IMG/VR virus record: IMGVR_UViG_3300042992_001231
Span: 1 to 48,066 of that record
Source: a virus
Reading direction: 5' to 3' (one strand)
DNA: 48,066 nucleotides
Part shown: positions 1 through 48,066 of the stretch, piece after piece
Position numbering within the stretch: the stretch's first letter is position 1
How the letters are laid out: the number at the start of each line of letters is the position of its first letter
Notes under the pieces: model-generated
Told to the model about the DNA's origin: nothing
Database searches by the model: none
Seen by the model: the letters and a program-made list of their open reading frames with translations, nothing else
Made by a program: the position numbers and the translations under genes

Positions 1-127
1 CCTTGCCATTTTGCCGCCTCTGGTGTGGCCGGTGCATAGGCTTCAAGTTCCTGTGGCCTTGGGTTGGCGTCCTTGCCTTGCAGGTCTTCGCGCTCCCCGC
101 GTCCGGCTACCACCAACGCCTTGCCTC
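1..127. repeat. Terminal overlap, left copy (identical to 47940-48066)
   Basis: The first 127 bases are repeated exactly as the last 127 bases, at an offset of 47,939. The methyltransferase gene reads through the join without interruption, which supports a circular or circularly permuted genome. A length of 127 matches a common maximum assembler k-mer, so I read it as an assembly overlap rather than a physical direct terminal repeat. Confidence 0.95.
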
Positions 128-482
128 TGGACGGTGCTCCGTTCATCTTGTCGATGCCGATGGCTACGTTGTGCGACTTCGGAAACCCCGACCCGTAAAC
201 CCACGCGATCATGTCCCGGATCTCGAACCCCGCATCCTCAATCCGTACCGCCATCCGGTGCTGCGTCCTTGTCCCTGCAAAGGCCAGCAAGTGCCCGCCC
301 GGCTTCAGAACCCGCAAGCATTCCTCCCACACCTCCACGCTTGGCACATCGTAGTCCCACTTCTTGCCCATGAACGAAAGGCCATACGGCGGGTCTGTCA
401 CGATGGCGTCCACACTGTTGTCCGGCATGGTACGCATGTAGGAAAGGCATTCTCCGTGGTGGATGCTGATAGGTTGTGTCAC
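1..482 (-). CDS. DNA methyltransferase A, N-terminal part (gene crosses the contig junction)
   Basis: This is the 5' part of a beta-class DNA amino-methyltransferase (N6-adenine or N4-cytosine) that continues at 47123-47939, 432 residues in total. The chosen start is a GTG at 482-480, giving a protein that begins VTQPISIHHGECLSYM. The catalytic motif IV, TDPPYGLSFMGKKWD, follows, then a VLKPGGHLLAF segment typical of these enzymes. The frame is also open upstream through the 41-bp repeat at 487-527, so a longer N-terminus cannot be excluded. The gene follows the portal gene closely. Whether it modifies adenine or cytosine cannot be told from the motifs alone; protection from host restriction is the usual role in phages. 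Confidence 0.9.
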   Translation of the reverse strand, partial: MTQPISIHHGECLSYMRTMPDNSVDAIVTDPPYGLSFMGKKWDYDVPSVEVWEECLRVLKPGGHLLAFAGTRTQHRMAVRIEDAGFEIRDMIAWVYGSGFPKSHNVAIGIDKMNGAPSRGKALVVAGRGEREDLQGKDANPRPQELEAYAPATPEAAKWQ

Positions 483-486
483 TTCG

Positions 487-527
487 GTAAGGTTGCTCGG
501 CCCGAAGGTAACGGTTCCGCCTATTCC
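487..527. repeat. 41-bp direct repeat, copy 1 (upstream of methyltransferase A)
   Basis: This 41-bp stretch is identical to 47070-47110. On the minus strand it sits just before the start of methyltransferase A and includes the portal stop codon. In the circular genome the two copies bracket exactly one methyltransferase gene. In both places the repeat is open in the same frame as the following methyltransferase, encoding GGTVTFGPSNLT. Confidence 0.95.
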
Positions 528-2617
528 GTGGCTCTGGCACCGGGACTATCCGGCAGGTCGTCGGTATTGCCTCCTGACCCTTCACCTTCTGGTTCTTCCG
601 CGTCGATGTCTTCAGGGCTGTCAGCGTTCTCCCCTTCGCCTGTGCCGTTGTCCTGCTCCTCTTCGCCATCGCCTCCCATGCCCATGTCAACCGCACCAGC
701 ATCCTTCTTCTCGTTGATCTCCTCGATCAGCTCCTCCACCACCTCATCGATCATCTCCTGCTGCTTGGCGCGGGCCATGGAATAGAAGTCCACCGGCTTG
801 CCGTCCTCGTCCGACATCGTGCCCGCCCGCTCCTCGCACTCGGCGAACACGTAGGCGAAGTTGGTCCACAGCACCTTGTTCTCCACGGTGGTGAGGTCTT
901 GGCTGATCATGGAAACGATGGTCGACTCACTCTTGCCAAGGAACGGGTCAAAGCTGCTCTGCACCTGGGCCTTGAGCAGTTCACGCGGGTCGTCGATGTA
1001 CAGGTCTTGCAGGATGTCGTTGTTCACCTGTGCCAGTGCGGAGGAACTTGCGCCAGCCGTCCGCATCTCGCCCATCAGCTTCACCCGCTCGGCCAAGGTC
1101 TCGAAGCGCATGTTCCTCGGGAACTCGTGGGCGACTGTGAATGACTTGCGGGCCGTCTCCGCGCTGCTCACGTACACCGCCTCCAGATTGTACACCAGCA
1201 CCCGGCTTTGGCTGTACCAATCGGCCAGGGGCTTCAGGGCATCGTACACCGCTTGCAGGTCGATGATCTCACCGGTGGCCGTGACGGCCGAGGAGCTTGC
1301 CCGGAACCGGTCCGAGTTGTAGACCGCCCGGTAGCACGACTGCTCCAGCTTGTCCACGTACTTGTCCTGCCAATCCAGCACCTCCACAGGTAGTTGGACG
1401 TAGTGGACGAGCTCGGCCAGTGGGAGCAGGTCGTCCTTCGTCCGGGGCATCGACAGGGTGATGTGGTCCTGCCCGCTTCGGTGCACCTGAAGGCCCGACC
1501 CGTTACAGGATCTGCACTTGGTCCCGCTTGGCTCGTAGCCGAGGTTGCACTCGGTCAATGTTCCATCCCCTGCCCGGTAGCCTTCGCAGCGGTTGGCGTA
1601 CATGATCTTCTGGAGAAACGCATGCAGCGCCGCGCTCAGGTCAAGCTCACTGCCCGCCTTGATGCCTTTGAGCAAATAGGGCAGCGCCGGGTGCCACATG
1701 TTCACGCACGTCTCCCCCTTGGTGCTCTGGTCTGGAACGTACCCAATGCGGAACGCTTGCACCATGCCGGTGTTGTGGGCGTAGAAGGCCACCTCGTACA
1801 GTTCATTTTGGCTGACCCTGTAATAATACCCGGCATCGCGGCCCGTAGTAATGCTGCCGAAGCTGCTCACCGGGCTGCCGTTGCTGTCCAGCACCAATCC
1901 ATCAGGCCCGCTCGTCATCTTGCCAGCGTCTACCTGCGTGAAGGTCACGTGGTTCTTGTCGGTGTACATCCAGAAGGCATTTCCTTCCTTCACAATGGTG
2001 TCCGACTTATTCCCCGTGGGCGGCTTCTTTCCCTTCTCAGCCTTGGTGATTTCCGTGTACTTGATGTCGCGGTGGACCATCAGCCAGATCAATTCCCCGT
2101 TGGCGTACCGGAAGTTCCACGCATCGGCGCTGCTCACGATGGACGGGTACCCTTTGGCCGTCTCAAAGGTGGCATTGTAATCGTCGAACAGCACCAAGCA
2201 GAAGGCGTTGGGGTCGATGGCACTCTGGTCAATCAGCACGCTGCTGAAATAGTGGTCGACGTTCTTCCCCGCGTAGAAGTTGGCGATGGCCTTGGAGAAC
2301 TTCTCATCCTCCTTGGCCTTGCCCTGTCCGAACGTTGCGCTATCGACCACGGGCTTCACCTTGGGCACCTTCCGGGCTGGTGACATCAGCGTGTTGGTGA
2401 TTGCCGGGGTGATCAGTTGGGTCAGGAGCAAGCGCTGCTTGTACGCCTGCTCGTCTTCCCTCATGTTGAAGCGCCGGATCAGATGCTCGGCCCCTTCGCC
2501 GGTGATCATGGGCCGGTAGTACTCCCGAGTGAGGCGGGTAACGCGGTCGTAGTGCCCGTGCTTGAGCTTCTGCGATACGTTGGGTAGGGCGATCCTGACG
2601 GCTTGTTCGAGGGTCAT
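521..2617 (-). CDS. Portal protein (putative)
   Basis: This 698-residue protein has the size and genome position of a portal: after the terminase genes and before the minor head protein. It begins MTLEQAVRIALPN and carries a central helical region followed by a very acidic, Gly/Glu-rich C-terminus (about the last 60 residues). Portals form the dodecameric ring through which DNA enters the head. An unusual feature is a four-cysteine insert around residues 343-373 ending in a CRSCNGSG motif, which resembles a DnaJ-type zinc-binding repeat. The stop codon lies inside a 41-bp repeat shared with the methyltransferase region. Identification rests on synteny and general features; sequence similarity was not tested. 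Confidence 0.75.
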   Translation of the reverse strand: MTLEQAVRIALPNVSQKLKHGHYDRVTRLTREYYRPMITGEGAEHLIRRFNMREDEQAYKQRLLLTQLITPAITNTLMSPARKVPKVKPVVDSATFGQGKAKEDEKFSKAIANFYAGKNVDHYFSSVLIDQSAIDPNAFCLVLFDDYNATFETAKGYPSIVSSADAWNFRYANGELIWLMVHRDIKYTEITKAEKGKKPPTGNKSDTIVKEGNAFWMYTDKNHVTFTQVDAGKMTSGPDGLVLDSNGSPVSSFGSITTGRDAGYYYRVSQNELYEVAFYAHNTGMVQAFRIGYVPDQSTKGETCVNMWHPALPYLLKGIKAGSELDLSAALHAFLQKIMYANRCEGYRAGDGTLTECNLGYEPSGTKCRSCNGSGLQVHRSGQDHITLSMPRTKDDLLPLAELVHYVQLPVEVLDWQDKYVDKLEQSCYRAVYNSDRFRASSSAVTATGEIIDLQAVYDALKPLADWYSQSRVLVYNLEAVYVSSAETARKSFTVAHEFPRNMRFETLAERVKLMGEMRTAGASSSALAQVNNDILQDLYIDDPRELLKAQVQSSFDPFLGKSESTIVSMISQDLTTVENKVLWTNFAYVFAECEERAGTMSDEDGKPVDFYSMARAKQQEMIDEVVEELIEEINEKKDAGAVDMGMGGDGEEEQDNGTGEGENADSPEDIDAEEPEGEGSGGNTDDLPDSPGARATE

Positions 2618-2635
2618 GGTGCGGCGTTGTGGCCG

Positions 2636-3142
2636 CTAATGTACCTCCAAGGCGATCAATATACAGGCCCCACACACCAGCGCCTCGAACACAACCGCGA
2701 ACACGAAGGGCGCGTGGGCGAACCGGGGGATGTACATCACCGTGCTCAACGTGTAAATAGTGCTTCCGTGGACTTCCTGTTTGGCAGAAATGCTATGCCA
2801 CAGCGTATCGTACTGCGCGTCGTCAGCCCTGCGGATCTCCGGCCCCATGTAGGTCGGGTGTTTCCGGTTGGCAATATTGAACACGACCCGGTGGACCATG
2901 GCGAAGGCGGCCATGCAGGCGAATGTCACCAGAAGCATCTGCAAGGCGCTGGCCTGCGCGAAGTACCCGAGGACCACGATGCCGATCCCGCCGATCAGCA
3001 GCCGCCCGGTGAGCAGGATGTCGTGCTCAAGGTTGCGGCCTACGCCGGTGGCGGTCCTCACTTGGACGAACATCGCCTCGAGGATGCCCGAGGCAATCGC
3101 ACCAATGACCGTGCAGAGAAGGCATGCAATGGGATAGCTCAT
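2636..3142 (-). CDS. Multi-pass membrane protein
   Basis: This 168-residue protein has about four hydrophobic segments: residues 4-25, 40-60, 66-88 and 145-165. The middle region is hydrophilic, with an NRKHPTYMGPEIRR stretch. It lies between large terminase and portal, separated by short gaps of 34 and 18 bp. I do not recognise a family. A phage holin or superinfection-exclusion protein is possible, but its distance from the lysis cassette argues against the main holin. Confidence 0.75.
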   Translation of the reverse strand: MSYPIACLLCTVIGAIASGILEAMFVQVRTATGVGRNLEHDILLTGRLLIGGIGIVVLGYFAQASALQMLLVTFACMAAFAMVHRVVFNIANRKHPTYMGPEIRRADDAQYDTLWHSISAKQEVHGSTIYTLSTVMYIPRFAHAPFVFAVVFEALVCGACILIALEVH

Positions 3143-3176
3143 ATCACAAACATAGCGCCTTCAACCGAACGCTCCA

Positions 3177-4697
3177 TCACTTCCGCACGAACCGGGCGAA
3201 CAGGTCAGGGAACGCGCCGACCGTCAGGTAGTAGGACGCCTGCAAGCAGTGGCCGTACTTCTCGTAAGTGACGCCGGTGGCGCGGTCCTTCTCCATGACC
3301 TTCAGGATGCCCCCGTCCGCCGCCTCCTTGACCTGGATCATGTCCATCGTCGTGTTCACCATCCCCGGGTCGAACGTCACCCACAGGCCCAGCTTCCCGT
3401 CGAAGTAGGCGTTCCCGAAGTCCCGCACGATGCTGTGGGAAGGGTTCCGCCTAATCACACGGTCGCTGTTGTTGTGCAGGTAGGGCCGGAGCTCCCTCTC
3501 CACGATGTCGTAGTTGTGCCGAATGGCACCCACGACCTGCGTGGTCTTGTTCTTTCCCGTGGCGTCTCCGTAGTAGTAGCAGCCCTTGGCATGGCCAGCG
3601 AACGCCCCGTCCCGCATATCCTTGGCCATGCTCTGGGCCAGCGCCTCGGTGGTGGCGAACGGATGGCTCAGGCAGTACTCCTTCAGGAAGTGGCACCGCC
3701 AGCGCTTCTTGTCCTCCTCCCACCATATCTGCGCGGCCTGCCCGGTGATATAGGGAGCCGTGTTGAAGTCCATGGTGAAGTGCAGGGCCAGGTCCGGGTT
3801 GTACGGGACGCGGACCACGTGCTTGGCCCGGTCGTACCTGTGGAAGAACTCCCGCCCGGTCTTGCGGGTCGCGTTCCAGTCCCCATCCAGCAGGCGGGCC
3901 TTGTCGTACTCGTCGTCGCCGTCTTCCAGTTGGCGGCGGTAGCTGGCCACGTGCGCCTTGTCCGGGTTGTCCCCAAGCAAAACCAGAACCCGCGCTTGGT
4001 GGGGCTTGAGCTTCACGCGCTCTCCCTCCTTGTTCATCACGTAGCGGTACTTGGTCCAGTAGTCGCCCGGGTTGCCGGTGATCAGCAGCTTTGGCACCAT
4101 CCCCTTGGACCACGTGCCGCAGTTGTAGCACTCCCACTGGACCGGGTTGCCCTCGTCGTCGCAGTCCACCGCCTTGGACTTCACGGCCAGTCCATCCGCA
4201 GCGCAGGCGTGGCAGATCTCGGTGGTCCGGTATCGCAGGCGGCCGGATAGCACCCCGACGCCACGCTCCTCCACCTGGTCCCCTTCATCCACGAAGGCGT
4301 ATGTGTAGGCCCGGCCCCCGAGGCGCGAATAGTTCGGGTCCTTGGGTTCGTACTTCAGGTAATCCAGTTCAATCGTGCTCCCGTTGTAGAACAGGAAGCC
4401 CTTGCCCTCGGTGTATCGGAAATGGACCCCGTCCTTCAGGCCGGACTTGTCCAGCACCTCAAACAGCGTCACAAGGGAGGATTTCCGAAGGTCTTCGGAT
4501 GATGCCCGGAAGATGGCTGTGCGAATGGCTCGGTACTTCAGGCAGGAAAGAACCAGCCAAAAGCAGCCGAGGAAGGTCTTACCCGGCCCGGCCGATCCGC
4601 CGAAGAAGACCTCCTTCTTGGTCTGGTCGTGCAGGTAGTGCCATGCGTTGGACGCCCCTTGGCCGAGTGGTCGTATGCCGCTGGCCTGCTCATTCAT
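3177..4697 (-). CDS. terL: Terminase large subunit
   Basis: This 506-residue protein is the DNA-packaging motor ATPase and nuclease. Walker A is GGSAGPGKT at about residue 34, and Walker B with the catalytic acid is YAFVDEGDQ near residue 134. The C-terminal half has nuclease-like aspartates, including FTMDFNTAP and YYYGDATGKN. Two cysteine pairs (CHAC and CYNC, residues about 160-195) suggest a zinc-binding insert between Walker B and the coupling motif LLITGNPGDYW. It overlaps the small terminase by 8 bp, as expected for a translationally coupled pair. The length is usual for the family. Confidence 0.93.
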   Translation of the reverse strand: MNEQASGIRPLGQGASNAWHYLHDQTKKEVFFGGSAGPGKTFLGCFWLVLSCLKYRAIRTAIFRASSEDLRKSSLVTLFEVLDKSGLKDGVHFRYTEGKGFLFYNGSTIELDYLKYEPKDPNYSRLGGRAYTYAFVDEGDQVEERGVGVLSGRLRYRTTEICHACAADGLAVKSKAVDCDDEGNPVQWECYNCGTWSKGMVPKLLITGNPGDYWTKYRYVMNKEGERVKLKPHQARVLVLLGDNPDKAHVASYRRQLEDGDDEYDKARLLDGDWNATRKTGREFFHRYDRAKHVVRVPYNPDLALHFTMDFNTAPYITGQAAQIWWEEDKKRWRCHFLKEYCLSHPFATTEALAQSMAKDMRDGAFAGHAKGCYYYGDATGKNKTTQVVGAIRHNYDIVERELRPYLHNNSDRVIRRNPSHSIVRDFGNAYFDGKLGLWVTFDPGMVNTTMDMIQVKEAADGGILKVMEKDRATGVTYEKYGHCLQASYYLTVGAFPDLFARFVRK

Positions 4698-5016
4698 CGT
4701 CCGGGGTTGGCGGTTGGACCGTGACGTTGATCACCGGGGGCGTGGTGACCAGTGATCCGGAGTGCTCATGCTGCTGGCGGGCCTTTCCGTACCCCCGGTC
4801 CAGCAGGATCTCGGCGGCGCGTAGGTCGCCCTTCGCTGCCTTGGCCCGGAGGACGCGCAGGATGGCCTCCAGTGCCGTGAGTTCGTCCTTTTCCTCCCCC
4901 AGCACATTGGCCATCAGCTTTTCCAAGTCGGGCAGCTTCTTGGGTCTCCCGTTTGGGTTGCCGGATTGGCCCTTCTTGAACCGGCTGTGCTCGGGTGGGT
5001 TCGGTCCCTGTTTCAT
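4690..5016 (-). CDS. terS: Terminase small subunit (DUF5681-like)
   Basis: This 108-residue protein starts at an ATG overlapping the stop of the preceding methyltransferase (ATGA). Its N-terminus carries FKKGQSGNPNGRPKKLP, the hallmark of DUF5681-type phage proteins that are usually encoded just before the large terminase. A central helical region (residues 30-80) could bind DNA and oligomerise, and the C-terminus is Pro/Thr-rich and acidic. It overlaps terL by 8 bp. The role is inferred from the motif and position: recognition of the packaging site and recruitment of TerL. Confidence 0.8.
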   Translation of the reverse strand: MKQGPNPPEHSRFKKGQSGNPNGRPKKLPDLEKLMANVLGEEKDELTALEAILRVLRAKAAKGDLRAAEILLDRGYGKARQQHEHSGSLVTTPPVINVTVQPPTPDDE

Positions 5017-6563
5017 CCCTGTAAGGTTTCCTGTTCGACCTTGTCTGCGGCCACCTCCTCGAAGGTCCTGCCAGTGGCCTCGTGAATGGCCTTGTTCCCC
5101 GTGAACGCTTCCCAACGCTTCACGGCCACGTCCACGTAGGCGGGCGTCAGTTCCATGCCGTAGCAGGTGCGTCCGCTTACCTGTGCGGCCATGATGGTCG
5201 AACCGCTTCCAATGAATGGCTCGAGCACAATGCCTCCCACTGGGCAACTGGAGCGGATGGCGCGTTCGGTCAGTGCTACCGGCTTGGGTGTTGCGTGTCC
5301 GTGGCGCTCCTCTCCCGTTACTCGGGGGAACTCCCACACGTCCCGCATGATGTCGTGGGCGTTGTCGAAGAACGTGCGGGTCCCGTTGAACTGGCGGCTG
5401 AGTTCGTCCTTCACAGCATCCCATTCCCGCTTGAGCTCCTTCCACTCGCGCTTGAAGTGTCCCGGGTATGCTTCGCGCAGGGTCCGGTAGTGCTTGTCCG
5501 GGATCAGGGTGAACTGCGACCGGCTGAACCAGTGGCCGTACATGGAGCACCCGCAGACGCGCTTGATGTCGCCCGGTGCGATTCCGGCTGTCTTGGCTTC
5601 GGCTTCAAGGGATGCGCGAAGCGGCTCCCAACTGTCGGGGAAGTCCTCCGTGTTGATGTTCCCCAGGAACTGCTTGCCGATCTGAAAGAACAGGCAGCGC
5701 TCACTGGCCTCGGGGTACTGGGTGAGGTCCGGCGATGCCATTCCGGGCACGGCCTTCTTGTCCCATACGATCTCGTTGCGAATCTCCAGGTACTCGGAAG
5801 CCGAAAGGCCGCCAACGTACCACAGCCGCCAAAGGTCTGGAGCGTTCCCCCAGACGTAGGCGCTGCCGTTGTGCTCCATGTGTGGGCGGATGGTGCGCCA
5901 CCAGTTCATCTGGAACTCGTCCAGCTTGGCTTTGTACAGGTTGTCGTTCTCCACCCCATCCGCCTCCTTTCCCATCCCGTATGGCGGGTCGGCGTGGCAC
6001 AGGGAGGCCTGCTTGCCGTTCATCAGCCTTGCCACGTTCTCGGCGATGGTGGAATCCCCGCACATCAGGCGGTGGTCTCCAAGCCTCCAAACGTCCCCGG
6101 GCTGCGTCACGGGCTCCACCGGGATGGTCGGGATGTCATCGGGCTCGGTGTAACCTCCGCCCATTTCGCTGCCGAAGCCTTTGGGCAGGTCCATTCCCCA
6201 GTCCGAAAGCTGGTCGGCGTCCCATTCGTTGGCCAGCGCGTCCCAGTCCCATTCACCGAAGCCCACGTTGTCCTTGATCACGAACTGCTGGCGCTGCTCC
6301 TCGCTCCAATGGTCGGCAAGCATCACCGGTGCCTCCTTGATCTTCAGGTCTTGCAGGGCCTTCAGGCGCATGTTCCCGCCCAGCACCATGAACGTCCCGT
6401 CGGCCTGGCTCACGGCCACGATCGCCCGGTAGTTGAGCATGTCGGGGAAGTCGGTGATGGACTTCTTGAGCTTGGCGAACTTCTCGTCCCGAAGGACGCG
6501 GGGGTTGTTGGGGTTCCCCTTGAGCTTGCCCAGTGGGATGTTAATCGGGCCGTTGGTCTTCAT
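5013..6563 (-). CDS. ParB-like domain fused to DNA methyltransferase
   Basis: The protein has 516 residues from ATG 6563. Residues 1-95 are a ParB/Srx-type domain, with INIPLGKLKGNPNNPR followed by MVLGGNMRLKAL. Residues about 165-500 form a beta-class amino-methyltransferase: an HADPPYGMG catalytic motif, then LEPFIGSGST, the SAM-binding motif, near the C-terminus. ParB-methyltransferase fusions are common in phages and prophages, where they modify phage DNA. The start was chosen because sequence upstream in this frame reads as antisense-like basic sequence, and because the ATG overlaps the upstream stop at 6560. Immediate coupling to terS is notable. Confidence 0.9.
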   Translation of the reverse strand: MKTNGPINIPLGKLKGNPNNPRVLRDEKFAKLKKSITDFPDMLNYRAIVAVSQADGTFMVLGGNMRLKALQDLKIKEAPVMLADHWSEEQRQQFVIKDNVGFGEWDWDALANEWDADQLSDWGMDLPKGFGSEMGGGYTEPDDIPTIPVEPVTQPGDVWRLGDHRLMCGDSTIAENVARLMNGKQASLCHADPPYGMGKEADGVENDNLYKAKLDEFQMNWWRTIRPHMEHNGSAYVWGNAPDLWRLWYVGGLSASEYLEIRNEIVWDKKAVPGMASPDLTQYPEASERCLFFQIGKQFLGNINTEDFPDSWEPLRASLEAEAKTAGIAPGDIKRVCGCSMYGHWFSRSQFTLIPDKHYRTLREAYPGHFKREWKELKREWDAVKDELSRQFNGTRTFFDNAHDIMRDVWEFPRVTGEERHGHATPKPVALTERAIRSSCPVGGIVLEPFIGSGSTIMAAQVSGRTCYGMELTPAYVDVAVKRWEAFTGNKAIHEATGRTFEEVAADKVEQETLQG

Positions 6564-6847
6564 TCCTCTGGGTTGGCGAATGCCATGGTCGGTGTGCTGT
6601 CGGTGGTCAGTTGCCCGACCTGAATGTTCTCGAATGCCACCTGAAGGAGCCAGTTGTAGACCTTGGCATGGCAGGGGATGCATCCGCTCATCATGGGGCC
6701 TCGGCTGCTGTGGGCGTTGAACAGGTTGAAGGCGCGGGCCATGGTCACGCTGTCCTTCCACTTAATGATGCCCCACCGGCCTCGGGGGATTTCCTCGATA
6801 CGGGTGTCCTTGAGGATGGCGATGGCGTCTTCGGGTATGTTGCTCAT
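6560..6847 (-). CDS. Hypothetical protein with CxxC motif
   Basis: A 95-residue protein of unknown function. It has an N-terminal acidic helix, a Trp/Lys-rich middle (RGRWGIIKWKD) and a GCIPCHAKVYNWL motif near residue 57 that could bind metal or form a disulfide. It overlaps both neighbours by 4 bp (ATGA), so it belongs to the same operon as the ParB-methyltransferase. I do not recognise a family. Confidence 0.7.
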   Translation of the reverse strand: MSNIPEDAIAILKDTRIEEIPRGRWGIIKWKDSVTMARAFNLFNAHSSRGPMMSGCIPCHAKVYNWLLQVAFENIQVGQLTTDSTPTMAFANPEE

Positions 6848-7083
6848 GCTGTTGCTGTCTTCTGGTCTCCGTAGTACTCGATCGCCATCCGGTGGTATCG
6901 CCGAAGCTGGCTCTTGGCCTTGAGGTCCGTCAGGCGGTACTCGGCCAGGAACTGATCCATGATCCGCTCCAAGGTCAGTCCCGGAAGCGCCCGGCGCATT
7001 CCTTGAACGTAGCCGAACATCACCAGGTCGAAGTTGGACCGGTGCATGAAGGCCGTGAAGTCCCCGGACGGCTTGGGTGGCAT
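6844..7083 (-). CDS. Hypothetical small helical protein
   Basis: A 79-residue, largely helical, basic protein. The middle reads GLTLERIMDQFLAEYRL followed by LKAKSQLRRYHRMAIEYY, which could be a helix-turn-helix-like arrangement, though I cannot name a family. It overlaps the downstream gene by 4 bp and abuts the upstream gene by 1 bp, so it is translationally coupled. Confidence 0.65.
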   Translation of the reverse strand: MPPKPSGDFTAFMHRSNFDLVMFGYVQGMRRALPGLTLERIMDQFLAEYRLTDLKAKSQLRRYHRMAIEYYGDQKTATA

Positions 7084-7535
7084 CAGCGGGATGTGATGTG
7101 CCTATGGTCGTAGCGCCCGGTGGATCCCTTGTGCGCCCCCTTGGTGATGGTCAGGTAGTACAGGTCCTCGAACTTCGGGTCCCGCTCCTTCACCACGGCC
7201 TCGCACTTGCCCCAGATTCCAGCGTCGACCTTCACCTTTTGGCCCTTGCGGAAGGATGCCTCCTTGGCCTTTGTCGCCTTCTTCTTGGGGCCAGCGTTCA
7301 CCGGGAACTTAGGGTGCTGCTTGCGGAACTCCGCCTCGCTTAGGCGCACGATGCCCACCTGCTCACTGCCCTTGTAGGCGGCATCCAGAAAGCGCTCCAT
7401 GCTCAGTTGCAGGACGGCCTTCTTCTTCACGGGCTCATTCAGGCATGGCTTGCCGTTGTGGCTCATAATCACCGGGTAGTGGTGGGTAGCGCTCCGGGTG
7501 ACCAGATAGAGGGTGTACTTCAGCTTGTTGCTCAT
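7083..7535 (-). CDS. Hypothetical protein with KOW-like C-terminus
   Basis: A 150-residue protein. The first half is mixed alpha/beta (KLKYTLYLVTRSATHHYPV). A Lys/Ala-rich linker at about residues 83-95 leads to a C-terminal beta segment, FRKGQKVKVDAGIWGKCEAV, followed by GAHKGSTGRYDHRHI. That pattern of a short beta-barrel with a conserved glycine resembles KOW or SH3-like nucleic-acid-binding motifs. The assignment is tentative. It starts just after the small membrane-protein gene, with a 3-bp gap. Confidence 0.6.
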   Translation of the reverse strand: MSNKLKYTLYLVTRSATHHYPVIMSHNGKPCLNEPVKKKAVLQLSMERFLDAAYKGSEQVGIVRLSEAEFRKQHPKFPVNAGPKKKATKAKEASFRKGQKVKVDAGIWGKCEAVVKERDPKFEDLYYLTITKGAHKGSTGRYDHRHITSR

Positions 7536-7538
7536 GGC

Positions 7539-7769
7539 TCAGAAGTTCCAGACGTTATTCCAAATCCACATGGCGACAAGGTAGGCAGGCTTCCCGATCA
7601 GGGCAAACACCGAACCTCCCACCAGCAGGAAGACAGCCGCAGCGATTGCCGTCTGTGCGGCCCTGAATGCTGCTGTAATGATGCCAAGCTGCCAGACCTT
7701 TTTGAGGTACGTCAGAAGCGGACCGGGTTTCTGTTCAGGTCCAGCGGTTGTAGGTGTAGGCTCTGCCAT
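7539..7769 (-). CDS. Small membrane protein
   Basis: A 76-residue protein with a Pro-rich hydrophilic N-terminus and two probable transmembrane stretches at about residues 27-48 and 52-72, ending IWNNVWNF. It overlaps the upstream glycosyltransferase gene by 58 bp in another frame. Size and topology fit a holin-like protein or a membrane anchor for the neighbouring sugar genes; neither is proven. Confidence 0.6.
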   Translation of the reverse strand: MAEPTPTTAGPEQKPGPLLTYLKKVWQLGIITAAFRAAQTAIAAAVFLLVGGSVFALIGKPAYLVAMWIWNNVWNF

Positions 7770-8593
7770 GGTTCAGCGTTCAGGTTGATGGGTTTGCTAT
7801 CCTCGTACCACTCCGGGTGCTTGGCGAAGGTACGCATGGCCTCGTCGGAGTAGATGATGTCGGTGACGTACTTCAGGCGCTGACGCCAGTTGCCCGTGGG
7901 ACCGGTGCCCCGGTTCTTTCCGTACAGGCCCGCGTGGTACGCCTTGGCCTGCCAGGGGTACGCGATGGGCCGCGACTGCCGCATCTGGATCCGTCGGATC
8001 AGCCCGTCCTGCTCAACGTATCCATGGCCGATCGGGCTGTTGGGGAAGGTCTTACGGCAGTACGCCTCTGGGTTTGTGAAGTAGTCGCCAACGCTGTGCG
8101 GCATGACCAGCGTTTGCAGCACCTCCTTGCGGAAGGCAACGCCGAGGCTGCAATAGTCGCCGTCGCTCAGGTAGTAGGCGTCGTTGGGACCTTGGTCAAC
8201 CAGCTTGCGGTTGGGGTTGGCAACGGCAATGGAGCAGAACAGGGTCGGGTCCGCTTCGTGCACCTGCTCATGGAAGGCGAAGAAGTCAGTGGCCACCATG
8301 ATGTCCTCCTCGATCAGTATCACCAGCCCATCGGATAGCTGGGCGGCCAGTGCGTACCCTTGGAGCAGGTTGTGGCTTTGCTTGCTGATCTCCCGATACT
8401 TCGTGGGGCCAGCCTCGCTGATCTGGTGGGAGAATGGAAAGCCCGCCAGCACCTCATGGATGGCCGGGTCGTAGCCTCGGTCCAGCCTGAAGATGTAATG
8501 GTAGGCGTCGGACCCGTGGGCTCGTTTGATGTTCTCCAGCGCGTGCCAGAGCATTTCCGGGCGACGCCAGCAGGGGATCAGGACTACGTTCAT
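7712..8593 (-). CDS. Glycosyltransferase, GT-A-like (GT2 type)
   Basis: A 293-residue protein starting at ATG 8593. The N-terminus, MNVVLIPCWRRPEMLWHAL, is the first beta strand and helix of a GT-A nucleotide-sugar fold. The stretch LVILIEEDIMVATDFF carries an acidic EED in the position of the metal-binding DxD. A later GYVEQDG motif fits an acceptor-site acidic residue. It is the last sugar gene of a block running from 12154. Such phage enzymes may decorate phage DNA, virion protein or host surface glycan; the sequence does not say which. The upstream extension of the reading frame looks non-coding and was excluded. Confidence 0.75.
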   Translation of the reverse strand: MNVVLIPCWRRPEMLWHALENIKRAHGSDAYHYIFRLDRGYDPAIHEVLAGFPFSHQISEAGPTKYREISKQSHNLLQGYALAAQLSDGLVILIEEDIMVATDFFAFHEQVHEADPTLFCSIAVANPNRKLVDQGPNDAYYLSDGDYCSLGVAFRKEVLQTLVMPHSVGDYFTNPEAYCRKTFPNSPIGHGYVEQDGLIRRIQMRQSRPIAYPWQAKAYHAGLYGKNRGTGPTGNWRQRLKYVTDIIYSDEAMRTFAKHPEWYEDSKPINLNAEPWQSLHLQPLDLNRNPVRF

Positions 8594-8946
8594 GGCAGGA
8601 TCTTGTTCTTCATGCAGTGCTCCCAGCATACGCGGTCGATGGCGTCCCGCATGGTGTAGCCAGCCCGCACCACGTCGAGCTCGTTGATCTTGTAGGCGTC
8701 GTAGGTGTCGAACCCGTCCAGCGACTTCACCTTTATGTGAAGTTCCCACTCGTTCGTGCATGGGTCCACGGTCATGCGGAGCTCGCCAGCTTCAGCCGCC
8801 GCCCATACCAGCGGGTCGAATTCGGCCTTCCGCTCGATGGCCCACTGCACCCGCTTGATCGCGTAGGCGATGCGGGCAAGTACCCAGCGGGTGAACTTGA
8901 ACCAGCGGAAGCGCATCGGCATCTGGTACTTCTTAGGGGTGCTCAT
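8590..8946 (-). CDS. Hypothetical protein
   Basis: A 118-residue protein with a basic, aromatic N-terminal amphipathic region (RFRWFKFTRWVLARIAYAI) that could associate with membranes. The C-terminal half is acidic, with HIKVKSLDGFDTYDAYK and two cysteines in CWEHCMKN. It overlaps both neighbours by 4 bp within the sugar island. Unknown function; membrane tethering is only an inference from the amphipathic segment. Confidence 0.65.
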   Translation of the reverse strand: MSTPKKYQMPMRFRWFKFTRWVLARIAYAIKRVQWAIERKAEFDPLVWAAAEAGELRMTVDPCTNEWELHIKVKSLDGFDTYDAYKINELDVVRAGYTMRDAIDRVCWEHCMKNKILP

Positions 8947-9143
8947 TGTGACTGGTTCTTGTCCGAATTGCGCATCCTGATCACTTCATCCGCCATAGCC
9001 TTCAGCAGCTCCAAGACGTATGGGGCGCTGTCCTTTCCGCGCAGCTTGGTCGGGTGGCTTGTCTCGTAGTTGTTCTTCCAAGACGAATCAATCGCCTCAT
9101 CCATTTCGATGGTCGTGCAGTCGTGGGTTACTCGGATTTTCAT
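8943..9143 (-). CDS. Hypothetical small protein
   Basis: A 66-residue protein starting at ATG 9143, chosen because it overlaps the stop of the FkbM-type gene by 4 bp. It has a short beta-like start (MKIRVTHDCTTIEMDE) and a C-terminal helix. I do not recognise it. Confidence 0.6.
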   Translation of the reverse strand: MKIRVTHDCTTIEMDEAIDSSWKNNYETSHPTKLRGKDSAPYVLELLKAMADEVIRMRNSDKNQSQ

Positions 9144-9844
9144 GGACGCAGGCGTTCGGCTGGGGTGTAGGTCACGGGGTAGCGCCCCGAGGCGCTGAAG
9201 TGGAAGGTCGGGGCCACGTTGTACCGCTCGGTGAGCACGTACCCAAGCGGGGCAAGCAGGGCGCTGATGCTTTCCAGCACCGGCTCGTCCCATATCTCGA
9301 TGAAGAGTTCCGGCTTGCAACGGCGGATGGTCTGCATCGCCCCAGCAAGTGCTGCCTCCTCCATGCCCTCCACGTCCAGCTTGATCACGCGCACGTCATC
9401 GGCTTCCTGCACGTGGTTGTCGATCTTGGCGATGGCAATCCCGGCCTCGCAGCCTTCGTCCGGCGTGAGTTCCCACTGGCAGTTCTTCCCAGTGCCTCCC
9501 AGCTTGGCCGATGCGTAGCCCTCCTCCCGGCCAACGCCCTCCTGAATCACCAGGACCTTTCCGCCACGGTCGAAGTGTGCCACGTTGAAGATGAGCAGTT
9601 CGGCGTTGACCTCCATCGGCTCGAAGGCAATCACCTGATCCGCCCAGAGTGCGAAGGGCAGCGTATGGTTCCCCACGTTGGCCCCTGCATCAATCCATAC
9701 TCCGCCGCGTGGAAGGTTCCGTTCCATCCAGTCGAGCATGTGGTGTTCGCAGAGCTCCCCATTCCGGTAGTGCGTCTCCATGATCTCGTCGTCCACGCGG
9801 ATGTCGAACGTGTGGCCGTAGCGGTGGACTTGGTAGGTGTTCAT
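9140..9844 (-). CDS. FkbM-family SAM-dependent methyltransferase
   Basis: A 234-residue protein starting at ATG 9844. The SAM-binding motif I is GGVWIDAGANVGNHTL (about residues 47-62), followed by VIAFEPMEVNAELL, and later VRVIKLDVEGMEEAAL. These are the characteristic motifs of FkbM methyltransferases, which usually O-methylate sugars or small molecules. It lies between glycosyltransferase genes with 4-bp overlaps, so methylation of a transferred sugar is the most likely job. The extended frame upstream was rejected as antisense-like. Confidence 0.88.
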   Translation of the reverse strand: MNTYQVHRYGHTFDIRVDDEIMETHYRNGELCEHHMLDWMERNLPRGGVWIDAGANVGNHTLPFALWADQVIAFEPMEVNAELLIFNVAHFDRGGKVLVIQEGVGREEGYASAKLGGTGKNCQWELTPDEGCEAGIAIAKIDNHVQEADDVRVIKLDVEGMEEAALAGAMQTIRRCKPELFIEIWDEPVLESISALLAPLGYVLTERYNVAPTFHFSASGRYPVTYTPAERLRP

Positions 9845-10455
9845 GCGTTTCGGGGGAATAGGTACCCGGCCGTCTGGCCGTCGTGGTGTTCGTTGCCGAT
9901 GGTGCTCTCCGTGGTTCCGATATGGTCGACGAGGCTGGGGACGTGGAAGAACAGGCGCGTGCCGGTCCTGCGCATGGCCTCGAACAGAACGGAGTCCGGC
10001 TTGCGGGCCAAAGTCTCCGGGGCCTCCTCCATCACATCCTGCATCACCTCGGCCACAGCTTGGGCCAGCCAGCAAGGCATGATCACGGAACCGCCCCATA
10101 GGTGGTAGTGCGGTTCGACCTCCAGCCAGCCTCGCTCCTCCCTTCGGTCGTGGGGTATGTTCTGTTCTATGGTCCACAGGCTGTACCCCGACCGGTAGAA
10201 GCGCAGCGGGGATGTGATGCGAAGAAGGAACGACTGGTCGAAGATCAGGTCGTCATCCACCACGACCATCAGTTCGGGGCCTTCGCCTTGTGCAAGGTCG
10301 CGCATGGCCCGGATCAGGTTGCGCGTGGGGCCGAACTCTCCGCCGTCGGCGTAGACCTTCACTTGGCCGATACCAGCGGCGTGAAGCGATGCGATGGTGG
10401 CCGGAAGCGTGCAGCGTTGCGAGGCGGTATAGTGGATGATGCCGACGCGGATCAT
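9841..10455 (-). CDS. Glycosyltransferase, GT-A-like
   Basis: A 204-residue protein. It opens with MIRVGIIHYTASQRCTLPATI and has a clear acidic metal-binding motif, LMVVVDDDLIFDQSFL, near residue 62. HLWGGSVIMPCW and a later FHVPSLVDHIGTTES fit acceptor-side loops with an imperfect catalytic histidine/aspartate arrangement. The gene overlaps neighbours by 4 bp. The GT-A fold assignment is from motifs; donor and acceptor are unknown. Confidence 0.75.
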   Translation of the reverse strand: MIRVGIIHYTASQRCTLPATIASLHAAGIGQVKVYADGGEFGPTRNLIRAMRDLAQGEGPELMVVVDDDLIFDQSFLLRITSPLRFYRSGYSLWTIEQNIPHDRREERGWLEVEPHYHLWGGSVIMPCWLAQAVAEVMQDVMEEAPETLARKPDSVLFEAMRRTGTRLFFHVPSLVDHIGTTESTIGNEHHDGQTAGYLFPRNA

Positions 10456-11357
10456 TTCAGCAGGCGGATTAGGTTCTCCTCAAATGCCGCCCCGTCCTTC
10501 AGGTACTGCTCCCGCGCATGGCCGCCAAGTTCCACCAGCAGGGGAAGCGGGCACGCCATAGCAGACCGGATGCAATGCGCCAAGGCTTGAGGGTCAACGT
10601 GCTGGTGGGTAGCCAAGTTCTGCCATCCACGTGAAGCTACCCCAGCCAAAAGGCCGAATTCCCCGCCGACCAACTCATCCATCGGGTGCCCAGCCGTGGA
10701 GATGATTACCGCACCCGCCGACCGGGCCTCGTTGATATAGTGCCCGAAGCCCTCGTAGGAAGAGGGGCAGACGTGCACCGCGTGTTCGTTCATCAGCCGC
10801 TTCAATTCGGCCGCGTCCTGCCTGCCGAGCACCGTGACGTTATCCGGGGGCGATGCAATCGGGTTCTTCGTGACCATCGTCAGGTGCAGACCGGGAAGCA
10901 TACGCATGGCCTCGATCACCGCCGCCGTGCCCTTGGCCGAGGAACCGCCCGCCACGTGCAGCAGCGCCCGCTTGCGCTCCACCGTTGGGTCGTGCATGTC
11001 GAAGGAACTCCAGCCCGTGTACTGCACGTCGCGGTGCAAGCCTTGGAAGATGCGCTCACAGTCCCGCGTCTTGGCCCATACCTGGGTAAGCCCGTGCAAA
11101 TGTGGTCGCCATTCCCGCACGAACCATTCGGGGTTTGGGACCAAGATGTTCCGCTTGGCGCTCTGGTAGTGGTTCGGGTTCAGAAGCTCGATGAAGATGT
11201 TCACGTCGAAAGACCCCGCCGCCGATGGCTTGGCCTGCCAGTCCACCGAACTCACCTGCATGGCCTCCCCGCTGATCCCCACCAACGCCGAGCGCAGCAC
11301 CTGCATATCGTGGGTGAGGCCCAGTCCGTTGTCGCGGCTGATCAGTTGGACGCGCAT
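10452..11357 (-). CDS. Glycosyltransferase, GT-B (GT4-like)
   Basis: A 301-residue protein starting at ATG 11357, which overlaps the upstream stop (TGATG). The C-terminal half has the GT4 E-x7-E signature in CPSSYEGFGHYINEARSAG, followed by VIISTAGHPMDEL, and a preceding ALLHVAGGSSAKGTAAVIEA nucleotide-binding segment. The N-terminal acceptor domain is short compared with typical GT4 enzymes of about 370 residues, so it may be a trimmed phage version. It is one of four glycosyltransferases in this block. Confidence 0.85.
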   Translation of the reverse strand: MRVQLISRDNGLGLTHDMQVLRSALVGISGEAMQVSSVDWQAKPSAAGSFDVNIFIELLNPNHYQSAKRNILVPNPEWFVREWRPHLHGLTQVWAKTRDCERIFQGLHRDVQYTGWSSFDMHDPTVERKRALLHVAGGSSAKGTAAVIEAMRMLPGLHLTMVTKNPIASPPDNVTVLGRQDAAELKRLMNEHAVHVCPSSYEGFGHYINEARSAGAVIISTAGHPMDELVGGEFGLLAGVASRGWQNLATHQHVDPQALAHCIRSAMACPLPLLVELGGHAREQYLKDGAAFEENLIRLLK

Positions 11358-12154
11358 CACAGATCGTATAGGCGTGGAACGTGCATGACGAAATAAGCGC
11401 CGCCCGTGATGTGCACCGGCTCGAAGTAGTTCTTCAGGTGCCTGAAGTACTGCCGGTCGTGGTCGTAACCGTTCGCCGGGTGCCGATACACGATGTCCGG
11501 CCAGTAGGTGCGCTGGTCCCGCACGTGCACGATGTTGCTGCACCCGATTCCGTTGGACCGCGTATCCGAGGCAAGGCGCTCCTGCCAGGCGCTGCCGTTC
11601 CATACCCGGTCGCAGCACAGACCAACGTCCGGCATTCTTGCATCCAACAGCCCATCGTGCAGGGTCTGCAAGTCCTCCGGCCCCAGCATGTCGTCGCTGT
11701 CAATGTAGCGGATGTACTGCCCGGTGCCCTTCATGATCCCGACCGACCTGGGCACCCCGCTCCACAGCCGCTGCTTGGCGACCTTCAGCACCCGGATGCG
11801 TGGGTCCCTGTCCAGGATGTGGTCCCGCAGCGCCCAGGTGGCCTCGCAGCCGTCCGCCACAATCACCAACTCCCAGCTTTGGAAGTGCTGGTCCTTCACC
11901 GACTGGATCGCCCGCAGCAGCTTTACCTGCCGGTCCACCGCCGACCGGCCGTAGTTGCCCGAGTACTCCCCGAGGAAGACCGGCATGACCAATGTGAAGA
12001 AGGGGGCGCTCACCGGGTCGAAGGTATGGGCTGGGCCGTGAACTGGAAAGGCCCCGTGAGGAGCCTTCCCGCCCGTGGTGAGCAACCATGCAGTCCTGTG
12101 TGACCAAACCTGCCCGGGGATGGCGCAAAGGTAGGCATCATTTCGGTTCGGCAT
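11357..12154 (-). CDS. Family 2 glycosyltransferase
   Basis: A protein of up to 265 residues. From residue about 52 it reads PFFTLVMPVFLGEYSGNYGR, then WELVIVADGCE, then the DxD region IRYIDSDDMLGPEDL, a textbook GT2 (GT-A) layout. The first 48 residues do not look like the family, and a GTG at 12013 would give a more usual start; the start is therefore uncertain. First sugar gene of the island in transcription order. Acceptor and sugar are unknown. Confidence 0.85.
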   Translation of the reverse strand: MPNRNDAYLCAIPGQVWSHRTAWLLTTGGKAPHGAFPVHGPAHTFDPVSAPFFTLVMPVFLGEYSGNYGRSAVDRQVKLLRAIQSVKDQHFQSWELVIVADGCEATWALRDHILDRDPRIRVLKVAKQRLWSGVPRSVGIMKGTGQYIRYIDSDDMLGPEDLQTLHDGLLDARMPDVGLCCDRVWNGSAWQERLASDTRSNGIGCSNIVHVRDQRTYWPDIVYRHPANGYDHDRQYFRHLKNYFEPVHITGGAYFVMHVPRLYDL

Positions 12155-12356
12155 CCGCTTGGATGATCTCCACCGCGTAGCCAGCCTGCGTGCCCATCAG
12201 TCCATGGATGCGGGCCTCCATGCGTTCGAGGTCGTTGTCCACCTTCGCGTTGCAGCTTGTGATGGTCTTGGTGAGCGTCACGGTGATGGTGATGGTGAAG
12301 TCGCGGTCCTCGCGGCTGGCCTCCTGTGGGTTTGGGCCGGTGATGTTGTCGATCAT
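12138..12356 (-). CDS. Hypothetical small protein
   Basis: A 72-residue protein. The centre is a Thr-rich beta-like stretch (DFTITITVTLTKTITSC), followed by an acidic helix. It overlaps the first glycosyltransferase start by 17 bp and begins 17 bp after the 3' side of the tRNA-like gene. Unknown function. Confidence 0.55.
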   Translation of the reverse strand: MIDNITGPNPQEASREDRDFTITITVTLTKTITSCNAKVDNDLERMEARIHGLMGTQAGYAVEIIQADAEPK

Positions 12357-12370
12357 GGTTGCTTTGTTTA

Positions 12371-12474
12371 TGCCATCCGCGCAGGGGTCGAACCTGCACC
12401 TGCCTCCGGGGCCTTAAAACGACCGTTCGTTCGGTGTTCTCCCGGACGCCGCCCTACCCTTGGGCCAGCGGATG
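12371..12474 (-). tRNA. tRNA-like gene with enlarged anticodon domain
   Basis: On the minus strand the ends pair as a 7-bp acceptor stem (CATCCGC with GCGGATG), followed by G and an encoded CA. The D arm is GCCC-AAGGGTA-GGGC. The T arm is GCAGG-TTCGACC-CCTGC with the conserved TTCGA loop. The middle is about 30 nt too long for a standard tRNA. One possible anticodon arm is GGTC-GTTTTAA-GGCC, which would place UUU (Lys) after U33. A longer TCCGGG/CCCGGA stem encloses it. The gene fits exactly in the gap between two coding regions. It may be a degenerate, insertion-bearing or structurally unusual tRNA; amino acid identity is uncertain. Confidence 0.6.
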
Positions 12475-12481
12475 AGTCGTG

Positions 12482-12853
12482 TTACTGCGCCGAAGCAATC
12501 AGGGCGTCCAGTTCAGCCGCCATATCCGATGGCCGGGTCACCCGGGTGTCGTAGGCGCTCTCACACCATACCCTCACCCCTTGGATGTCGAAGGCCCCAG
12601 AGTAGCGGGTGGTCGTATGGTCGTGCAATCGCATGTCCGGAAATGCCTGCCGGAGCTCGGCGAACTGTTGCGCGGTTAGCCCGTAGAGTTCGGTCGGGTT
12701 GTAGATCAGGTTGGCCGGGTTGATGCCCGTCTGCACAAGGCTCTCCACCTTGCCTTTCACGATGTCGATGCGGTCTTGGATGGTCAGTTTGTTGCTCATC
12801 TCGATAATGGTGTTGTCTGGTTCAGTGATGATGTCCAGTAGGCGGTTGCTCAT
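12482..12853 (-). CDS. Hypothetical protein
   Basis: A protein of up to 123 residues; a second ATG at residue 19 (MSNKLTIQDRIDIVKGKVE) is a likely alternative start. The protein is mixed alpha/beta with a cysteine in VWCESAYDT. It overlaps the upstream small gene by 4 bp and ends 8 bp before the tRNA-like gene. Not recognised. Confidence 0.6.
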   Translation of the reverse strand: MSNRLLDIITEPDNTIIEMSNKLTIQDRIDIVKGKVESLVQTGINPANLIYNPTELYGLTAQQFAELRQAFPDMRLHDHTTTRYSGAFDIQGVRVWCESAYDTRVTRPSDMAAELDALIASAQ

Positions 12854-13053
12854 TTATTGAGGTCTTCGAAGGTGTGGCGCGTGACCACTCCGTCTTGCTC
12901 CACCTCCGCCCAATATCCAACCTCACTTTTGCGGTAGGTGTTCAGTTTGCCAAGCTCGTCGGCGATGAATTCCTCGGTGACTACGAAATGGGTTTTACCC
13001 CGGCTGATTTGGTAGCTGCCTTCGTAGATGCTGATGGTGCTGATATGGCTCAT
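12850..13053 (-). CDS. Hypothetical small protein, first gene after promoter P4
   Basis: A 67-residue protein starting at ATG 13053, rich in beta-forming and acidic residues (SIYEGSYQISRGKTHFVV, then YWAEVEQDG). It is the first gene after the promoter module at 13083-13114, with an A-rich leader containing CAACAACGAACACAAACA and no Shine-Dalgarno sequence. Unknown function. Confidence 0.7.
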   Translation of the reverse strand: MSHISTISIYEGSYQISRGKTHFVVTEEFIADELGKLNTYRKSEVGYWAEVEQDGVVTRHTFEDLNK

Positions 13054-13082
13054 GGCGCTGTTTGTGTTCGTTGTTGACGATC

Positions 13083-13114
13083 CAAAGATGGGGGTATGCC
13101 TTTCAAATATGCAA
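13083..13114 (-). promoter_or_regulatory. Promoter P4, Bacteroidota type
   Basis: On the minus strand, TTG (13114-13112), a 21-bp spacer and CATCTTTG (13090-13083) match the Bacteroidota vegetative promoter pattern of TTG/TTTG and TAnnTTTG, with C for T at the first -7 base. Upstream flank includes GCTTGCATATTTG. It drives the 13053 gene and those downstream. It is nearly identical to P3. Confidence 0.72.
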
Positions 13115-13130
13115 GCGGTAAGGAAAGAAA

Positions 13131-13142
13131 GTGACGAACGGT
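13131..13142. promoter_or_regulatory. 12-bp operator candidate next to P4
   Basis: GTGACGAACGGT (plus-strand reading) lies 16 bp upstream of the P4 -33 element. The same 12 bases occur beside P3 (15768-15779) and, inverted, beside P2 (23200-23211). Its recurrence at three promoters suggests a regulator site. Confidence 0.5.
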
Positions 13143-14336
13143 TCACGCCGTCCGCAGCCTTGGCATCGGCTTGTCCCCAAAAGGCACCCCGGTCAGCACC
13201 CGACCGTCCGCCCCGTGGATGTGCCAGCCGCCTTGGTCGCTCAGGGTCAAGTCCTCCACCTTCCCGAACTGCTCCAGGTTCCCGCCCATGTCCACAATCA
13301 TCGTGTGCTCCTTGTCCGGGTGCGGCCGGATGCCCCTGCCCACAATCTGGTACCACAGCGCCAGGCTCATGGTTGGGCGGGCCATCACCACGGCCTCCAG
13401 TTGCGGGTAGTCGAAGCCCGTGGTGAGGATGCCCACGTTGCAGACACACTTGATCCACCCGTCCCGAAAGCCCCGGATCACCCGGTCGCGTTCCTTCGGC
13501 GGGGTGTCGGCAGTAACGATGGCTGCCCCTGGGATTTGGCTCACCACGTACCGCGCCTCCTCCGTGAAGCGGGTGAACACCAGCACGTTCTTTCTCCCGA
13601 TTTCGAACAGCCGCCGCACCACCTTCACCACCTTGCCCGGCATGTCGTTCATCGCGTACTGCTGCCGCAGGCTCTCGTCCGTATAGTCCGCTCCTGTGCT
13701 GTTGCGTTGCAGCGCATTCCGGTTGATGACCTTGATGCTGTGGTACTGGAGCTTCGCCAGGTAGCCCTCGTCAAACAGCACCCGGTTCTGAACCGAGTAG
13801 ACCACCTTGTCGAAGATTCGGGGCCGCGTGCGGGTCAGGAACTTCAGGATGGAGTACCGCTGAAAGGTTGTCGGGTTCATCCCCTGTGCCAATCGGTAAG
13901 GGGTCGCCGTCATCCCCAGCACAGGCACGCCCATGTTCCCAAGGACCTCCTCGTACTGGCCAGCCTCGCTGTTCACCCCGTGGCACTCGTCCACGATTAC
14001 GTACTTGAAGCGCTCCAGCAGGTGCTGCTTGCGAACCACGCTGCCGATAGTGGCAAAGGTCACGTCCGCCATCCGCTTCTCGCCTGCCGATGCCGAGTAG
14101 ATGCCGCAGCCAAACCCATAGGCCCGGTACTTAGCCGCGTTCTGGGCGAGTATCTCCTTCGAGGGCTGGAATACCAGCGTGGGCGCTCCGAGCTTGGCGA
14201 TGGTCCCTGCTATCACAATCGACTTGCCAGATCCCGTGGGCAGCACCTGGAGCCCGTTCTGCCCCCTGCTCTCGGTCAGGAACTTCACGCCAGCATCGAT
14301 GGCCTCGGTCTGGTACCAGCGTGGCGTGAAGCTCAT
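13143..14336 (-). CDS. Superfamily 2 DEAD/DECH helicase
   Basis: A 397-residue protein from ATG 14336 (MSFTPRWYQTEAIDAG, a Q-like motif). Motif I is LPTGSGKS, motif II is VIVDECHG, motif III is GMTATPYR, and motif VI is YQIVGRGIRPH. This is a complete UvrB/RecQ-like SF2 helicase core of the type seen in many phages, acting in replication or recombination. The frame extends further upstream but that part is antisense-like. The stop lies next to the P4 operator, so it belongs to the transcript from P3 rather than P4. Confidence 0.92.
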   Translation of the reverse strand: MSFTPRWYQTEAIDAGVKFLTESRGQNGLQVLPTGSGKSIVIAGTIAKLGAPTLVFQPSKEILAQNAAKYRAYGFGCGIYSASAGEKRMADVTFATIGSVVRKQHLLERFKYVIVDECHGVNSEAGQYEEVLGNMGVPVLGMTATPYRLAQGMNPTTFQRYSILKFLTRTRPRIFDKVVYSVQNRVLFDEGYLAKLQYHSIKVINRNALQRNSTGADYTDESLRQQYAMNDMPGKVVKVVRRLFEIGRKNVLVFTRFTEEARYVVSQIPGAAIVTADTPPKERDRVIRGFRDGWIKCVCNVGILTTGFDYPQLEAVVMARPTMSLALWYQIVGRGIRPHPDKEHTMIVDMGGNLEQFGKVEDLTLSDQGGWHIHGADGRVLTGVPFGDKPMPRLRTA

Positions 14337-14379
14337 AGGCGCGGGTACCCGCAGTATTGGCAGGTGGTGATCAAAGTGC

Positions 14380-14631
14380 TCATGGCTGCGTTGCTTTGAA
14401 CCACTCGAGGTTGAGCTTGTAGCAATCCTCGGCGAATTCATCCTTGCTCTCGGAACGCATTCCCGTGTATATGCCAATACACAGGTGCGAGCCTTCTTTG
14501 CTCAGGTGTGCTACACCCTTGTGCGTGCGGCCCTCTGCATCAACAGCCTCAATCCTGCACACTGCCTCGCCGCCTTCGCATAGGTGTTCGAACAGCGCGT
14601 CGTAGTCCTTGGATGTCTCGTAGGTGCTCAT
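14380..14631 (-). CDS. Hypothetical small acidic protein
   Basis: An 83-residue protein starting at ATG 14631. It reads as a small alpha/beta domain (EAVCRIEAVDAEGRTHKGV) with scattered cysteines. A 43-bp gap separates it from the helicase start. Unknown. Confidence 0.6.
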   Translation of the reverse strand: MSTYETSKDYDALFEHLCEGGEAVCRIEAVDAEGRTHKGVAHLSKEGSHLCIGIYTGMRSESKDEFAEDCYKLNLEWFKATQP

Positions 14632-14633
14632 GG

Positions 14634-15077
14634 TCAAAATAGTCCTTTGTTCAGAACGGCGACGGAACTTCCCTTTTTCTGCATTGACAGGCAAAGCGTT
14701 ATAGTATCACCAAAGAAGACGAAGTCGTCCTGAATTTCCACCGAAGCCTGATCCAATCTGAGCATCATAGATACCGCCTCATAATCCGTCATCGGTGCGG
14801 CGTTCTTTGGCATTACCACCTTGCTGATGCCTCGGCCAATGTGCGTGTGCTCTTTCTTGAGCATCACTAATAAGGTCGACCAGCTATTGAGGCAGTTCGC
14901 CGTTCCGACGACACTGGTTTTGAACATCTTAATTGCGTGGCCGGAGGAGAGGAAGAACGCCTCCTCATTCAGTGGCTCCGTGGTGGTCGCTTCATGGTAG
15001 GTTTCAAGTAATTCCTTGACCTGTCCGTGTGCCATCTGCGTCAACAGGATGGCGATTGCTACTGCGAGGTGTTTCAT
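14634..15077 (-). CDS. Predicted secreted protein
   Basis: A 147-residue protein with a classical signal peptide: MKH, a hydrophobic core LAVAIAILLTQMA and a cleavage site near HGQ (residue 19). The mature part is mixed, with two cysteines. Codon and base use looks less GC-rich than the neighbours, with tracts such as GTATATGCC nearby, hinting at later acquisition. A periplasmic protein in an early-type operon could act in superinfection exclusion or host takeover; this is inference only. Confidence 0.72.
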   Translation of the reverse strand: MKHLAVAIAILLTQMAHGQVKELLETYHEATTTEPLNEEAFFLSSGHAIKMFKTSVVGTANCLNSWSTLLVMLKKEHTHIGRGISKVVMPKNAAPMTDYEAVSMMLRLDQASVEIQDDFVFFGDTITLCLSMQKKGSSVAVLNKGLF

Positions 15078-15118
15078 CTTAGAATGGTGTTTTGGGGGAT
15101 GTAGTGTAATCTGTCAGC

Positions 15119-15409
15119 TTAGAGCCCCAAGCGGGCGAGTTCGTCGTTCAGTTCATCATGTGGCGCGTTCTCGTACGCACCCTGCACGATGCGCTCCTGC
15201 AAGCCAGCCACGCGGTCGATGGCGAACTGCAAGGCGCTCACGGCCTCCGCATACTGCGCGGCCTGCACCTGTTGGAGCGCGAGGCTGTCGGGGTGCGCCT
15301 GCTCGATGCGCTCCTTGATCTCCTGGTGGGTAATGTTCATCTGGATCACCGTGTTCATCTTCGGGAAGATGCGGCGAAGGTTCAGGGGGTTGTTGGCGTT
15401 CAGGTTCAT
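15119..15409 (-). CDS. Hypothetical coiled-coil protein
   Basis: A 96-residue protein starting at ATG 15409. After a short start (MNLNANNPLNLRRIFPK) the rest is strongly helical and acidic, e.g. EIKERIEQAHPDSLALQQVQ. It probably forms a coiled coil. Unknown function. Confidence 0.65.
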   Translation of the reverse strand: MNLNANNPLNLRRIFPKMNTVIQMNITHQEIKERIEQAHPDSLALQQVQAAQYAEAVSALQFAIDRVAGLQERIVQGAYENAPHDELNDELARLGL

Positions 15410-15481
15410 GGTTGCTAGGGTTTGGTGGCGGTCCAAGGCCGTTGATGTTATCGCAGGCCCGGACCTACCACGGTGTGTTTG

Positions 15482-15685
15482 TCAATGGCTATTCAGACGA
15501 TACACATCCATAGCAGCGTCATTATGTGCCTGTTCTACGCACTTGTCACCAATAACGGCGTATGGAGGATTGAGCGAGTGGTACTTGGCTTGCTCCAAAA
15601 CCAATCGGTCAAAAACAGCGTTCAGAATTTTCCGTTTGGTAGGTTCCTGCATCGCGTTCATCGTGGTGTGCTTCGTGTTGCTCAT
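15482..15685 (-). CDS. Hypothetical small protein, first gene after promoter P3
   Basis: A 67-residue protein starting at ATG 15685, 33 bp below the P3 -7 element, with an A-rich leader ending ACACAAACACCTACCACG. Helical (RKILNAVFDRLVLEQAKYH) with one cysteine. The leader matches that of the tagged gene starting at 39885. Not recognised. Confidence 0.7.
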   Translation of the reverse strand: MSNTKHTTMNAMQEPTKRKILNAVFDRLVLEQAKYHSLNPPYAVIGDKCVEQAHNDAAMDVYRLNSH

Positions 15686-15718
15686 CGTGGTAGGTGTTTG
15701 TGTTCGTTGTTGAGAATG

Positions 15719-15750
15719 CAAAGATGGGGGTATGCCTTTCAAATATGCAA
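15719..15750 (-). promoter_or_regulatory. Promoter P3, Bacteroidota type
   Basis: Minus strand TTG (15750-15748), 21-bp spacer, CATCTTTG (15726-15719). The block from the operator at 15779 through promoter and leader to the ATG region is almost the same as the P4 block, so the two promoters probably arose by duplication or recombination. Confidence 0.72.
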
Positions 15751-15767
15751 GCGAAAAGGCAAAGAAA

Positions 15768-15779
15768 GTGACGAACGGT
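15768..15779. promoter_or_regulatory. 12-bp operator candidate next to P3
   Basis: GTGACGAACGGT on the plus strand, just upstream (in transcription terms) of P3 and abutting the stop codon of the NinB-like gene. Identical to the site at 13131-13142. Confidence 0.5.
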
Positions 15780-16238
15780 TCAAGCCAGCCGAACGTCCCC
15801 AGCCGCGTTCGGGTCCGGGATGTCGAGGTCCAGGGTGTCCATCGCCCACTTGCGGACGTGATCGATGTACTCGGTCATCTCGCCCGTGGTCAGGTTGCTG
15901 GTGCTCATTACGATGTCCATGCACTCCCCGGTCTCCGTGCTGATCACCACCGTCCTCCGCAGCCAACGCTGGGCGCACATTTCGTGGACCTGCTCATCTG
16001 TGATCGGGCCTCCGTGCGGGCCGTTGATGCCGCTCTCCCGCATGGTCATGGCAAGAAGCCGAATGCAGACACCCCGGTAGTACCTGCGCTGGGGGTTGCT
16101 GGTGTAGTTCCGGCGCGGGCGGATGCAGACCTCGCATTGACTGCCTTCGAGTTCTCGCATCAACTCCTTGACCGCATGGGTCACAAATCGCCCATCGGTC
16201 ACACGATCGGGATAAAATACGTCGGTCTTCTTCGCCAT
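15780..16238 (-). CDS. NinB-like recombination protein (putative)
   Basis: A 152-residue protein. The pattern VKELMRELEGSQCEVCIRP, RRYYRGVCIRLLA, then LTTGEMTEYIDHVRKWAMD near the C-terminus resembles lambda NinB/Orf, a single-strand-DNA-binding recombination mediator, including the closing helix with aromatic residues and an ending of DLDIPDPN. It lies in a module with RecT and an exonuclease, which agrees with this role. The match is by eye and needs a profile search. Confidence 0.6.
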   Translation of the reverse strand: MAKKTDVFYPDRVTDGRFVTHAVKELMRELEGSQCEVCIRPRRNYTSNPQRRYYRGVCIRLLAMTMRESGINGPHGGPITDEQVHEMCAQRWLRRTVVISTETGECMDIVMSTSNLTTGEMTEYIDHVRKWAMDTLDLDIPDPNAAGDVRLA

Positions 16239-16288
16239 GGTTGCTCACTGGGGTTTGGGGCACCAGCCTGTCCGGTGCCCCGGTTACA

Positions 16289-16891
16289 CTATACCGGCTC
16301 CCCAAGTTCCAGCACTGCCCCCTGCCCGAGCTCCGGCGCGTCCTCGAAGTTGATGGTCGCCTGTGCAGGAGCAGCGCACTTGCCCTCCAGGTACTCCCAT
16401 GCCTCGGCCTCCAGCGTCTGCAAGTGGGCATCCACCTCGGCGCTGAACTTGTACTTCTCCTGCGGGCTTCCCAGTTTGATGCCGGGGCAGCAGTAGTTCT
16501 TCACCCGGCCGCACCGCAGCTTCTTGGTGCCCTGGATGTGGACACCGATCGGCTTGTCATCCTCCTCGCCCTCCTCCTCGAAGCCTCCACCGCTCAGGGT
16601 GACGCTGGTGACGGTGACCTTCTCGATCCCCTTCAGTGTGCCGTCGAACGAATGGTTGGCCTTGGGCTCGGGCGTCTCCTCACCGAAGATCATCCAGTGC
16701 TCCGCGAATGGACCGAACGCCGCCTTCATGTCCTCGTGGATCAGCGCGTCCGAGGTCCGCTCCTCCGTGTTCTTTACGTAGGTGCCGCTCTCGCTGTTGA
16801 AGTACACGTCCGTCCACGCGATGGTGGCCCCTCCGTTGTTGTTCCGCTTCACCTTCCGCAGAAGGCGCTTCTTGTGCTGCAAATTGCTCAT
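16289..16891 (-). CDS. Hypothetical protein, possible ssDNA-binding accessory
   Basis: A 200-residue protein with a basic N-terminus (KKRLLRKVKRNNNGG), a central beta-rich region, an acidic loop GGGFEEEGEEDDKP near residue 105, and three cysteines in RCGRVKNYCCPG. An acidic segment ending a beta-rich region is loosely like phage SSB-type proteins, but the acidic stretch is not terminal. Position among replication genes supports a DNA-metabolism role at most. Confidence 0.55.
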   Translation of the reverse strand: MSNLQHKKRLLRKVKRNNNGGATIAWTDVYFNSESGTYVKNTEERTSDALIHEDMKAAFGPFAEHWMIFGEETPEPKANHSFDGTLKGIEKVTVTSVTLSGGGFEEEGEEDDKPIGVHIQGTKKLRCGRVKNYCCPGIKLGSPQEKYKFSAEVDAHLQTLEAEAWEYLEGKCAAPAQATINFEDAPELGQGAVLELGEPV

Positions 16892-17130
16892 GGTTTGTTC
16901 TGGGCCAGTTGTTGTTGAATCATCGCGGCGGCCTGTGCCCTTTGTTTCGCATCGATGATCATGGAGCCTTTATACTGGGTGGTGTGGTCGGCAAGCGCGT
17001 GGCCTTGGTCCGTGTGCAGGGATACCCGCCACCGTCCGTCATAGAACGCTTCAAGGCGGTAGATGCCCCACTCACACCACTGCGAGTTCGCGGTCGATGG
17101 TCTCCAAAGAAACGGTTGTGGGGTGCTCAT
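16888..17130 (-). CDS. Hypothetical small protein
   Basis: An 80-residue protein, Trp-rich in the first half (CEWGIYRLEAFYDGRWRVSL), with a C-terminal helix ending QQQLAQNKP. Overlaps its neighbours by 4 bp. Unknown. Confidence 0.6.
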   Translation of the reverse strand: MSTPQPFLWRPSTANSQWCEWGIYRLEAFYDGRWRVSLHTDQGHALADHTTQYKGSMIIDAKQRAQAAAMIQQQLAQNKP

Positions 17131-17459
17131 TTGCTGAGAAGGTAGGACTTGTTGCAGTTAGTGCACCGGCGGCCTGGTGGCAGGGATGCAAAGACGTTCT
17201 TGCTGACCAGTCGCCAACGGCCAGGTATTTCGCCGCAGTTGATCTGGTTCAGTGCGCTGCACATGGTCGAGGCGGTCCAGTGCAGCTTCTTCGCGCTTGG
17301 TGGTGTGGATTCGCGGTCCTTCAGGTATATTACCTTGACGAAGCTATGCCGGTCAAACTCTGGCATCGGCCAACCCATGGCGCGAATGGTGTCTGCCATC
17401 GGCTGGCGCTCTAGCACCCACTCGCCGTCCGCGTTGTGGCAGTTGCTGGGGATGGTCAT
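17127..17459 (-). CDS. Hypothetical protein with C-terminal CxxC
   Basis: A 110-residue protein starting at ATG 17459. The C-terminus has RRCTNCNKSYLLSK, a half zinc-finger-like motif, with other cysteines at CHNADGEW and NQINCGE. A small nucleic-acid-binding role is possible. The frame upstream of the ATG is antisense-like. Confidence 0.6.
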   Translation of the reverse strand: MTIPSNCHNADGEWVLERQPMADTIRAMGWPMPEFDRHSFVKVIYLKDRESTPPSAKKLHWTASTMCSALNQINCGEIPGRWRLVSKNVFASLPPGRRCTNCNKSYLLSK

Positions 17460-17743
17460 CAGTTCACAAGCTGAATCCGTGGCTTCATGCTCATCTTGGC
17501 GATCGCGTCGGCGACCAAGCTGCTGATTCCGAGGTTCAGGTGCGGCTTGTCCACCGGCAACTCCACGGCGAAGTACTCCGGATCCTTCTGCATGCCGCTG
17601 GTGAACTGGAGCGTGATCTTGGCGGGTATGTCGCCCAGGTGCATGCCTGCCACGCCGATGTGCATTGTCACCTTGTGCTCGGCGCACAGGCGGCAAAGGT
17701 CGAGCAGGCTGAAGCCGGGCTTGGGTACGGGGATTTTGATCAT
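17459..17743 (-). CDS. Hypothetical small protein
   Basis: A 94-residue protein starting at ATG 17743. Pro/Lys-rich start (MIKIPVPKPGFSLLDLC), then alternating beta segments. It overlaps the next gene by 1 base and the previous by 4. Unknown. Confidence 0.6.
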   Translation of the reverse strand: MIKIPVPKPGFSLLDLCRLCAEHKVTMHIGVAGMHLGDIPAKITLQFTSGMQKDPEYFAVELPVDKPHLNLGISSLVADAIAKMSMKPRIQLVN

Positions 17744-18126
17744 GGGAGTTCTTCGGGGTTTGGGTTGTTGCTCACTTTGGGTATCTGAACTTGGATGGCC
17801 TGCTTGATGAAGGCCATGGTGTCGCCGGTGCAAAGCGTCCGGGGCATGCAGCGGATGATCGCCCAGCCCATGCAAGCCGCGTAGTTGTACTTCTCGGCAT
17901 CCTTCACGAATCCTGCGCCGCTGGTGTGACGGCCTCCGGTGAAGACGCCGCCCTCGATCTCCAGCGCTACCCGGTACTCCGGCCATGCATAGTCGAACCG
18001 CCAGCGGCGCGTGCTGTGGAACTGGAGCTCGGCCTTGGGGTCCGGGATGCCGACAGCCTTGCAGTAGGCCCTGAACTTAAGGTCCTGCAAGTTCCGCTCC
18101 TTGGCCTTCTGCTCCTTGGTCTTCAT
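17740..18126 (-). CDS. PD-(D/E)XK-type endonuclease (putative)
   Basis: A 128-residue protein starting at ATG 18126 with a basic, Lys-rich N-terminus. The core reads WRFDYAWPEYRVALEIEGG, giving the FDYAWP...ALEIEGG pattern of a PD-(D/E)XK nuclease, followed by RHTSGAGFVKDAEKYN and GWAIIRC, as in Vsr/VRR-NUC-like phage nucleases. It probably cuts branched or mismatched DNA in replication or recombination. The small size matches such phage enzymes. Confidence 0.78.
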   Translation of the reverse strand: MKTKEQKAKERNLQDLKFRAYCKAVGIPDPKAELQFHSTRRWRFDYAWPEYRVALEIEGGVFTGGRHTSGAGFVKDAEKYNYAACMGWAIIRCMPRTLCTGDTMAFIKQAIQVQIPKVSNNPNPEELP

Positions 18127-18377
18127 GGCTTCATCCCCATCAGCAGGGGCTTTAAGGTAGGGCGCTGCTTGGATGTCAGCAGGCGGTCCAAGTGTTCCTC
18201 GTTCGTTCGGCACCAGTTCGCCACCCGCACGTCATCGGCCACGGGGTAGCTGCGGATGAAGTCGGTGGCAACGTCGACGGCGCGGTTGATCGGTTGCCAG
18301 TCCGAGCGGCCCTTCTGAATCTGGACCAGCTTGCGGCGGCTGTTGGTGATGCTCTGGAGGGTGTGGAGTAGTGCCAT
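18123..18377 (-). CDS. Hypothetical small helical protein
   Basis: An 84-residue basic helical protein between the DnaB gene and the nuclease gene, overlapping the latter by 4 bp. It includes SRRKLVQIQKGRSDW and ends KPLLMGMKP. Not recognised. Confidence 0.6.
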   Translation of the reverse strand: MALLHTLQSITNSRRKLVQIQKGRSDWQPINRAVDVATDFIRSYPVADDVRVANWCRTNEEHLDRLLTSKQRPTLKPLLMGMKP

Positions 18378-18379
18378 GG

Positions 18380-19744
18380 TCAGAAGGGCATGGGTTCGTC
18401 TGTTGGTCCTGCGAATGATTGGCCTGTGCTGGTGTCATCCCGGAACCGTGCGCAGTAGGCGTCAAAGCGCACCCGCACGTTCGTGGTGGGGCCGTTGCTG
18501 TTCTTGGCAATGATCAGGTCGCCCCGGCCAACGGTGCTGCCGTACTCGTCCTCGGTGATGTTGTAGTACTCGGCCCGGTGCACGAAGATCACCACCTGCG
18601 CGTCCTGCTCCGCTGCTCCGCTGTCTCGCAGGTCGGTAAGCTCCGGGCGCTTGTCCGGCCGTCCGGTAACGCTGCGGCTCAGTTGGTGCAGCACAATCAC
18701 CGGGATGTCGAACTCGTTGGCGATCATCTTCAGGCCCCGGGTCAAGGCCGCCACCCGGTCCTTCTCGCCCTTTGGCGGTGTGATCCAGTTGAGCTGGTCG
18801 ATGTAGACCGCCGTGATGCCGTGGTGCTTGACCATCCGGGCCACCTCGCTGCGGATCTCCCCGAGGGTGATGCCAGTGGCGAAGTTCACCTGCATGGGCA
18901 TCCCGCTGTACTTGGGCAGGTGTTCGTGGATGCTCTTGATCTGGCCGGGGGTGAATTCCCCTTTCAGCAGGACCGGGATCGGGATGCCCGTTCCCATGCT
19001 CACGAACCGGGCGTTGGTCTTTTCCTTCCCGAGCTCCAGGCTGAACAGGGCGGTGGGGTGCTTCGCCTCGCAGGCGGCGTATATCATGGAGAACGCCGCC
19101 GAGGTCTTGCCCATGGCCGGGCGTCCTGCGATGATCGTCAGGTCCCCGCGTCCCCATCCTCCGGCCAGTGCTTCGTCGAGCGCCTTGATTCCGGTGCTGT
19201 GCCGGGGGATCACCGGCTTGTCCAGGTTCTCCACGTGCTCCCGTGCGACCTCGCCGATGGCCTCTCCGGTCTTTCGGGCAATCTGCTCGATCATGGTTTG
19301 AATTCGCCGCTCGGCAAGGTCGGCAACGTCGAAGGCATCGTTCTCCGGATCCATCCCTTCGCGGGCGCTCTCCTGGCTGATCCGCACCACCTCGCGGCTG
19401 ACCCAGTACTGCATCACGATATGGGCGTGGTGCTGGATGTGGGCCGTGGATGCCATCTCGGTGCTGTACTTGCTCAGGTCGTAGACGCCGCCCACAATGT
19501 GCAGCGTGTTGCTCTTGCGCATCCGGTCCAGCACGGTCAGCGTGTCCACCGGGTGCCCTTCTTCGTGCAGGTCGTAGGCTGCTTGGTACACGGCGCGGTT
19601 CGATGCGTGGTGGAAGTGCTCGGGCTTCAGGGTACCGGCCACCTCGATTATCGCGCCACGGTCCAGCAGCACAGCGCCAACCACAGCCCGCTCCACTTCC
19701 GGGGCGGAAGGCATTGGAATTACGTCGGCCAGTTCGTTGCTCAC
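18380..19744 (-). CDS. dnaB: Replicative DNA helicase, DnaB family
   Basis: A 454-residue protein from a GTG start at 19744 that overlaps the upstream stop (GTGA). The N-terminal domain (residues about 10-110) begins PEVERAVVGAVLLD and has the usual helical pattern. The RecA-like domain has Walker A GRPAMGKTSAAFSM, Walker B AVYIDQLNWI, and the VLHQLSRSVTGR and DLRDSGAAEQDAQ motifs with the arginine finger region. The length is standard. It acts as the hexameric replicative helicase of the phage fork; the two upstream genes probably supply initiator and loader. Confidence 0.95.
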   Translation of the reverse strand: MSNELADVIPMPSAPEVERAVVGAVLLDRGAIIEVAGTLKPEHFHHASNRAVYQAAYDLHEEGHPVDTLTVLDRMRKSNTLHIVGGVYDLSKYSTEMASTAHIQHHAHIVMQYWVSREVVRISQESAREGMDPENDAFDVADLAERRIQTMIEQIARKTGEAIGEVAREHVENLDKPVIPRHSTGIKALDEALAGGWGRGDLTIIAGRPAMGKTSAAFSMIYAACEAKHPTALFSLELGKEKTNARFVSMGTGIPIPVLLKGEFTPGQIKSIHEHLPKYSGMPMQVNFATGITLGEIRSEVARMVKHHGITAVYIDQLNWITPPKGEKDRVAALTRGLKMIANEFDIPVIVLHQLSRSVTGRPDKRPELTDLRDSGAAEQDAQVVIFVHRAEYYNITEDEYGSTVGRGDLIIAKNSNGPTTNVRVRFDAYCARFRDDTSTGQSFAGPTDEPMPF

Positions 19745-20154
19745 TTGGTGCGCAGGTGTTCGTTGTAGTTGTGCTCCTCCACGGCCGCGTCCATGTCCTC
19801 CATCCACTGGCACAGCAGCGGGTAGGTGAGCTTGTGGCCGATGGTCTTCTGTTGCATCCCCCGGCGCACGCCCATGATAATCGTGCCGATCGGGCGGCCT
19901 TGGTATTGGTCAATGAACAGGTGGGCCATCTCCACCAGCACGCCGGGCTGCATGCCCCCGCCGAGCATCATGTCGGACTGGGTGATCACGGCGGCCACGG
20001 CCTTCACCGCGTTCTCCTGCCCGTGCTGCACCACCATGGCCTTGAGCGATGGCGTGGCGACCGCTTCAGGGATGTTCGCGGGCCGCAAACTGATCATCGA
20101 GAATCCGCTGGACGGCTGCGTGCTTTTCGTCGGGGCTGTATTGTGCGTTTCCAT
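19741..20154 (-). CDS. Hypothetical protein, possible helicase loader/accessory
   Basis: A 137-residue protein starting at ATG 20154, overlapping the initiator gene by 89 bp and the helicase by 4. After a Ser/Thr/Pro-rich N-terminus it is helical, with MAHLFIDQYQGRPIGTIIMGVRRGMQQKTI. The position between initiator and DnaB is where phages often encode a loader or accessory; no family is recognised and no Walker motif is present. Confidence 0.65.
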   Translation of the reverse strand: METHNTAPTKSTQPSSGFSMISLRPANIPEAVATPSLKAMVVQHGQENAVKAVAAVITQSDMMLGGGMQPGVLVEMAHLFIDQYQGRPIGTIIMGVRRGMQQKTIGHKLTYPLLCQWMEDMDAAVEEHNYNEHLRTK

Positions 20155-20842
20155 TGGTGCGGGGTTGTTGAGGTTCAAACATTCCAGTCCATCCTTGGGC
20201 CATGCTGTGCTCGATTGCGGCGACTGCCCGGGCTTCGCCAAGGCCCACGCACTTCTTCACGAAGGCATCCATCCCGGTGGGCGTCAGCTTGGACTTCTTC
20301 TCCTTCCGGTACTGCGTCCACCGCTTGATCGCTGACCACATCGCCGGGGTCACTCCTGCCGGGATGATCTCGGGCTCGTGCACGCGTTCCTTTTTTCTCA
20401 GAGTTAATACTTCACCTTCTACTTCACCTTCTAATGGGTCACCCATGGGTGAACCCATTGGTTGACCGTTTGGTTTATCCTTTGGTGAACCCATTGGTTT
20501 ACCCTTGGGTTTAGGTTTACCCTGCCTCGCAGCTACTGCCAAAAGGCTCCGTTCCCTTTGACTGGCGCGGAAAGCATCGCTATTCGACCGGGTGCTTTCC
20601 AGCTTGTCGTTCACCCAGGTATCGTCCGGGCCCTCTGCCCACTTCTCTTTAATCACCGGCCAGGCTTCCATGACCTTGGGTGCGATCCGGGTCAACCGTT
20701 GGGTGTCCCGTGGTATGCCCCTGCGGTTTACCCATGACCAAGCGATCAGCCGGATGTGAACGCCGACCTCCTCGTCGGTCCAGTCCATGACATCGGTCAG
20801 GAAGTCCCCTGCGTAGAATTGGAAGGCTGGTGCCTTGCTCAT
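20066..20842 (-). CDS. Replication protein, DUF1376 (YdaU)-like
   Basis: A 258-residue protein. Residues 1-50, APAFQFYAGDFLTDVMDWTD followed by GVHIRLIAWSW, are the DUF1376 N-terminus typical of phage replication initiators. A Lys/Gly/Pro/Met-rich low-complexity linker (about residues 108-142) is followed by a C-terminal helical domain with RWTQYRKEKKSKLTPTG and HSMAQGWTGMFEP, the usual replisome-organiser ending. Upstream of DnaB, it probably binds the origin. The linker DNA carries near-repeats that could be origin iterons. Confidence 0.85.
   Translation of the reverse strand: MSKAPAFQFYAGDFLTDVMDWTDEEVGVHIRLIAWSWVNRRGIPRDTQRLTRIAPKVMEAWPVIKEKWAEGPDDTWVNDKLESTRSNSDAFRASQRERSLLAVAARQGKPKPKGKPMGSPKDKPNGQPMGSPMGDPLEGEVEGEVLTLRKKERVHEPEIIPAGVTPAMWSAIKRWTQYRKEKKSKLTPTGMDAFVKKCVGLGEARAVAAIEHSMAQGWTGMFEPQQPRTNGNAQYSPDEKHAAVQRILDDQFAAREHP
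20433..20519. repeat. Short direct repeats, candidate origin iterons
   Basis: Within the linker of the DUF1376-like gene, GGTGAACCCATTGGTT occurs at 20449-20464 and 20485-20500 (36-bp period), with related ACCCATGGG and ACCCTTGGG words around them. The stretch is richer in A/T than its flanks. Phage origins often lie inside the initiator gene. Confidence 0.45.
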
Positions 20843-20967
20843 GGGTACAAAAGGGATCCGCCCCCATGTTCACCTTCGGCAGCGGCTACTCTGCGTCGGG
20901 TGCCCATGAGGGCGGGGTTATTTCGTTGGGTGTATGTCATCGCTGGTAGCCGACAGCGTGGAAGCAC

Positions 20968-21858
20968 TCAGGCTTCGGGTGCAAGTATAGGGACTTCCGC
21001 CGCCTCTGCAAGCGCGTCCTTCAAGATTTCAGCCTCGGCGGGGTCGCACTCCTCCAGGTAGGCGAAGATGGCCGTGAGCCGATCATCCACCTCACAAGCG
21101 AACGCCCGCACCCGAGCCTCCATCCGCTCGATGAACTCCTCGTCCCGCTGCACCCGGATCTGGACCATCCACATCGAAGGCGGGAAGCGGTTGTCGAAGC
21201 TCACGAAGTCGCACCACTGGCGACCGCTTACCCATAGCTGTCCCTGCACCTGCTCGAAGTACTCCTCGGGCAGTTCCCGGGCCATCCATGTGGCCAGATG
21301 GGTCTTGCTCTCCGGGCACTTGATCTCCAGCAGGCCGGGGCCGTCCGGGTCTCCTTCCACGAACCCGTCAGGCGTTGCGGCGATGCGCGTGTCCCGCAGG
21401 ATCAGCATCTGGGCCTTGCGAACATCCGCGAAGTTGACCGCAGCGTAGTGGTCGAAGGCATCGGCCTCCGTATCGTTCCCGTGGTCCATGGCTGCGGACT
21501 TTCCGCCTGCCTTATCCCGTCCGGTGACCGCCGAGGCGACAATCTCCATCATGTAGGACCGGGCCGTATCACCCCAGCAGTAGGTTCCGTTGCGCTCGGC
21601 CGCTTCCATGACCATCTGGCCAAGGCCGTCGACCTCCACCTTCTGCCCGGCGCGGGGTCCGGTCTTCAGGACCTTGTACCGCTCGGCCTCGGACACCAGA
21701 TGCGCGTGGTCCTGCACGAACTTCCGGGGCGGCGTGCGGGGCGGCGTCATCACGTCCGCGAACCGTGACCCGGTCACCTTGCCGCGTCGGACTTTGGCCC
21801 ATGCGGTGGGGTTGCTCTGTACCGGGCCAAGGATGATGTTGTCGGGGTGCCAGATCAT
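20968..21858 (-). CDS. YqaJ-type viral recombinase / exonuclease
   Basis: A 296-residue protein. The PD-(D/E)XK layout is clear: AMDHGNDTEADAF (the G-x-x-x-E helix), TRIAATPDGFVEGD, LLEIKCPESKTHLATW and EYFEQVQGQLWVSG, matching lambda-exonuclease/YqaJ enzymes that resect double-strand ends. It overlaps recT by 4 bp, forming a two-component recombination system. A gap of 125 bp to the next gene (20843-20967) holds no convincing promoter. Confidence 0.92.
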   Translation of the reverse strand: MIWHPDNIILGPVQSNPTAWAKVRRGKVTGSRFADVMTPPRTPPRKFVQDHAHLVSEAERYKVLKTGPRAGQKVEVDGLGQMVMEAAERNGTYCWGDTARSYMMEIVASAVTGRDKAGGKSAAMDHGNDTEADAFDHYAAVNFADVRKAQMLILRDTRIAATPDGFVEGDPDGPGLLEIKCPESKTHLATWMARELPEEYFEQVQGQLWVSGRQWCDFVSFDNRFPPSMWMVQIRVQRDEEFIERMEARVRAFACEVDDRLTAIFAYLEECDPAEAEILKDALAEAAEVPILAPEA

Positions 21859-22817
21859 GACCAGAGGCGGGTTCGAATGCCCTCCCAGAAGGCGATGTTG
21901 ACGCGGCCCTTCTTCGCCTCCTCCACGAGCTCCTTGTGCATGGCGTCCTTGTCCTGTCCCTTGTAGTCGTCAATCAGCGCCCGAACCTCGGCCATGATCT
22001 CGGTCTGCTTGGCCCGGTCCTCCGATCCCGCAGCGATGCCCGTGGGCCCTGCAAGGTCGAACCCTGCGTTGTCAAGTTCGACAGCCTCAAGGAATGCCTC
22101 ACTCTTGGGCGTGCGGGGGATGTACTTCTGCAACCGCTTGAGCAGGGACTTGCGCGCCATCTCGCCCTCCCAGTCATTGTAGACCGATCCGCTGGCGTTG
22201 TCCGACTTGCTGCGGATCTTGCGAAGCTCGTCGGCCCCCATGTGCTCGGGGATGATCGAACCGTCCGCGAGGGTCGCCATTCCGTAGACCCCGATGATTA
22301 CGCCCCGCTCCTTGGATCGGGTCCAGTAGGGCTTGTGGACGGTTGGCCGCTTGGTCACAAGGTCGAACTCGAACTCGTCACCCTGGTACACCTCGTGCAC
22401 CTCAAAGGACCGGACCGCTCCGGTATCCGTGGCCACCTTCATCAGGCCCATGTAGGAGGGCTCAGGCATCGCCCGCTTCTCCCACTTGTCCGCCTGCCCC
22501 GGCGTCTTGATCTTGATATTCCGGGGAATCAGGTAGACCTCCTTCTTCACCGGGTTGAGGCTCAGGCCCGAGGATGCGACGGCCACCAGCACACCCACGA
22601 TGCTGTTCTGGGTGCATTCCTGAAGGGCCGGGGTATTGTTGACGGCCGCCAGCAGGAAGGATGCCTCCTGCATGAACCGCTCCTTGCTGCCGAACATGGC
22701 GATGCAGCGGTCCTCAATCGGCCGGAAGCGTTCCAGCGCCTTGTCGTTGGTGGTTGGTGGTGCCGGTGGCGGCGCTTGGGTTGCCGGTGCGGCTTGGTCT
22801 TGTGCCTTGTCTGTCAT
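21855..22817 (-). CDS. recT: RecT-family single-strand annealing protein
   Basis: A 320-residue protein. A Pro/Ala-rich N-terminus is followed by the RecT core: TPALQECTQNSIVGVLVAVA, then GLSLNPVKKEVYLIPR, then PSYMGLMKVATDTGAV and GWATL-like IIGVYGMATLADGS. The C-terminal part is helical. It anneals complementary single strands made by the adjacent YqaJ-type exonuclease. The length agrees with the family. Confidence 0.93.
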   Translation of the reverse strand: MTDKAQDQAAPATQAPPPAPPTTNDKALERFRPIEDRCIAMFGSKERFMQEASFLLAAVNNTPALQECTQNSIVGVLVAVASSGLSLNPVKKEVYLIPRNIKIKTPGQADKWEKRAMPEPSYMGLMKVATDTGAVRSFEVHEVYQGDEFEFDLVTKRPTVHKPYWTRSKERGVIIGVYGMATLADGSIIPEHMGADELRKIRSKSDNASGSVYNDWEGEMARKSLLKRLQKYIPRTPKSEAFLEAVELDNAGFDLAGPTGIAAGSEDRAKQTEIMAEVRALIDDYKGQDKDAMHKELVEEAKKGRVNIAFWEGIRTRLWS

Positions 22818-22847
22818 GGTTGCTCAGTGTTGTGCCTCTCGGCGGGT

Positions 22848-23117
22848 TTATGCTTTGGTCACCTCCACGATGTCCCGGAGGAGCTTGATGCCGAAGAAGT
22901 CGGCGATGCGCTTGATATGGCGCGGGTGGCAGCGGGTCAGGGCCTCGCCCCGGTCCCAATAGCCGATCAGCGTGCGCTTACGGGACCGGCTCAGGGGTTT
23001 GCCGCCTTGTGGCCCGATGCCTGGCTCGTCGTCGGGGAATACGGCGTCAAGGAATGCGGGCCAGTCCATCGGGTTCTTTCGGCCTTCGATGGCCTCGGTG
23101 ATCTTCAGTCTTTCCAT
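22848..23117 (-). CDS. Small HTH regulator (putative)
   Basis: An 89-residue protein. The C-terminal part, LIGYWDRGEALTRCHPRHIK followed by RIADFFGI, resembles a Cro/XRE-like helix-turn-helix. It is the first gene after promoter P2 and therefore early. As the only apparent HTH regulator in the genome it is the best candidate for binding the 12-bp sites beside P2, P3 and P4. Confidence 0.65.
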   Translation of the reverse strand: MERLKITEAIEGRKNPMDWPAFLDAVFPDDEPGIGPQGGKPLSRSRKRTLIGYWDRGEALTRCHPRHIKRIADFFGIKLLRDIVEVTKA

Positions 23118-23155
23118 GGGGTGCTGTGACCGGGTTGGTCTGTTTGGTCACGGCG

Positions 23156-23187
23156 CAAAAGTAAGGCGGCGCGTTGCATATTTGCAA
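23156..23187 (-). promoter_or_regulatory. Promoter P2, Bacteroidota type, early operon
   Basis: Minus strand TTG (23187-23185), 21-bp spacer and a perfect TACTTTTG (23163-23156) matching TAnnTTTG. It precedes the HTH, recT and replication genes. The core shares GCTTGCA with P1, P3 and P4. Confidence 0.78.
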
Positions 23188-23199
23188 GCACGCCGCCGC

Positions 23200-23211
23200 A
23201 CCGTTCGTCAC
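23200..23211. promoter_or_regulatory. 12-bp operator candidate next to P2 (inverted)
   Basis: ACCGTTCGTCAC on the plus strand is the reverse complement of the sites at P3 and P4. It lies 12 bp upstream of the P2 -33 element. Confidence 0.5.
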
Positions 23212-23218
23212 AAAGTTG

Positions 23219-23539
23219 CTACTCTGTGGGTTTGAATCCTGCGGCAAATAGCAGCTTGACAAGCTGGCCGTTGATGTCCTTCCAACATCCTGTGCAATAC
23301 GCTCCGTCGCACTCCATGTTGGCTGGTCGCATCATTTCGTCAAGGCCATTGCCCACTGCACGGCATAGCGCCTCAAGTTGCTCAATGCGCTCCGCGTCCT
23401 TGGCGCGGGCGGCTTCGTATATGCCCTTTGCGTACTTCAATGCACGCGAAGCTTCGTAGCGGCTCGGAATGGTGTACATCCAATCAGCGTACCGCTCAAT
23501 CTCATCATCGCTCAACAGCGGCTCTCGTTTGTCGCTCAT
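23219..23539 (-). CDS. Hypothetical protein with cysteine cluster
   Basis: A 106-residue protein from ATG 23539. Helical N-terminal half (DDEIERYADWMYTIPSRYEA) and a Cys-containing segment MECDGAYCTGCWKDING that may bind zinc. It is transcribed from P5, alone, between lysis and early regions. Unknown function. Confidence 0.68.
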   Translation of the reverse strand: MSDKREPLLSDDEIERYADWMYTIPSRYEASRALKYAKGIYEAARAKDAERIEQLEALCRAVGNGLDEMMRPANMECDGAYCTGCWKDINGQLVKLLFAAGFKPTE

Positions 23540-23621
23540 CGCGTCTGCTTGTAGTTGACGTAGACATTCCGACCAGCACCGCCTCGATGGCACCGGCGAC
23601 CTCCACGGACATCCATCCAGC

Positions 23622-23651
23622 CAAATATAGGCCGATGAATGACAATGCAAA
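23622..23651 (-). promoter_or_regulatory. Promoter P5, Bacteroidota type
   Basis: Minus strand TTTG (23651-23648), 18-bp spacer and a perfect TATATTTG (23629-23622). It lies in the 112-bp gap before the 23539 gene. The spacer is slightly short, but both boxes match the consensus fully. Confidence 0.7.
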
Positions 23652-23792
23652 TTAGTTCTGCGACAGGCGACCAATGGTCATCCGTATGGCCTTGATCAGC
23701 TCGGACACCACATCCTCCCCGTCAGGGGGCGGGCAGAACGGGCACGCAGCGCCGTGCGGTATCTCCTCTCCGCACTTGGGGCATACCGTCAT
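23652..23792 (-). CDS. Small zinc-ribbon protein
   Basis: A 46-residue protein from ATG 23792, overlapping the u-spanin-like gene stop by 4 bp. It opens MTVCPKCGEEIPHGAACPFC, two CxxC pairs forming a zinc ribbon, followed by a short acidic helix. A structural or regulatory mini-protein at the end of the lysis operon. Confidence 0.7.
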   Translation of the reverse strand: MTVCPKCGEEIPHGAACPFCPPPDGEDVVSELIKAIRMTIGRLSQN

Positions 23793-24418
23793 ATCTCGGC
23801 GTTCCATCGGCGCGTGTCCCTGCGGATGATCCATCCGAAGATAATCATGGCCGCGACCATTATCCCCCACGTCCACCAGAGCGCTGTGCGGTACCATCTG
23901 GCCACGCCCTGCGGCGGGCAGTCCTTGGCCACCACCCGGAATGCCGTGGTGGTCACGCCCATGTCCACTATCCGGGGAAGCACGCGGTACCAGTAATGCA
24001 GCTTGCCATTGGCCGTCCACATTTTCAGTTGAATCAGGCTGTCCGCGTGCGTCACCGGCTCCAGGTCGCACAGTTGCACGCGCATGCGGTCCACCACGCG
24101 CTCGGTGTTCGCCGTGGCGTTGCGTAACTGGGCACCCTTGTTCTCTTCGTCAAGTGCCTTGTTCAGTAAATCGTTGCACATGGCCATCACGCTGTCCATA
24201 TCGGCGTCGGTGTATCCCGTCTCGCCGCTGGCTCCGTGGCCGGGTATCAGCACCTGCACCGTGTCGTGCTCCACATGGGCCTTCAGCAGGTCCGGGCACT
24301 TCTGCACCGCCTTCGCCAGCAGCCCCTCTGCACTGCGGCACGCCTTACGGGGCCCGCCGCATGCAGTACCACCCAACATCACAACGGTCACGAGGATATA
24401 GGGCAGGAGCTTATTCAC
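23789..24418 (-). CDS. Putative unimolecular spanin (u-spanin-like lipoprotein)
   Basis: A 209-residue protein with a lipoprotein-type N-terminus (MNKLLPYILVTVVMLGGTAC, Cys20) and a C-terminal transmembrane segment at about residues 177-198 (LWWTWGIMVAAMIIFGWII) followed by a basic tail. A protein lipid-anchored to the outer membrane and embedded in the inner membrane is the plan of T1-type u-spanins, which fuse the two membranes after peptidoglycan is cut. It sits 4 bp after the amidase gene. The lipobox -3 residue is Gly rather than Leu, and the protein is longer than T1 gp11. Confidence 0.68.
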   Translation of the reverse strand: MNKLLPYILVTVVMLGGTACGGPRKACRSAEGLLAKAVQKCPDLLKAHVEHDTVQVLIPGHGASGETGYTDADMDSVMAMCNDLLNKALDEENKGAQLRNATANTERVVDRMRVQLCDLEPVTHADSLIQLKMWTANGKLHYWYRVLPRIVDMGVTTTAFRVVAKDCPPQGVARWYRTALWWTWGIMVAAMIIFGWIIRRDTRRWNAEI

Positions 24419-24422
24419 TGGA

Positions 24423-24875
24423 TTACAGGGTCTTGTATTCGGTTTTCGCGTTGAAGCACGGGCAGGCTTTCATCCACTCGTTCGGGGTGATGATACCGTC
24501 CTTGTTCAGGTCCTTGCTCAGGTCGCGGTGGCCCATAATGATGGCCTTTGGATAGCGTGCCTTCAGGTCCTTCAGCAGCTTTTGCAGGCTCGTGCGCTGC
24601 TTCTCCGTGCGGGTGTCCTTGGGCTTCGTTGCGCGGTCCAGCCCGCCAACATAGGCGATGCCGATGCTGTTCGCGTTGTAGCCTTCCACGTGGGCCCCGA
24701 CACTGGCCTCCGGACGTCCGGTCCTCACCGTGCCGTCCAGCTTCACCAAGTAGTGGTAGCCGATGGTGCGGAAACCACGGGCCTTGTGCCACTGGGTCAC
24801 CTCCGCGATGTCGTGGTCCCGGCCCTCTATTGTTGCCGTGCAGTGCAGGACGATATGGGTGATGGTGCGGCCCAT
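24423..24875 (-). CDS. Endolysin, N-acetylmuramoyl-L-alanine amidase
   Basis: A 150-residue amidase_2 (T7 lysozyme-like) protein. Zinc ligands and surroundings are visible as HIVLHCTATIEGRDHDI, GYHYLVKLDGTV, VGAHVEGYNANSIGIAYVGG and IIMGHRDLS. After the last ligand comes an EF-hand-like DLNKDGIITPNEW and then KACPCFNA, a layout known in phages of Bacteroidota. There is no signal peptide, so a holin or other membrane lesion is needed for release. Confidence 0.93.
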   Translation of the reverse strand: MGRTITHIVLHCTATIEGRDHDIAEVTQWHKARGFRTIGYHYLVKLDGTVRTGRPEASVGAHVEGYNANSIGIAYVGGLDRATKPKDTRTEKQRTSLQKLLKDLKARYPKAIIMGHRDLSKDLNKDGIITPNEWMKACPCFNAKTEYKTL

Positions 24876-24877
24876 GG

Positions 24878-25291
24878 TCAGAGCTCCCCGTGTTGTGCCT
24901 TTGTTCTCATCAAATCCGCATACTGATTATCCCGCAGTTCGCGCTCTCGCTTCAGGTCTTCCATCAGCTTGCCGACCATCTCGCCCTGCCGGGCGAAGGC
25001 CACGTTGAGCTGGCTGAACTGCCCGCGCAACTCAGTAAACTCACCGTGCAGGCGTGCGTGCGCCGTGTTTAGCTCATCGTTCCGGCTCTTGAGGCTGTGC
25101 TCCAGGCGCTGGAGTTCTTCAATCATCCTTCGCGCCTTCGCCAACTCCTCCTTCATCCGCCGCAGCTCCACCGTGCTCGTGGATGTCCAGAGGCGGTAGT
25201 AGAGCATCAGCGCACAGCCGAGCAGCGCCCACCCTGCCCATCCCCACGGCCCTATCAGATACAGGTGGTCGTTCATTGCGCTCTTCATCAC
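24878..25291 (-). CDS. Lysis-cassette membrane protein with coiled coil
   Basis: A 137-residue protein with one N-terminal transmembrane segment (about residues 13-33, LIGPWGWAGWALLGCALML) and a long coiled coil over the rest (residues 40-130). This is the topology of an inner-membrane spanin (Rz) or of a pinholin-like accessory. It precedes the amidase by 2 bp. An in-frame ATG at residue 6 is an alternative start. Confidence 0.65.
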   Translation of the reverse strand: MMKSAMNDHLYLIGPWGWAGWALLGCALMLYYRLWTSTSTVELRRMKEELAKARRMIEELQRLEHSLKSRNDELNTAHARLHGEFTELRGQFSQLNVAFARQGEMVGKLMEDLKRERELRDNQYADLMRTKAQHGEL

Positions 25292-25863
25292 ATCCTTGCT
25301 TTGGAGGTCTTGCGACCCGTTTGCACTTCTTGCCTGAGCATTTGTAGCTCCTCCTGCTGCTGTATGATCATGCGGGTCAGATCATCGAGCTTCTCGCTGA
25401 CGTTGCTCGCTTGGGTGGCGACCATCAGGCGGGCCAGCTTCTCGTCGAAGGCACCGGGCAGGTCCTCCATCTTGCCGTTCATCTGGACGATGCTCCGCTG
25501 CAAGACGCGCTGGTTCTTGTCGAGCTGCTCCAGTGAGGTCAGGATGGGTTGCAGGATGGTGTCCTTTGCGAGCTGCCGCTCGGATGCGAGATAGTCGCGC
25601 ATGCGCTGGTCGTACTGAAGGAGGGTGCCGTTGACCACGTTGGTAATCGCCTCGTCGCTTGCTGCGGCAAGGTCCTCCGTCTGCTCACTCAGGTCATCTT
25701 TGGTCACCATGATACCGAGGCGGTCTTGAAGGTATCCGGTGCCCCAGAAGAGGTACATGGCCAGCACGATGGCGAGGGCGATGCCGCTGGCGACGCCATA
25801 GCCCACGAACCGCTTCAGTGCGCCGGGGATGTTATCCCATATCGTTCGCATGATGTCCGTCAT
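25288..25863 (-). CDS. Membrane protein with coiled coil
   Basis: A 191-residue protein with a single transmembrane segment at about residues 20-43 (VGYGVASGIALAIVLAMYLF), then a mostly helical, heptad-like periplasmic or cytoplasmic domain with a basic end. It overlaps neighbours by 4 bp. It may be a holin partner or i-spanin; two similar TM/coiled-coil proteins in a row is unusual. Confidence 0.62.
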   Translation of the reverse strand: MTDIMRTIWDNIPGALKRFVGYGVASGIALAIVLAMYLFWGTGYLQDRLGIMVTKDDLSEQTEDLAAASDEAITNVVNGTLLQYDQRMRDYLASERQLAKDTILQPILTSLEQLDKNQRVLQRSIVQMNGKMEDLPGAFDEKLARLMVATQASNVSEKLDDLTRMIIQQQEELQMLRQEVQTGRKTSKARM

Positions 25864-26120
25864 GGCCTGCGCTCGGGCTTATACTTTGTCGTTTCGGGCT
25901 GCCAGAACCACAGGCTCTTCCACCATGTCTGCCTCACGCTGGGCTTGCCGGGCGTGGGCTTGGTGGATGTGCCGAGGTCGTACTTGGGCCGCGCGAAGCG
26001 GGTGTTGCTGTCCATCGGGGCAGCGCATGCCAAGAGGCTGCATGTGAGCAGCAGCGCCATGATGGATGTCAGCAGCGCCACCAGCGCCATGCGCACCATC
26101 AGCCTTTCGCGGTCAGTCAT
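25860..26120 (-). CDS. Small Rz1-like lipoprotein
   Basis: An 86-residue protein with a hydrophobic N-terminus ending in a lipobox SLLAC (Cys32) and a short Pro/Lys-rich mature part (RFARPKYDLG, then KPTPGKPSVRQ) with a Trp-rich end. Small, proline-rich lipoproteins of this form are outer-membrane spanins (Rz1). The neighbouring TM/coiled-coil proteins are candidate partners. Confidence 0.6.
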   Translation of the reverse strand: MTDRERLMVRMALVALLTSIMALLLTCSLLACAAPMDSNTRFARPKYDLGTSTKPTPGKPSVRQTWWKSLWFWQPETTKYKPERRP

Positions 26121-26175
26121 GGCTTGCTGAAGGTTGCGCCGCTGCTAAGGGCGAACAGGGTCAGCGTTGCGGCGA

Positions 26176-26730
26176 TCATATCTCAATGGCGATGCGCATC
26201 GCCCAGCCACCGTCAGACTGGCGAACGAACGCGGAACGCAGAAGGGTTTCCGTGGGGGTCACGTCATCGCAGTCGAGCGGGTCGCCAGAGCCAACATCAA
26301 CAGACCGCATTGCGTAATTTCTGAAGGCTATGTCAGACACAAGGCTACCCTTAATCCTCTCCGAAAGGCTAACGGCATCATCCTCGCAAGACTGTATGCA
26401 GGCTGTCTCGCCTATATAGCTCCAGATAGCCATACCATACACCCCGGGATCTTCTTCCGTTGGATACATCAGACCTTGTAGAATGGTTTCGATACCCTGC
26501 TGCTCTTCGCAATCTATAAGCGGAGGGTCTGAAGGCCCATTGACCTGTGCTACTAAGCGCCCGTCAACGATGGCTCCGGACAGCTGCGTGAAAATAGGCG
26601 CACGGCGGCAATCGAATTCGGAACGAAGGAAGTAAGAACTCTGGTCGACCGCGATGGCTATGCAGTCGACGCCAGCTTGCTTACGCATAGCGCCGCGCAG
26701 CAAAGTTTCCAGTGCTGCGGGGGTGCACAT
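26176..26730 (-). CDS. Protein of Cys-headed tandem repeats
   Basis: A 184-residue protein built from about five units of 33-41 residues, each beginning at a cysteine (positions 2, 41, 74, 115, 154), often preceded by Asp. The best-preserved units have a helix such as LETLLRGAMRKQ, IETILQGLMYP or TETLLRSAFVRQ, followed by a strand ending AIAV, MAIW or AIEI. It overlaps the next gene, which has two such units, by one base. It lies between tail and lysis genes, so a tail or lysis-linked role is possible. I know of no family with this pattern. Confidence 0.7.
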   Translation of the reverse strand: MCTPAALETLLRGAMRKQAGVDCIAIAVDQSSYFLRSEFDCRRAPIFTQLSGAIVDGRLVAQVNGPSDPPLIDCEEQQGIETILQGLMYPTEEDPGVYGMAIWSYIGETACIQSCEDDAVSLSERIKGSLVSDIAFRNYAMRSVDVGSGDPLDCDDVTPTETLLRSAFVRQSDGGWAMRIAIEI

Positions 26731-26969
26731 TACGCTTCTTCGATGAAGATCAAGGCAGGCTCACCGGACGTGCTCAGGCCGATGGCGTAGCGCAGGATCA
26801 TTTCGTCGCCCAGATTGTACTCCGCGCAGCCAATCACCGGCTCAATGTTGGCGGCGGCGGCGGTAACCCGCTTAATGCGGATGCCAGTCACGCCAAGGTT
26901 GGTGCGCACCAGCAGGCTGTTGACCAGTTCCTCTTGGCTGATGTGGGGGTTGTTGCAGTCGATCGCCAT
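26730..26969 (-). CDS. Two-repeat relative of the upstream protein
   Basis: A 79-residue protein with two units: one starting at Cys5 (HISQEELVNSLLVRTNLGV then RIKRV) and one starting at Cys48 (DEMILRYAIGLSTSG then ALIFIEE). Both follow the helix-strand pattern of the larger 26730 protein (26176-26730). The two proteins probably act together or compete for the same partner. Confidence 0.68.
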   Translation of the reverse strand: MAIDCNNPHISQEELVNSLLVRTNLGVTGIRIKRVTAAAANIEPVIGCAEYNLGDEMILRYAIGLSTSGEPALIFIEEA

Positions 26970-26988
26970 TGTCGTTCGGTGTTACAGG

Positions 26989-27543
26989 TTACGCGATCGG
27001 GTTGGTGATGCGCAGAGGAGCCAACTGAGCCGCCCACTTCACCTCGAAGTTGAGGGTGGCGTACTCCAGATCGTCCTCCACGATCTCCTCCCAGCCTCGG
27101 AAGTTGACAAGGATACCGTTGTTGCCACCGTAGAGCTTGGTGCCCAAAGTGGCGTACCACATGCGGTACTGGCGGTTGCAGCCGGTCCCACGCATGAAGT
27201 CGTAGTTCGTGTCGCTGTTGTCGTCGATGCGGCCCGTCAGGGTGCGCTCGGCAGGGCTGAAGACCTTGCGGCCTCCGCTGATCTTCTTCTCCGTCTGGCT
27301 CGGGGCGGCGATGCTGCCGATCACGATCAGTTCGCGGATCGCGTTGGCATTCGCACTGGAGTTGTCGATGCGGCTGGCCCACTCGGCAGGATCCGCCCAG
27401 TTGGTCAGCGGGTACCCGTCGTTCGCCAGGTAGATCACGCTGATCTGGGCCTGGAGCAGTTGCGGGTTGCAGGTGGAGAACTCCACCGTGGGCAGTACCG
27501 CGCTGCAATCGGTGGGACAGATGAGGGTGTCTACGGATGCCAT
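26989..27543 (-). CDS. Structural protein (putative)
   Basis: A 184-residue protein from ATG 27543, the first gene after the terminator at 27583-27611. It has a Cys/Thr-rich N-terminus (TLICPTDCSAVLP) and a central alternating region with WADPAEWASRIDN and FRGWEEIVEDDLEYATLNFE. The size, beta content and position next to tail genes suggest a tail or baseplate structural protein; Bacteroidota phages encode similar proteins here. The leader is A-rich (ACAAACGCACAAATCC). Confidence 0.62.
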   Translation of the reverse strand: MASVDTLICPTDCSAVLPTVEFSTCNPQLLQAQISVIYLANDGYPLTNWADPAEWASRIDNSSANANAIRELIVIGSIAAPSQTEKKISGGRKVFSPAERTLTGRIDDNSDTNYDFMRGTGCNRQYRMWYATLGTKLYGGNNGILVNFRGWEEIVEDDLEYATLNFEVKWAAQLAPLRITNPIA

Positions 27544-27582
27544 TGGCGTTGGATTTGTGCGTTTGTCGCTGTACAAAGGAAA

Positions 27583-27611
27583 GCGGGCGCAAGGTCTCTC
27601 CCTACGCCCGC
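27583..27611 (-). terminator. Terminator after the tail operon
   Basis: Hairpin with stem GCGGGCG/CGCCCGC, plus an inner AGG/CCT pairing around a TCTCT/AGAGA loop, followed on the minus strand by TTTCC. It lies 26 bp after the stop of the 29925 gene. It shares an overall plan with the terminator at 42274-42297. Confidence 0.75.
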
Positions 27612-27621
27612 CGTTCAATTA

Positions 27622-27634
27622 TGACGCCGTGTCA
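27622..27634. promoter_or_regulatory. TGAC-N5-GTCA element, copy 1
   Basis: TGACGCCGTGTCA lies between the stop codon of the upstream gene and the terminator hairpin. Related elements occur at 42309-42321 (one end base differs) and 45196-45208. Confidence 0.6.
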
Positions 27635-27636
27635 CC

Positions 27637-29925
27637 TTACGGGGTGCGCACTTCGCTCAATGCCCAGTCGCATCCAGTTCGCCACGCAGAGCGAACGCGG
27701 TACTGGTAGGTGGTGGCTCCTATGATTTCTGCCGCCCCGCTGATGCTGTATATTCCACCAGAGATGGACTGTTGGATGTCAATCCATGGCCCAGTGCCAT
27801 CAACCTGAACCTGTGCATCGATAGGCTCAATCTGTGCTCCAACGAAGATGCCACCGGAGCCCAAGACGGTCGCAGTGACTCCGAACTCATCGGCGAAACC
27901 GAAGGAAAACTCCAAGCACTCGCACGGCAGCGCATCGGATCGGCTGGATACGAACGTACATTCATCGGCACCAATTAGCGTGATGCGGATTGAAACCGCA
28001 TCGATCGGAGGTGTTATTTGAACCCCGGAGAGCAACTCGCCTTGCGTGAAGAGCATGTCCGTGATCGGCGTCCATGTTCCGCTATCGATGTCCGTGTAGT
28101 CCAGCCGCACTGAGTAGCCCGGCATCGTCAATGCGGTCACCGTGTATGTCGCTGGGACGCTCTCGCAGTTGATGGGCGTGATGGCGATGAACTCAGCGGA
28201 TGGAAGCCATTCTCCCGATCGGTAGTACCAATAGCTGGTCTCGGTGTCTGTGCTAATCCGGGCAAAGCGATACGGGCAGGCCAGTCGCGATCCGAACTCC
28301 AGAGGGTCCTGCACAGTTACCTGAGCCACTGTGCCATCCGTCATCAGATAGTACTCACCCTCCACGTATGGCGTCTCCTCGCTCTCCAGCCCTGCGGCAG
28401 TAAAGCATACCGGCAAGCACGGATGATCAAACTGTCCGCAACAGGCCCCGGTCACCGCAGCCTCGTCTACTTGGAACTTGAGCTCCACAAACGCCTTGCA
28501 CTGCGCTCCTACCTCGTCCCAATCGTGCTCGATGCGCAGCGCCTTGATCGGAACGGTGCCAAGCCCACGGGCAAGGGTCAGGGTGATGGTGTCGTGCAGC
28601 GGGACCTGGGTGAGAGCGTCCAGGATGTGCCAGGGCACGTACCCGATCTGGATGGTGTACTCGATGTCCGTGCGCCGGAAGGTCTCCACGCGATTCTGGT
28701 TGGCATCCTCCTCCACCTCAATCGTCGTGGTGGGTTCTGGCGTCTGGATGAACGCCTCGCTGGGAAGGATGAGCGCTTGGTCGAAGCCCTCCTCGTAGTA
28801 GGTGTTGCCGACGTTGCCGCAGGAGGTCCAGTTCAGCACAATGTGGCAGTCGAGGCTATCATCTGCGCAGGTGGTGGTGATGCTGGTCACGTCCATCACG
28901 CATGGCACGTCCGGCGTTCCAGCGACCACGTGGATGGTGTAGGTGCTGTCCCCAACGAAGGCGTCGATGGTTGCCGACCCTGCCCCGCTGTCGTACTGCT
29001 CACTTTCGGCCACCACATTGCCATCGCCGTCCCATACCTCCAGGTGGAAGGTGCCAACGCTCACCGATACGGCAAACTCGAAGCGCACCCATCGCCCGAA
29101 GCACTCCACCTCGTCCAATCGGCGACCGATGGCCATGGGCTGGTAGTTCTGCCCGAAGATCCCGATGTAGTCCGTGGCAACGGCAGCAATGAGCGGCGGG
29201 GGAGCGGATAGCCAGTTGACCCCGTTGAAGGTGTGCTGGGTGCCCGCGTCCTCGTTGTACCACACGTCGTAGTTCTCCCCCGGTGGCCGTCCGCTGGTCC
29301 ATGCGCCATTGATGTACCGCCACAGGTCGCCCGTGGTCAGGTTTGCGACCTGAGAACCCTCGAAGACCCAATCCGGGTTGGAAGGTGCCCCGCCACCGGT
29401 GTACATGCCGGAAAGCAGGTAGGCGTACCGGGTGATGCTCCAGGGTGCGTCAGGGGCCAGGGCGACGCTGTACAGGTCGCCGTCGATGGTGATGGTGCCG
29501 GTCTCGCCCGTGTAGGACGGGGAGGCAGCCGGGCAAAGGGGGCGGAAGACCTCGCTGTAATAGGACTGCCCACCGGCCAGGATCACCGCGTACATGGCCT
29601 GTTGGGGGATCTGGACCGAGAAGACCCCTCCCGAGTAGATGAGGTAATTGTACGAGGTGAACGGCACCAAGGACAGCAGACCGGCCTGGCCTGTGATGTT
29701 GGCGATCTCCGTGTCGTTCAGGTCGTACAGCTTCCACGAAGTGATGGCCGTCACGCTGGTGGGCACCCAAAGCTGGAAGGGCGGCATCGCATCGTTGGGG
29801 GCCAGGATGGCGTAGTCGCAGTCCGCGTCCCGGCAGGGGACCGTGTTTCGGGACTGCTCCAGCAGGGTGCGGTACCAGCGCAGTGGCGTCTTCACTTGGC
29901 CGTTCAGAGCCGGGAATGTTGGCAT
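27637..29925 (-). CDS. Large tail-tip / minor structural protein
   Basis: A 762-residue, beta-rich, Cys-containing protein, last gene of the tail operon. Segments such as VRFEFAVSVSVGTFHLEVWD, NRVETFRRTDIEYTIQIGY and the GACCGQFDHPCLPVCF cluster suggest several immunoglobulin- or fibronectin-like domains. Thr/Ser/Gly-rich stretches fit an extracellular role. Following the tape measure and a 613-residue tail protein, it is probably a distal tail or adhesin protein. No specific family recognised. Confidence 0.7.
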   Translation of the reverse strand: MPTFPALNGQVKTPLRWYRTLLEQSRNTVPCRDADCDYAILAPNDAMPPFQLWVPTSVTAITSWKLYDLNDTEIANITGQAGLLSLVPFTSYNYLIYSGGVFSVQIPQQAMYAVILAGGQSYYSEVFRPLCPAASPSYTGETGTITIDGDLYSVALAPDAPWSITRYAYLLSGMYTGGGAPSNPDWVFEGSQVANLTTGDLWRYINGAWTSGRPPGENYDVWYNEDAGTQHTFNGVNWLSAPPPLIAAVATDYIGIFGQNYQPMAIGRRLDEVECFGRWVRFEFAVSVSVGTFHLEVWDGDGNVVAESEQYDSGAGSATIDAFVGDSTYTIHVVAGTPDVPCVMDVTSITTTCADDSLDCHIVLNWTSCGNVGNTYYEEGFDQALILPSEAFIQTPEPTTTIEVEEDANQNRVETFRRTDIEYTIQIGYVPWHILDALTQVPLHDTITLTLARGLGTVPIKALRIEHDWDEVGAQCKAFVELKFQVDEAAVTGACCGQFDHPCLPVCFTAAGLESEETPYVEGEYYLMTDGTVAQVTVQDPLEFGSRLACPYRFARISTDTETSYWYYRSGEWLPSAEFIAITPINCESVPATYTVTALTMPGYSVRLDYTDIDSGTWTPITDMLFTQGELLSGVQITPPIDAVSIRITLIGADECTFVSSRSDALPCECLEFSFGFADEFGVTATVLGSGGIFVGAQIEPIDAQVQVDGTGPWIDIQQSISGGIYSISGAAEIIGATTYQYRVRSAWRTGCDWALSEVRTP

Positions 29926-29940
29926 GGCTTGGATGTATTT

Positions 29941-31782
29941 TCAGTAGGCGTATCTGAGGACGAAGGTAGTCCGGCCGGTTTGGATGTCATGGTCGGCGCT
30001 CACCACCTCGGCCCGCACGATGCCCAGCCTTGCGCCCAAGCGTGTGCTCAGGTATTCCCGCGCATCGAAGTCCGACAGGCCGCAGCACATGGGAAGCGAC
30101 AGCCCCTCCTGCTCGATGTTCGGGCGGAACCCATCGAAGGTCACGTCCTGTCCGTTCATGTTGCCGCTGGGCAGGTACCTGTTCCACGTCCAGAAGTCCC
30201 GCTGAAGGTTGGCCCATGACAGGGGCGCGTTGGTAATCATCGTGCCGGTGATGGCCCCCGTGTCGATGATCGTGTCGTACACGACCGTGTTGAAGGTGGT
30301 GGCCAGCAGCACGAAGCCCTGCTTGCTGATCGCGTCGGGGTCTGCAAACACGAAGTTGATGTCCGTGGTCACCTGTCCCGGGTCGTACTGCTGAGTGTTT
30401 TCTCCCACGCAAGCGCCCGAATAGATGATGTCCCTGCCTATAAAGTCCCGGTTCTGGGCCTCCATCCACTGCGCTCGTTCGATGCGCGGAATCTCGTCGC
30501 CGAGGTGCTTGTACTTCAGAAACTCGATTGCCCCGGATAACGTGGCCGCATCAAGGCCAGGTTGGCTCTGCCAGTACTTCCAGTGCTCGATGCGGATGAA
30601 GCCTTGGTCGTCGATGTCCCAGAACACCTGGTGGGTGACCAGCAGCATGGCCAGCATGTCCTTCAAAGTGGTCTCGCCGATGGTCGCCGGGTTTGATGCG
30701 CTGGGGTCCATGGCATCGGACTTCTGGACGATCAGCAGGTGGGCGTGCTGGTTCGGCGTTCCCGTGACGTAGTTCTCCCCGGCCACGTATCCGGGAGCAT
30801 CTCCCACGGGGTCCCACGCGAAGAAGTCCGAGCGGATGCCTGCAAGGTCCGTGCACCCGGTCTGTTCGATCAGGTACTCGAAGGCGTCCTTCAGCACCCG
30901 GGCGCGGTTCACCTCCGTAGGGGTTCCGTCCGACAGGCAGATGTAGAACGGCACGATGCCCGGAGGGTCAGCAATAAGGCTGAAGTCGAAGGTGCCGATC
31001 TCCAGGAAGTTACAGGTATCGGGCGGTGGTTCGGGGTATCCGTCCCCGTCAAGGAAGAACTGCGGGTCGCCCCACGTGTATGAAATCAGCGGCGTGCGGT
31101 AGTACTTGGCCGTGCCGTTGGTCGCGCAGTTGTCCTCCAACAGCGTCCAGCCAGCACCAGGTGGGGGGACAGGGTTTCCATTTATGCACTCCGTGACGCC
31201 GACCTCCCTCCATAAGACGGCAAGGTTTGGGCCGCCTACAATGGGAATGAATGCATGAACGGCAGTGAAGCCTGTGTCGTCGATGCTTCCGCAGATCGGT
31301 ATCCCTCCGATAATCTCGCACAGGATGAACTCCAAAGAAGGCAGGACCACCACGTTGGCGTCCACCGGCTCCACTTGCAGGATGTTCCGCTTCACACCAT
31401 ACGCATCCAGCAGGCAAGAGTAACGGTCCAGCGGCTTGGTCTTCACCGTAGCCCGGCAGTGGTCGAGGTCGAACTCGCAGGACCCGCTGGAGAACTCCCC
31501 GCGCCATACTTCCCGCCACGAACCGCTGCACTTCTGGTCCAGCCGAAGGATCAGATCCGAGCACCGGCGAAAGGGGTCGCGCTCGAAGTTCAACAGCCAT
31601 TGGTAGTCCACACCGCTGAACACGGGGTCGGTGGACAGCTTCCGCCTTGCGAAGACCTGCCCGGTCTCGATATTGCGGCTGTCCTGAAGGCGGATGTTCG
31701 CCCCGTTGTCTGGCACCACGGTTGTCCATGTGGTGCCCCCGTCATCGGAGACCTGAAACCGCTTGGGGATGGGCGTGGTCAT
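29941..31782 (-). CDS. Distal tail / baseplate protein
   Basis: A 613-residue protein following the tape measure with a 4-bp overlap. The start, KRFQVSDDGGTTWTTVVPDN, and RFADP-like segments (e.g. ILRLDQKCSGSWREVWRGEF) resemble distal tail proteins that join tube to tip. A CTDLAGIRSDFF segment and several Trp-rich parts follow. Assigned by position and size; the exact role is not certain. Confidence 0.7.
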   Translation of the reverse strand: MTTPIPKRFQVSDDGGTTWTTVVPDNGANIRLQDSRNIETGQVFARRKLSTDPVFSGVDYQWLLNFERDPFRRCSDLILRLDQKCSGSWREVWRGEFSSGSCEFDLDHCRATVKTKPLDRYSCLLDAYGVKRNILQVEPVDANVVVLPSLEFILCEIIGGIPICGSIDDTGFTAVHAFIPIVGGPNLAVLWREVGVTECINGNPVPPPGAGWTLLEDNCATNGTAKYYRTPLISYTWGDPQFFLDGDGYPEPPPDTCNFLEIGTFDFSLIADPPGIVPFYICLSDGTPTEVNRARVLKDAFEYLIEQTGCTDLAGIRSDFFAWDPVGDAPGYVAGENYVTGTPNQHAHLLIVQKSDAMDPSASNPATIGETTLKDMLAMLLVTHQVFWDIDDQGFIRIEHWKYWQSQPGLDAATLSGAIEFLKYKHLGDEIPRIERAQWMEAQNRDFIGRDIIYSGACVGENTQQYDPGQVTTDINFVFADPDAISKQGFVLLATTFNTVVYDTIIDTGAITGTMITNAPLSWANLQRDFWTWNRYLPSGNMNGQDVTFDGFRPNIEQEGLSLPMCCGLSDFDAREYLSTRLGARLGIVRAEVVSADHDIQTGRTTFVLRYAY

Positions 31783-34700
31783 GGCTTACGCTTGCGAATG
31801 ATGGTGGTCACGCCCTTGCGCTTGGTGATGCGGGTGCCATCCGGCAGGATGGTTTCCTCCTCCTTGGCCTTGGCATCGGCACGCAGTGCCTTGACCTCGT
31901 TGGTCAGCTCCACCACCCTCTGCTCCAAGCGGTCGGTCTTCAGGTTCCCGCCCGTCAGATTGATGGCGCGTTCGTTCCTGTGGGTATCGGCAACGTCCTT
32001 CACCGCCTCATCGCTCATGCGGATGCCCATGGCCCCGAGGAAGGCTTTGAGATCCGGGGGGCGAAGGCTGGCAAGGTCGTCGTCGTTGATGGCCTCAATC
32101 ACAGGAGCGTACTTCCCGGCGCTCTTACGGTTCACGACGAACTCGTCCCGTTCGGCCTCGATCACCGTACCGCCCTGACTGTGGCGTTTGCCGCCCACCC
32201 ATCCCCCATCCTCGAACTGGTCCGGCTGGCTGGCCGCTCGGCTCTGGGCACGGACCTTGGCGAAGAATGCGTAGATGCTGGCAATCTGGGCGAAGGCCGC
32301 AATCAGTCCAACGCCGAACGGCAGGGTGCTGAAGGATGCGATAAGGTTGGCCGAGGAAGTCGCCAAGGCTGCCGCTTGTGTCACCGCATCGATGGCTACC
32401 TGCTTGCGGGCGATCTGCTGGCGTTCAGCGATGGCAACTTTGCGCTGCGCTGTTGCGTCCCGCTCGGCTTGATTCACCGCATCAATTTCTGCGCGGATGG
32501 CGTCCGAGTTGTTGGCGTAGCCTTCACGCTGGGCCTGAAGTTCGCGTTCGAGTTCCCCGGTGAGCTCCGACCGCCTGCGCTGGGCGTCCGCGATGATCTG
32601 GTCCGTTGCCTCAATACGGGCGTCCACCTCTGCCTGCTGGGCTTCCAGTCCGGCCGCGATGATTTCCTGCGTTGCGGCGAAGATGTCCGCGAAGGCACCC
32701 TGCACCCGTGCCTTGTCGGCCTCCTTCACTCCAAGCAGGTCCAGCAGGTCCAGCTTCACCGGGTTGTTGGAGAGCTCCGCACGGGCACGGGCGATTTCGG
32801 CCAGAATCACGGCAAGGTTGGCCCGTACCAGTTCAGCCTCCTTGCCGGTCTGCCCCTCGATGATCTTGAGCTGGGCCTGTGCGCTGGCCTCCTTGATCGC
32901 CAGCAGTTCGAGCTCCTTGCGCCGAGCAAACACCTTCTCGGGCTCCCCTTGATTCTGCAAGGCGTTCACCCGGGCAGTCTGGATCTGCTCGTCCAAGGCA
33001 ATGGCGGCCAAGGCGGTCTCACGTTCAAAGCGGGCCTTCTCCGCCACGATGAAGCGGCGGATCTCCACCTCATCCACACCGGCTTTGCGCAGGTCATCGG
33101 CTCTGGTGGTCAGTCCTTCGAGGAATGCCGCCCGTTCCCGTTCGTTGCTGTCCTCGATCAGTTCGATGCGCAGACGGGCCTGTTCCTGAAGAAGCTGATC
33201 CACGGCCTCCAAGTACCGCTCCTCGGCCAACAGGCGCAAGGCGTTGATCTGCTCCTGCTGCTGGGCCGGTAGGCGGATGTCGCCGTTGTCGATCAGCGCA
33301 TCGGCCCGGGCGTCCTTCTCGGCATCGCTAAGGTCCTGCCATGCCTGCACGCCAATCCGCTTCTGGAGTTCGATGGCCGCCAGCTTGCGCTCGAAGCCGC
33401 GCTGGAGTTCGTCCACCTCCTCCTGTGCCACTTCGCGCTCGATGCGTGCACGCTCGAAGGGGTCGTCCTGCCCGGCTGCTTCCCGCTGGGCGTCCAGCAG
33501 GCGGCGGGCAAGGTCCTTGGCCGCTTGGACCAGTTCATCGTTCAGTGCCTTTCGCTGCTGCGCGTTCTCCTTGGCGCGTTCCAGCGCCTCCTTTTCAATC
33601 TGGGCCAGTTCGTTCTCAGCGGCCCGACGCACTACAAGCGTTTGGCTGTAACTGTTGGAGGCTTCGGCAAGAATTCCATCAATCTGCTGCTGGCGGTCGC
33701 GGATCTCATCCACCTCAAGGTCGCCCGTAGCAATCAGCACATCCAGGCCCCGCTGGAGTTCGGCCGCGTCCTTTCGACGTGCGGCTGCCTTGGCGTTGAT
33801 GGCCTCGATCTCCGCGTTCGCGCTGTCCTGAACCAGACGCCTTGCCGTTGCGAAGTCTCCCTCGCTGGCTGCAATTCGCTGGCGTGCGATGTCAAGGTCC
33901 GTGAGCTGCTTGTCCAAGTCGATGGTTTGGTCGCTGATTCCCCGGAACTGGTTCAGGCTGTCGAACAGGTCGTCCCACTGCTTCATGGCCTTCTCCGCGT
34001 CATCCCCGGAGGTTGCCACCGCGATGGCCAGGGCACCCAAGGCCGCCACGATCAGGAAGATGGGGTTTGTGAGCAGTGACAGGGTGAAGGCTTTGACCGC
34101 TGTCGCCGCTGCTCGCCATCCGGTAGCCGATGCCGCAGCAGCAGTTCCGGCCGCAGCCGTTGCCGTACCGCTTGCCACCGTAGCCGCCGTCTGTGCCGCC
34201 GTGGCCGTGCTGGTGAGGCCCAAGGTCGCCCGCAGGGTCTTGAGCGCATCACCGAAGCCGCCCGTGAACTGCTGGAGGCTCTGCGTAGCGAACAGCAGGG
34301 ATTGGAAGCCGAAGATTACCTTCTGAAGGCCTTCGTTATCCCCCGCCAGCAGCCCGACCGACTGCTGAACGGCTGACAGGCCAGCCACAAGGGAGAACTG
34401 CAACTGATTGAACGCCTCGAACTTCTTGTCCGGGTTGAACGCATCGAACCGGGCGGTCAGGTCGCCCACCTCATCGGTCAATGCCGCCACCCGCTGCTGG
34501 GCCTTCAGTGCCTCCTCGCTGTCAAGGCCGAACTCCGCAGCCAAGGCACCGGCCTCCAACTTCGCGGCCCGAAGCTGCCTTTGCAGGCTGACCACCGGGT
34601 CGTTCACTTGCTTGAAGTCCGCAGACAGGTCCTCCGCCTCAACTCCGGCCGCAGCCAGTTCCTGCACAGCCTCGGCAATGGCCGCCACGAACTCCTCGCT

Positions 34701-35204
34701 TTCGATGCCCACGGCACGCACCTCATCGCGGATAGCATCGTACTCCGCTGCCGTCAGCTTCACGCTCTTGGCAATCTCCTGCTGGGACTTGACGGCGGTG
34801 GCCCCCAAGCTGGTGAGTGATGCCTTACCGCTGGTGGATGCAGTGCGGGCCGATGCCGCGATGGCCTCAAGGTTATCGGATGCCTTGGTCGTCTGGTCGG
34901 AGACTCCCTTGACGGATGCCTCCAGCCCCTTGGTGGATGCCGTGGCCGCGTCAATGCCCTTGACGAAGCCGCCCGTATTGGATGCCGCCACCGCCTTGCC
35001 CAGCGCCGTCACGACCTTGGTGCCACCCTCTACGGCCTTGCTGAACTGCTGCGCATCCTTGGCGCTGTCCTTTAGGTCCGCCTGGATGCCGTCAGTCGCC
35101 TTCCCGGTCTCGGTCCGAAGCTGCCCCACGGCCTGAGCCATTGCCCGAAGGTCGTCGAACAGACTTCCCGCCGCCTCGAACTCCAGTTCCACCTTCTTCG
35201 CCAT
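31779..35204 (-). CDS. Tape measure protein
   Basis: A 1141-residue protein with the tape-measure layout: long helical, Ala/Glu/Gln-rich coiled-coil regions and two hydrophobic stretches, around residue 375-400 (LSLLTNPIFLIVAALGALAI) and 960-1000 (AFAQIASIYAFFAKV). The length implies a tail of about 170 nm by the usual rule of roughly 0.15 nm per residue. Such proteins set siphovirus tail length and are ejected during infection. It starts inside the frameshift extension of the chaperone gene (113-bp overlap). The C-terminal WVGGKRHSQGGTVIEAERDE is a common feature in tape measures of Bacteroidota phages. Confidence 0.93.
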   Translation of the reverse strand: MAKKVELEFEAAGSLFDDLRAMAQAVGQLRTETGKATDGIQADLKDSAKDAQQFSKAVEGGTKVVTALGKAVAASNTGGFVKGIDAATASTKGLEASVKGVSDQTTKASDNLEAIAASARTASTSGKASLTSLGATAVKSQQEIAKSVKLTAAEYDAIRDEVRAVGIESEEFVAAIAEAVQELAAAGVEAEDLSADFKQVNDPVVSLQRQLRAAKLEAGALAAEFGLDSEEALKAQQRVAALTDEVGDLTARFDAFNPDKKFEAFNQLQFSLVAGLSAVQQSVGLLAGDNEGLQKVIFGFQSLLFATQSLQQFTGGFGDALKTLRATLGLTSTATAAQTAATVASGTATAAAGTAAAASATGWRAAATAVKAFTLSLLTNPIFLIVAALGALAIAVATSGDDAEKAMKQWDDLFDSLNQFRGISDQTIDLDKQLTDLDIARQRIAASEGDFATARRLVQDSANAEIEAINAKAAARRKDAAELQRGLDVLIATGDLEVDEIRDRQQQIDGILAEASNSYSQTLVVRRAAENELAQIEKEALERAKENAQQRKALNDELVQAAKDLARRLLDAQREAAGQDDPFERARIEREVAQEEVDELQRGFERKLAAIELQKRIGVQAWQDLSDAEKDARADALIDNGDIRLPAQQQEQINALRLLAEERYLEAVDQLLQEQARLRIELIEDSNERERAAFLEGLTTRADDLRKAGVDEVEIRRFIVAEKARFERETALAAIALDEQIQTARVNALQNQGEPEKVFARRKELELLAIKEASAQAQLKIIEGQTGKEAELVRANLAVILAEIARARAELSNNPVKLDLLDLLGVKEADKARVQGAFADIFAATQEIIAAGLEAQQAEVDARIEATDQIIADAQRRRSELTGELERELQAQREGYANNSDAIRAEIDAVNQAERDATAQRKVAIAERQQIARKQVAIDAVTQAAALATSSANLIASFSTLPFGVGLIAAFAQIASIYAFFAKVRAQSRAASQPDQFEDGGWVGGKRHSQGGTVIEAERDEFVVNRKSAGKYAPVIEAINDDDLASLRPPDLKAFLGAMGIRMSDEAVKDVADTHRNERAINLTGGNLKTDRLEQRVVELTNEVKALRADAKAKEEETILPDGTRITKRKGVTTIIRKRKP

Positions 35205-35948
35205 GGCCTTGTGCTTTTTTGATCGTTGCTGTCTTTTCCCGGATGTACTGCTGCTGTGCCCTCAGTGCGTAGAAGAAGTCGAACACGTCCATCGCCCTCC
35301 ACACGTTGGCCTCTCCCATCTTCCCATCGCTGATCGCTGCCATGAGGCCATGGTGTCGGGCCTTTATGCGGGCAATCCGCTGGGGGTAGAACTCGGGTGG
35401 CCCTGCGTGCTTTCCGCCTTCGTCGTCGCCCTTGGTGAAGAACTCAGGGAAGCGGCTCTGTAAGCCGCGAGAAAGCCGGGAATAGAACGCAGGGCAAAGC
35501 CGAAAAAATACCCCATGTCGATGCCCTCGGCCTTCCAGTCGTCAATCTTGTCCTGCACGGTCTGGTCGTCGATCGTGCGCAGGTCCTCCCCGTCACGGAC
35601 CAAGAACAGGGCGCACAGCTTGAGGACCGCGTGGGGCTGGGTGGTGCCCACAAGGGTGCATCCAATCGAAAGGTCATGGAGCAGGACAGCCATCTCAGCA
35701 AACACCTTCTTTCCGGTGGCCACCTCGTTGCACAGTTCAAAGGCCCGGTTGATGCCCCCTTGAATCTCCTCGAAGGTGCGGCCGATGCCAATCTCCGCCT
35801 GGTACAGTTCGTAGGCTTCGTATCGTTCGACCGTCAGGGATGTGACAGCCGTGTACCGCTTGCCGTTGGCATCGAAGGACCGGGTTTCGGGGTCCAGCTT
35901 GCGAAGGCCCACCCAGGTGTGCTCACTTACATTAGGTTCTTGATCCAT
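35092..35948 (-). CDS. Tail assembly chaperone, frameshifted long form (G-T type)
   Basis: A -1 shift on TTTTTTC (35508-35502) would join the first 149 codons of the 35948 gene to a -1 frame that stays open for 136 residues and ends at 35092, inside the tape-measure start. The downstream frame reads RFPEFFTKGDDEGGKH, then PQRIARIKARHHGL and DVFDFFYALRAQQQYIREK, which looks like real protein. This is the lambda G/GT arrangement, where the long form binds the tape measure. The exact slip point is inferred; a site nearer 35455 would keep more of the short-form sequence. Confidence 0.65.
35364..35948 (-). CDS. Tail assembly chaperone, short form (G type)
   Basis: A 194-residue protein from ATG 35948. 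It is alpha/beta, with KRYTAVTSLTVERYEAYELY, an acidic region DLRTIDDQTVQDKIDDWKAE and a DMGYFFGFALRSIPGFL segment. Ending Ser/Thr/Pro-rich without clear structure, its last part may simply be the unshifted tail. Position directly before the tape measure is the standard place for this family. It overlaps the upstream membrane-protein gene by 22 bp. Confidence 0.75.
   Translation of the reverse strand: MDQEPNVSEHTWVGLRKLDPETRSFDANGKRYTAVTSLTVERYEAYELYQAEIGIGRTFEEIQGGINRAFELCNEVATGKKVFAEMAVLLHDLSIGCTLVGTTQPHAVLKLCALFLVRDGEDLRTIDDQTVQDKIDDWKAEGIDMGYFFGFALRSIPGFLAAYRAASLSSSPRATTKAESTQGHPSSTPSGLPA
35502..35508 (-). promoter_or_regulatory. Slippery heptamer for -1 frameshift
   Basis: TTTTTTC on the minus strand is placed as T-TTT-TTC in the zero frame (codons TAT TTT TTC), a classical X-XXY-YYZ slippery site. 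It is followed by GC-rich sequence that could pair. Confidence 0.6.
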
Positions 35949-36277
35949 CGGTAGAGTGCTGTTATGGCGTGGGCGAAGATAACGGCACTGCACGCGGCGA
36001 ACAGGTGGGCAGCGATGGATAGCAGTTCGCAAGACCAAGGCAGCACGATGGAGAAGGACCATAGGGCCAGTTGCCCGCTGAAGCAGTTTTGACAGCTACC
36101 CAGTGGGGAGGCGATCCACGATGTCCATCCGCCGCGCTCATGTGCCCATCGCAGCAGGTCGAACCACTTGTTCAGGGGCGTATCATTCTCGGCCAGCACT
36201 ACGGCATAGACCACACCTACGAAGGCGCAGGCAAGGCCCCAAAGGAAAGCCGTCAGTATCAGCACCGCAGCGGTCAT
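35927..36277 (-). CDS. Membrane protein with CxxC motif
   Basis: A 116-residue protein with transmembrane segments at about residues 3-28 and 69-108 and a conserved-looking loop GSCQNCFSGQLALWSF between them. The CxxCxxxW pattern resembles small DUF1360-like membrane proteins found in phages of this host group. Its place inside the tail operon is odd. Function unknown. Confidence 0.65.
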   Translation of the reverse strand: MTAAVLILTAFLWGLACAFVGVVYAVVLAENDTPLNKWFDLLRWAHERGGWTSWIASPLGSCQNCFSGQLALWSFSIVLPWSCELLSIAAHLFAACSAVIFAHAITALYRWIKNLM

Positions 36278-36495
36278 GGCAGAAGTTCTTGCGGCCAGTC
36301 GGGCGGCTGTGCATTGATCGGTCGGTAAAAGATGCTTTCGGCGGTCTCGTACCAGTCGCCGATGCCCGCGTTGCCGTTGGCGTCCAGCACCACCGAATCA
36401 TGTGTGAAAGCATAGGTCCAATCCGGAGCAGCCACCGGATCCCACTCCACCACGTTGAGGACGTATCCCGATTTGATCACAGCGTATCGTGCCAT
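36274..36495 (-). CDS. Small protein next to adhesin, possible fibre chaperone
   Basis: A 73-residue protein beginning MARYAVIKSGYVLNVVEWD, a strand-rich opening often seen in small proteins encoded next to phage fibres, and containing DWTYAFTHDSVVLDANGNAG. It follows the glycine-rich adhesin-like gene by 4 bp. A fibre-assembly or cap role is inferred from context. Confidence 0.55.
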   Translation of the reverse strand: MARYAVIKSGYVLNVVEWDPVAAPDWTYAFTHDSVVLDANGNAGIGDWYETAESIFYRPINAQPPDWPQELLP

Positions 36496-36499
36496 GCTG

Positions 36500-38875
36500 T
36501 TAGATTTTGTAGATCTCGTAAACGTACACTATCCCAGCACCGCCGTTGCCACCATCACCGCTGATGCCATCACCAACGCCGACCGTGCCACCGCCGCCGC
36601 CGCCACCACCTGCGGAGATAGTACCATTCCCGCCGTTACCAGCATTGGCTATTGCCGTACCTGCACCGCCTCCTCCACCACCGCCGCCAGCACCATTGGT
36701 TGTTGCGACACCATAGGAAGATAGCAGGGTCAGAACGATATTGCCCGTTCCGTCTCCTCCATTGCCAGCACCTGTTGCGCCCAACGCCCCACCGCCAGTT
36801 AAAGCAGTTCCGTTCCAAACATCGCCGCCCGCTCTTGCGGCAGTTGTGTTACCACCGACTTGTCTTGATCCAGCATTGCCACCCGGAGCGCCACCCGGAG
36901 CGCGGCTGTTGTTGGTAGTAAACTGAGGAACACCCGTTGTCGGCCAATAATATCCCGCACACCCACCTACGTTGCCAGCTCGCATAGCTGGATGTCCAAG
37001 CATAATGTTAGATCCTTTCCGTGGCGTACAGCCTGCTATGTCACGCCCTGTTTCGGCACCAATTCCTACGGCTCCACCCAATGCAACAACGTGCGTTCCG
37101 AACGAAGCATCACCGCCAAGGGTGCCAGCGATACCATCACCTGCCGTGTTGCGACCGGGCGCACCAGCACCGCCAGTAGGGACGGTCACAGCCTCCGTGC
37201 CACCCAGCGATGCCGCGGCGATAAAGTCCCACACCACCCAACCGCCACCACCGCCTGATCCGCCTGTTGCCTGTACTGTTGTACCCGCTCGCAGGTCACC
37301 ACATTCACCACCACCACCAGCACCCACGCACACGACGAACGCGCCGACGAACGATGCGTCAGCTGGCTTGTTCCAGGTATCGCTGGCCGTGTACTCTCGA
37401 AGAACGTTAGCGGGTGCTGCCACCACCCATGCACCGCTCACCAGCGAGCCTACATCGTTGCCGTTGCTGTCGTGCACATCCACAGGTGCCGTGGCTCCGC
37501 AAGGGTCGGCCACCGTGCCATACGTCGTGCCGTTGATGGTCACCGTCAGGTCCGCACACGGCACTTCGTTGCCACCGCAGTAGGCACCGATGGTAGCCTG
37601 TTGAACCGTCACACTGGTCGCGCTCCAGTCCGCAAGCCATGGGAAGGTCTCACTTCCCAACGCAGCATCCACATCGCTGCCGGGCTTCACCAGCCTCCAC
37701 CGCGTGCCAGTGTACTCAAGGTTGTGCGAGCCGTCCAACGTATAGATCTCCCGGCCGTTCAGCGTGCCTGTAACGAGATAGGTTCCGGTCACGCTACCAC
37801 CGTCCTGCACATAGGCCGCATCGAGCAACGTGCCGCAGTCAAGGTTTCCCGTCGCACCGCTAGGAACAGTCAGCACAGGCAGACCGTCGAAGGTCACGTC
37901 AGCGTCAGGAGCAACAAGGTCCAGCGATGCGCCACAAGGGTCAACGACCACGCCCGATTCCAGTTCGGTATCGTCGGTGTTGACCAGCGTGTACGAAAGG
38001 TCATCACACGGCGGGCATTCGGGAACCACCCATTGACCGCCTATCAACTCGCCTACGGGAACATCGCCCTGCACTACTTCGACCGAAGCAATCCCACCGC
38101 AAGGGTCTTCGATGGTAGCATACGGCTCACCGTTCACACGAACAGACAGCGGGTCGCACTCCCCGCCATCGCAATCCAAGCACTCAGGACCAAGCTGCTC
38201 CGTTGTCAGGCCCGTCACCGGATCCGTGAGCTCGTCGCAGGTGAACTCCGATGGATTGCGGCGCTTCTTTGTCACCGGAGGCGTCCAGCAGGCATCGTCA
38301 TCGGGTACCGGGGCCTCCTCGCAGCCAGGCTTGATTCGGTAAGTGGCCGTAATGTCAACCGCAAAGGCATCAAAGGGCCAGAGCAGGTACTGACGTGCTG
38401 CTTCCGGGTAGGTGTACTGGCTGAATATCGATGCACCCCGCTGGGGGAATCCATCGACCTGGTGATTCAGCCCGATCAGCGTGTCCGTGTTATACGGCTG
38501 CCCCACGTTCAGGTCGTTCACGAACTGCTCAATGATGCGGTCCGCTGCGTTCGGGTCGCTGCCAAACTTGGCGGTATTCACCCAACAGACCAAACGGAGC
38601 GATGCTGAGTAGAATGTTCCGCGTGTGCGCGTGGATTCGCGGGTCGTTCCACGGTCCTCGAAGTACACCATGCACCCGTATCGGTCATCCGGCACCATGT
38701 CGCGGATCGTGGCAGGGTCGCAGGCATATGCCTCGTCAACGTCACCGGCCACCGGGATCACGATCTCCTTGCCTTCACGCTGCTGCCTGGCAACGCGGGT
38801 AAGCCCGCCGATTTTGTCCACGTAAGTGAACGCGGCGATGCGGTCCTTGAGGATGGTGGCGATGCGGTGGATCAT
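36500..38875 (-). CDS. Tail-completion domain fused to glycine-rich adhesin
   Basis: A 791-residue protein. Residues 1-190 (MIHRIATILKDRIAAFTYVD, GTFYSASLRLVCWVN, LNVGQPYNTDTLIG) look like a neck or tail-terminator-type domain. Residues about 200-540 hold repeated segments of the form VRVNGEPYATIEDPCGG, TVNGTTYGTVADPCG and VVDPCGA, probably tandem beta domains. From about 560 the protein is very glycine-rich (runs of 8 Gly) and ends GAGIVYVYEIYKI, as in phage tail-tip adhesins whose polyglycine loops touch the receptor. A fusion of a neck-type domain with a receptor-binding part would be unusual. Confidence 0.7.
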   Translation of the reverse strand: MIHRIATILKDRIAAFTYVDKIGGLTRVARQQREGKEIVIPVAGDVDEAYACDPATIRDMVPDDRYGCMVYFEDRGTTRESTRTRGTFYSASLRLVCWVNTAKFGSDPNAADRIIEQFVNDLNVGQPYNTDTLIGLNHQVDGFPQRGASIFSQYTYPEAARQYLLWPFDAFAVDITATYRIKPGCEEAPVPDDDACWTPPVTKKRRNPSEFTCDELTDPVTGLTTEQLGPECLDCDGGECDPLSVRVNGEPYATIEDPCGGIASVEVVQGDVPVGELIGGQWVVPECPPCDDLSYTLVNTDDTELESGVVVDPCGASLDLVAPDADVTFDGLPVLTVPSGATGNLDCGTLLDAAYVQDGGSVTGTYLVTGTLNGREIYTLDGSHNLEYTGTRWRLVKPGSDVDAALGSETFPWLADWSATSVTVQQATIGAYCGGNEVPCADLTVTINGTTYGTVADPCGATAPVDVHDSNGNDVGSLVSGAWVVAAPANVLREYTASDTWNKPADASFVGAFVVCVGAGGGGECGDLRAGTTVQATGGSGGGGGWVVWDFIAAASLGGTEAVTVPTGGAGAPGRNTAGDGIAGTLGGDASFGTHVVALGGAVGIGAETGRDIAGCTPRKGSNIMLGHPAMRAGNVGGCAGYYWPTTGVPQFTTNNSRAPGGAPGGNAGSRQVGGNTTAARAGGDVWNGTALTGGGALGATGAGNGGDGTGNIVLTLLSSYGVATTNGAGGGGGGGGAGTAIANAGNGGNGTISAGGGGGGGGTVGVGDGISGDGGNGGAGIVYVYEIYKI

Positions 38876-38878
38876 CGG

Positions 38879-39115
38879 TTAAAATCCCGAGTGTTTCTTT
38901 GCGGAAGACACCTCATCGTCGGCCTCAACAACGTGCCGGAGAGCGCGTTGAAGGTCGTACTTCACAATCGGGTCGGTTGCAGCAGCGAGCGCCCGCTGAA
39001 GAGCCTGCCCATAGCTTGCCCCGAGCGCTTCCAATCGCTGCGCCGTTTGAGGATCGAACCCAGTCCCCTTCGAACCTGCTGGTACCGCCTTGCCGCCTTG
39101 GTATTTTACTGCCAT
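38879..39115 (-). CDS. Tagged small protein 5 (MAVKYQGGKAVP)
   Basis: A 78-residue protein with the N-terminal tag MAVKYQGGKAVP shared by five small genes here. The rest is two predicted helices (FDPQTAQRLEALGASYG, then KYDLQRALRHVVEAD). The leader (GACCTACAACG) is A-rich and lacks a Shine-Dalgarno. It lies between the adhesin-like gene and a neck protein. Function unknown; the tag could direct a common binding, packaging or processing step. Confidence 0.75.
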   Translation of the reverse strand: MAVKYQGGKAVPAGSKGTGFDPQTAQRLEALGASYGQALQRALAAATDPIVKYDLQRALRHVVEADDEVSSAKKHSGF

Positions 39116-39127
39116 CGTTGTAGGTCT

Positions 39128-39655
39128 TTATGATTCAAGAAATCGTTCTGCGAACCCGGTCATCCGCTCTTTGCTGTCGGCCCCCAGTTCGTTTACTTCT
39201 TTCTCAGACAGGCTGAACCAGTCCTTCCGGTAGTTGTCGTTGCCCTCCATCTTGCCCCGCGTCTCCTCCGTGCGGCCCGTCACAATCACCTTGACACCCT
39301 TGTCCGTGTCAATCACTTCGGTCAGCCCGATGTTCGAGAGCATCCGCCCAGTGAGCGTGAAGTTCACGAATCCCGTAAAGCGACCGACCGGCTGGTCACC
39401 AGATGCCGGTGCCGTGGCCCGACGTGCCCGCTGCTTGGCCGACTTGTTGCCGCCGACCGCCTGGCGCTTGAACGCTTCGTATGCTGGCGTGTATGGAGTG
39501 AATGGCGTCCCGTTCTGGTCCCTCCCCGTCTCGCTTACCCGCTGGATGACCTTGGAAAGCCCGTCCGTGGCGACCGTCTCCATCTCGGTGCGTAGCGCAC
39601 TCTGAAGGACAGGCACCAACTCGTTCAGGCGGGCTTCAAGGTCCTGGAGGGTCAT
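39128..39655 (-). CDS. Neck / tail-completion protein (HK97 gp10-like)
   Basis: A 175-residue protein, basic and helical at the N-terminus (LQDLEARLNELVPVLQSALR), with GRDQNGTPFTPYTPAYEAFK, then basic residues, and TGFVNFTLTGRMLSNIGLTE. This order, with a TGRML segment, is typical of the virion-morphogenesis/HK97 gp10 family at head-tail joints. It overlaps the next tagged gene by 4 bp. Confidence 0.72.
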   Translation of the reverse strand: MTLQDLEARLNELVPVLQSALRTEMETVATDGLSKVIQRVSETGRDQNGTPFTPYTPAYEAFKRQAVGGNKSAKQRARRATAPASGDQPVGRFTGFVNFTLTGRMLSNIGLTEVIDTDKGVKVIVTGRTEETRGKMEGNDNYRKDWFSLSEKEVNELGADSKERMTGFAERFLES

Positions 39656-39885
39656 GGGTTGATGCGCTTGGTCTTCATGTCCTGATCCAGCGCCATGGTC
39701 AGGTCATTCATTGCTCTGGTAACGGCAGGGCTGAAGTTACCTCCAGCCTTCCGCTTCGCATCGTAAAGCATAACCATGGCCCTCTTCGCATCGCGATATG
39801 CCTGAGCGAACTGCTCGTACTCCTCGACGTCATTTTGAGAATTACGGGCTGGAACGGCCTTGCCGCCTTGGTATCTCAATGCCAT
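39652..39885 (-). CDS. Tagged small protein 4 (MALRYQGGKAVP)
   Basis: A 77-residue protein with the shared tag (MALRYQGGKAVP), then two helices (YEQFAQAYRDAKRAMVMLYD, then VTRAMNDLTMALDQDMK). Leader ACACAAACACCTACAACG is nearly the same as that of the 15685 gene. Codons in the tag differ synonymously from the other copies, so the protein sequence, not just the DNA, seems to be kept. Confidence 0.75.
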   Translation of the reverse strand: MALRYQGGKAVPARNSQNDVEEYEQFAQAYRDAKRAMVMLYDAKRKAGGNFSPAVTRAMNDLTMALDQDMKTKRINP

Positions 39886-39933
39886 CGTTGTAGGTGTTTG
39901 TGTTTACGGGTTAATGGCTTAGAGGGTCATGGG

Positions 39934-40122
39934 TCACTCCTTGATCAGCATTTGCGCTTCCACCACGCGGGTGATTGCGTTCTGAAGGATTCCGCTCAGG
40001 CGGTTGGCCTTGGCGCGGTCCATGCCCGGAATCCGTCCGACCTGCTGTTGGATGGCCTCTAGTTGGTCCAAGGCGTCGTCCATCTTTCTCGCAACCATGG
40101 AGGCTTCCCGTGAGTTACCCAC
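39934..40122 (-). CDS. Probable tagless member of the tagged family
   Basis: A 62-residue protein from GTG 40122 (ATG 40098 is an alternative). It starts GNSREASMVARKMDDALDQL and has two helices like the tagged proteins (second helix AKANRLSGILQNAITRVVEA). The in-frame codons just upstream read IIPVGNS, matching only the end of the tag, and are preceded by a stop codon, so the tag appears lost or truncated. Flanked by tagged genes on both sides. Confidence 0.6.
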   Translation of the reverse strand: MGNSREASMVARKMDDALDQLEAIQQQVGRIPGMDRAKANRLSGILQNAITRVVEAQMLIKE

Positions 40123-40151
40123 CGGTATGATTCAAGGAATTGGGTCATGGG

Positions 40152-40457
40152 TTACGCTTTCACCAGGTAGTGACGGCGCATGAATTGCTCAAGCGTTTCT
40201 CCGTCCATGATGTCCTTGAAGATGATACCCTCTTTGGTGGTCTTGCCAAGTGCCACCATGGTCCTTTGCATCCTGATCCCAACCCTTGAATCGTGATACC
40301 CGGGCTGTTCTTGGATGTTCATCGGCTCAAGGAAGAAGCCAGGCGGCATTGTCGTCTCCTTGAGTTTTTTGGGGAGACCCATTAAGATCTTTCTTGCGTT
40401 CTCAAGGGCTGGGACCCTGAATGGTACCGCCTTGCCTCCTTGGAATTTCACTGCCAT
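40152..40457 (-). CDS. Tagged small protein 3 (MAVKFQGGKAVP)
   Basis: A 101-residue protein with the tag MAVKFQGGKAVP. The body differs from the other members: after a Lys-rich helix (ENARKILMGLPKKLKET) it has a Pro/Gly-rich part (PPGFFLEPMNIQEQPGYHD) and a C-terminal basic helix. It is the longest member and may have a different partner while sharing the tag. Confidence 0.75.
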   Translation of the reverse strand: MAVKFQGGKAVPFRVPALENARKILMGLPKKLKETTMPPGFFLEPMNIQEQPGYHDSRVGIRMQRTMVALGKTTKEGIIFKDIMDGETLEQFMRRHYLVKA

Positions 40458-40458
40458 G

Positions 40459-41622
40459 TTAGCTTAGGATTGTGCTCCGGCGCATGCCCCAGCGGTCTTT
40501 GCACCGCCGACAGTCGCCGTAGCTGTTGATGTTCTGCTCCTCGGAAAACTTCACGCACAGGTACCCTTGGATCCCGTCGCTGAAGGTCTTGTTGTAGCTA
40601 TCACGCAACGCCTCAAGCTGGTCGCCTGCCGTCATCGTGTAGCGGTTGATTGATGTGCTTTGCAGGATCTGGGTAATCAGGTTGGCCCCGGCCTTGAACC
40701 GCATGGTGTGGGCCAGCACGTTCATCACCTCGTCGTATCGGTAGTTCGGCGCGTCCGGGCAGAAGGTGCTGCGAATATCGCACTCGAACTGGACCTTGAT
40801 CAGAAGGCCCTGCGTAGCGTTCACCGTACCCCATTCGCTGCGGCGGTCCAGGTCGTTGCCGCTGGTGCCAGCAGCCATGCACCACTCGGCCCAAAGCCTG
40901 CCGTTCTTCTGCTGGATGCTCTGGTACTGCGGCCGGTTCTCGTCCCATGTGGGCCTGAAGCCTCCGCAGCCGCAGGAGCACTCGCTGTTCATTGCCGTCA
41001 GCCCTTCGGTGGGTTCGTACAACGCCCAGAAGCGCGGGTTGCCGGTGCCGAGCTCGCTCATGTCCAAGTCCAGCGGCTCGGGGAGCGTGGTCCATACGAT
41101 GCGGCCGGACGTGGCGGGTAGCGGGTAGGTGATCAGCGGAACGTCACCATCGTACTCCGTGCGGCCGTAGATGCTCACCGGGATCGTTGCGGGGACCGTG
41201 CCCTTGAAGGCCGTGGCGATGGCAACGATACGGAAGTGACCGCCCCGGACCTTCGCGGTCTGGATGGTCATGCCGTGGTACGACTTGGTGAGGCGGTGGG
41301 CTGTCTTGGCGGCGTTCTTCTCGTCGCCGATTACCGCGATGCCATCCTGCCTGCGGGCGTCCGTCCCCGCACCGATGCAGGCCCCGAGCTCGCTGATCGT
41401 GTCCTCGATGCCCGATGCCCGCGCCTTGTCCAGCATGTCCCAAAGGCCACCATCACCGCAGTCCTGCGCGTTGGATAGCAGTTGCAGGGACAGGCCGGGG
41501 AGTTCGTCGAGGAACAGGCCGCTCTCGCTGACGTTGGCCCCCACGGCGATCGGGTCCACGCACGCGCAGTCCTTGCGGGATAACCCGAAGACGTCAGTGA
41601 AGCAGGCGAGGTCGGCGCTCAT
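40459..41622 (-). CDS. Neck / structural protein, Cys-rich
   Basis: A 387-residue protein. N-terminal CFTDVFGLSRKDCACVD, a middle with HFRIVAIATAFKGTVPATI and SIYGRTEYDGDVPLITYPLP, and cysteine clusters NSECSCGCGGFRP and YGDCRRCKDRW. The many cysteines may bind metal. Located among head-tail joining genes, it is probably part of the neck or connector. No family recognised. Confidence 0.65.
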   Translation of the reverse strand: MSADLACFTDVFGLSRKDCACVDPIAVGANVSESGLFLDELPGLSLQLLSNAQDCGDGGLWDMLDKARASGIEDTISELGACIGAGTDARRQDGIAVIGDEKNAAKTAHRLTKSYHGMTIQTAKVRGGHFRIVAIATAFKGTVPATIPVSIYGRTEYDGDVPLITYPLPATSGRIVWTTLPEPLDLDMSELGTGNPRFWALYEPTEGLTAMNSECSCGCGGFRPTWDENRPQYQSIQQKNGRLWAEWCMAAGTSGNDLDRRSEWGTVNATQGLLIKVQFECDIRSTFCPDAPNYRYDEVMNVLAHTMRFKAGANLITQILQSTSINRYTMTAGDQLEALRDSYNKTFSDGIQGYLCVKFSEEQNINSYGDCRRCKDRWGMRRSTILS

Positions 41623-41625
41623 GGG

Positions 41626-41874
41626 TTAGCGGCCGTTGCGTTCAACGATGGAGTTGATGAACTTCCGCAGCATCTGGTCTGCCTGCTGAAGTGCCCGCAT
41701 TTCCTCGGTGGTTGCAACGCCAAGTTGCGAGACCTTGCTCAACAGGTCGGACATAGCGCCTTGTGCTTCAACCATGGCCGGTGAAACATTCCTGAAAGCG
41801 GCCATGTATGCCTGACGACGAGCGTCCGGTTGTCCCGCTGGGACCATCCTGCCCCCTTGTACCTTCATTGCCAT
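41626..41874 (-). CDS. Tagged small protein 2 (MAMKVQGGRMVP)
   Basis: An 82-residue protein with the tag MAMKVQGGRMVP and two helices (AYMAAFRNVSPAMVEAQGAM, then EEMRALQQADQMLRKFINSI). It overlaps none of its neighbours and ends 3 bp before the Cys-rich neck gene. Closest in tag to tagged protein 1. Confidence 0.75.
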   Translation of the reverse strand: MAMKVQGGRMVPAGQPDARRQAYMAAFRNVSPAMVEAQGAMSDLLSKVSQLGVATTEEMRALQQADQMLRKFINSIVERNGR

Positions 41875-41896
41875 AGTCGTGTGTGTTTTCGTTGGG

Positions 41897-42172
41897 TTAC
41901 TGGGTTACAATTCGCTGGGCAGAGTTCTGCGCCATGGCAATCGCCGACTTGGAATCGCGCAGCGCCTTGACAACGGCCTCGATCTTGGTCGGGTTGACGT
42001 CCCCCGGCTTTGCGCTGCCTTTGATCTCGCTTACCCATTGAAGGGCCTCATCGACCTTGCCTAATTTCAGGGCTTCTTGCAGTCTATACTCACGGTTTCG
42101 GAGCCAATCCCTGCGGGCCACTACGTCCCGGGAAAGTGGGACCATCCTGCCCCCTTCTACTTTCATTGCCAT
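41897..42172 (-). CDS. Tagged small protein 1 (MAMKVEGGRMVP)
   Basis: A 91-residue protein, first gene after promoter P1 with leader CAACAAAGCACAAACAC. The tag is MAMKVEGGRMVP. Two or three helices follow (REYRLQEALKLGKVDEAL, then IEAVVKALRDSKSAIAMAQN). Because it is promoter-proximal and the family is repeated, high expression is likely. Confidence 0.75.
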   Translation of the reverse strand: MAMKVEGGRMVPLSRDVVARRDWLRNREYRLQEALKLGKVDEALQWVSEIKGSAKPGDVNPTKIEAVVKALRDSKSAIAMAQNSAQRIVTQ

Positions 42173-42195
42173 GTGTTTGTGCTTTGTTGATGGGT

Positions 42196-42226
42196 CAAAG
42201 GTGCAGCGCGTCTTTCAAATATGCAA
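42196..42226 (-). promoter_or_regulatory. Promoter P1, neck/tail operon
   Basis: Minus strand TTG (42226-42224), 20-bp spacer, CACCTTTG (42203-42196). Shares GCTTGCATATTTGAAAG with P3 and P4. It follows the terminator at 42274-42297. A perfect TACATTTG at 42258-42251 upstream lacks a matching -33 box. Confidence 0.7.
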
Positions 42227-42273
42227 GCGCCTCGGCAATTATCTGCGCACCAAATGTAGGGGGCAAATGAGAA

Positions 42274-42297
42274 CGGCCCGAGGTCTCCCCCGGGCCG
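42274..42297 (-). terminator. Terminator after the major capsid gene
   Basis: Hairpin CGGCCCG/CGGGCCG around a loop containing GGGGGAGACCT on the minus strand, followed by TTCTC. Same loop core (GGGAGA..ACCT) as the terminator at 27583-27611. Confidence 0.75.
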
Positions 42298-42308
42298 AGC
42301 CCAATTTG

Positions 42309-42321
42309 TGACGCCGTGTCC
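42309..42321. promoter_or_regulatory. TGAC-N5-GTCA element, copy 2 (12/13 match)
   Basis: TGACGCCGTGTCC between the capsid stop codon and the terminator hairpin, in the same place relative to stop and hairpin as copy 1. Confidence 0.55.
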
Positions 42322-42322
42322 C

Positions 42323-43363
42323 TTAGCTCGGCGCGTTGCCGCACACGAACTTCAGCACACCGGTCCGGTCGTTGTCGCATCCCAGAGGGTTCAAGAAGAT
42401 GTCGCCACGGGTCTTGATTTTCCACACGTGCTTCACGTCATCGTTGGCGCACTTCTCCTGGTAGGCCACATCGTACACAATGCCGGGCAGGCTGTTGGAC
42501 GGGATGGTGTACCAACGCTGTGGGCCGTCTGCCGTGTAGATCTCGCGACCTGCTGGACCGTAAGCCTCGTGGCGGGCCTTGGTGGCCATGGCAACGCTGT
42601 TCGGGTTGAACATGAACAGCGCCTTCTCACCCAGGATGGTGTCCATGCGACGGTCGAAGTAGGGCACCCCGAAGGATGTCATCTTCGCCTGGTTGCTGGC
42701 ACCCGTGGGATCGCTGGTCTCCATGCCCACCTTCCACATGTACTGCTTCAGGAGGGTACCGGAGAGCATCTTGCCAGCGGTCAGCTTGTTGATCCACAGC
42801 GCCGTGTCGAAGTACCCGAACAGGTCGGGGTTCCATGCCACGGCAGGGATGTAGGTCTCGCTGCCCACGACGGTGTACTGCCCGTCCGTGAACTTGTTGA
42901 CCCCGGCCGATGCGTTCAGGAACGCGATCGCCTTGGCTGCCCAGAACTCGTCCATCAGCTTCATCTTCTTGAGCAGAGCCCGGGCCACCACCTCCTCCTG
43001 CGTGAGCAAGCTGGTGCGGAACATCTCCTCGGTGACGCTGAAGGACTTCTCGAAGCACTCCGTGAGCTCGTAGTTCACGCAGTTGTCGCCGATCTCGTCC
43101 CCGTCGATCGTGCACTGGTCGGTGCAGTCCTCGGGGTCGGTGTCGTCGCAGTCGTCAACCCAGTAGACCTTCAGTTCGCGGTCCTTCTCGGGGTTCTCCA
43201 GCACCTGGAGTTGTGCGGTCTGGCCGGACAGGATGGCGAGGGCAGGCTCAACGTCGGGGATGTACTCCGCGTTGATGATGCCATCGTTCCAGATTTCGGA
43301 GACCTTGGCCTTGATCTCGAGCAGCTTGGAGCAGTCGAAATTACCGGCGGTTGTAGTTGACAT
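42323..43363 (-). CDS. Major capsid protein
   Basis: A 346-residue protein after the scaffold gene and before a strong terminator, as expected for the most highly expressed gene. Features include KLLEIKAKVSEIWNDGIINA, an acidic Cys-rich segment (WVDDCDDTDPEDCTDQC), FWAAKAIAFLNASAGVNKFT, MFNPNSVAMATKARHEA and PGIVYDVAYQEKCANDD, a pattern common to HK97-fold capsids of Bacteroidota phages. The gene has a 24-bp gap to scaffold. Assigned by synteny and size, with the cysteines perhaps stabilising the shell. Confidence 0.85.
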   Translation of the reverse strand: MSTTTAGNFDCSKLLEIKAKVSEIWNDGIINAEYIPDVEPALAILSGQTAQLQVLENPEKDRELKVYWVDDCDDTDPEDCTDQCTIDGDEIGDNCVNYELTECFEKSFSVTEEMFRTSLLTQEEVVARALLKKMKLMDEFWAAKAIAFLNASAGVNKFTDGQYTVVGSETYIPAVAWNPDLFGYFDTALWINKLTAGKMLSGTLLKQYMWKVGMETSDPTGASNQAKMTSFGVPYFDRRMDTILGEKALFMFNPNSVAMATKARHEAYGPAGREIYTADGPQRWYTIPSNSLPGIVYDVAYQEKCANDDVKHVWKIKTRGDIFLNPLGCDNDRTGVLKFVCGNAPS

Positions 43364-43387
43364 GGTTTTTAGGGGTTAAGGTTGGAC

Positions 43388-44335
43388 CTAAGAGGCCACC
43401 CCGTTCCGCCTTCCAGCCTCCCTGAGTTTGTCCAGCTGGTCCCGGCGCTCGGCCCGGTCCCACACCATATCGGTGATGCGCTGCCACTCATTGGCGTACT
43501 GTTCGACGGTCTTGGGGTCGAACGCCTTGTCACTGCCGCCCTTGCCAGATTCCTTCCCGTTGCGGTTGGGATCATCCGCTCCCTCACGCTGCTCTCCCTC
43601 GGCGAACTCGAAGTACTTGGCCCCGATGGTCTTGATCAGTGCTTCAAACTTGACAGGGTGCCCGTGGGCATCTTCAAGCCGACCGGAGCCATCCGCCTTC
43701 ATGGGCACGATGTCCGCGATCTCACCGTCTTTCTCCATCAGTTGGTACTTCAGGCCCTTCAATGCCTGGTCCAGTAGTGTCAGTTGTGCGTCGGCCACCG
43801 CTTCGTTCTTCGGGAGGATGGGGTTCATCTCCTTGAACGTGCGCATGGCACTGGCCCGGACGCGATCGAAGTCGCGTTCAGCTTTGAACTCGGCACGAAC
43901 CGCCTCCTCGCGGGCTTTCATCTGCTCCTCGAACGTCTTGGGCAGCGCGTTGGCGTGCTCCTCCAGCTTGAGGTACAGGGGATGCGCCTTCACGGTGTCC
44001 TCGGTGAGCGTATCGCCCCCCTTGGTCCGTGCAGCCAGTATCTCCTTAATCAGTTCCTTGCCCTTCTTGTCGGTGGCCTTGATGCCGAATTCGTCCTTCA
44101 GTTCCCGCTCCAGTCCTTCCAACGCTTCCCGCTTGCCACGCGAGTAGGTGTCGGCCTTGACCTTTTCGACGTCCCCCTTCAGGGCGGCAACCCTGTCAGC
44201 GTCCATCTTGGTCAGGTGGTCCAGTGCTTCAGTCTTGAAGGACCCGTCCTCTTCTTTGAGTGAGGCAACTCCCGTTTCGTCCAGTTTGTAGCTGGTGGAC
44301 AACAGCCCGGTCAATACTTCTTCTGCCGTTGGCAT
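43388..44335 (-). CDS. Scaffolding protein (putative)
   Basis: A 315-residue, highly charged, helical protein (e.g. FEEQMKAREEAVRAEFKAER) with a Gly/Asn/Lys-rich part near residue 255 and a helical C-terminus ending WDRAERRDQLDKLREAGRR. Position directly before the capsid gene, composition and length fit a scaffold or capsid-assembly core protein. No protease gene was seen. Confidence 0.78.
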   Translation of the reverse strand: MPTAEEVLTGLLSTSYKLDETGVASLKEEDGSFKTEALDHLTKMDADRVAALKGDVEKVKADTYSRGKREALEGLERELKDEFGIKATDKKGKELIKEILAARTKGGDTLTEDTVKAHPLYLKLEEHANALPKTFEEQMKAREEAVRAEFKAERDFDRVRASAMRTFKEMNPILPKNEAVADAQLTLLDQALKGLKYQLMEKDGEIADIVPMKADGSGRLEDAHGHPVKFEALIKTIGAKYFEFAEGEQREGADDPNRNGKESGKGGSDKAFDPKTVEQYANEWQRITDMVWDRAERRDQLDKLREAGRRNGVAS

Positions 44336-44341
44336 GATGCT

Positions 44342-44575
44342 CTACTTTGCGGCCTTGGTGGCCTTGTTGGGTTGCTCTTTGGTCACTTCGCGGCTGGCCT
44401 CAAGGATGGCTGCTTCGGCGATCGCTGCGGGGATCTTCGAAGCGCGGTCGGCGCTGGTGCGAAGCTCCTCCACAATCTCGTACCTGGAGCCCATCTGCTT
44501 GGCCACGATGGTATCCCAGCCCTCCTTGGTCACGGTGTAGACCTCCTCGGTCTTGATGTTCTTGATCTTGTACAT
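44342..44575 (-). CDS. Small capsid-operon protein, related to the 45165 gene
   Basis: A 77-residue protein from ATG 44575. The first 38 residues (MYKIKNIKTEEVYTVTKEGW, then SRYEIVEEL) match the pattern of the N-terminal domain of the next-encoded 194-residue protein: a strand, TG/TE turn, W-D helix, RY/R-IV strand. The rest is an Ala/Lys-rich helix. Probably arose by duplication; may decorate the capsid. Confidence 0.65.
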   Translation of the reverse strand: MYKIKNIKTEEVYTVTKEGWDTIVAKQMGSRYEIVEELRTSADRASKIPAAIAEAAILEASREVTKEQPNKATKAAK

Positions 44576-44580
44576 GGGCG

Positions 44581-45165
44581 TCAGGCTTTGGGTGCGGTGG
44601 CTTTGGATTTCCACCCGGCTGCCTGTGCCTTCTTGGCCCCAAGGCCAGCGGCGTCCAGCACCTTGTTGATGGTCGGCAGCGTGGATCCTTTCAGATGTGC
44701 CTTGGTCGTGATACCTGCCTTGGCCAGCACTTGGGCGACCTTGGGCGTCAGGCTGGGGTCCAGACCGTTCAGTTCGGTGGGCAGGTCTTGCTCGGGGGCC
44801 TCCTCCGCAGGTGCGGCAACCGCTTGGGCTGTTTCCTGCGCCTGGGTAGCGGCTGGCTCTGGTGCCGCCTGCTCCGCGCTGGCCTCGGGCTTCGATCCGC
44901 TGATCATCACGCTCTCCGCCGCCCGCTCCGCTTCCAGTGCTACTTGGGCGGCGGCGGCGATGGCCGGGGGGATCATCGTGGGGGTCTTCACCTGTTCCAG
45001 CTTGGCCTTCGCCTTGGTCTCAGCTTGGGGCGCTCCCTTCACGATGCGGTAGCCCTTGCGGGTGTCGCCTTGGTCGCGGGTGTTGCGCATCAGGTCCCAA
45101 GTCTGCTGGCTGATGGTCTTCTGCTGCCCGGTTTTTGTGTTCTCGATCACTACGTATGTCGCCAT
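44581..45165 (-). CDS. Capsid-operon protein with HhH-like C-terminus
   Basis: A 194-residue protein from ATG 45165, first gene of the capsid operon. N-terminal domain TYVVIENTKTGQQKTISQQT with W-D and GYRIVKG, then an Ala/Glu/Pro-rich linker (about 60-140), then a C-terminal LTPKVAQVLAKAGITTKAHL and INKVLDAAGLGAKKA pattern similar to helix-hairpin-helix or SAP-like DNA-binding domains. Head-fibre or decoration protein, or DNA-binding assembly factor; not certain. Confidence 0.62.
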   Translation of the reverse strand: MATYVVIENTKTGQQKTISQQTWDLMRNTRDQGDTRKGYRIVKGAPQAETKAKAKLEQVKTPTMIPPAIAAAAQVALEAERAAESVMISGSKPEASAEQAAPEPAATQAQETAQAVAAPAEEAPEQDLPTELNGLDPSLTPKVAQVLAKAGITTKAHLKGSTLPTINKVLDAAGLGAKKAQAAGWKSKATAPKA

Positions 45166-45194
45166 GTTGTTGCTCTTTGTTCGGGGCGAATGTA

Positions 45195-45209
45195 GTGACG
45201 CGGCGTCAC
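45195..45209. promoter_or_regulatory. 15-bp palindrome; TGAC-N5-GTCA element, copy 3
   Basis: GTGACGCGGCGTCAC is a perfect inverted repeat (7-bp arms, 1-base centre) in the 99-bp gap between the minor head gene and the first capsid-operon gene. Its core is the same type of element as at 27622 and 42309, here near a likely promoter region. No good -33/-7 pair could be placed. Confidence 0.6.
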
Positions 45210-45226
45210 AAAGATGGTCCGCACGC

Positions 45227-45257
45227 AAAAAGGGCGTCCGTGGTGAGCGCCCTTTTT
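45227..45257 (-). terminator. Strong bidirectional terminator
   Basis: Stem AAAAAGGGCG/CGCCCTTTTT (10 bp, perfect) with an 11-nt loop, 8 bp after the minor head gene stop. The A/T-ended stem gives a U-tract in either direction. Confidence 0.9.
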
Positions 45258-45264
45258 GTATGGG

Positions 45265-46197
45265 TCACTTCCCCGTGAACAGGTCCGGGCGGCGGCGCTT
45301 GGCCTCCTGCTCCGAGATGTACAGCAGACGGTGCCTGCAATTCCACCTTCCCCGGTCCTCCAGCGGCGCATAGTCCGCAACGCTCCCGCTGTCCTTCTCC
45401 TCCTTCGTCCTGGGCAGCGTCGGGTCCGTGGCCCATCCCGTCTTGGGGTCCGTCGCCTCCTCCGTGGTGTAGACCTTGTTGTTCCGCTTGATGCAGAAGG
45501 GCCGCGAGGTTTCGATCAGGCCGCCCGAGTAGATGAAGTAGCGAAGGTCGAGCCGCTTGGCGAACTCATTGTTGCTCACAGCGTCGGCCACCTGGTACGC
45601 ATCCAGCAGGAACCCGCCCAGGTTGCGCTCCAGGACCCCGGGCGTGTTCTTTGTGCCTGCGACCTTGATTTTTACGGCCCGCTCAAGTTCCCGCATCGGC
45701 CTCCCCGCTGCGATGGCCTTGGCGATCATCTTCTTCACCTCCTCCCGCGCCTTGTCGGTCTTGGAAAGCTCCCCCATGTACCCCTTGGGGTTGATCTGGT
45801 GCTTTGGAGTGAGGCCGAGGCGCTTGCGCAGGATGGCGTCCACCAACTTCTTGATTTCGGGGAAGCTGCCGCCCTTGGGCTCGGCAATCTGTCCGTAGTA
45901 CCGGGCGTTGAGGTCCAGCACCCCGCGCATGTCCTTCACGGCATCGCGGCCGATCTTGCGCAGGCCTCTCTTCTCCACTGCCTTGAACACGGCGTCCACC
46001 ATACCGGCCACGGCGACCGATCCCCGCGTGGAGCGCACCCGCCCGTCCTCCCCTTCCTGAAGGTCTCGGGATAGTTCTGCCAGCAGGCGGATCACCAGCA
46101 GCTTCTCCAGCGCCGCCATGTCGTTGAGCCGTGCGCGTTGCCCTTGGTCGAGCAGGCGTTCAGCGTCCCGGATGGTCTTGGCGGCTCCCTGGTTCAT
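45265..46197 (-). CDS. Minor head protein, Mu gpF-like
   Basis: A 310-residue protein, helical for most of its length, with a C-terminal SGGLIETSRPFCIKRNNKVY, then DRGRWNCRHRLLYISE. The spaced Cys, Arg/Gly and W-NCRHR elements are typical of the Mu gpF-like head-morphogenesis family. It probably attaches to the portal and helps prohead assembly. It follows the methyltransferase genes and ends just before a strong terminator. Confidence 0.82.
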   Translation of the reverse strand: MNQGAAKTIRDAERLLDQGQRARLNDMAALEKLLVIRLLAELSRDLQEGEDGRVRSTRGSVAVAGMVDAVFKAVEKRGLRKIGRDAVKDMRGVLDLNARYYGQIAEPKGGSFPEIKKLVDAILRKRLGLTPKHQINPKGYMGELSKTDKAREEVKKMIAKAIAAGRPMRELERAVKIKVAGTKNTPGVLERNLGGFLLDAYQVADAVSNNEFAKRLDLRYFIYSGGLIETSRPFCIKRNNKVYTTEEATDPKTGWATDPTLPRTKEEKDSGSVADYAPLEDRGRWNCRHRLLYISEQEAKRRRPDLFTGK

Positions 46198-46216
46198 GCC
46201 GTGCGAAGGTATGCCT

Positions 46217-47065
46217 TCACAGCAATCGGACCTGTATGGAGGAAAGGCGTTGGTGTGATAGTGTGATGTAGTCGGTGTTCAACTCACACAACACAGCCTT
46301 TCGGCCTTCCTCCAAAGCCACCAATGCCGTAGTCCCTGAGCCGCCGAACGGATCCAGCACGGTGCCATCCTTCGGGCACCCTGCCAAGATGCAGGGGCGA
46401 ATCAACTCGGGCGGGAACGTGGCGAAGTGCGCTCCGCTGTATGTGCTCACTGGAACATTCCACACATCCGGCCTCAGCTTTGTTTCTCCGCCATCAGCTT
46501 CCACTCGCACTGCGTCCCCGTCGAACCAGTAAGTGTCCCGCTTTGAGAACAGAAAGATGTGTTCATGACTACGGACGAAGCGATCGCGCACCTTTTCTGG
46601 CGTATAGTTCGGCTTGGCCCAGATAATTTCCTGCCGCAAGTACCAGCCAGCGTCTTGCATTGCGAATGCGAAGCGCCACGGGATTCCCATCAACTCCTTG
46701 TTCTTGAAACCATCCAGTTCCAGTAGCTTCTTGGTCCTATGTGGCGCTCCGCTTATCGGCATGCCGCGCTGGTTTCCATTGCTTCCGCTATGTGGGGGAA
46801 ACTTTCCGTCTTTGAATCCCGCATAGGTGTCGCCGATATTCACGAAGAGCACACCGTCATCTCGCAGAACCCGCGATACTTCTCGGAACACGTCCACCAG
46901 CTTGGCAACGTACTCGGGCGCTCTTTGCTCAAGGCCGATCTGCCCGTCGTGCCCGTAGTCCCGAAGGCCGAAGTACGGCGGGCTGGTAACGCAACAGTGA
47001 ACGGATCGGTCGGGTAGGGTGCGCAGCGATGCAAGGCAGTCGCCTTGCAGGATCTGGTAGGTCAT
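46217..47065 (-). CDS. DNA methyltransferase B
   Basis: A 282-residue beta-class DNA amino-methyltransferase. The catalytic motif CCVTSPPYFGLRDYG comes early (residue about 28), followed by LRDDGVLFVNIGDTYAG and, near the C-terminus, DPFGGSGTTALVALEEGRK. TSPPY is most often found in N4-cytosine enzymes, but N6-adenine ones also use it. The start ATG at 47065 follows a copy of the 41-bp repeat and the frame is open above it into that repeat. It lies just after methyltransferase A. Confidence 0.92.
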   Translation of the reverse strand: MTYQILQGDCLASLRTLPDRSVHCCVTSPPYFGLRDYGHDGQIGLEQRAPEYVAKLVDVFREVSRVLRDDGVLFVNIGDTYAGFKDGKFPPHSGSNGNQRGMPISGAPHRTKKLLELDGFKNKELMGIPWRFAFAMQDAGWYLRQEIIWAKPNYTPEKVRDRFVRSHEHIFLFSKRDTYWFDGDAVRVEADGGETKLRPDVWNVPVSTYSGAHFATFPPELIRPCILAGCPKDGTVLDPFGGSGTTALVALEEGRKAVLCELNTDYITLSHQRLSSIQVRLL

Positions 47066-47069
47066 GGCC

Positions 47070-47110
47070 GTAAGGTTGCTCGGCCCGAAGGTAACGGTTC
47101 CGCCTATTCC
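47070..47110. repeat. 41-bp direct repeat, copy 2 (between the two methyltransferases)
   Basis: Identical to 487-527. It lies between the stop of methyltransferase A (47123) and the start of methyltransferase B (47065). In the circular genome, one repeat unit including methyltransferase A is 1,356 bp, a multiple of three. Confidence 0.95.
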
Positions 47111-47122
47111 AAGGTAGCGCAG

Positions 47123-48066
47123 TCAGTCGAACAGCGTGGGCTGCTCCGTTGGCCTGGCGTCCATCTTGGCCCCGTCTATCCGCGCCTGTGCTATGGCCAC
47201 GTACTCGGCCTCGCGTTCGATGCCGATGAAGTTGAACCCTTCCAGCTTGGCGCCTTTGCCTGTGGATCCGCTGCCCATGAACGGGTCAAGGATGGTTCCG
47301 CCCGGAGGGGTCACAAGGCGGCACAGGTAGCGCATCAGCGCTGTTGGCTTGACGGTGGGGTGGTGGTTGCGGCTCTGTGCCTTGAATCGGTCCCTCGCGT
47401 TCCCGTCATCGTCAACCGGCATCGCCCCACCCATTCCGCTCTGGTGCGTCACCAACTCCATCCCCTCGCACCCTTCATCCCGATCCGCCTTGCTCGCCTT
47501 GGCGCAGTAGAAGAAGCGGGCGGCGCTGCCGGTGTCGCCGCCCCATTCGCCGGTGAATGGTGGGCGCGAACTTTCAACCCAAGGATTTGCGCCCGTTGCG
47601 TGATGCGCTTGCAATTTGCCGCTCGTCGTCACCGGGAACAGCGCCACCACCTCGTCGCTGCCGTCGTGGATCAGGTTCGCGGGCCAGCGGCCGGTGGTAG
47701 TTGTGCCCCCATGGCGGCTTCCTGAGAGGCCATTCCCATATGCAGTGACGTGCTCGCCAGACCCGAAACCATCGCCGTGGCTGATGATCAGTGGCCGGCC
47801 TTCCACAGCCTCCACCCTGCACCCATCCACATTTAGCGCCCCAGTGCCGTGCTCCAGCACGTTCGCGGCCACGGTGCCGGTCAGCGGCTTGCGGGCCATG
47901 GTGATCGGCTCAAGGGCTGGCTTTAGGGCGGTGCCCCATCCTTGCCATTTTGCCGCCTCTGGTGTGGCCGGTGCATAGGCTTCAAGTTCCTGTGGCCTTG
48001 GGTTGGCGTCCTTGCCTTGCAGGTCTTCGCGCTCCCCGCGTCCGGCTACCACCAACGCCTTGCCTC
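47123..48066 (-). CDS. DNA methyltransferase A, C-terminal part (joins 1-482 through the circle)
   Basis: The 3' part of the gene described at 1-482; 47940-48066 duplicates 1-127. It holds the target-recognition region (CAKASKADRDEGCEGMELVT), NHHPTVKPTALMRYLCRLV and the SAM-binding motif LDPFMGSGSTGKGAKLEG, followed by NFIGIEREAEYVAIAQARI. Motif IV upstream and motif I near the C-terminus define the beta class. The end, TEQPTLFD, is followed 12 bases later by the 41-bp repeat. Confidence 0.92.
   Translation of the reverse strand, partial: GKALVVAGRGEREDLQGKDANPRPQELEAYAPATPEAAKWQGWGTALKPALEPITMARKPLTGTVAANVLEHGTGALNVDGCRVEAVEGRPLIISHGDGFGSGEHVTAYGNGLSGSRHGGTTTTGRWPANLIHDGSDEVVALFPVTTSGKLQAHHATGANPWVESSRPPFTGEWGGDTGSAARFFYCAKASKADRDEGCEGMELVTHQSGMGGAMPVDDDGNARDRFKAQSRNHHPTVKPTALMRYLCRLVTPPGGTILDPFMGSGSTGKGAKLEGFNFIGIEREAEYVAIAQARIDGAKMDARPTEQPTLFD
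47940..48066. repeat. Terminal overlap, right copy (identical to 1-127)
   Basis: See the left copy. Removing one copy leaves a 47,939-bp circle. Confidence 0.95.

Follow-up and report, generated by a model that had tools for sequence, protein, structure and literature searches.

Cysteine-headed repeats in two adjacent tail-module genes of a phage probably infecting Bacteroidota: candidate virion linker proteins

The virus record IMGVR_UViG_3300042992_001231 is a stretch of 48,066 bases with a G+C content of about 61%, which was analyzed at its full length and is called the window here. On its minus strand, the gene order runs from a capsid-like gene through a tape measure gene, a baseplate-like gene of 613 amino acids (aa), and genes of 762, 209, 79, and 184 aa to several small genes and an amidase endolysin gene. 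Family matches underlie the labels of portal, terminase, tape measure, and amidase; the proteins that we take to be capsid, scaffold-like, gp10-like (175 aa), MuF-like, and baseplate-like were named from gene order and background knowledge of phages. The 79-aa and 184-aa genes drew attention because an initial annotation had described them as overlapping genes made of repeats, each headed by a cysteine. They do overlap, by one shared base, the middle A of TAATG. The features of the locus are listed below; the counts after the units are shuffles, out of 500, that reached the score of a held-out profile, one count per phage having the protein.

24423-24875, minus strand: amidase endolysin (PHROG 822, E = 1e-58)
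26176-26730, minus strand: open reading frame (ORF) of the 184-aa five-unit protein; 66% identical to its orthologue in locus L002, with 7 of 7 cysteines kept; pN/pS 0.38
26611-26727, minus strand: unit 1 of the 184-aa protein (residues 2-40); 0 and 2 of 500
26512-26610, minus strand: unit 2 of the 184-aa protein (residues 41-73), without sequence support; 170 and 86 of 500
26389-26511, minus strand: unit 3 of the 184-aa protein (residues 74-114); 0 and 0 of 500
26272-26388, minus strand: unit 4 of the 184-aa protein (residues 115-153); 4 and 5 of 500
26179-26271, minus strand: unit 5 of the 184-aa protein (residues 154-184); 0 and 0 of 500
26730-26969, minus strand: ORF of the 79-aa two-unit protein; orthologues 80% (L002) and 56% (L003) identical; pN/pS 0.26 versus L002
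26829-26957, minus strand: unit 1 of the 79-aa protein (residues 5-47); 5, 16, and 0 of 500
26733-26828, minus strand: unit 2 of the 79-aa protein (residues 48-79), weak; 54, 15, and 27 of 500
26989-27543, minus strand: upstream neighbor and candidate partner; 184 aa from the ATG used by orthologues, 209 aa from a TTG at 27618

The head cysteines stand where they were first annotated, at residues 2, 41, 74, 115, and 154 of the 184-aa protein and at residues 5 and 48 of the 79-aa protein. They are often preceded by Asp, as had also been said, namely, in four of the seven units. The 184-aa protein has two more cysteines, at 23 and 111, which the initial annotation did not mention. With cysteine contents of 3.8% (184 aa) and 2.5% (79 aa), the two proteins are among the richest in the phage, and their pN/pS values show that both are under coding constraint.

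Besides the window, two IMG/VR records cover the repeat locus, G001 (locus L002, IMGVR_UViG_3300048586_000088) and G002 (locus L003, IMGVR_UViG_3300049847_000386). L002 carries this pair too, again overlapping in TAATG, and its orthologue of the 184-aa protein has 183 aa and seven cysteines. In L003, the 79-aa gene is followed after 59 bases by a 285-aa gene, which encodes five Cys-headed stretches with an 88-aa insert after the third. This 285-aa protein is the counterpart of the 184-aa protein by position and layout only; the alignment of the two is no better than shuffles (21 of 100), and when held out of training the 285-aa protein does not stand out (71 of 1,000 shuffles). The insert (L003 9210-9473) is similar to the N-terminal region of another protein of this phage, baseplate-like and 736 aa long (L003 3276-5486), with a phmmer E value of 1.2e-6 against 9,692 ORFs, and may be a shuffled virion module. 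Between the 79-aa and 285-aa genes lies a perfect, GC-rich hairpin with TTT after it (L003 8844-8868), which looks like a terminator.

The order of the 209-aa gene, the 79-aa gene, and the multi-unit gene is identical in all three phages, whereas the endolysin family differs, being PHROG 822 in the window and PHROG 465 in L002 (E = 8e-24) and L003 (E = 2e-23). The order has stayed constant despite this endolysin exchange, and the pair is therefore inherited with the tail genes. The pair had been placed between tail and lysis genes, and the three-phage comparison puts it on the tail side. The 209-aa neighbor is the most conserved gene of this tail end (92% identity in L002 and 73% in L003) and is probably a tail protein, with no family match in the family libraries or PDB profiles. 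There is no apparent major tail tube gene between the gene of a 791-aa protein and the tape measure gene (window 35204-38875). The conserved 209-aa gene (26989-27618), which lies 3' of the baseplate-like genes, might, by gene order only, encode the missing tail tube protein. The 791-aa protein (window 36500-38875) matches phrog_8145 in its N-terminal part and has a C-terminal glycine-rich domain, PF21722 (residues 500 to 752, E = 4e-7, above its cutoff). Elsewhere in the window, a run of glycosyltransferase-like genes (7712-12154) has homologues in G001 and G002, and 10452-11618 matches Glycos_transf_1 (E = 5e-10).

The initial annotation had counted seven repeat units. A chain of five cysteines spaced 33 to 41 residues apart arose in only 473 of 200,000 random placements of seven cysteines in 184 positions. 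When the seven units were aligned locally in all 21 pairs, the scores added up to 419, compared with 361 ± 16 for shuffles that kept the head cysteines (1,000 for the window), which gives the repeats statistical support (z = 3.5, P = 0.001). The same test gave z = 5.9 in L002 (0 of 400 shuffles) and z = 2.5 in L003 (7 of 400). We also scored each unit with leave-one-unit-out profiles, whose training set excluded the unit under test and its counterparts by position, and compared the scores with 500 shuffles. Ten of 21 units scored at a level reached by at most 5 of the 500. In the 184-aa protein, which two of the phages have, units 1, 3, 4, and 5 were recovered in both; in the 79-aa protein, unit 1 was recovered in two of three phages. 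The stretches of the L003 285-aa protein were mostly unsupported (221, 500, 43, 6, and 94 of 500). The count of seven is thus upheld in part: six units have some sequence support, which is weak for unit 2 of the 79-aa protein, and for unit 2 of the 184-aa protein nothing beyond its cysteine and position supports membership. A profile of the 79-aa units alone scored unit 5 of the 184-aa protein at 15.3 bits in the window and 20.7 bits in L002 (no shuffle out of 500 in either case), an indication that the two genes share an ancestor.

Judged by these tests, we take the repeats of the pair to be real. The unsupported unit 2 of the 184-aa protein and the weak L003 counterpart would suit the opposite explanation, a cysteine-containing protein with accidentally regular spacing and no true repeat. 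Set against the z values in all three phages, the ten held-out units, and the rarity of the cysteine chain among random placements, this explanation is very improbable.

The pattern was one that the initial annotation did not recognize, and no library that we searched contained the repeat. Searches of Pfam, PHROGs, NCBIfam, and PADLOC at the library cutoffs gave no credible match for the family. Low-scoring hits were set aside as chance: the L002 183-aa protein matched NADH-quinone reductase subunit C (E = 0.004; 16 bits, with the cutoff at 630), the L003 79-aa protein an archaeal class III signal peptide (E = 0.048), and the 79-aa protein of the window two PHROGs without known function (E = 0.38 and 0.4). 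PDB profile searches (PDB copy of 2026) returned nothing for the 184-aa protein and 9d01_A as the best hit for the 79-aa family (E = 0.04); the best E value in another PDB profile search was 0.3. AlphaFold modeled the 79-aa protein with low confidence (pLDDT 55), and a helix followed by strands is visible only there; the model of the 184-aa protein (pLDDT 30) was unusable. Foldseek with the 79-aa model gave no hit with an E value below 1 (best, 1.5 and 1.6). Zinc binding was dropped, with one cysteine per unit and no second ligand pattern by eye, as was a signal peptide or lipoprotein, neither protein starting with a hydrophobic stretch by eye.

Relatives outside the three phages were likewise sought. 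Among named phage records, none was found for the 184-aa protein or for the L003 285-aa and 79-aa proteins. The best E value of the unit profile outside the three phages was 0.34 among 9,692 ORFs (110 sequences, many of them duplicates), and in 49 records (from 50 of 64 listed loci) a single match, with an E value of 0.035 over 17 positions, was rejected. Neither the unit profile nor the 79-aa profile matched any of 395 Bacteroidota genomes, probably mostly the same genomes in the two sets, while the positive controls matched. The 209-aa profile matched 2 of 395 such genomes (E = 0.001 to 0.009), and we rejected the first since the surrounding ORFs are chromosomal genes; against 50 records, its one match was the positive control. 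Scans of viral contigs with the 184-aa and the 79-aa queries confirmed nothing, and scans with the 79-aa and the 613-aa alignments returned the same two records. The 209-aa query gave six loci, of which L004 to L007 match over only about 31 to 35 residues; L004 and L006 were rejected as relatives, their ORFs being unrelated. The capsid query gave 4 loci, the amidase query 78, and the terminase alignment 5. Three related records of 11 to 28 kb (G003 to G005), which may be fragments, have no match to either repeat protein, and no match was confirmed in genome contigs with the 613-aa alignment. The repeat family is apparently new as a family, small and uncatalogued, in a rare phage group.

Relatives of the 613-aa protein occur in 35 records from Croceibacter, Bacteroides, and allied phages, with 21 to 28% identity among the 20 of the 35 records listed. 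An amidase search of genome contigs gave 11 loci, which served as controls and centers; 10 of the 11 have Bacteroidota names, and one is labeled Sphingomonas. Because both the 613-aa relatives and the locus names point to Bacteroidota, the host of the phage is probably a member of this phylum. Croceibacter phages P2559S and P2559Y and Bacteroides phages such as B124-14 have a tail region with a relative of the 613-aa protein, which places our phage near Bacteroidota phages. Unlike the window phage, P2559S and P2559Y have no unit matches, and the 12 of their proteins that we counted hold 0 to 1.1% cysteine.

We then compared cysteine conservation between structural and other proteins, a split of our own that partly follows gene order and background knowledge. 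Between the window and G001, 93 of 97 cysteines are kept in 12 structural proteins versus 27 of 48 in 12 other proteins, while overall identity is 64% and 59%, respectively, and the class gaps for Trp, Gly, and Leu are far smaller. Between the window and G002, where the 184-aa protein is unaligned, the counts are 70 of 81 versus 27 of 47. Fisher tests gave P values of 1e-8 (G001) and 5e-4 (G002), or 8e-8 and 1e-3 when the 184-, 79-, and 209-aa proteins were left out. The repeat proteins keep nine of nine cysteines versus L002. This has a chance of about 0.69 at the virion-class rate and 0.006 at the other-class rate, a ratio of about 100 that takes the class rates at face value and treats positions that are not independent as if they were. 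By this measure, the repeat proteins follow virion-type cysteine conservation.

The cysteine share is 2.32% in ten structural proteins (without the tape measure and the 175-aa protein), 1.78% in all twelve, and 1.47% in sixteen other proteins. Cysteine is absent from the tape measure, the scaffold-like protein, and the 175-aa protein, as would be expected if it occurred only where it can be oxidized in the finished particle. The terminase, which is not a virion protein, is also cysteine rich (2.2%) and keeps only 7 of its 11 cysteines. An acidic residue precedes cysteine 29 times in structural proteins, against 13.8 expected, and 9 times in other proteins, against 8.8 expected; going by general chemistry, an acidic neighbor could keep the thiol less reactive before release. 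When 85 loci at least 8 kb long (14 duplicate or off-target loci having been removed) were ranked by the proportion of their long ORFs that reach 2% cysteine, pieces of the three phages took the first seven places; a further piece of G002 (L113) has no such ORFs. Cysteine makes up 2.4 to 3.6% of virion-class proteins encoded at window positions 27637-29925, 29941-31782, 36500-38875, 40459-41622, and 42323-43363. A virion-wide disulfide network in this phage is possible.

Such a network has been demonstrated in the Agrobacterium phage Milano. According to two reports (PMC10491603, PMC10811340), its structural proteins contain 2.1 to 2.4% cysteine and are joined by interchain disulfides, two small linking proteins (LP1 and LP2) are tied by disulfides to a minor capsid protein, and particles break more easily when reduced. 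Our phage is similar to Milano in the cysteine share of its structural proteins, in the conservation of cysteine within the phage group, and in having small proteins that might join larger ones of the virion through cysteines (PMC10491603, PMC10811340). The Milano tail is contractile, and LP1 and LP2 sit on the capsid, at least LP1 with an Ig-type domain, whereas our pair lies in the tail module and is built of Cys-headed units of 31 to 43 residues. The likeness to LP1 and LP2 is drawn from description rather than from homology, and the disulfides, demonstrated in Milano, are a prediction for our phage. Searches of open-licence literature, judged by title and opening of the abstract, brought up the Milano papers and nothing about phage tail proteins with Cys-headed repeats or about Bacteroidota phages with disulfide networks.

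We propose, with a probability of about 0.42, that the two proteins belong to the tail module as small linkers or decorations associated with the virion, in a tailed phage whose particle would be covalently reinforced by cysteines. Each unit would be a small bead, probably of one helix and a beta-hairpin, with the conserved cysteine at its head. On leaving the reducing cytoplasm at lysis, the head cysteines would form disulfides to tail or baseplate neighbors or to one another, and a protein of several units would act as a multivalent staple, for which the 209-aa neighbor may be the natural partner. The 184-aa protein and its L002 orthologue each have an odd number of cysteines, seven, and therefore at least one must be unpaired within the chain. 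The proposal draws on the repeats, the co-inheritance with tail genes, the cysteine conservation, the excess of acidic residues before cysteine, the baseplate-like insert in L003, and the Milano precedent. Against it stand the absence of homology to known virion proteins, the shuffle-level alignment of the L003 285-aa protein with the 184-aa protein, the cysteine-rich terminase, and the 79-aa protein having cysteine at two positions only. The mechanism would probably be a variant of the known disulfide-stitched virion. Its fuller form, with a new alpha-beta-beta staple unit that bears a single reactive cysteine and whose copy number sets the cross-links, in a Bacteroidota-phage disulfide network independent of Milano, we regard as doubtful.

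Other roles have to be weighed against the linker proposal. At this end of the tail module, divergence is fastest in the multi-unit gene; tblastn at an E value of 1e-4 against G002 finds the 79-aa and 209-aa genes (56% and 73%) and not the 184-aa gene, and the L003 counterpart gained an insert related to a baseplate-like protein. This would fit a receptor-binding or adsorption accessory, in which the multi-unit protein is exposed at the tail tip and the repeats scaffold variable loops or inserted domains. We consider it unlikely: the sister protein of 79 aa shows strong conservation (pN/pS 0.26) and lacks a variable loop, the 184-aa protein does not evolve faster versus L002 (0.38) than the 762-aa protein, the tape measure, and the terminase (0.42 to 0.50), and the family libraries revealed no carbohydrate-binding or fiber domain. 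The pair could also act in assembly without being part of the virion, serving the 209-, 762-, or 613-aa protein as chaperone or scaffold and leaving before the particle is complete. Its small size, acidic character, and late-operon position directly 3' of the tail genes agree with this, as does a start that overlaps the partner's stop. Yet the proteins classed as internal or transient, such as the tape measure and the scaffold-like protein, are free of cysteine, whereas the repeat proteins are among the richest (3.8% and 2.5%) and keep every one, so that this role seems improbable as well.

Phages often carry accessory genes at the junction of tail and lysis modules, and the pair is orphan sequence at that junction, with no structural homologue found. 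A nonstructural accessory function, such as host takeover, superinfection exclusion, or counterdefense, is nevertheless quite unlikely, as the three phages covering the locus have all retained the pair, with gene order unchanged and the same tail gene beside it, and as PADLOC gave no match and the cysteine conservation is of the virion kind.

If the linker proposal is true, virion-wide disulfide reinforcement, which our literature searches met only for an Agrobacterium phage group, would have arisen also in phages of Bacteroidota, and the number of repeats could act as a dial for the number of cross-links. Comparing cysteine conservation between virion and other proteins would then offer a simple sequence test by which orphan phage genes could be assigned to the particle.

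What the first reader, a model, noticed from the sequence alone, without database searches (positions are those of the whole stretch)
47070..47110. 41-bp direct repeats bracket one methyltransferase gene as a removable cassette
Identical 41-bp copies lie at 487-527 and 47070-47110, just before methyltransferase A and just after it. One repeat unit is 1,356 bp, divisible by three, and each copy is in the same frame as the following methyltransferase. Recombination between copies would delete methyltransferase A cleanly and place methyltransferase B after the portal. This looks like a gain/loss site for modification genes.
Basis: partly seen in the sequence, partly recalled or inferred. Interest (0 to 1): 0.75.

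Follow-up and report, generated by a model that had tools for sequence, protein, structure and literature searches.

The report
Repeated leader brackets phage methyltransferase gene
A virus of bacteria carries two different DNA-methylating genes, each preceded by the same 41-letter leader, wedged between two genes that overlap in its relatives; relatives have none or one of the two, so this is a real gene gain-and-loss site, of a kind already known in phages.

Summary
The window's ends overlap by 127 bp, so the true circle is 47,939 bp and the two identical 41-bp copies lie 1,356 bp apart. An independent assembly (L001, 99.98% identical) carries the same arrangement. On the minus strand the order is portal – repeat – MTase A – repeat – MTase B – gene g5. 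Six contigs (portal 31-98% identical) have portal and g5 overlapping, with no MTase between them; the closest lack the repeat. L006 has only MTase B, with most of the repeat as its leader. Deleting one repeat unit in silico gives a sequence that aligns end to end with L006. The repeat is therefore not an ancestral site: it is MTase B's 5' leader plus the portal's last bases, most likely duplicated when MTase A was added next to B. The phage encodes RecT plus a YqaJ exonuclease, suited to recombining short homologies. Gain and loss of orphan MTases in phage packaging modules is already published, so this is a well-resolved new example of a known kind. Ongoing excision and an expression role for the leader are unproven.

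The parts
521..2617 (-). portal protein; its stop codon TAG (521-523) lies inside repeat copy 1
   Evidence: PHROG phrog_7376 portal, E 1.3e-11; ends ...ATE*
487..527 (-). repeat copy 1: last 7 nt of the portal gene plus leader of MTase A
3..482 (-). MTase A, N-terminal part (GTG start at 482); continues across the circle junction into 47123-48064; 432 aa, DPPY motif
   Evidence: Pfam N6_N4_Mtase E 1e-33
47123..48064 (-). MTase A, C-terminal part (overlaps the N-terminal part through the 127-bp end overlap); stop TGA at 47123-47125
47070..47110 (-). repeat copy 2: relic of the portal end (GGAAT) plus leader of MTase B
   Evidence: L006 carries the 34-nt 3' part of the leader in front of MTase B, directly after its portal gene
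46217..47065 (-). MTase B, 282 aa, SPPY motif
   Evidence: Pfam N6_N4_Mtase E 4.5e-47; phrog_67 E 5.1e-75
46198..46216 (-). 19-nt spacer between MTase B and g5 (AGGCATACCTTCGCACGGC), identical in L006; CACGGCATGA at its end resembles the methyltransferase-free portal/g5 junction of L010
45265..46197 (-). g5, conserved gene that overlaps the portal gene in relatives without methyltransferases; no family match
1..127 (.). terminal overlap, identical to 47940-48066; the window is a circular assembly of 47,939 bp
   Evidence: L001 spans the junction
20968..22817 (-). YqaJ-type exonuclease (20968-21858) and RecT annealing protein (21855-22817): phage-borne recombination of short homologies
   Evidence: PF09588 E 1.1e-23, PF03837 E 1.9e-33; PHROGs
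5013..6560 (-). third methyltransferase (ParB-like domain plus N6_N4_Mtase) upstream of TerL; a second variable methyltransferase slot
   Evidence: absent in L005, small-terminase-like gene in its place in L008, present in L007 and L011

Best explanation
The 41-bp repeat is the duplicated 5' leader of MTase B plus the last bases of the portal gene. The portal/g5 junction, where stop and start codons overlap, is an insertion slot in this phage group. MTase B with its leader entered first, the state seen in L006. MTase A was then added in front of B by recombination at the leader, which duplicated the stretch from the portal end through the leader and left perfect 41-bp repeats on both sides of A. 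Each methyltransferase gene therefore has the same leader directly before its start codon. Because the repeats are identical and the phage encodes RecT plus a YqaJ exonuclease, recombination between copies (in one genome or between co-infecting relatives) would remove A cleanly and restore portal-leader-B. The two orphan methyltransferases most likely protect the phage DNA from different host restriction enzymes. Shown: the repeat, the circle, the zero/one/two states, B with leader alone, absence of the repeat at the closest junctions without methyltransferase, and the recombinase genes. Inferred: the order B then A, RecT as the agent, the leader as an expression signal, and anti-restriction as the function.
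For: Exact repeat in two assemblies. Junctions without methyltransferase: L005, L009 (same contig as L007) and L010 (same contig as L008) have the portal TGA and g5 ATG overlapping as ATGA, with no trace of the repeat; L176, L011 and L012 (portal about 60, 50 and 33% identical) have the same overlap. L006 has portal-leader-MTase B-g5, with the leader's 34-nt 3' part 100% identical while the MTase B body is 83%. The predicted deletion product aligns with L006 over 4,335 bp with 3 gap bases. Copy 2 includes GGAAT of the portal end although it sits between A and B. A and B are not copies of each other (29-31% identity in fragments), so this is not tandem gene duplication. MTase B has low GC3 (0.678; portal 0.825, g5 0.865), fifth lowest of 30 genes measured. 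RecT and YqaJ are present; PMC3945230 shows such Rad52-like recombinases driving exchange at short homologies, citing about 30 bp as the minimum for Red-beta.
Against: No reads, so no excised or mixed state was observed in one population. Only one relative has the one-gene state, and no relative carries A with the leader but without B, so the donor of A is unknown. The polarity argument rests on five nucleotides (GGAAT). No promoter, stem-loop or Shine-Dalgarno signal stands out in the leader, so its role in expression is inference. Some other genes in this genome have GC3 as low as MTase B.
Confidence: 0.72

Rival explanations
1. The repeat is primarily a conserved expression element (translation start region, or a promoter recognised by the phage or host) that any gene inserted at this slot needs, kept identical by selection; its use in recombination is incidental.
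For: It sits 4 nt upstream of both start codons. The 34-nt leader is identical in L006 while the MTase B body is 83%. The genome holds other repeated leaders in front of genes (D1, D2, D5).
Against: No sigma-70 promoter match, no unusual folding, no Shine-Dalgarno-like motif. Exact identity over the full 41 bp, including the portal-derived GGAAT, is not explained by leader function alone.
Confidence: 0.3
2. Recombination linker: the leader and the B/g5 spacer are conserved boundary sequences at which related phages swap methyltransferase cassettes by homologous recombination.
For: L006 and the window share identical runs of 64 nt (leader plus B start) and 78 nt (B end plus g5 start) flanking a divergent B body; permuted alignments reach a 64-nt run in 43 of 2000 and a 78-nt run in 6 of 2000.
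Against: Only two occupied lineages are known; uneven divergence along a gene can give such runs. No case with the same borders and a different gene was found.
Confidence: 0.25
3. Removal device: the repeats are maintained so that MTase A can be excised regularly (phase variation by deletion).
For: Clean predicted product that matches the gene order of L006.
Against: Both known assemblies of this lineage carry A; L006 is a separate lineage by sequence; a one-way deletion is not a switch; no site-specific recombinase was seen at the site.
Confidence: 0.05
4. Assembly artefact: the repeat and the tandem arrangement were made by the assembler at the contig ends.
For: The repeat lies near the ends of the linear contig, and the window ends overlap by 127 bp, a common assembler k-mer length.
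Against: An independent 8.3-kb contig spans the whole site with both copies at 99.98% identity; 41 bp is shorter than the 127-bp overlap.
Confidence: 0.02

Closest known systems
Flexible gene modules / metagenomic islands with orphan methyltransferases in cryoconite phages (Bellas 2020, PMC7468147)
   Same: Orphan DNA methyltransferases are the commonest known gene in the variable islands; in a Mu-like phage a 2-kb variable region of the packaging module held two methyltransferases, one, or an acetyltransferase instead, in near-identical genomes.
   Different: In the passages read here no shared leader repeat at the boundary or order of acquisition is described; here the junctions are resolved to the base.
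Methyltransferases in the packaging module of lactococcal 936-type phages (Murphy 2014, PMC4190342)
   Same: Orphan methyltransferases inserted next to terminase genes, in a region called a hotspot for genetic insertions; the paper's title states protection against restriction endonuclease activity.
   Different: Inserted between small and large terminase genes, not portal/g5; no direct repeat reported in the passages read.
PeSL mobile regulatory cassettes of T4-type phages (Arbiol 2010, Comeau 2014; seen only as cited in PMC4503421)
   Same: Short repeated regulatory sequences between genes that give homology for gene gain and loss.
   Different: PeSLs combine an early promoter with a terminator-like stem-loop; neither was detected in the 41-bp repeat.
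Mosaicism by Rad52-like phage recombinases (De Paepe 2014, PMC3945230)
   Same: RecT-class annealing proteins recombine short homologies during lytic growth; this phage encodes RecT and a YqaJ exonuclease.
   Different: Shown for lambdoid phages in E. coli; not tested for this phage.

Membership tests
Variable methyltransferase island in a phage packaging module | Presence/absence of an orphan methyltransferase at the same site among close relatives | tested here: met
   Zero in L005, L007, L008; B only in L006; A and B in window and L001
Variable methyltransferase island in a phage packaging module | No cognate restriction endonuclease beside it | tested here: inconclusive
   No other gene lies between portal and g5; g5 matches no Pfam, PHROG or PADLOC model; not every gene of the genome was scanned against PADLOC
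Variable methyltransferase island in a phage packaging module | Methylates phage DNA and protects it from restriction | not testable with these tools
   Needs methylome or plating assays
PeSL regulatory cassette | Promoter in the repeat | tested here: not met
   No sigma-70-type match; other promoter types are not covered by the scan
PeSL regulatory cassette | Stem-loop or terminator in the repeat | tested here: not met
   Folding energy of the repeat -8.0 against a shuffled mean of -9.1; no terminator match in the repeat
Transposon or homing-endonuclease insertion | Transposase or homing endonuclease within the inserted unit, or inverted terminal repeats | tested here: not met
   The 1,356-bp unit holds only MTase A; no inverted repeats of 20 nt or more in the window
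Tandem gene duplication | The two genes are copies of each other | tested here: not met
   A and B align only in fragments at 29-31% identity

The most novel reading that the evidence does not exclude
The leader is a dedicated mobile boundary element that travels with orphan methyltransferase genes: it supplies their start signal and serves as the homology at which further methyltransferases are stacked or removed at the portal/g5 slot, an integron-like stacking of modification genes by general phage recombination.
Probability: 0.12. Interest if true: 0.6.

Novelty: new member of a known kind. Interest (0 to 1): 0.38.

Why it matters
The site offers base-level junctions for a process usually seen only as coverage gaps: a junction without insert, one methyltransferase, and two methyltransferases with a duplicated leader. 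It suggests how phages could stack modification genes without harming neighbouring structural genes, and how such a gene could later be lost precisely. The proposed mechanism (short repeat plus RecT) can be tested directly.

Tried and rejected
Assembly artefact: rejected, since L001 spans the site. Tandem duplication of one methyltransferase: rejected. Transposon or homing element: no such gene or inverted repeats. Promoter, terminator or structured-RNA role: no consensus match, no unusual fold, no Rfam match in the window. The 8-mer TACCTTCG, found in the leader and in the B/g5 spacer, was considered as a shared signal; it occurs six times on the minus strand, some within genes, and was not pursued. 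The leader elsewhere: no match in other viral contigs or in the bacterial and archaeal genome collection. Cultured relatives: none by DNA (first 24 kb) or by portal protein. The portal query in bacterial genomes gave no relative. Closest MTase A and B relatives elsewhere (L017, L095) lack the leader; L095 carries an A-like gene overlapping the end of a large-terminase gene.

Full report
Observation. The window is a circular phage assembly: its first and last 127 bp are identical, so the circle is 47,939 bp. Two exact 41-bp copies lie at 487-527 and 47070-47110, both read on the minus strand; no further copy exists even with three mismatches and none is expected by chance. On the circle they are 1,356 bp apart. 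A second, independent contig (L001, 8,276 bp, 99.98% identical) runs through the junction and contains both copies at the same spacing.

Anatomy. On the minus strand the order is: ParB-methyltransferase (5013-6560), large terminase (3177-4697), a small gene (2636-3142), portal (521-2617), repeat 1, MTase A (GTG 482, wrapping to 47123), repeat 2, MTase B (47065-46217), g5 (46197-45265). The repeat starts inside the last codons of the portal gene (GGAATAG includes its GAA TAG) and ends 4 nt before the start codon of each methyltransferase. After A's TGA there is no in-frame ATG, GTG or TTG until the ATG of B, so the shared frame is not evidence of a fusion. A carries DPPY and B carries SPPY. By the usual rule for this superfamily (general knowledge), A is probably an adenine-N6 enzyme and B a cytosine-N4 enzyme; this is inference. 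The nearest solved sequences are CcrM for A, and for B an unnamed methyltransferase followed by a DNA cytosine-N4 methyltransferase. The two proteins match each other only in fragments at 29-31% identity.

Relatives without the genes. In L005, L009 (same contig as L007) and L010 (same contig as L008), with portals 87-98% identical, the portal stop and g5 start overlap as ATGA and no trace of the repeat is present. L176 (60% portal identity) and L011 (50%) show the same kind of overlap, and in L012 (33%) the two ORFs share one base. This adjacency is therefore taken as the ancestral state.

Relative with one gene. L006 has portal, then GAATAGAAGTAACCGTTACCTTCGGGCCGAGCAACCTTACGGCC (starting with the portal's last codon), then ATG of MTase B, then g5. 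The 34-nt 3' part of this leader is identical to the window although the body of MTase B is 83% identical and the g5 part 93%. Joining the two repeat copies of the window in silico gives a segment that aligns with L006 in a single 4,335-bp block with 3 gap bases, whereas the unmodified segment aligns in two blocks.

Order of events. Copy 2 sits between A and B yet begins with GGAAT, which belongs to the portal end. The simplest reading is that B with its leader was once next to the portal, as in L006, and that A arrived later with duplication of the stretch from the portal end to the leader. This rests on five nucleotides and is moderately strong. Whether L006 is the ancestral one-gene state or a revertant that lost A cannot be told.

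The leader. No promoter match, terminator, unusual fold or Rfam family was found. Most genes inspected in this genome lack an obvious Shine-Dalgarno sequence, and several share repeated leaders, so a role as a start region is plausible but untested. The leader was not found in any other viral contig or in the bacterial and archaeal genome collection.

Mechanism. The phage encodes RecT (21855-22817) and a YqaJ-type exonuclease (20968-21858). Rad52-like recombinases drive phage mosaicism at short homologies, with about 30 bp cited as the minimum for Red-beta (PMC3945230). A 41-bp identical repeat is thus a sufficient substrate in principle. Gain of A by crossover at the leader with a co-infecting relative, and loss by recombination between copies, are both inferred; neither was observed.

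A wider pattern. The slot upstream of the large terminase is variable too: ParB-methyltransferase in the window, L007 and (50% identical in its best part) L011; nothing in L005; a small-terminase-like gene in L008. In the distant relative L178 the portal/g5 slot holds a peptidase M15 gene. A gene-sized segment at about 8595-9139 is absent from L005 and L007 with junctions at a start codon.

Comparison with what is known. Presence/absence of orphan methyltransferases in phage packaging modules is published: in cryoconite phages they are the commonest known gene in variable islands, with two, one or no methyltransferase at one site (PMC7468147), and in 936-type phages they sit between terminase genes (PMC4190342). 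Short repeated cassettes that promote shuffling are known in T4-type phages (PeSLs, cited in PMC4503421), but those carry promoter and stem-loop features not detected here. The finding is a new, finely resolved member of a known kind.

Noticed in passing
window 1-127 and 47940-48066: 127-bp terminal overlap; the window is a circular assembly, and MTase A is split across its ends.
   Followed up: yes
window 5013-6560 (-): ParB-domain methyltransferase upstream of the large terminase, a second variable slot: absent in L005, replaced by a GP3-like small-terminase gene in L008, present in L007 and L011.
   Followed up: partly
window 38879-42172 (-): Several genes with a shared leader and a shared N-terminus (MAxKxQGGKxVP), like repeated tags at the start of otherwise different proteins.
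   Followed up: no
window 13059-13126, 15695-15762, 42212-42238: Repeats of 27-68 nt, possibly a repeated promoter or leader (CTTGCATATTTGAAAG on the minus strand).
   Followed up: no
window 521-2617 (-): Portal protein with a cysteine-rich zinc-finger-like insert (CRSCNGSG); its cysteines are conserved in relatives down to about 33% identity.
   Followed up: no
L178 3676-4158: Peptidase M15 gene between portal and g5 in a distant relative, so the slot takes other cargo as well.
   Followed up: partly
window 8595-9139: Gene-sized segment absent in L005 and L007, with junctions at a start codon (shared CATGAA).
   Followed up: partly
L008 11027-12970: About 1.9 kb of extra genes directly after g5, without Pfam matches.
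   Followed up: partly
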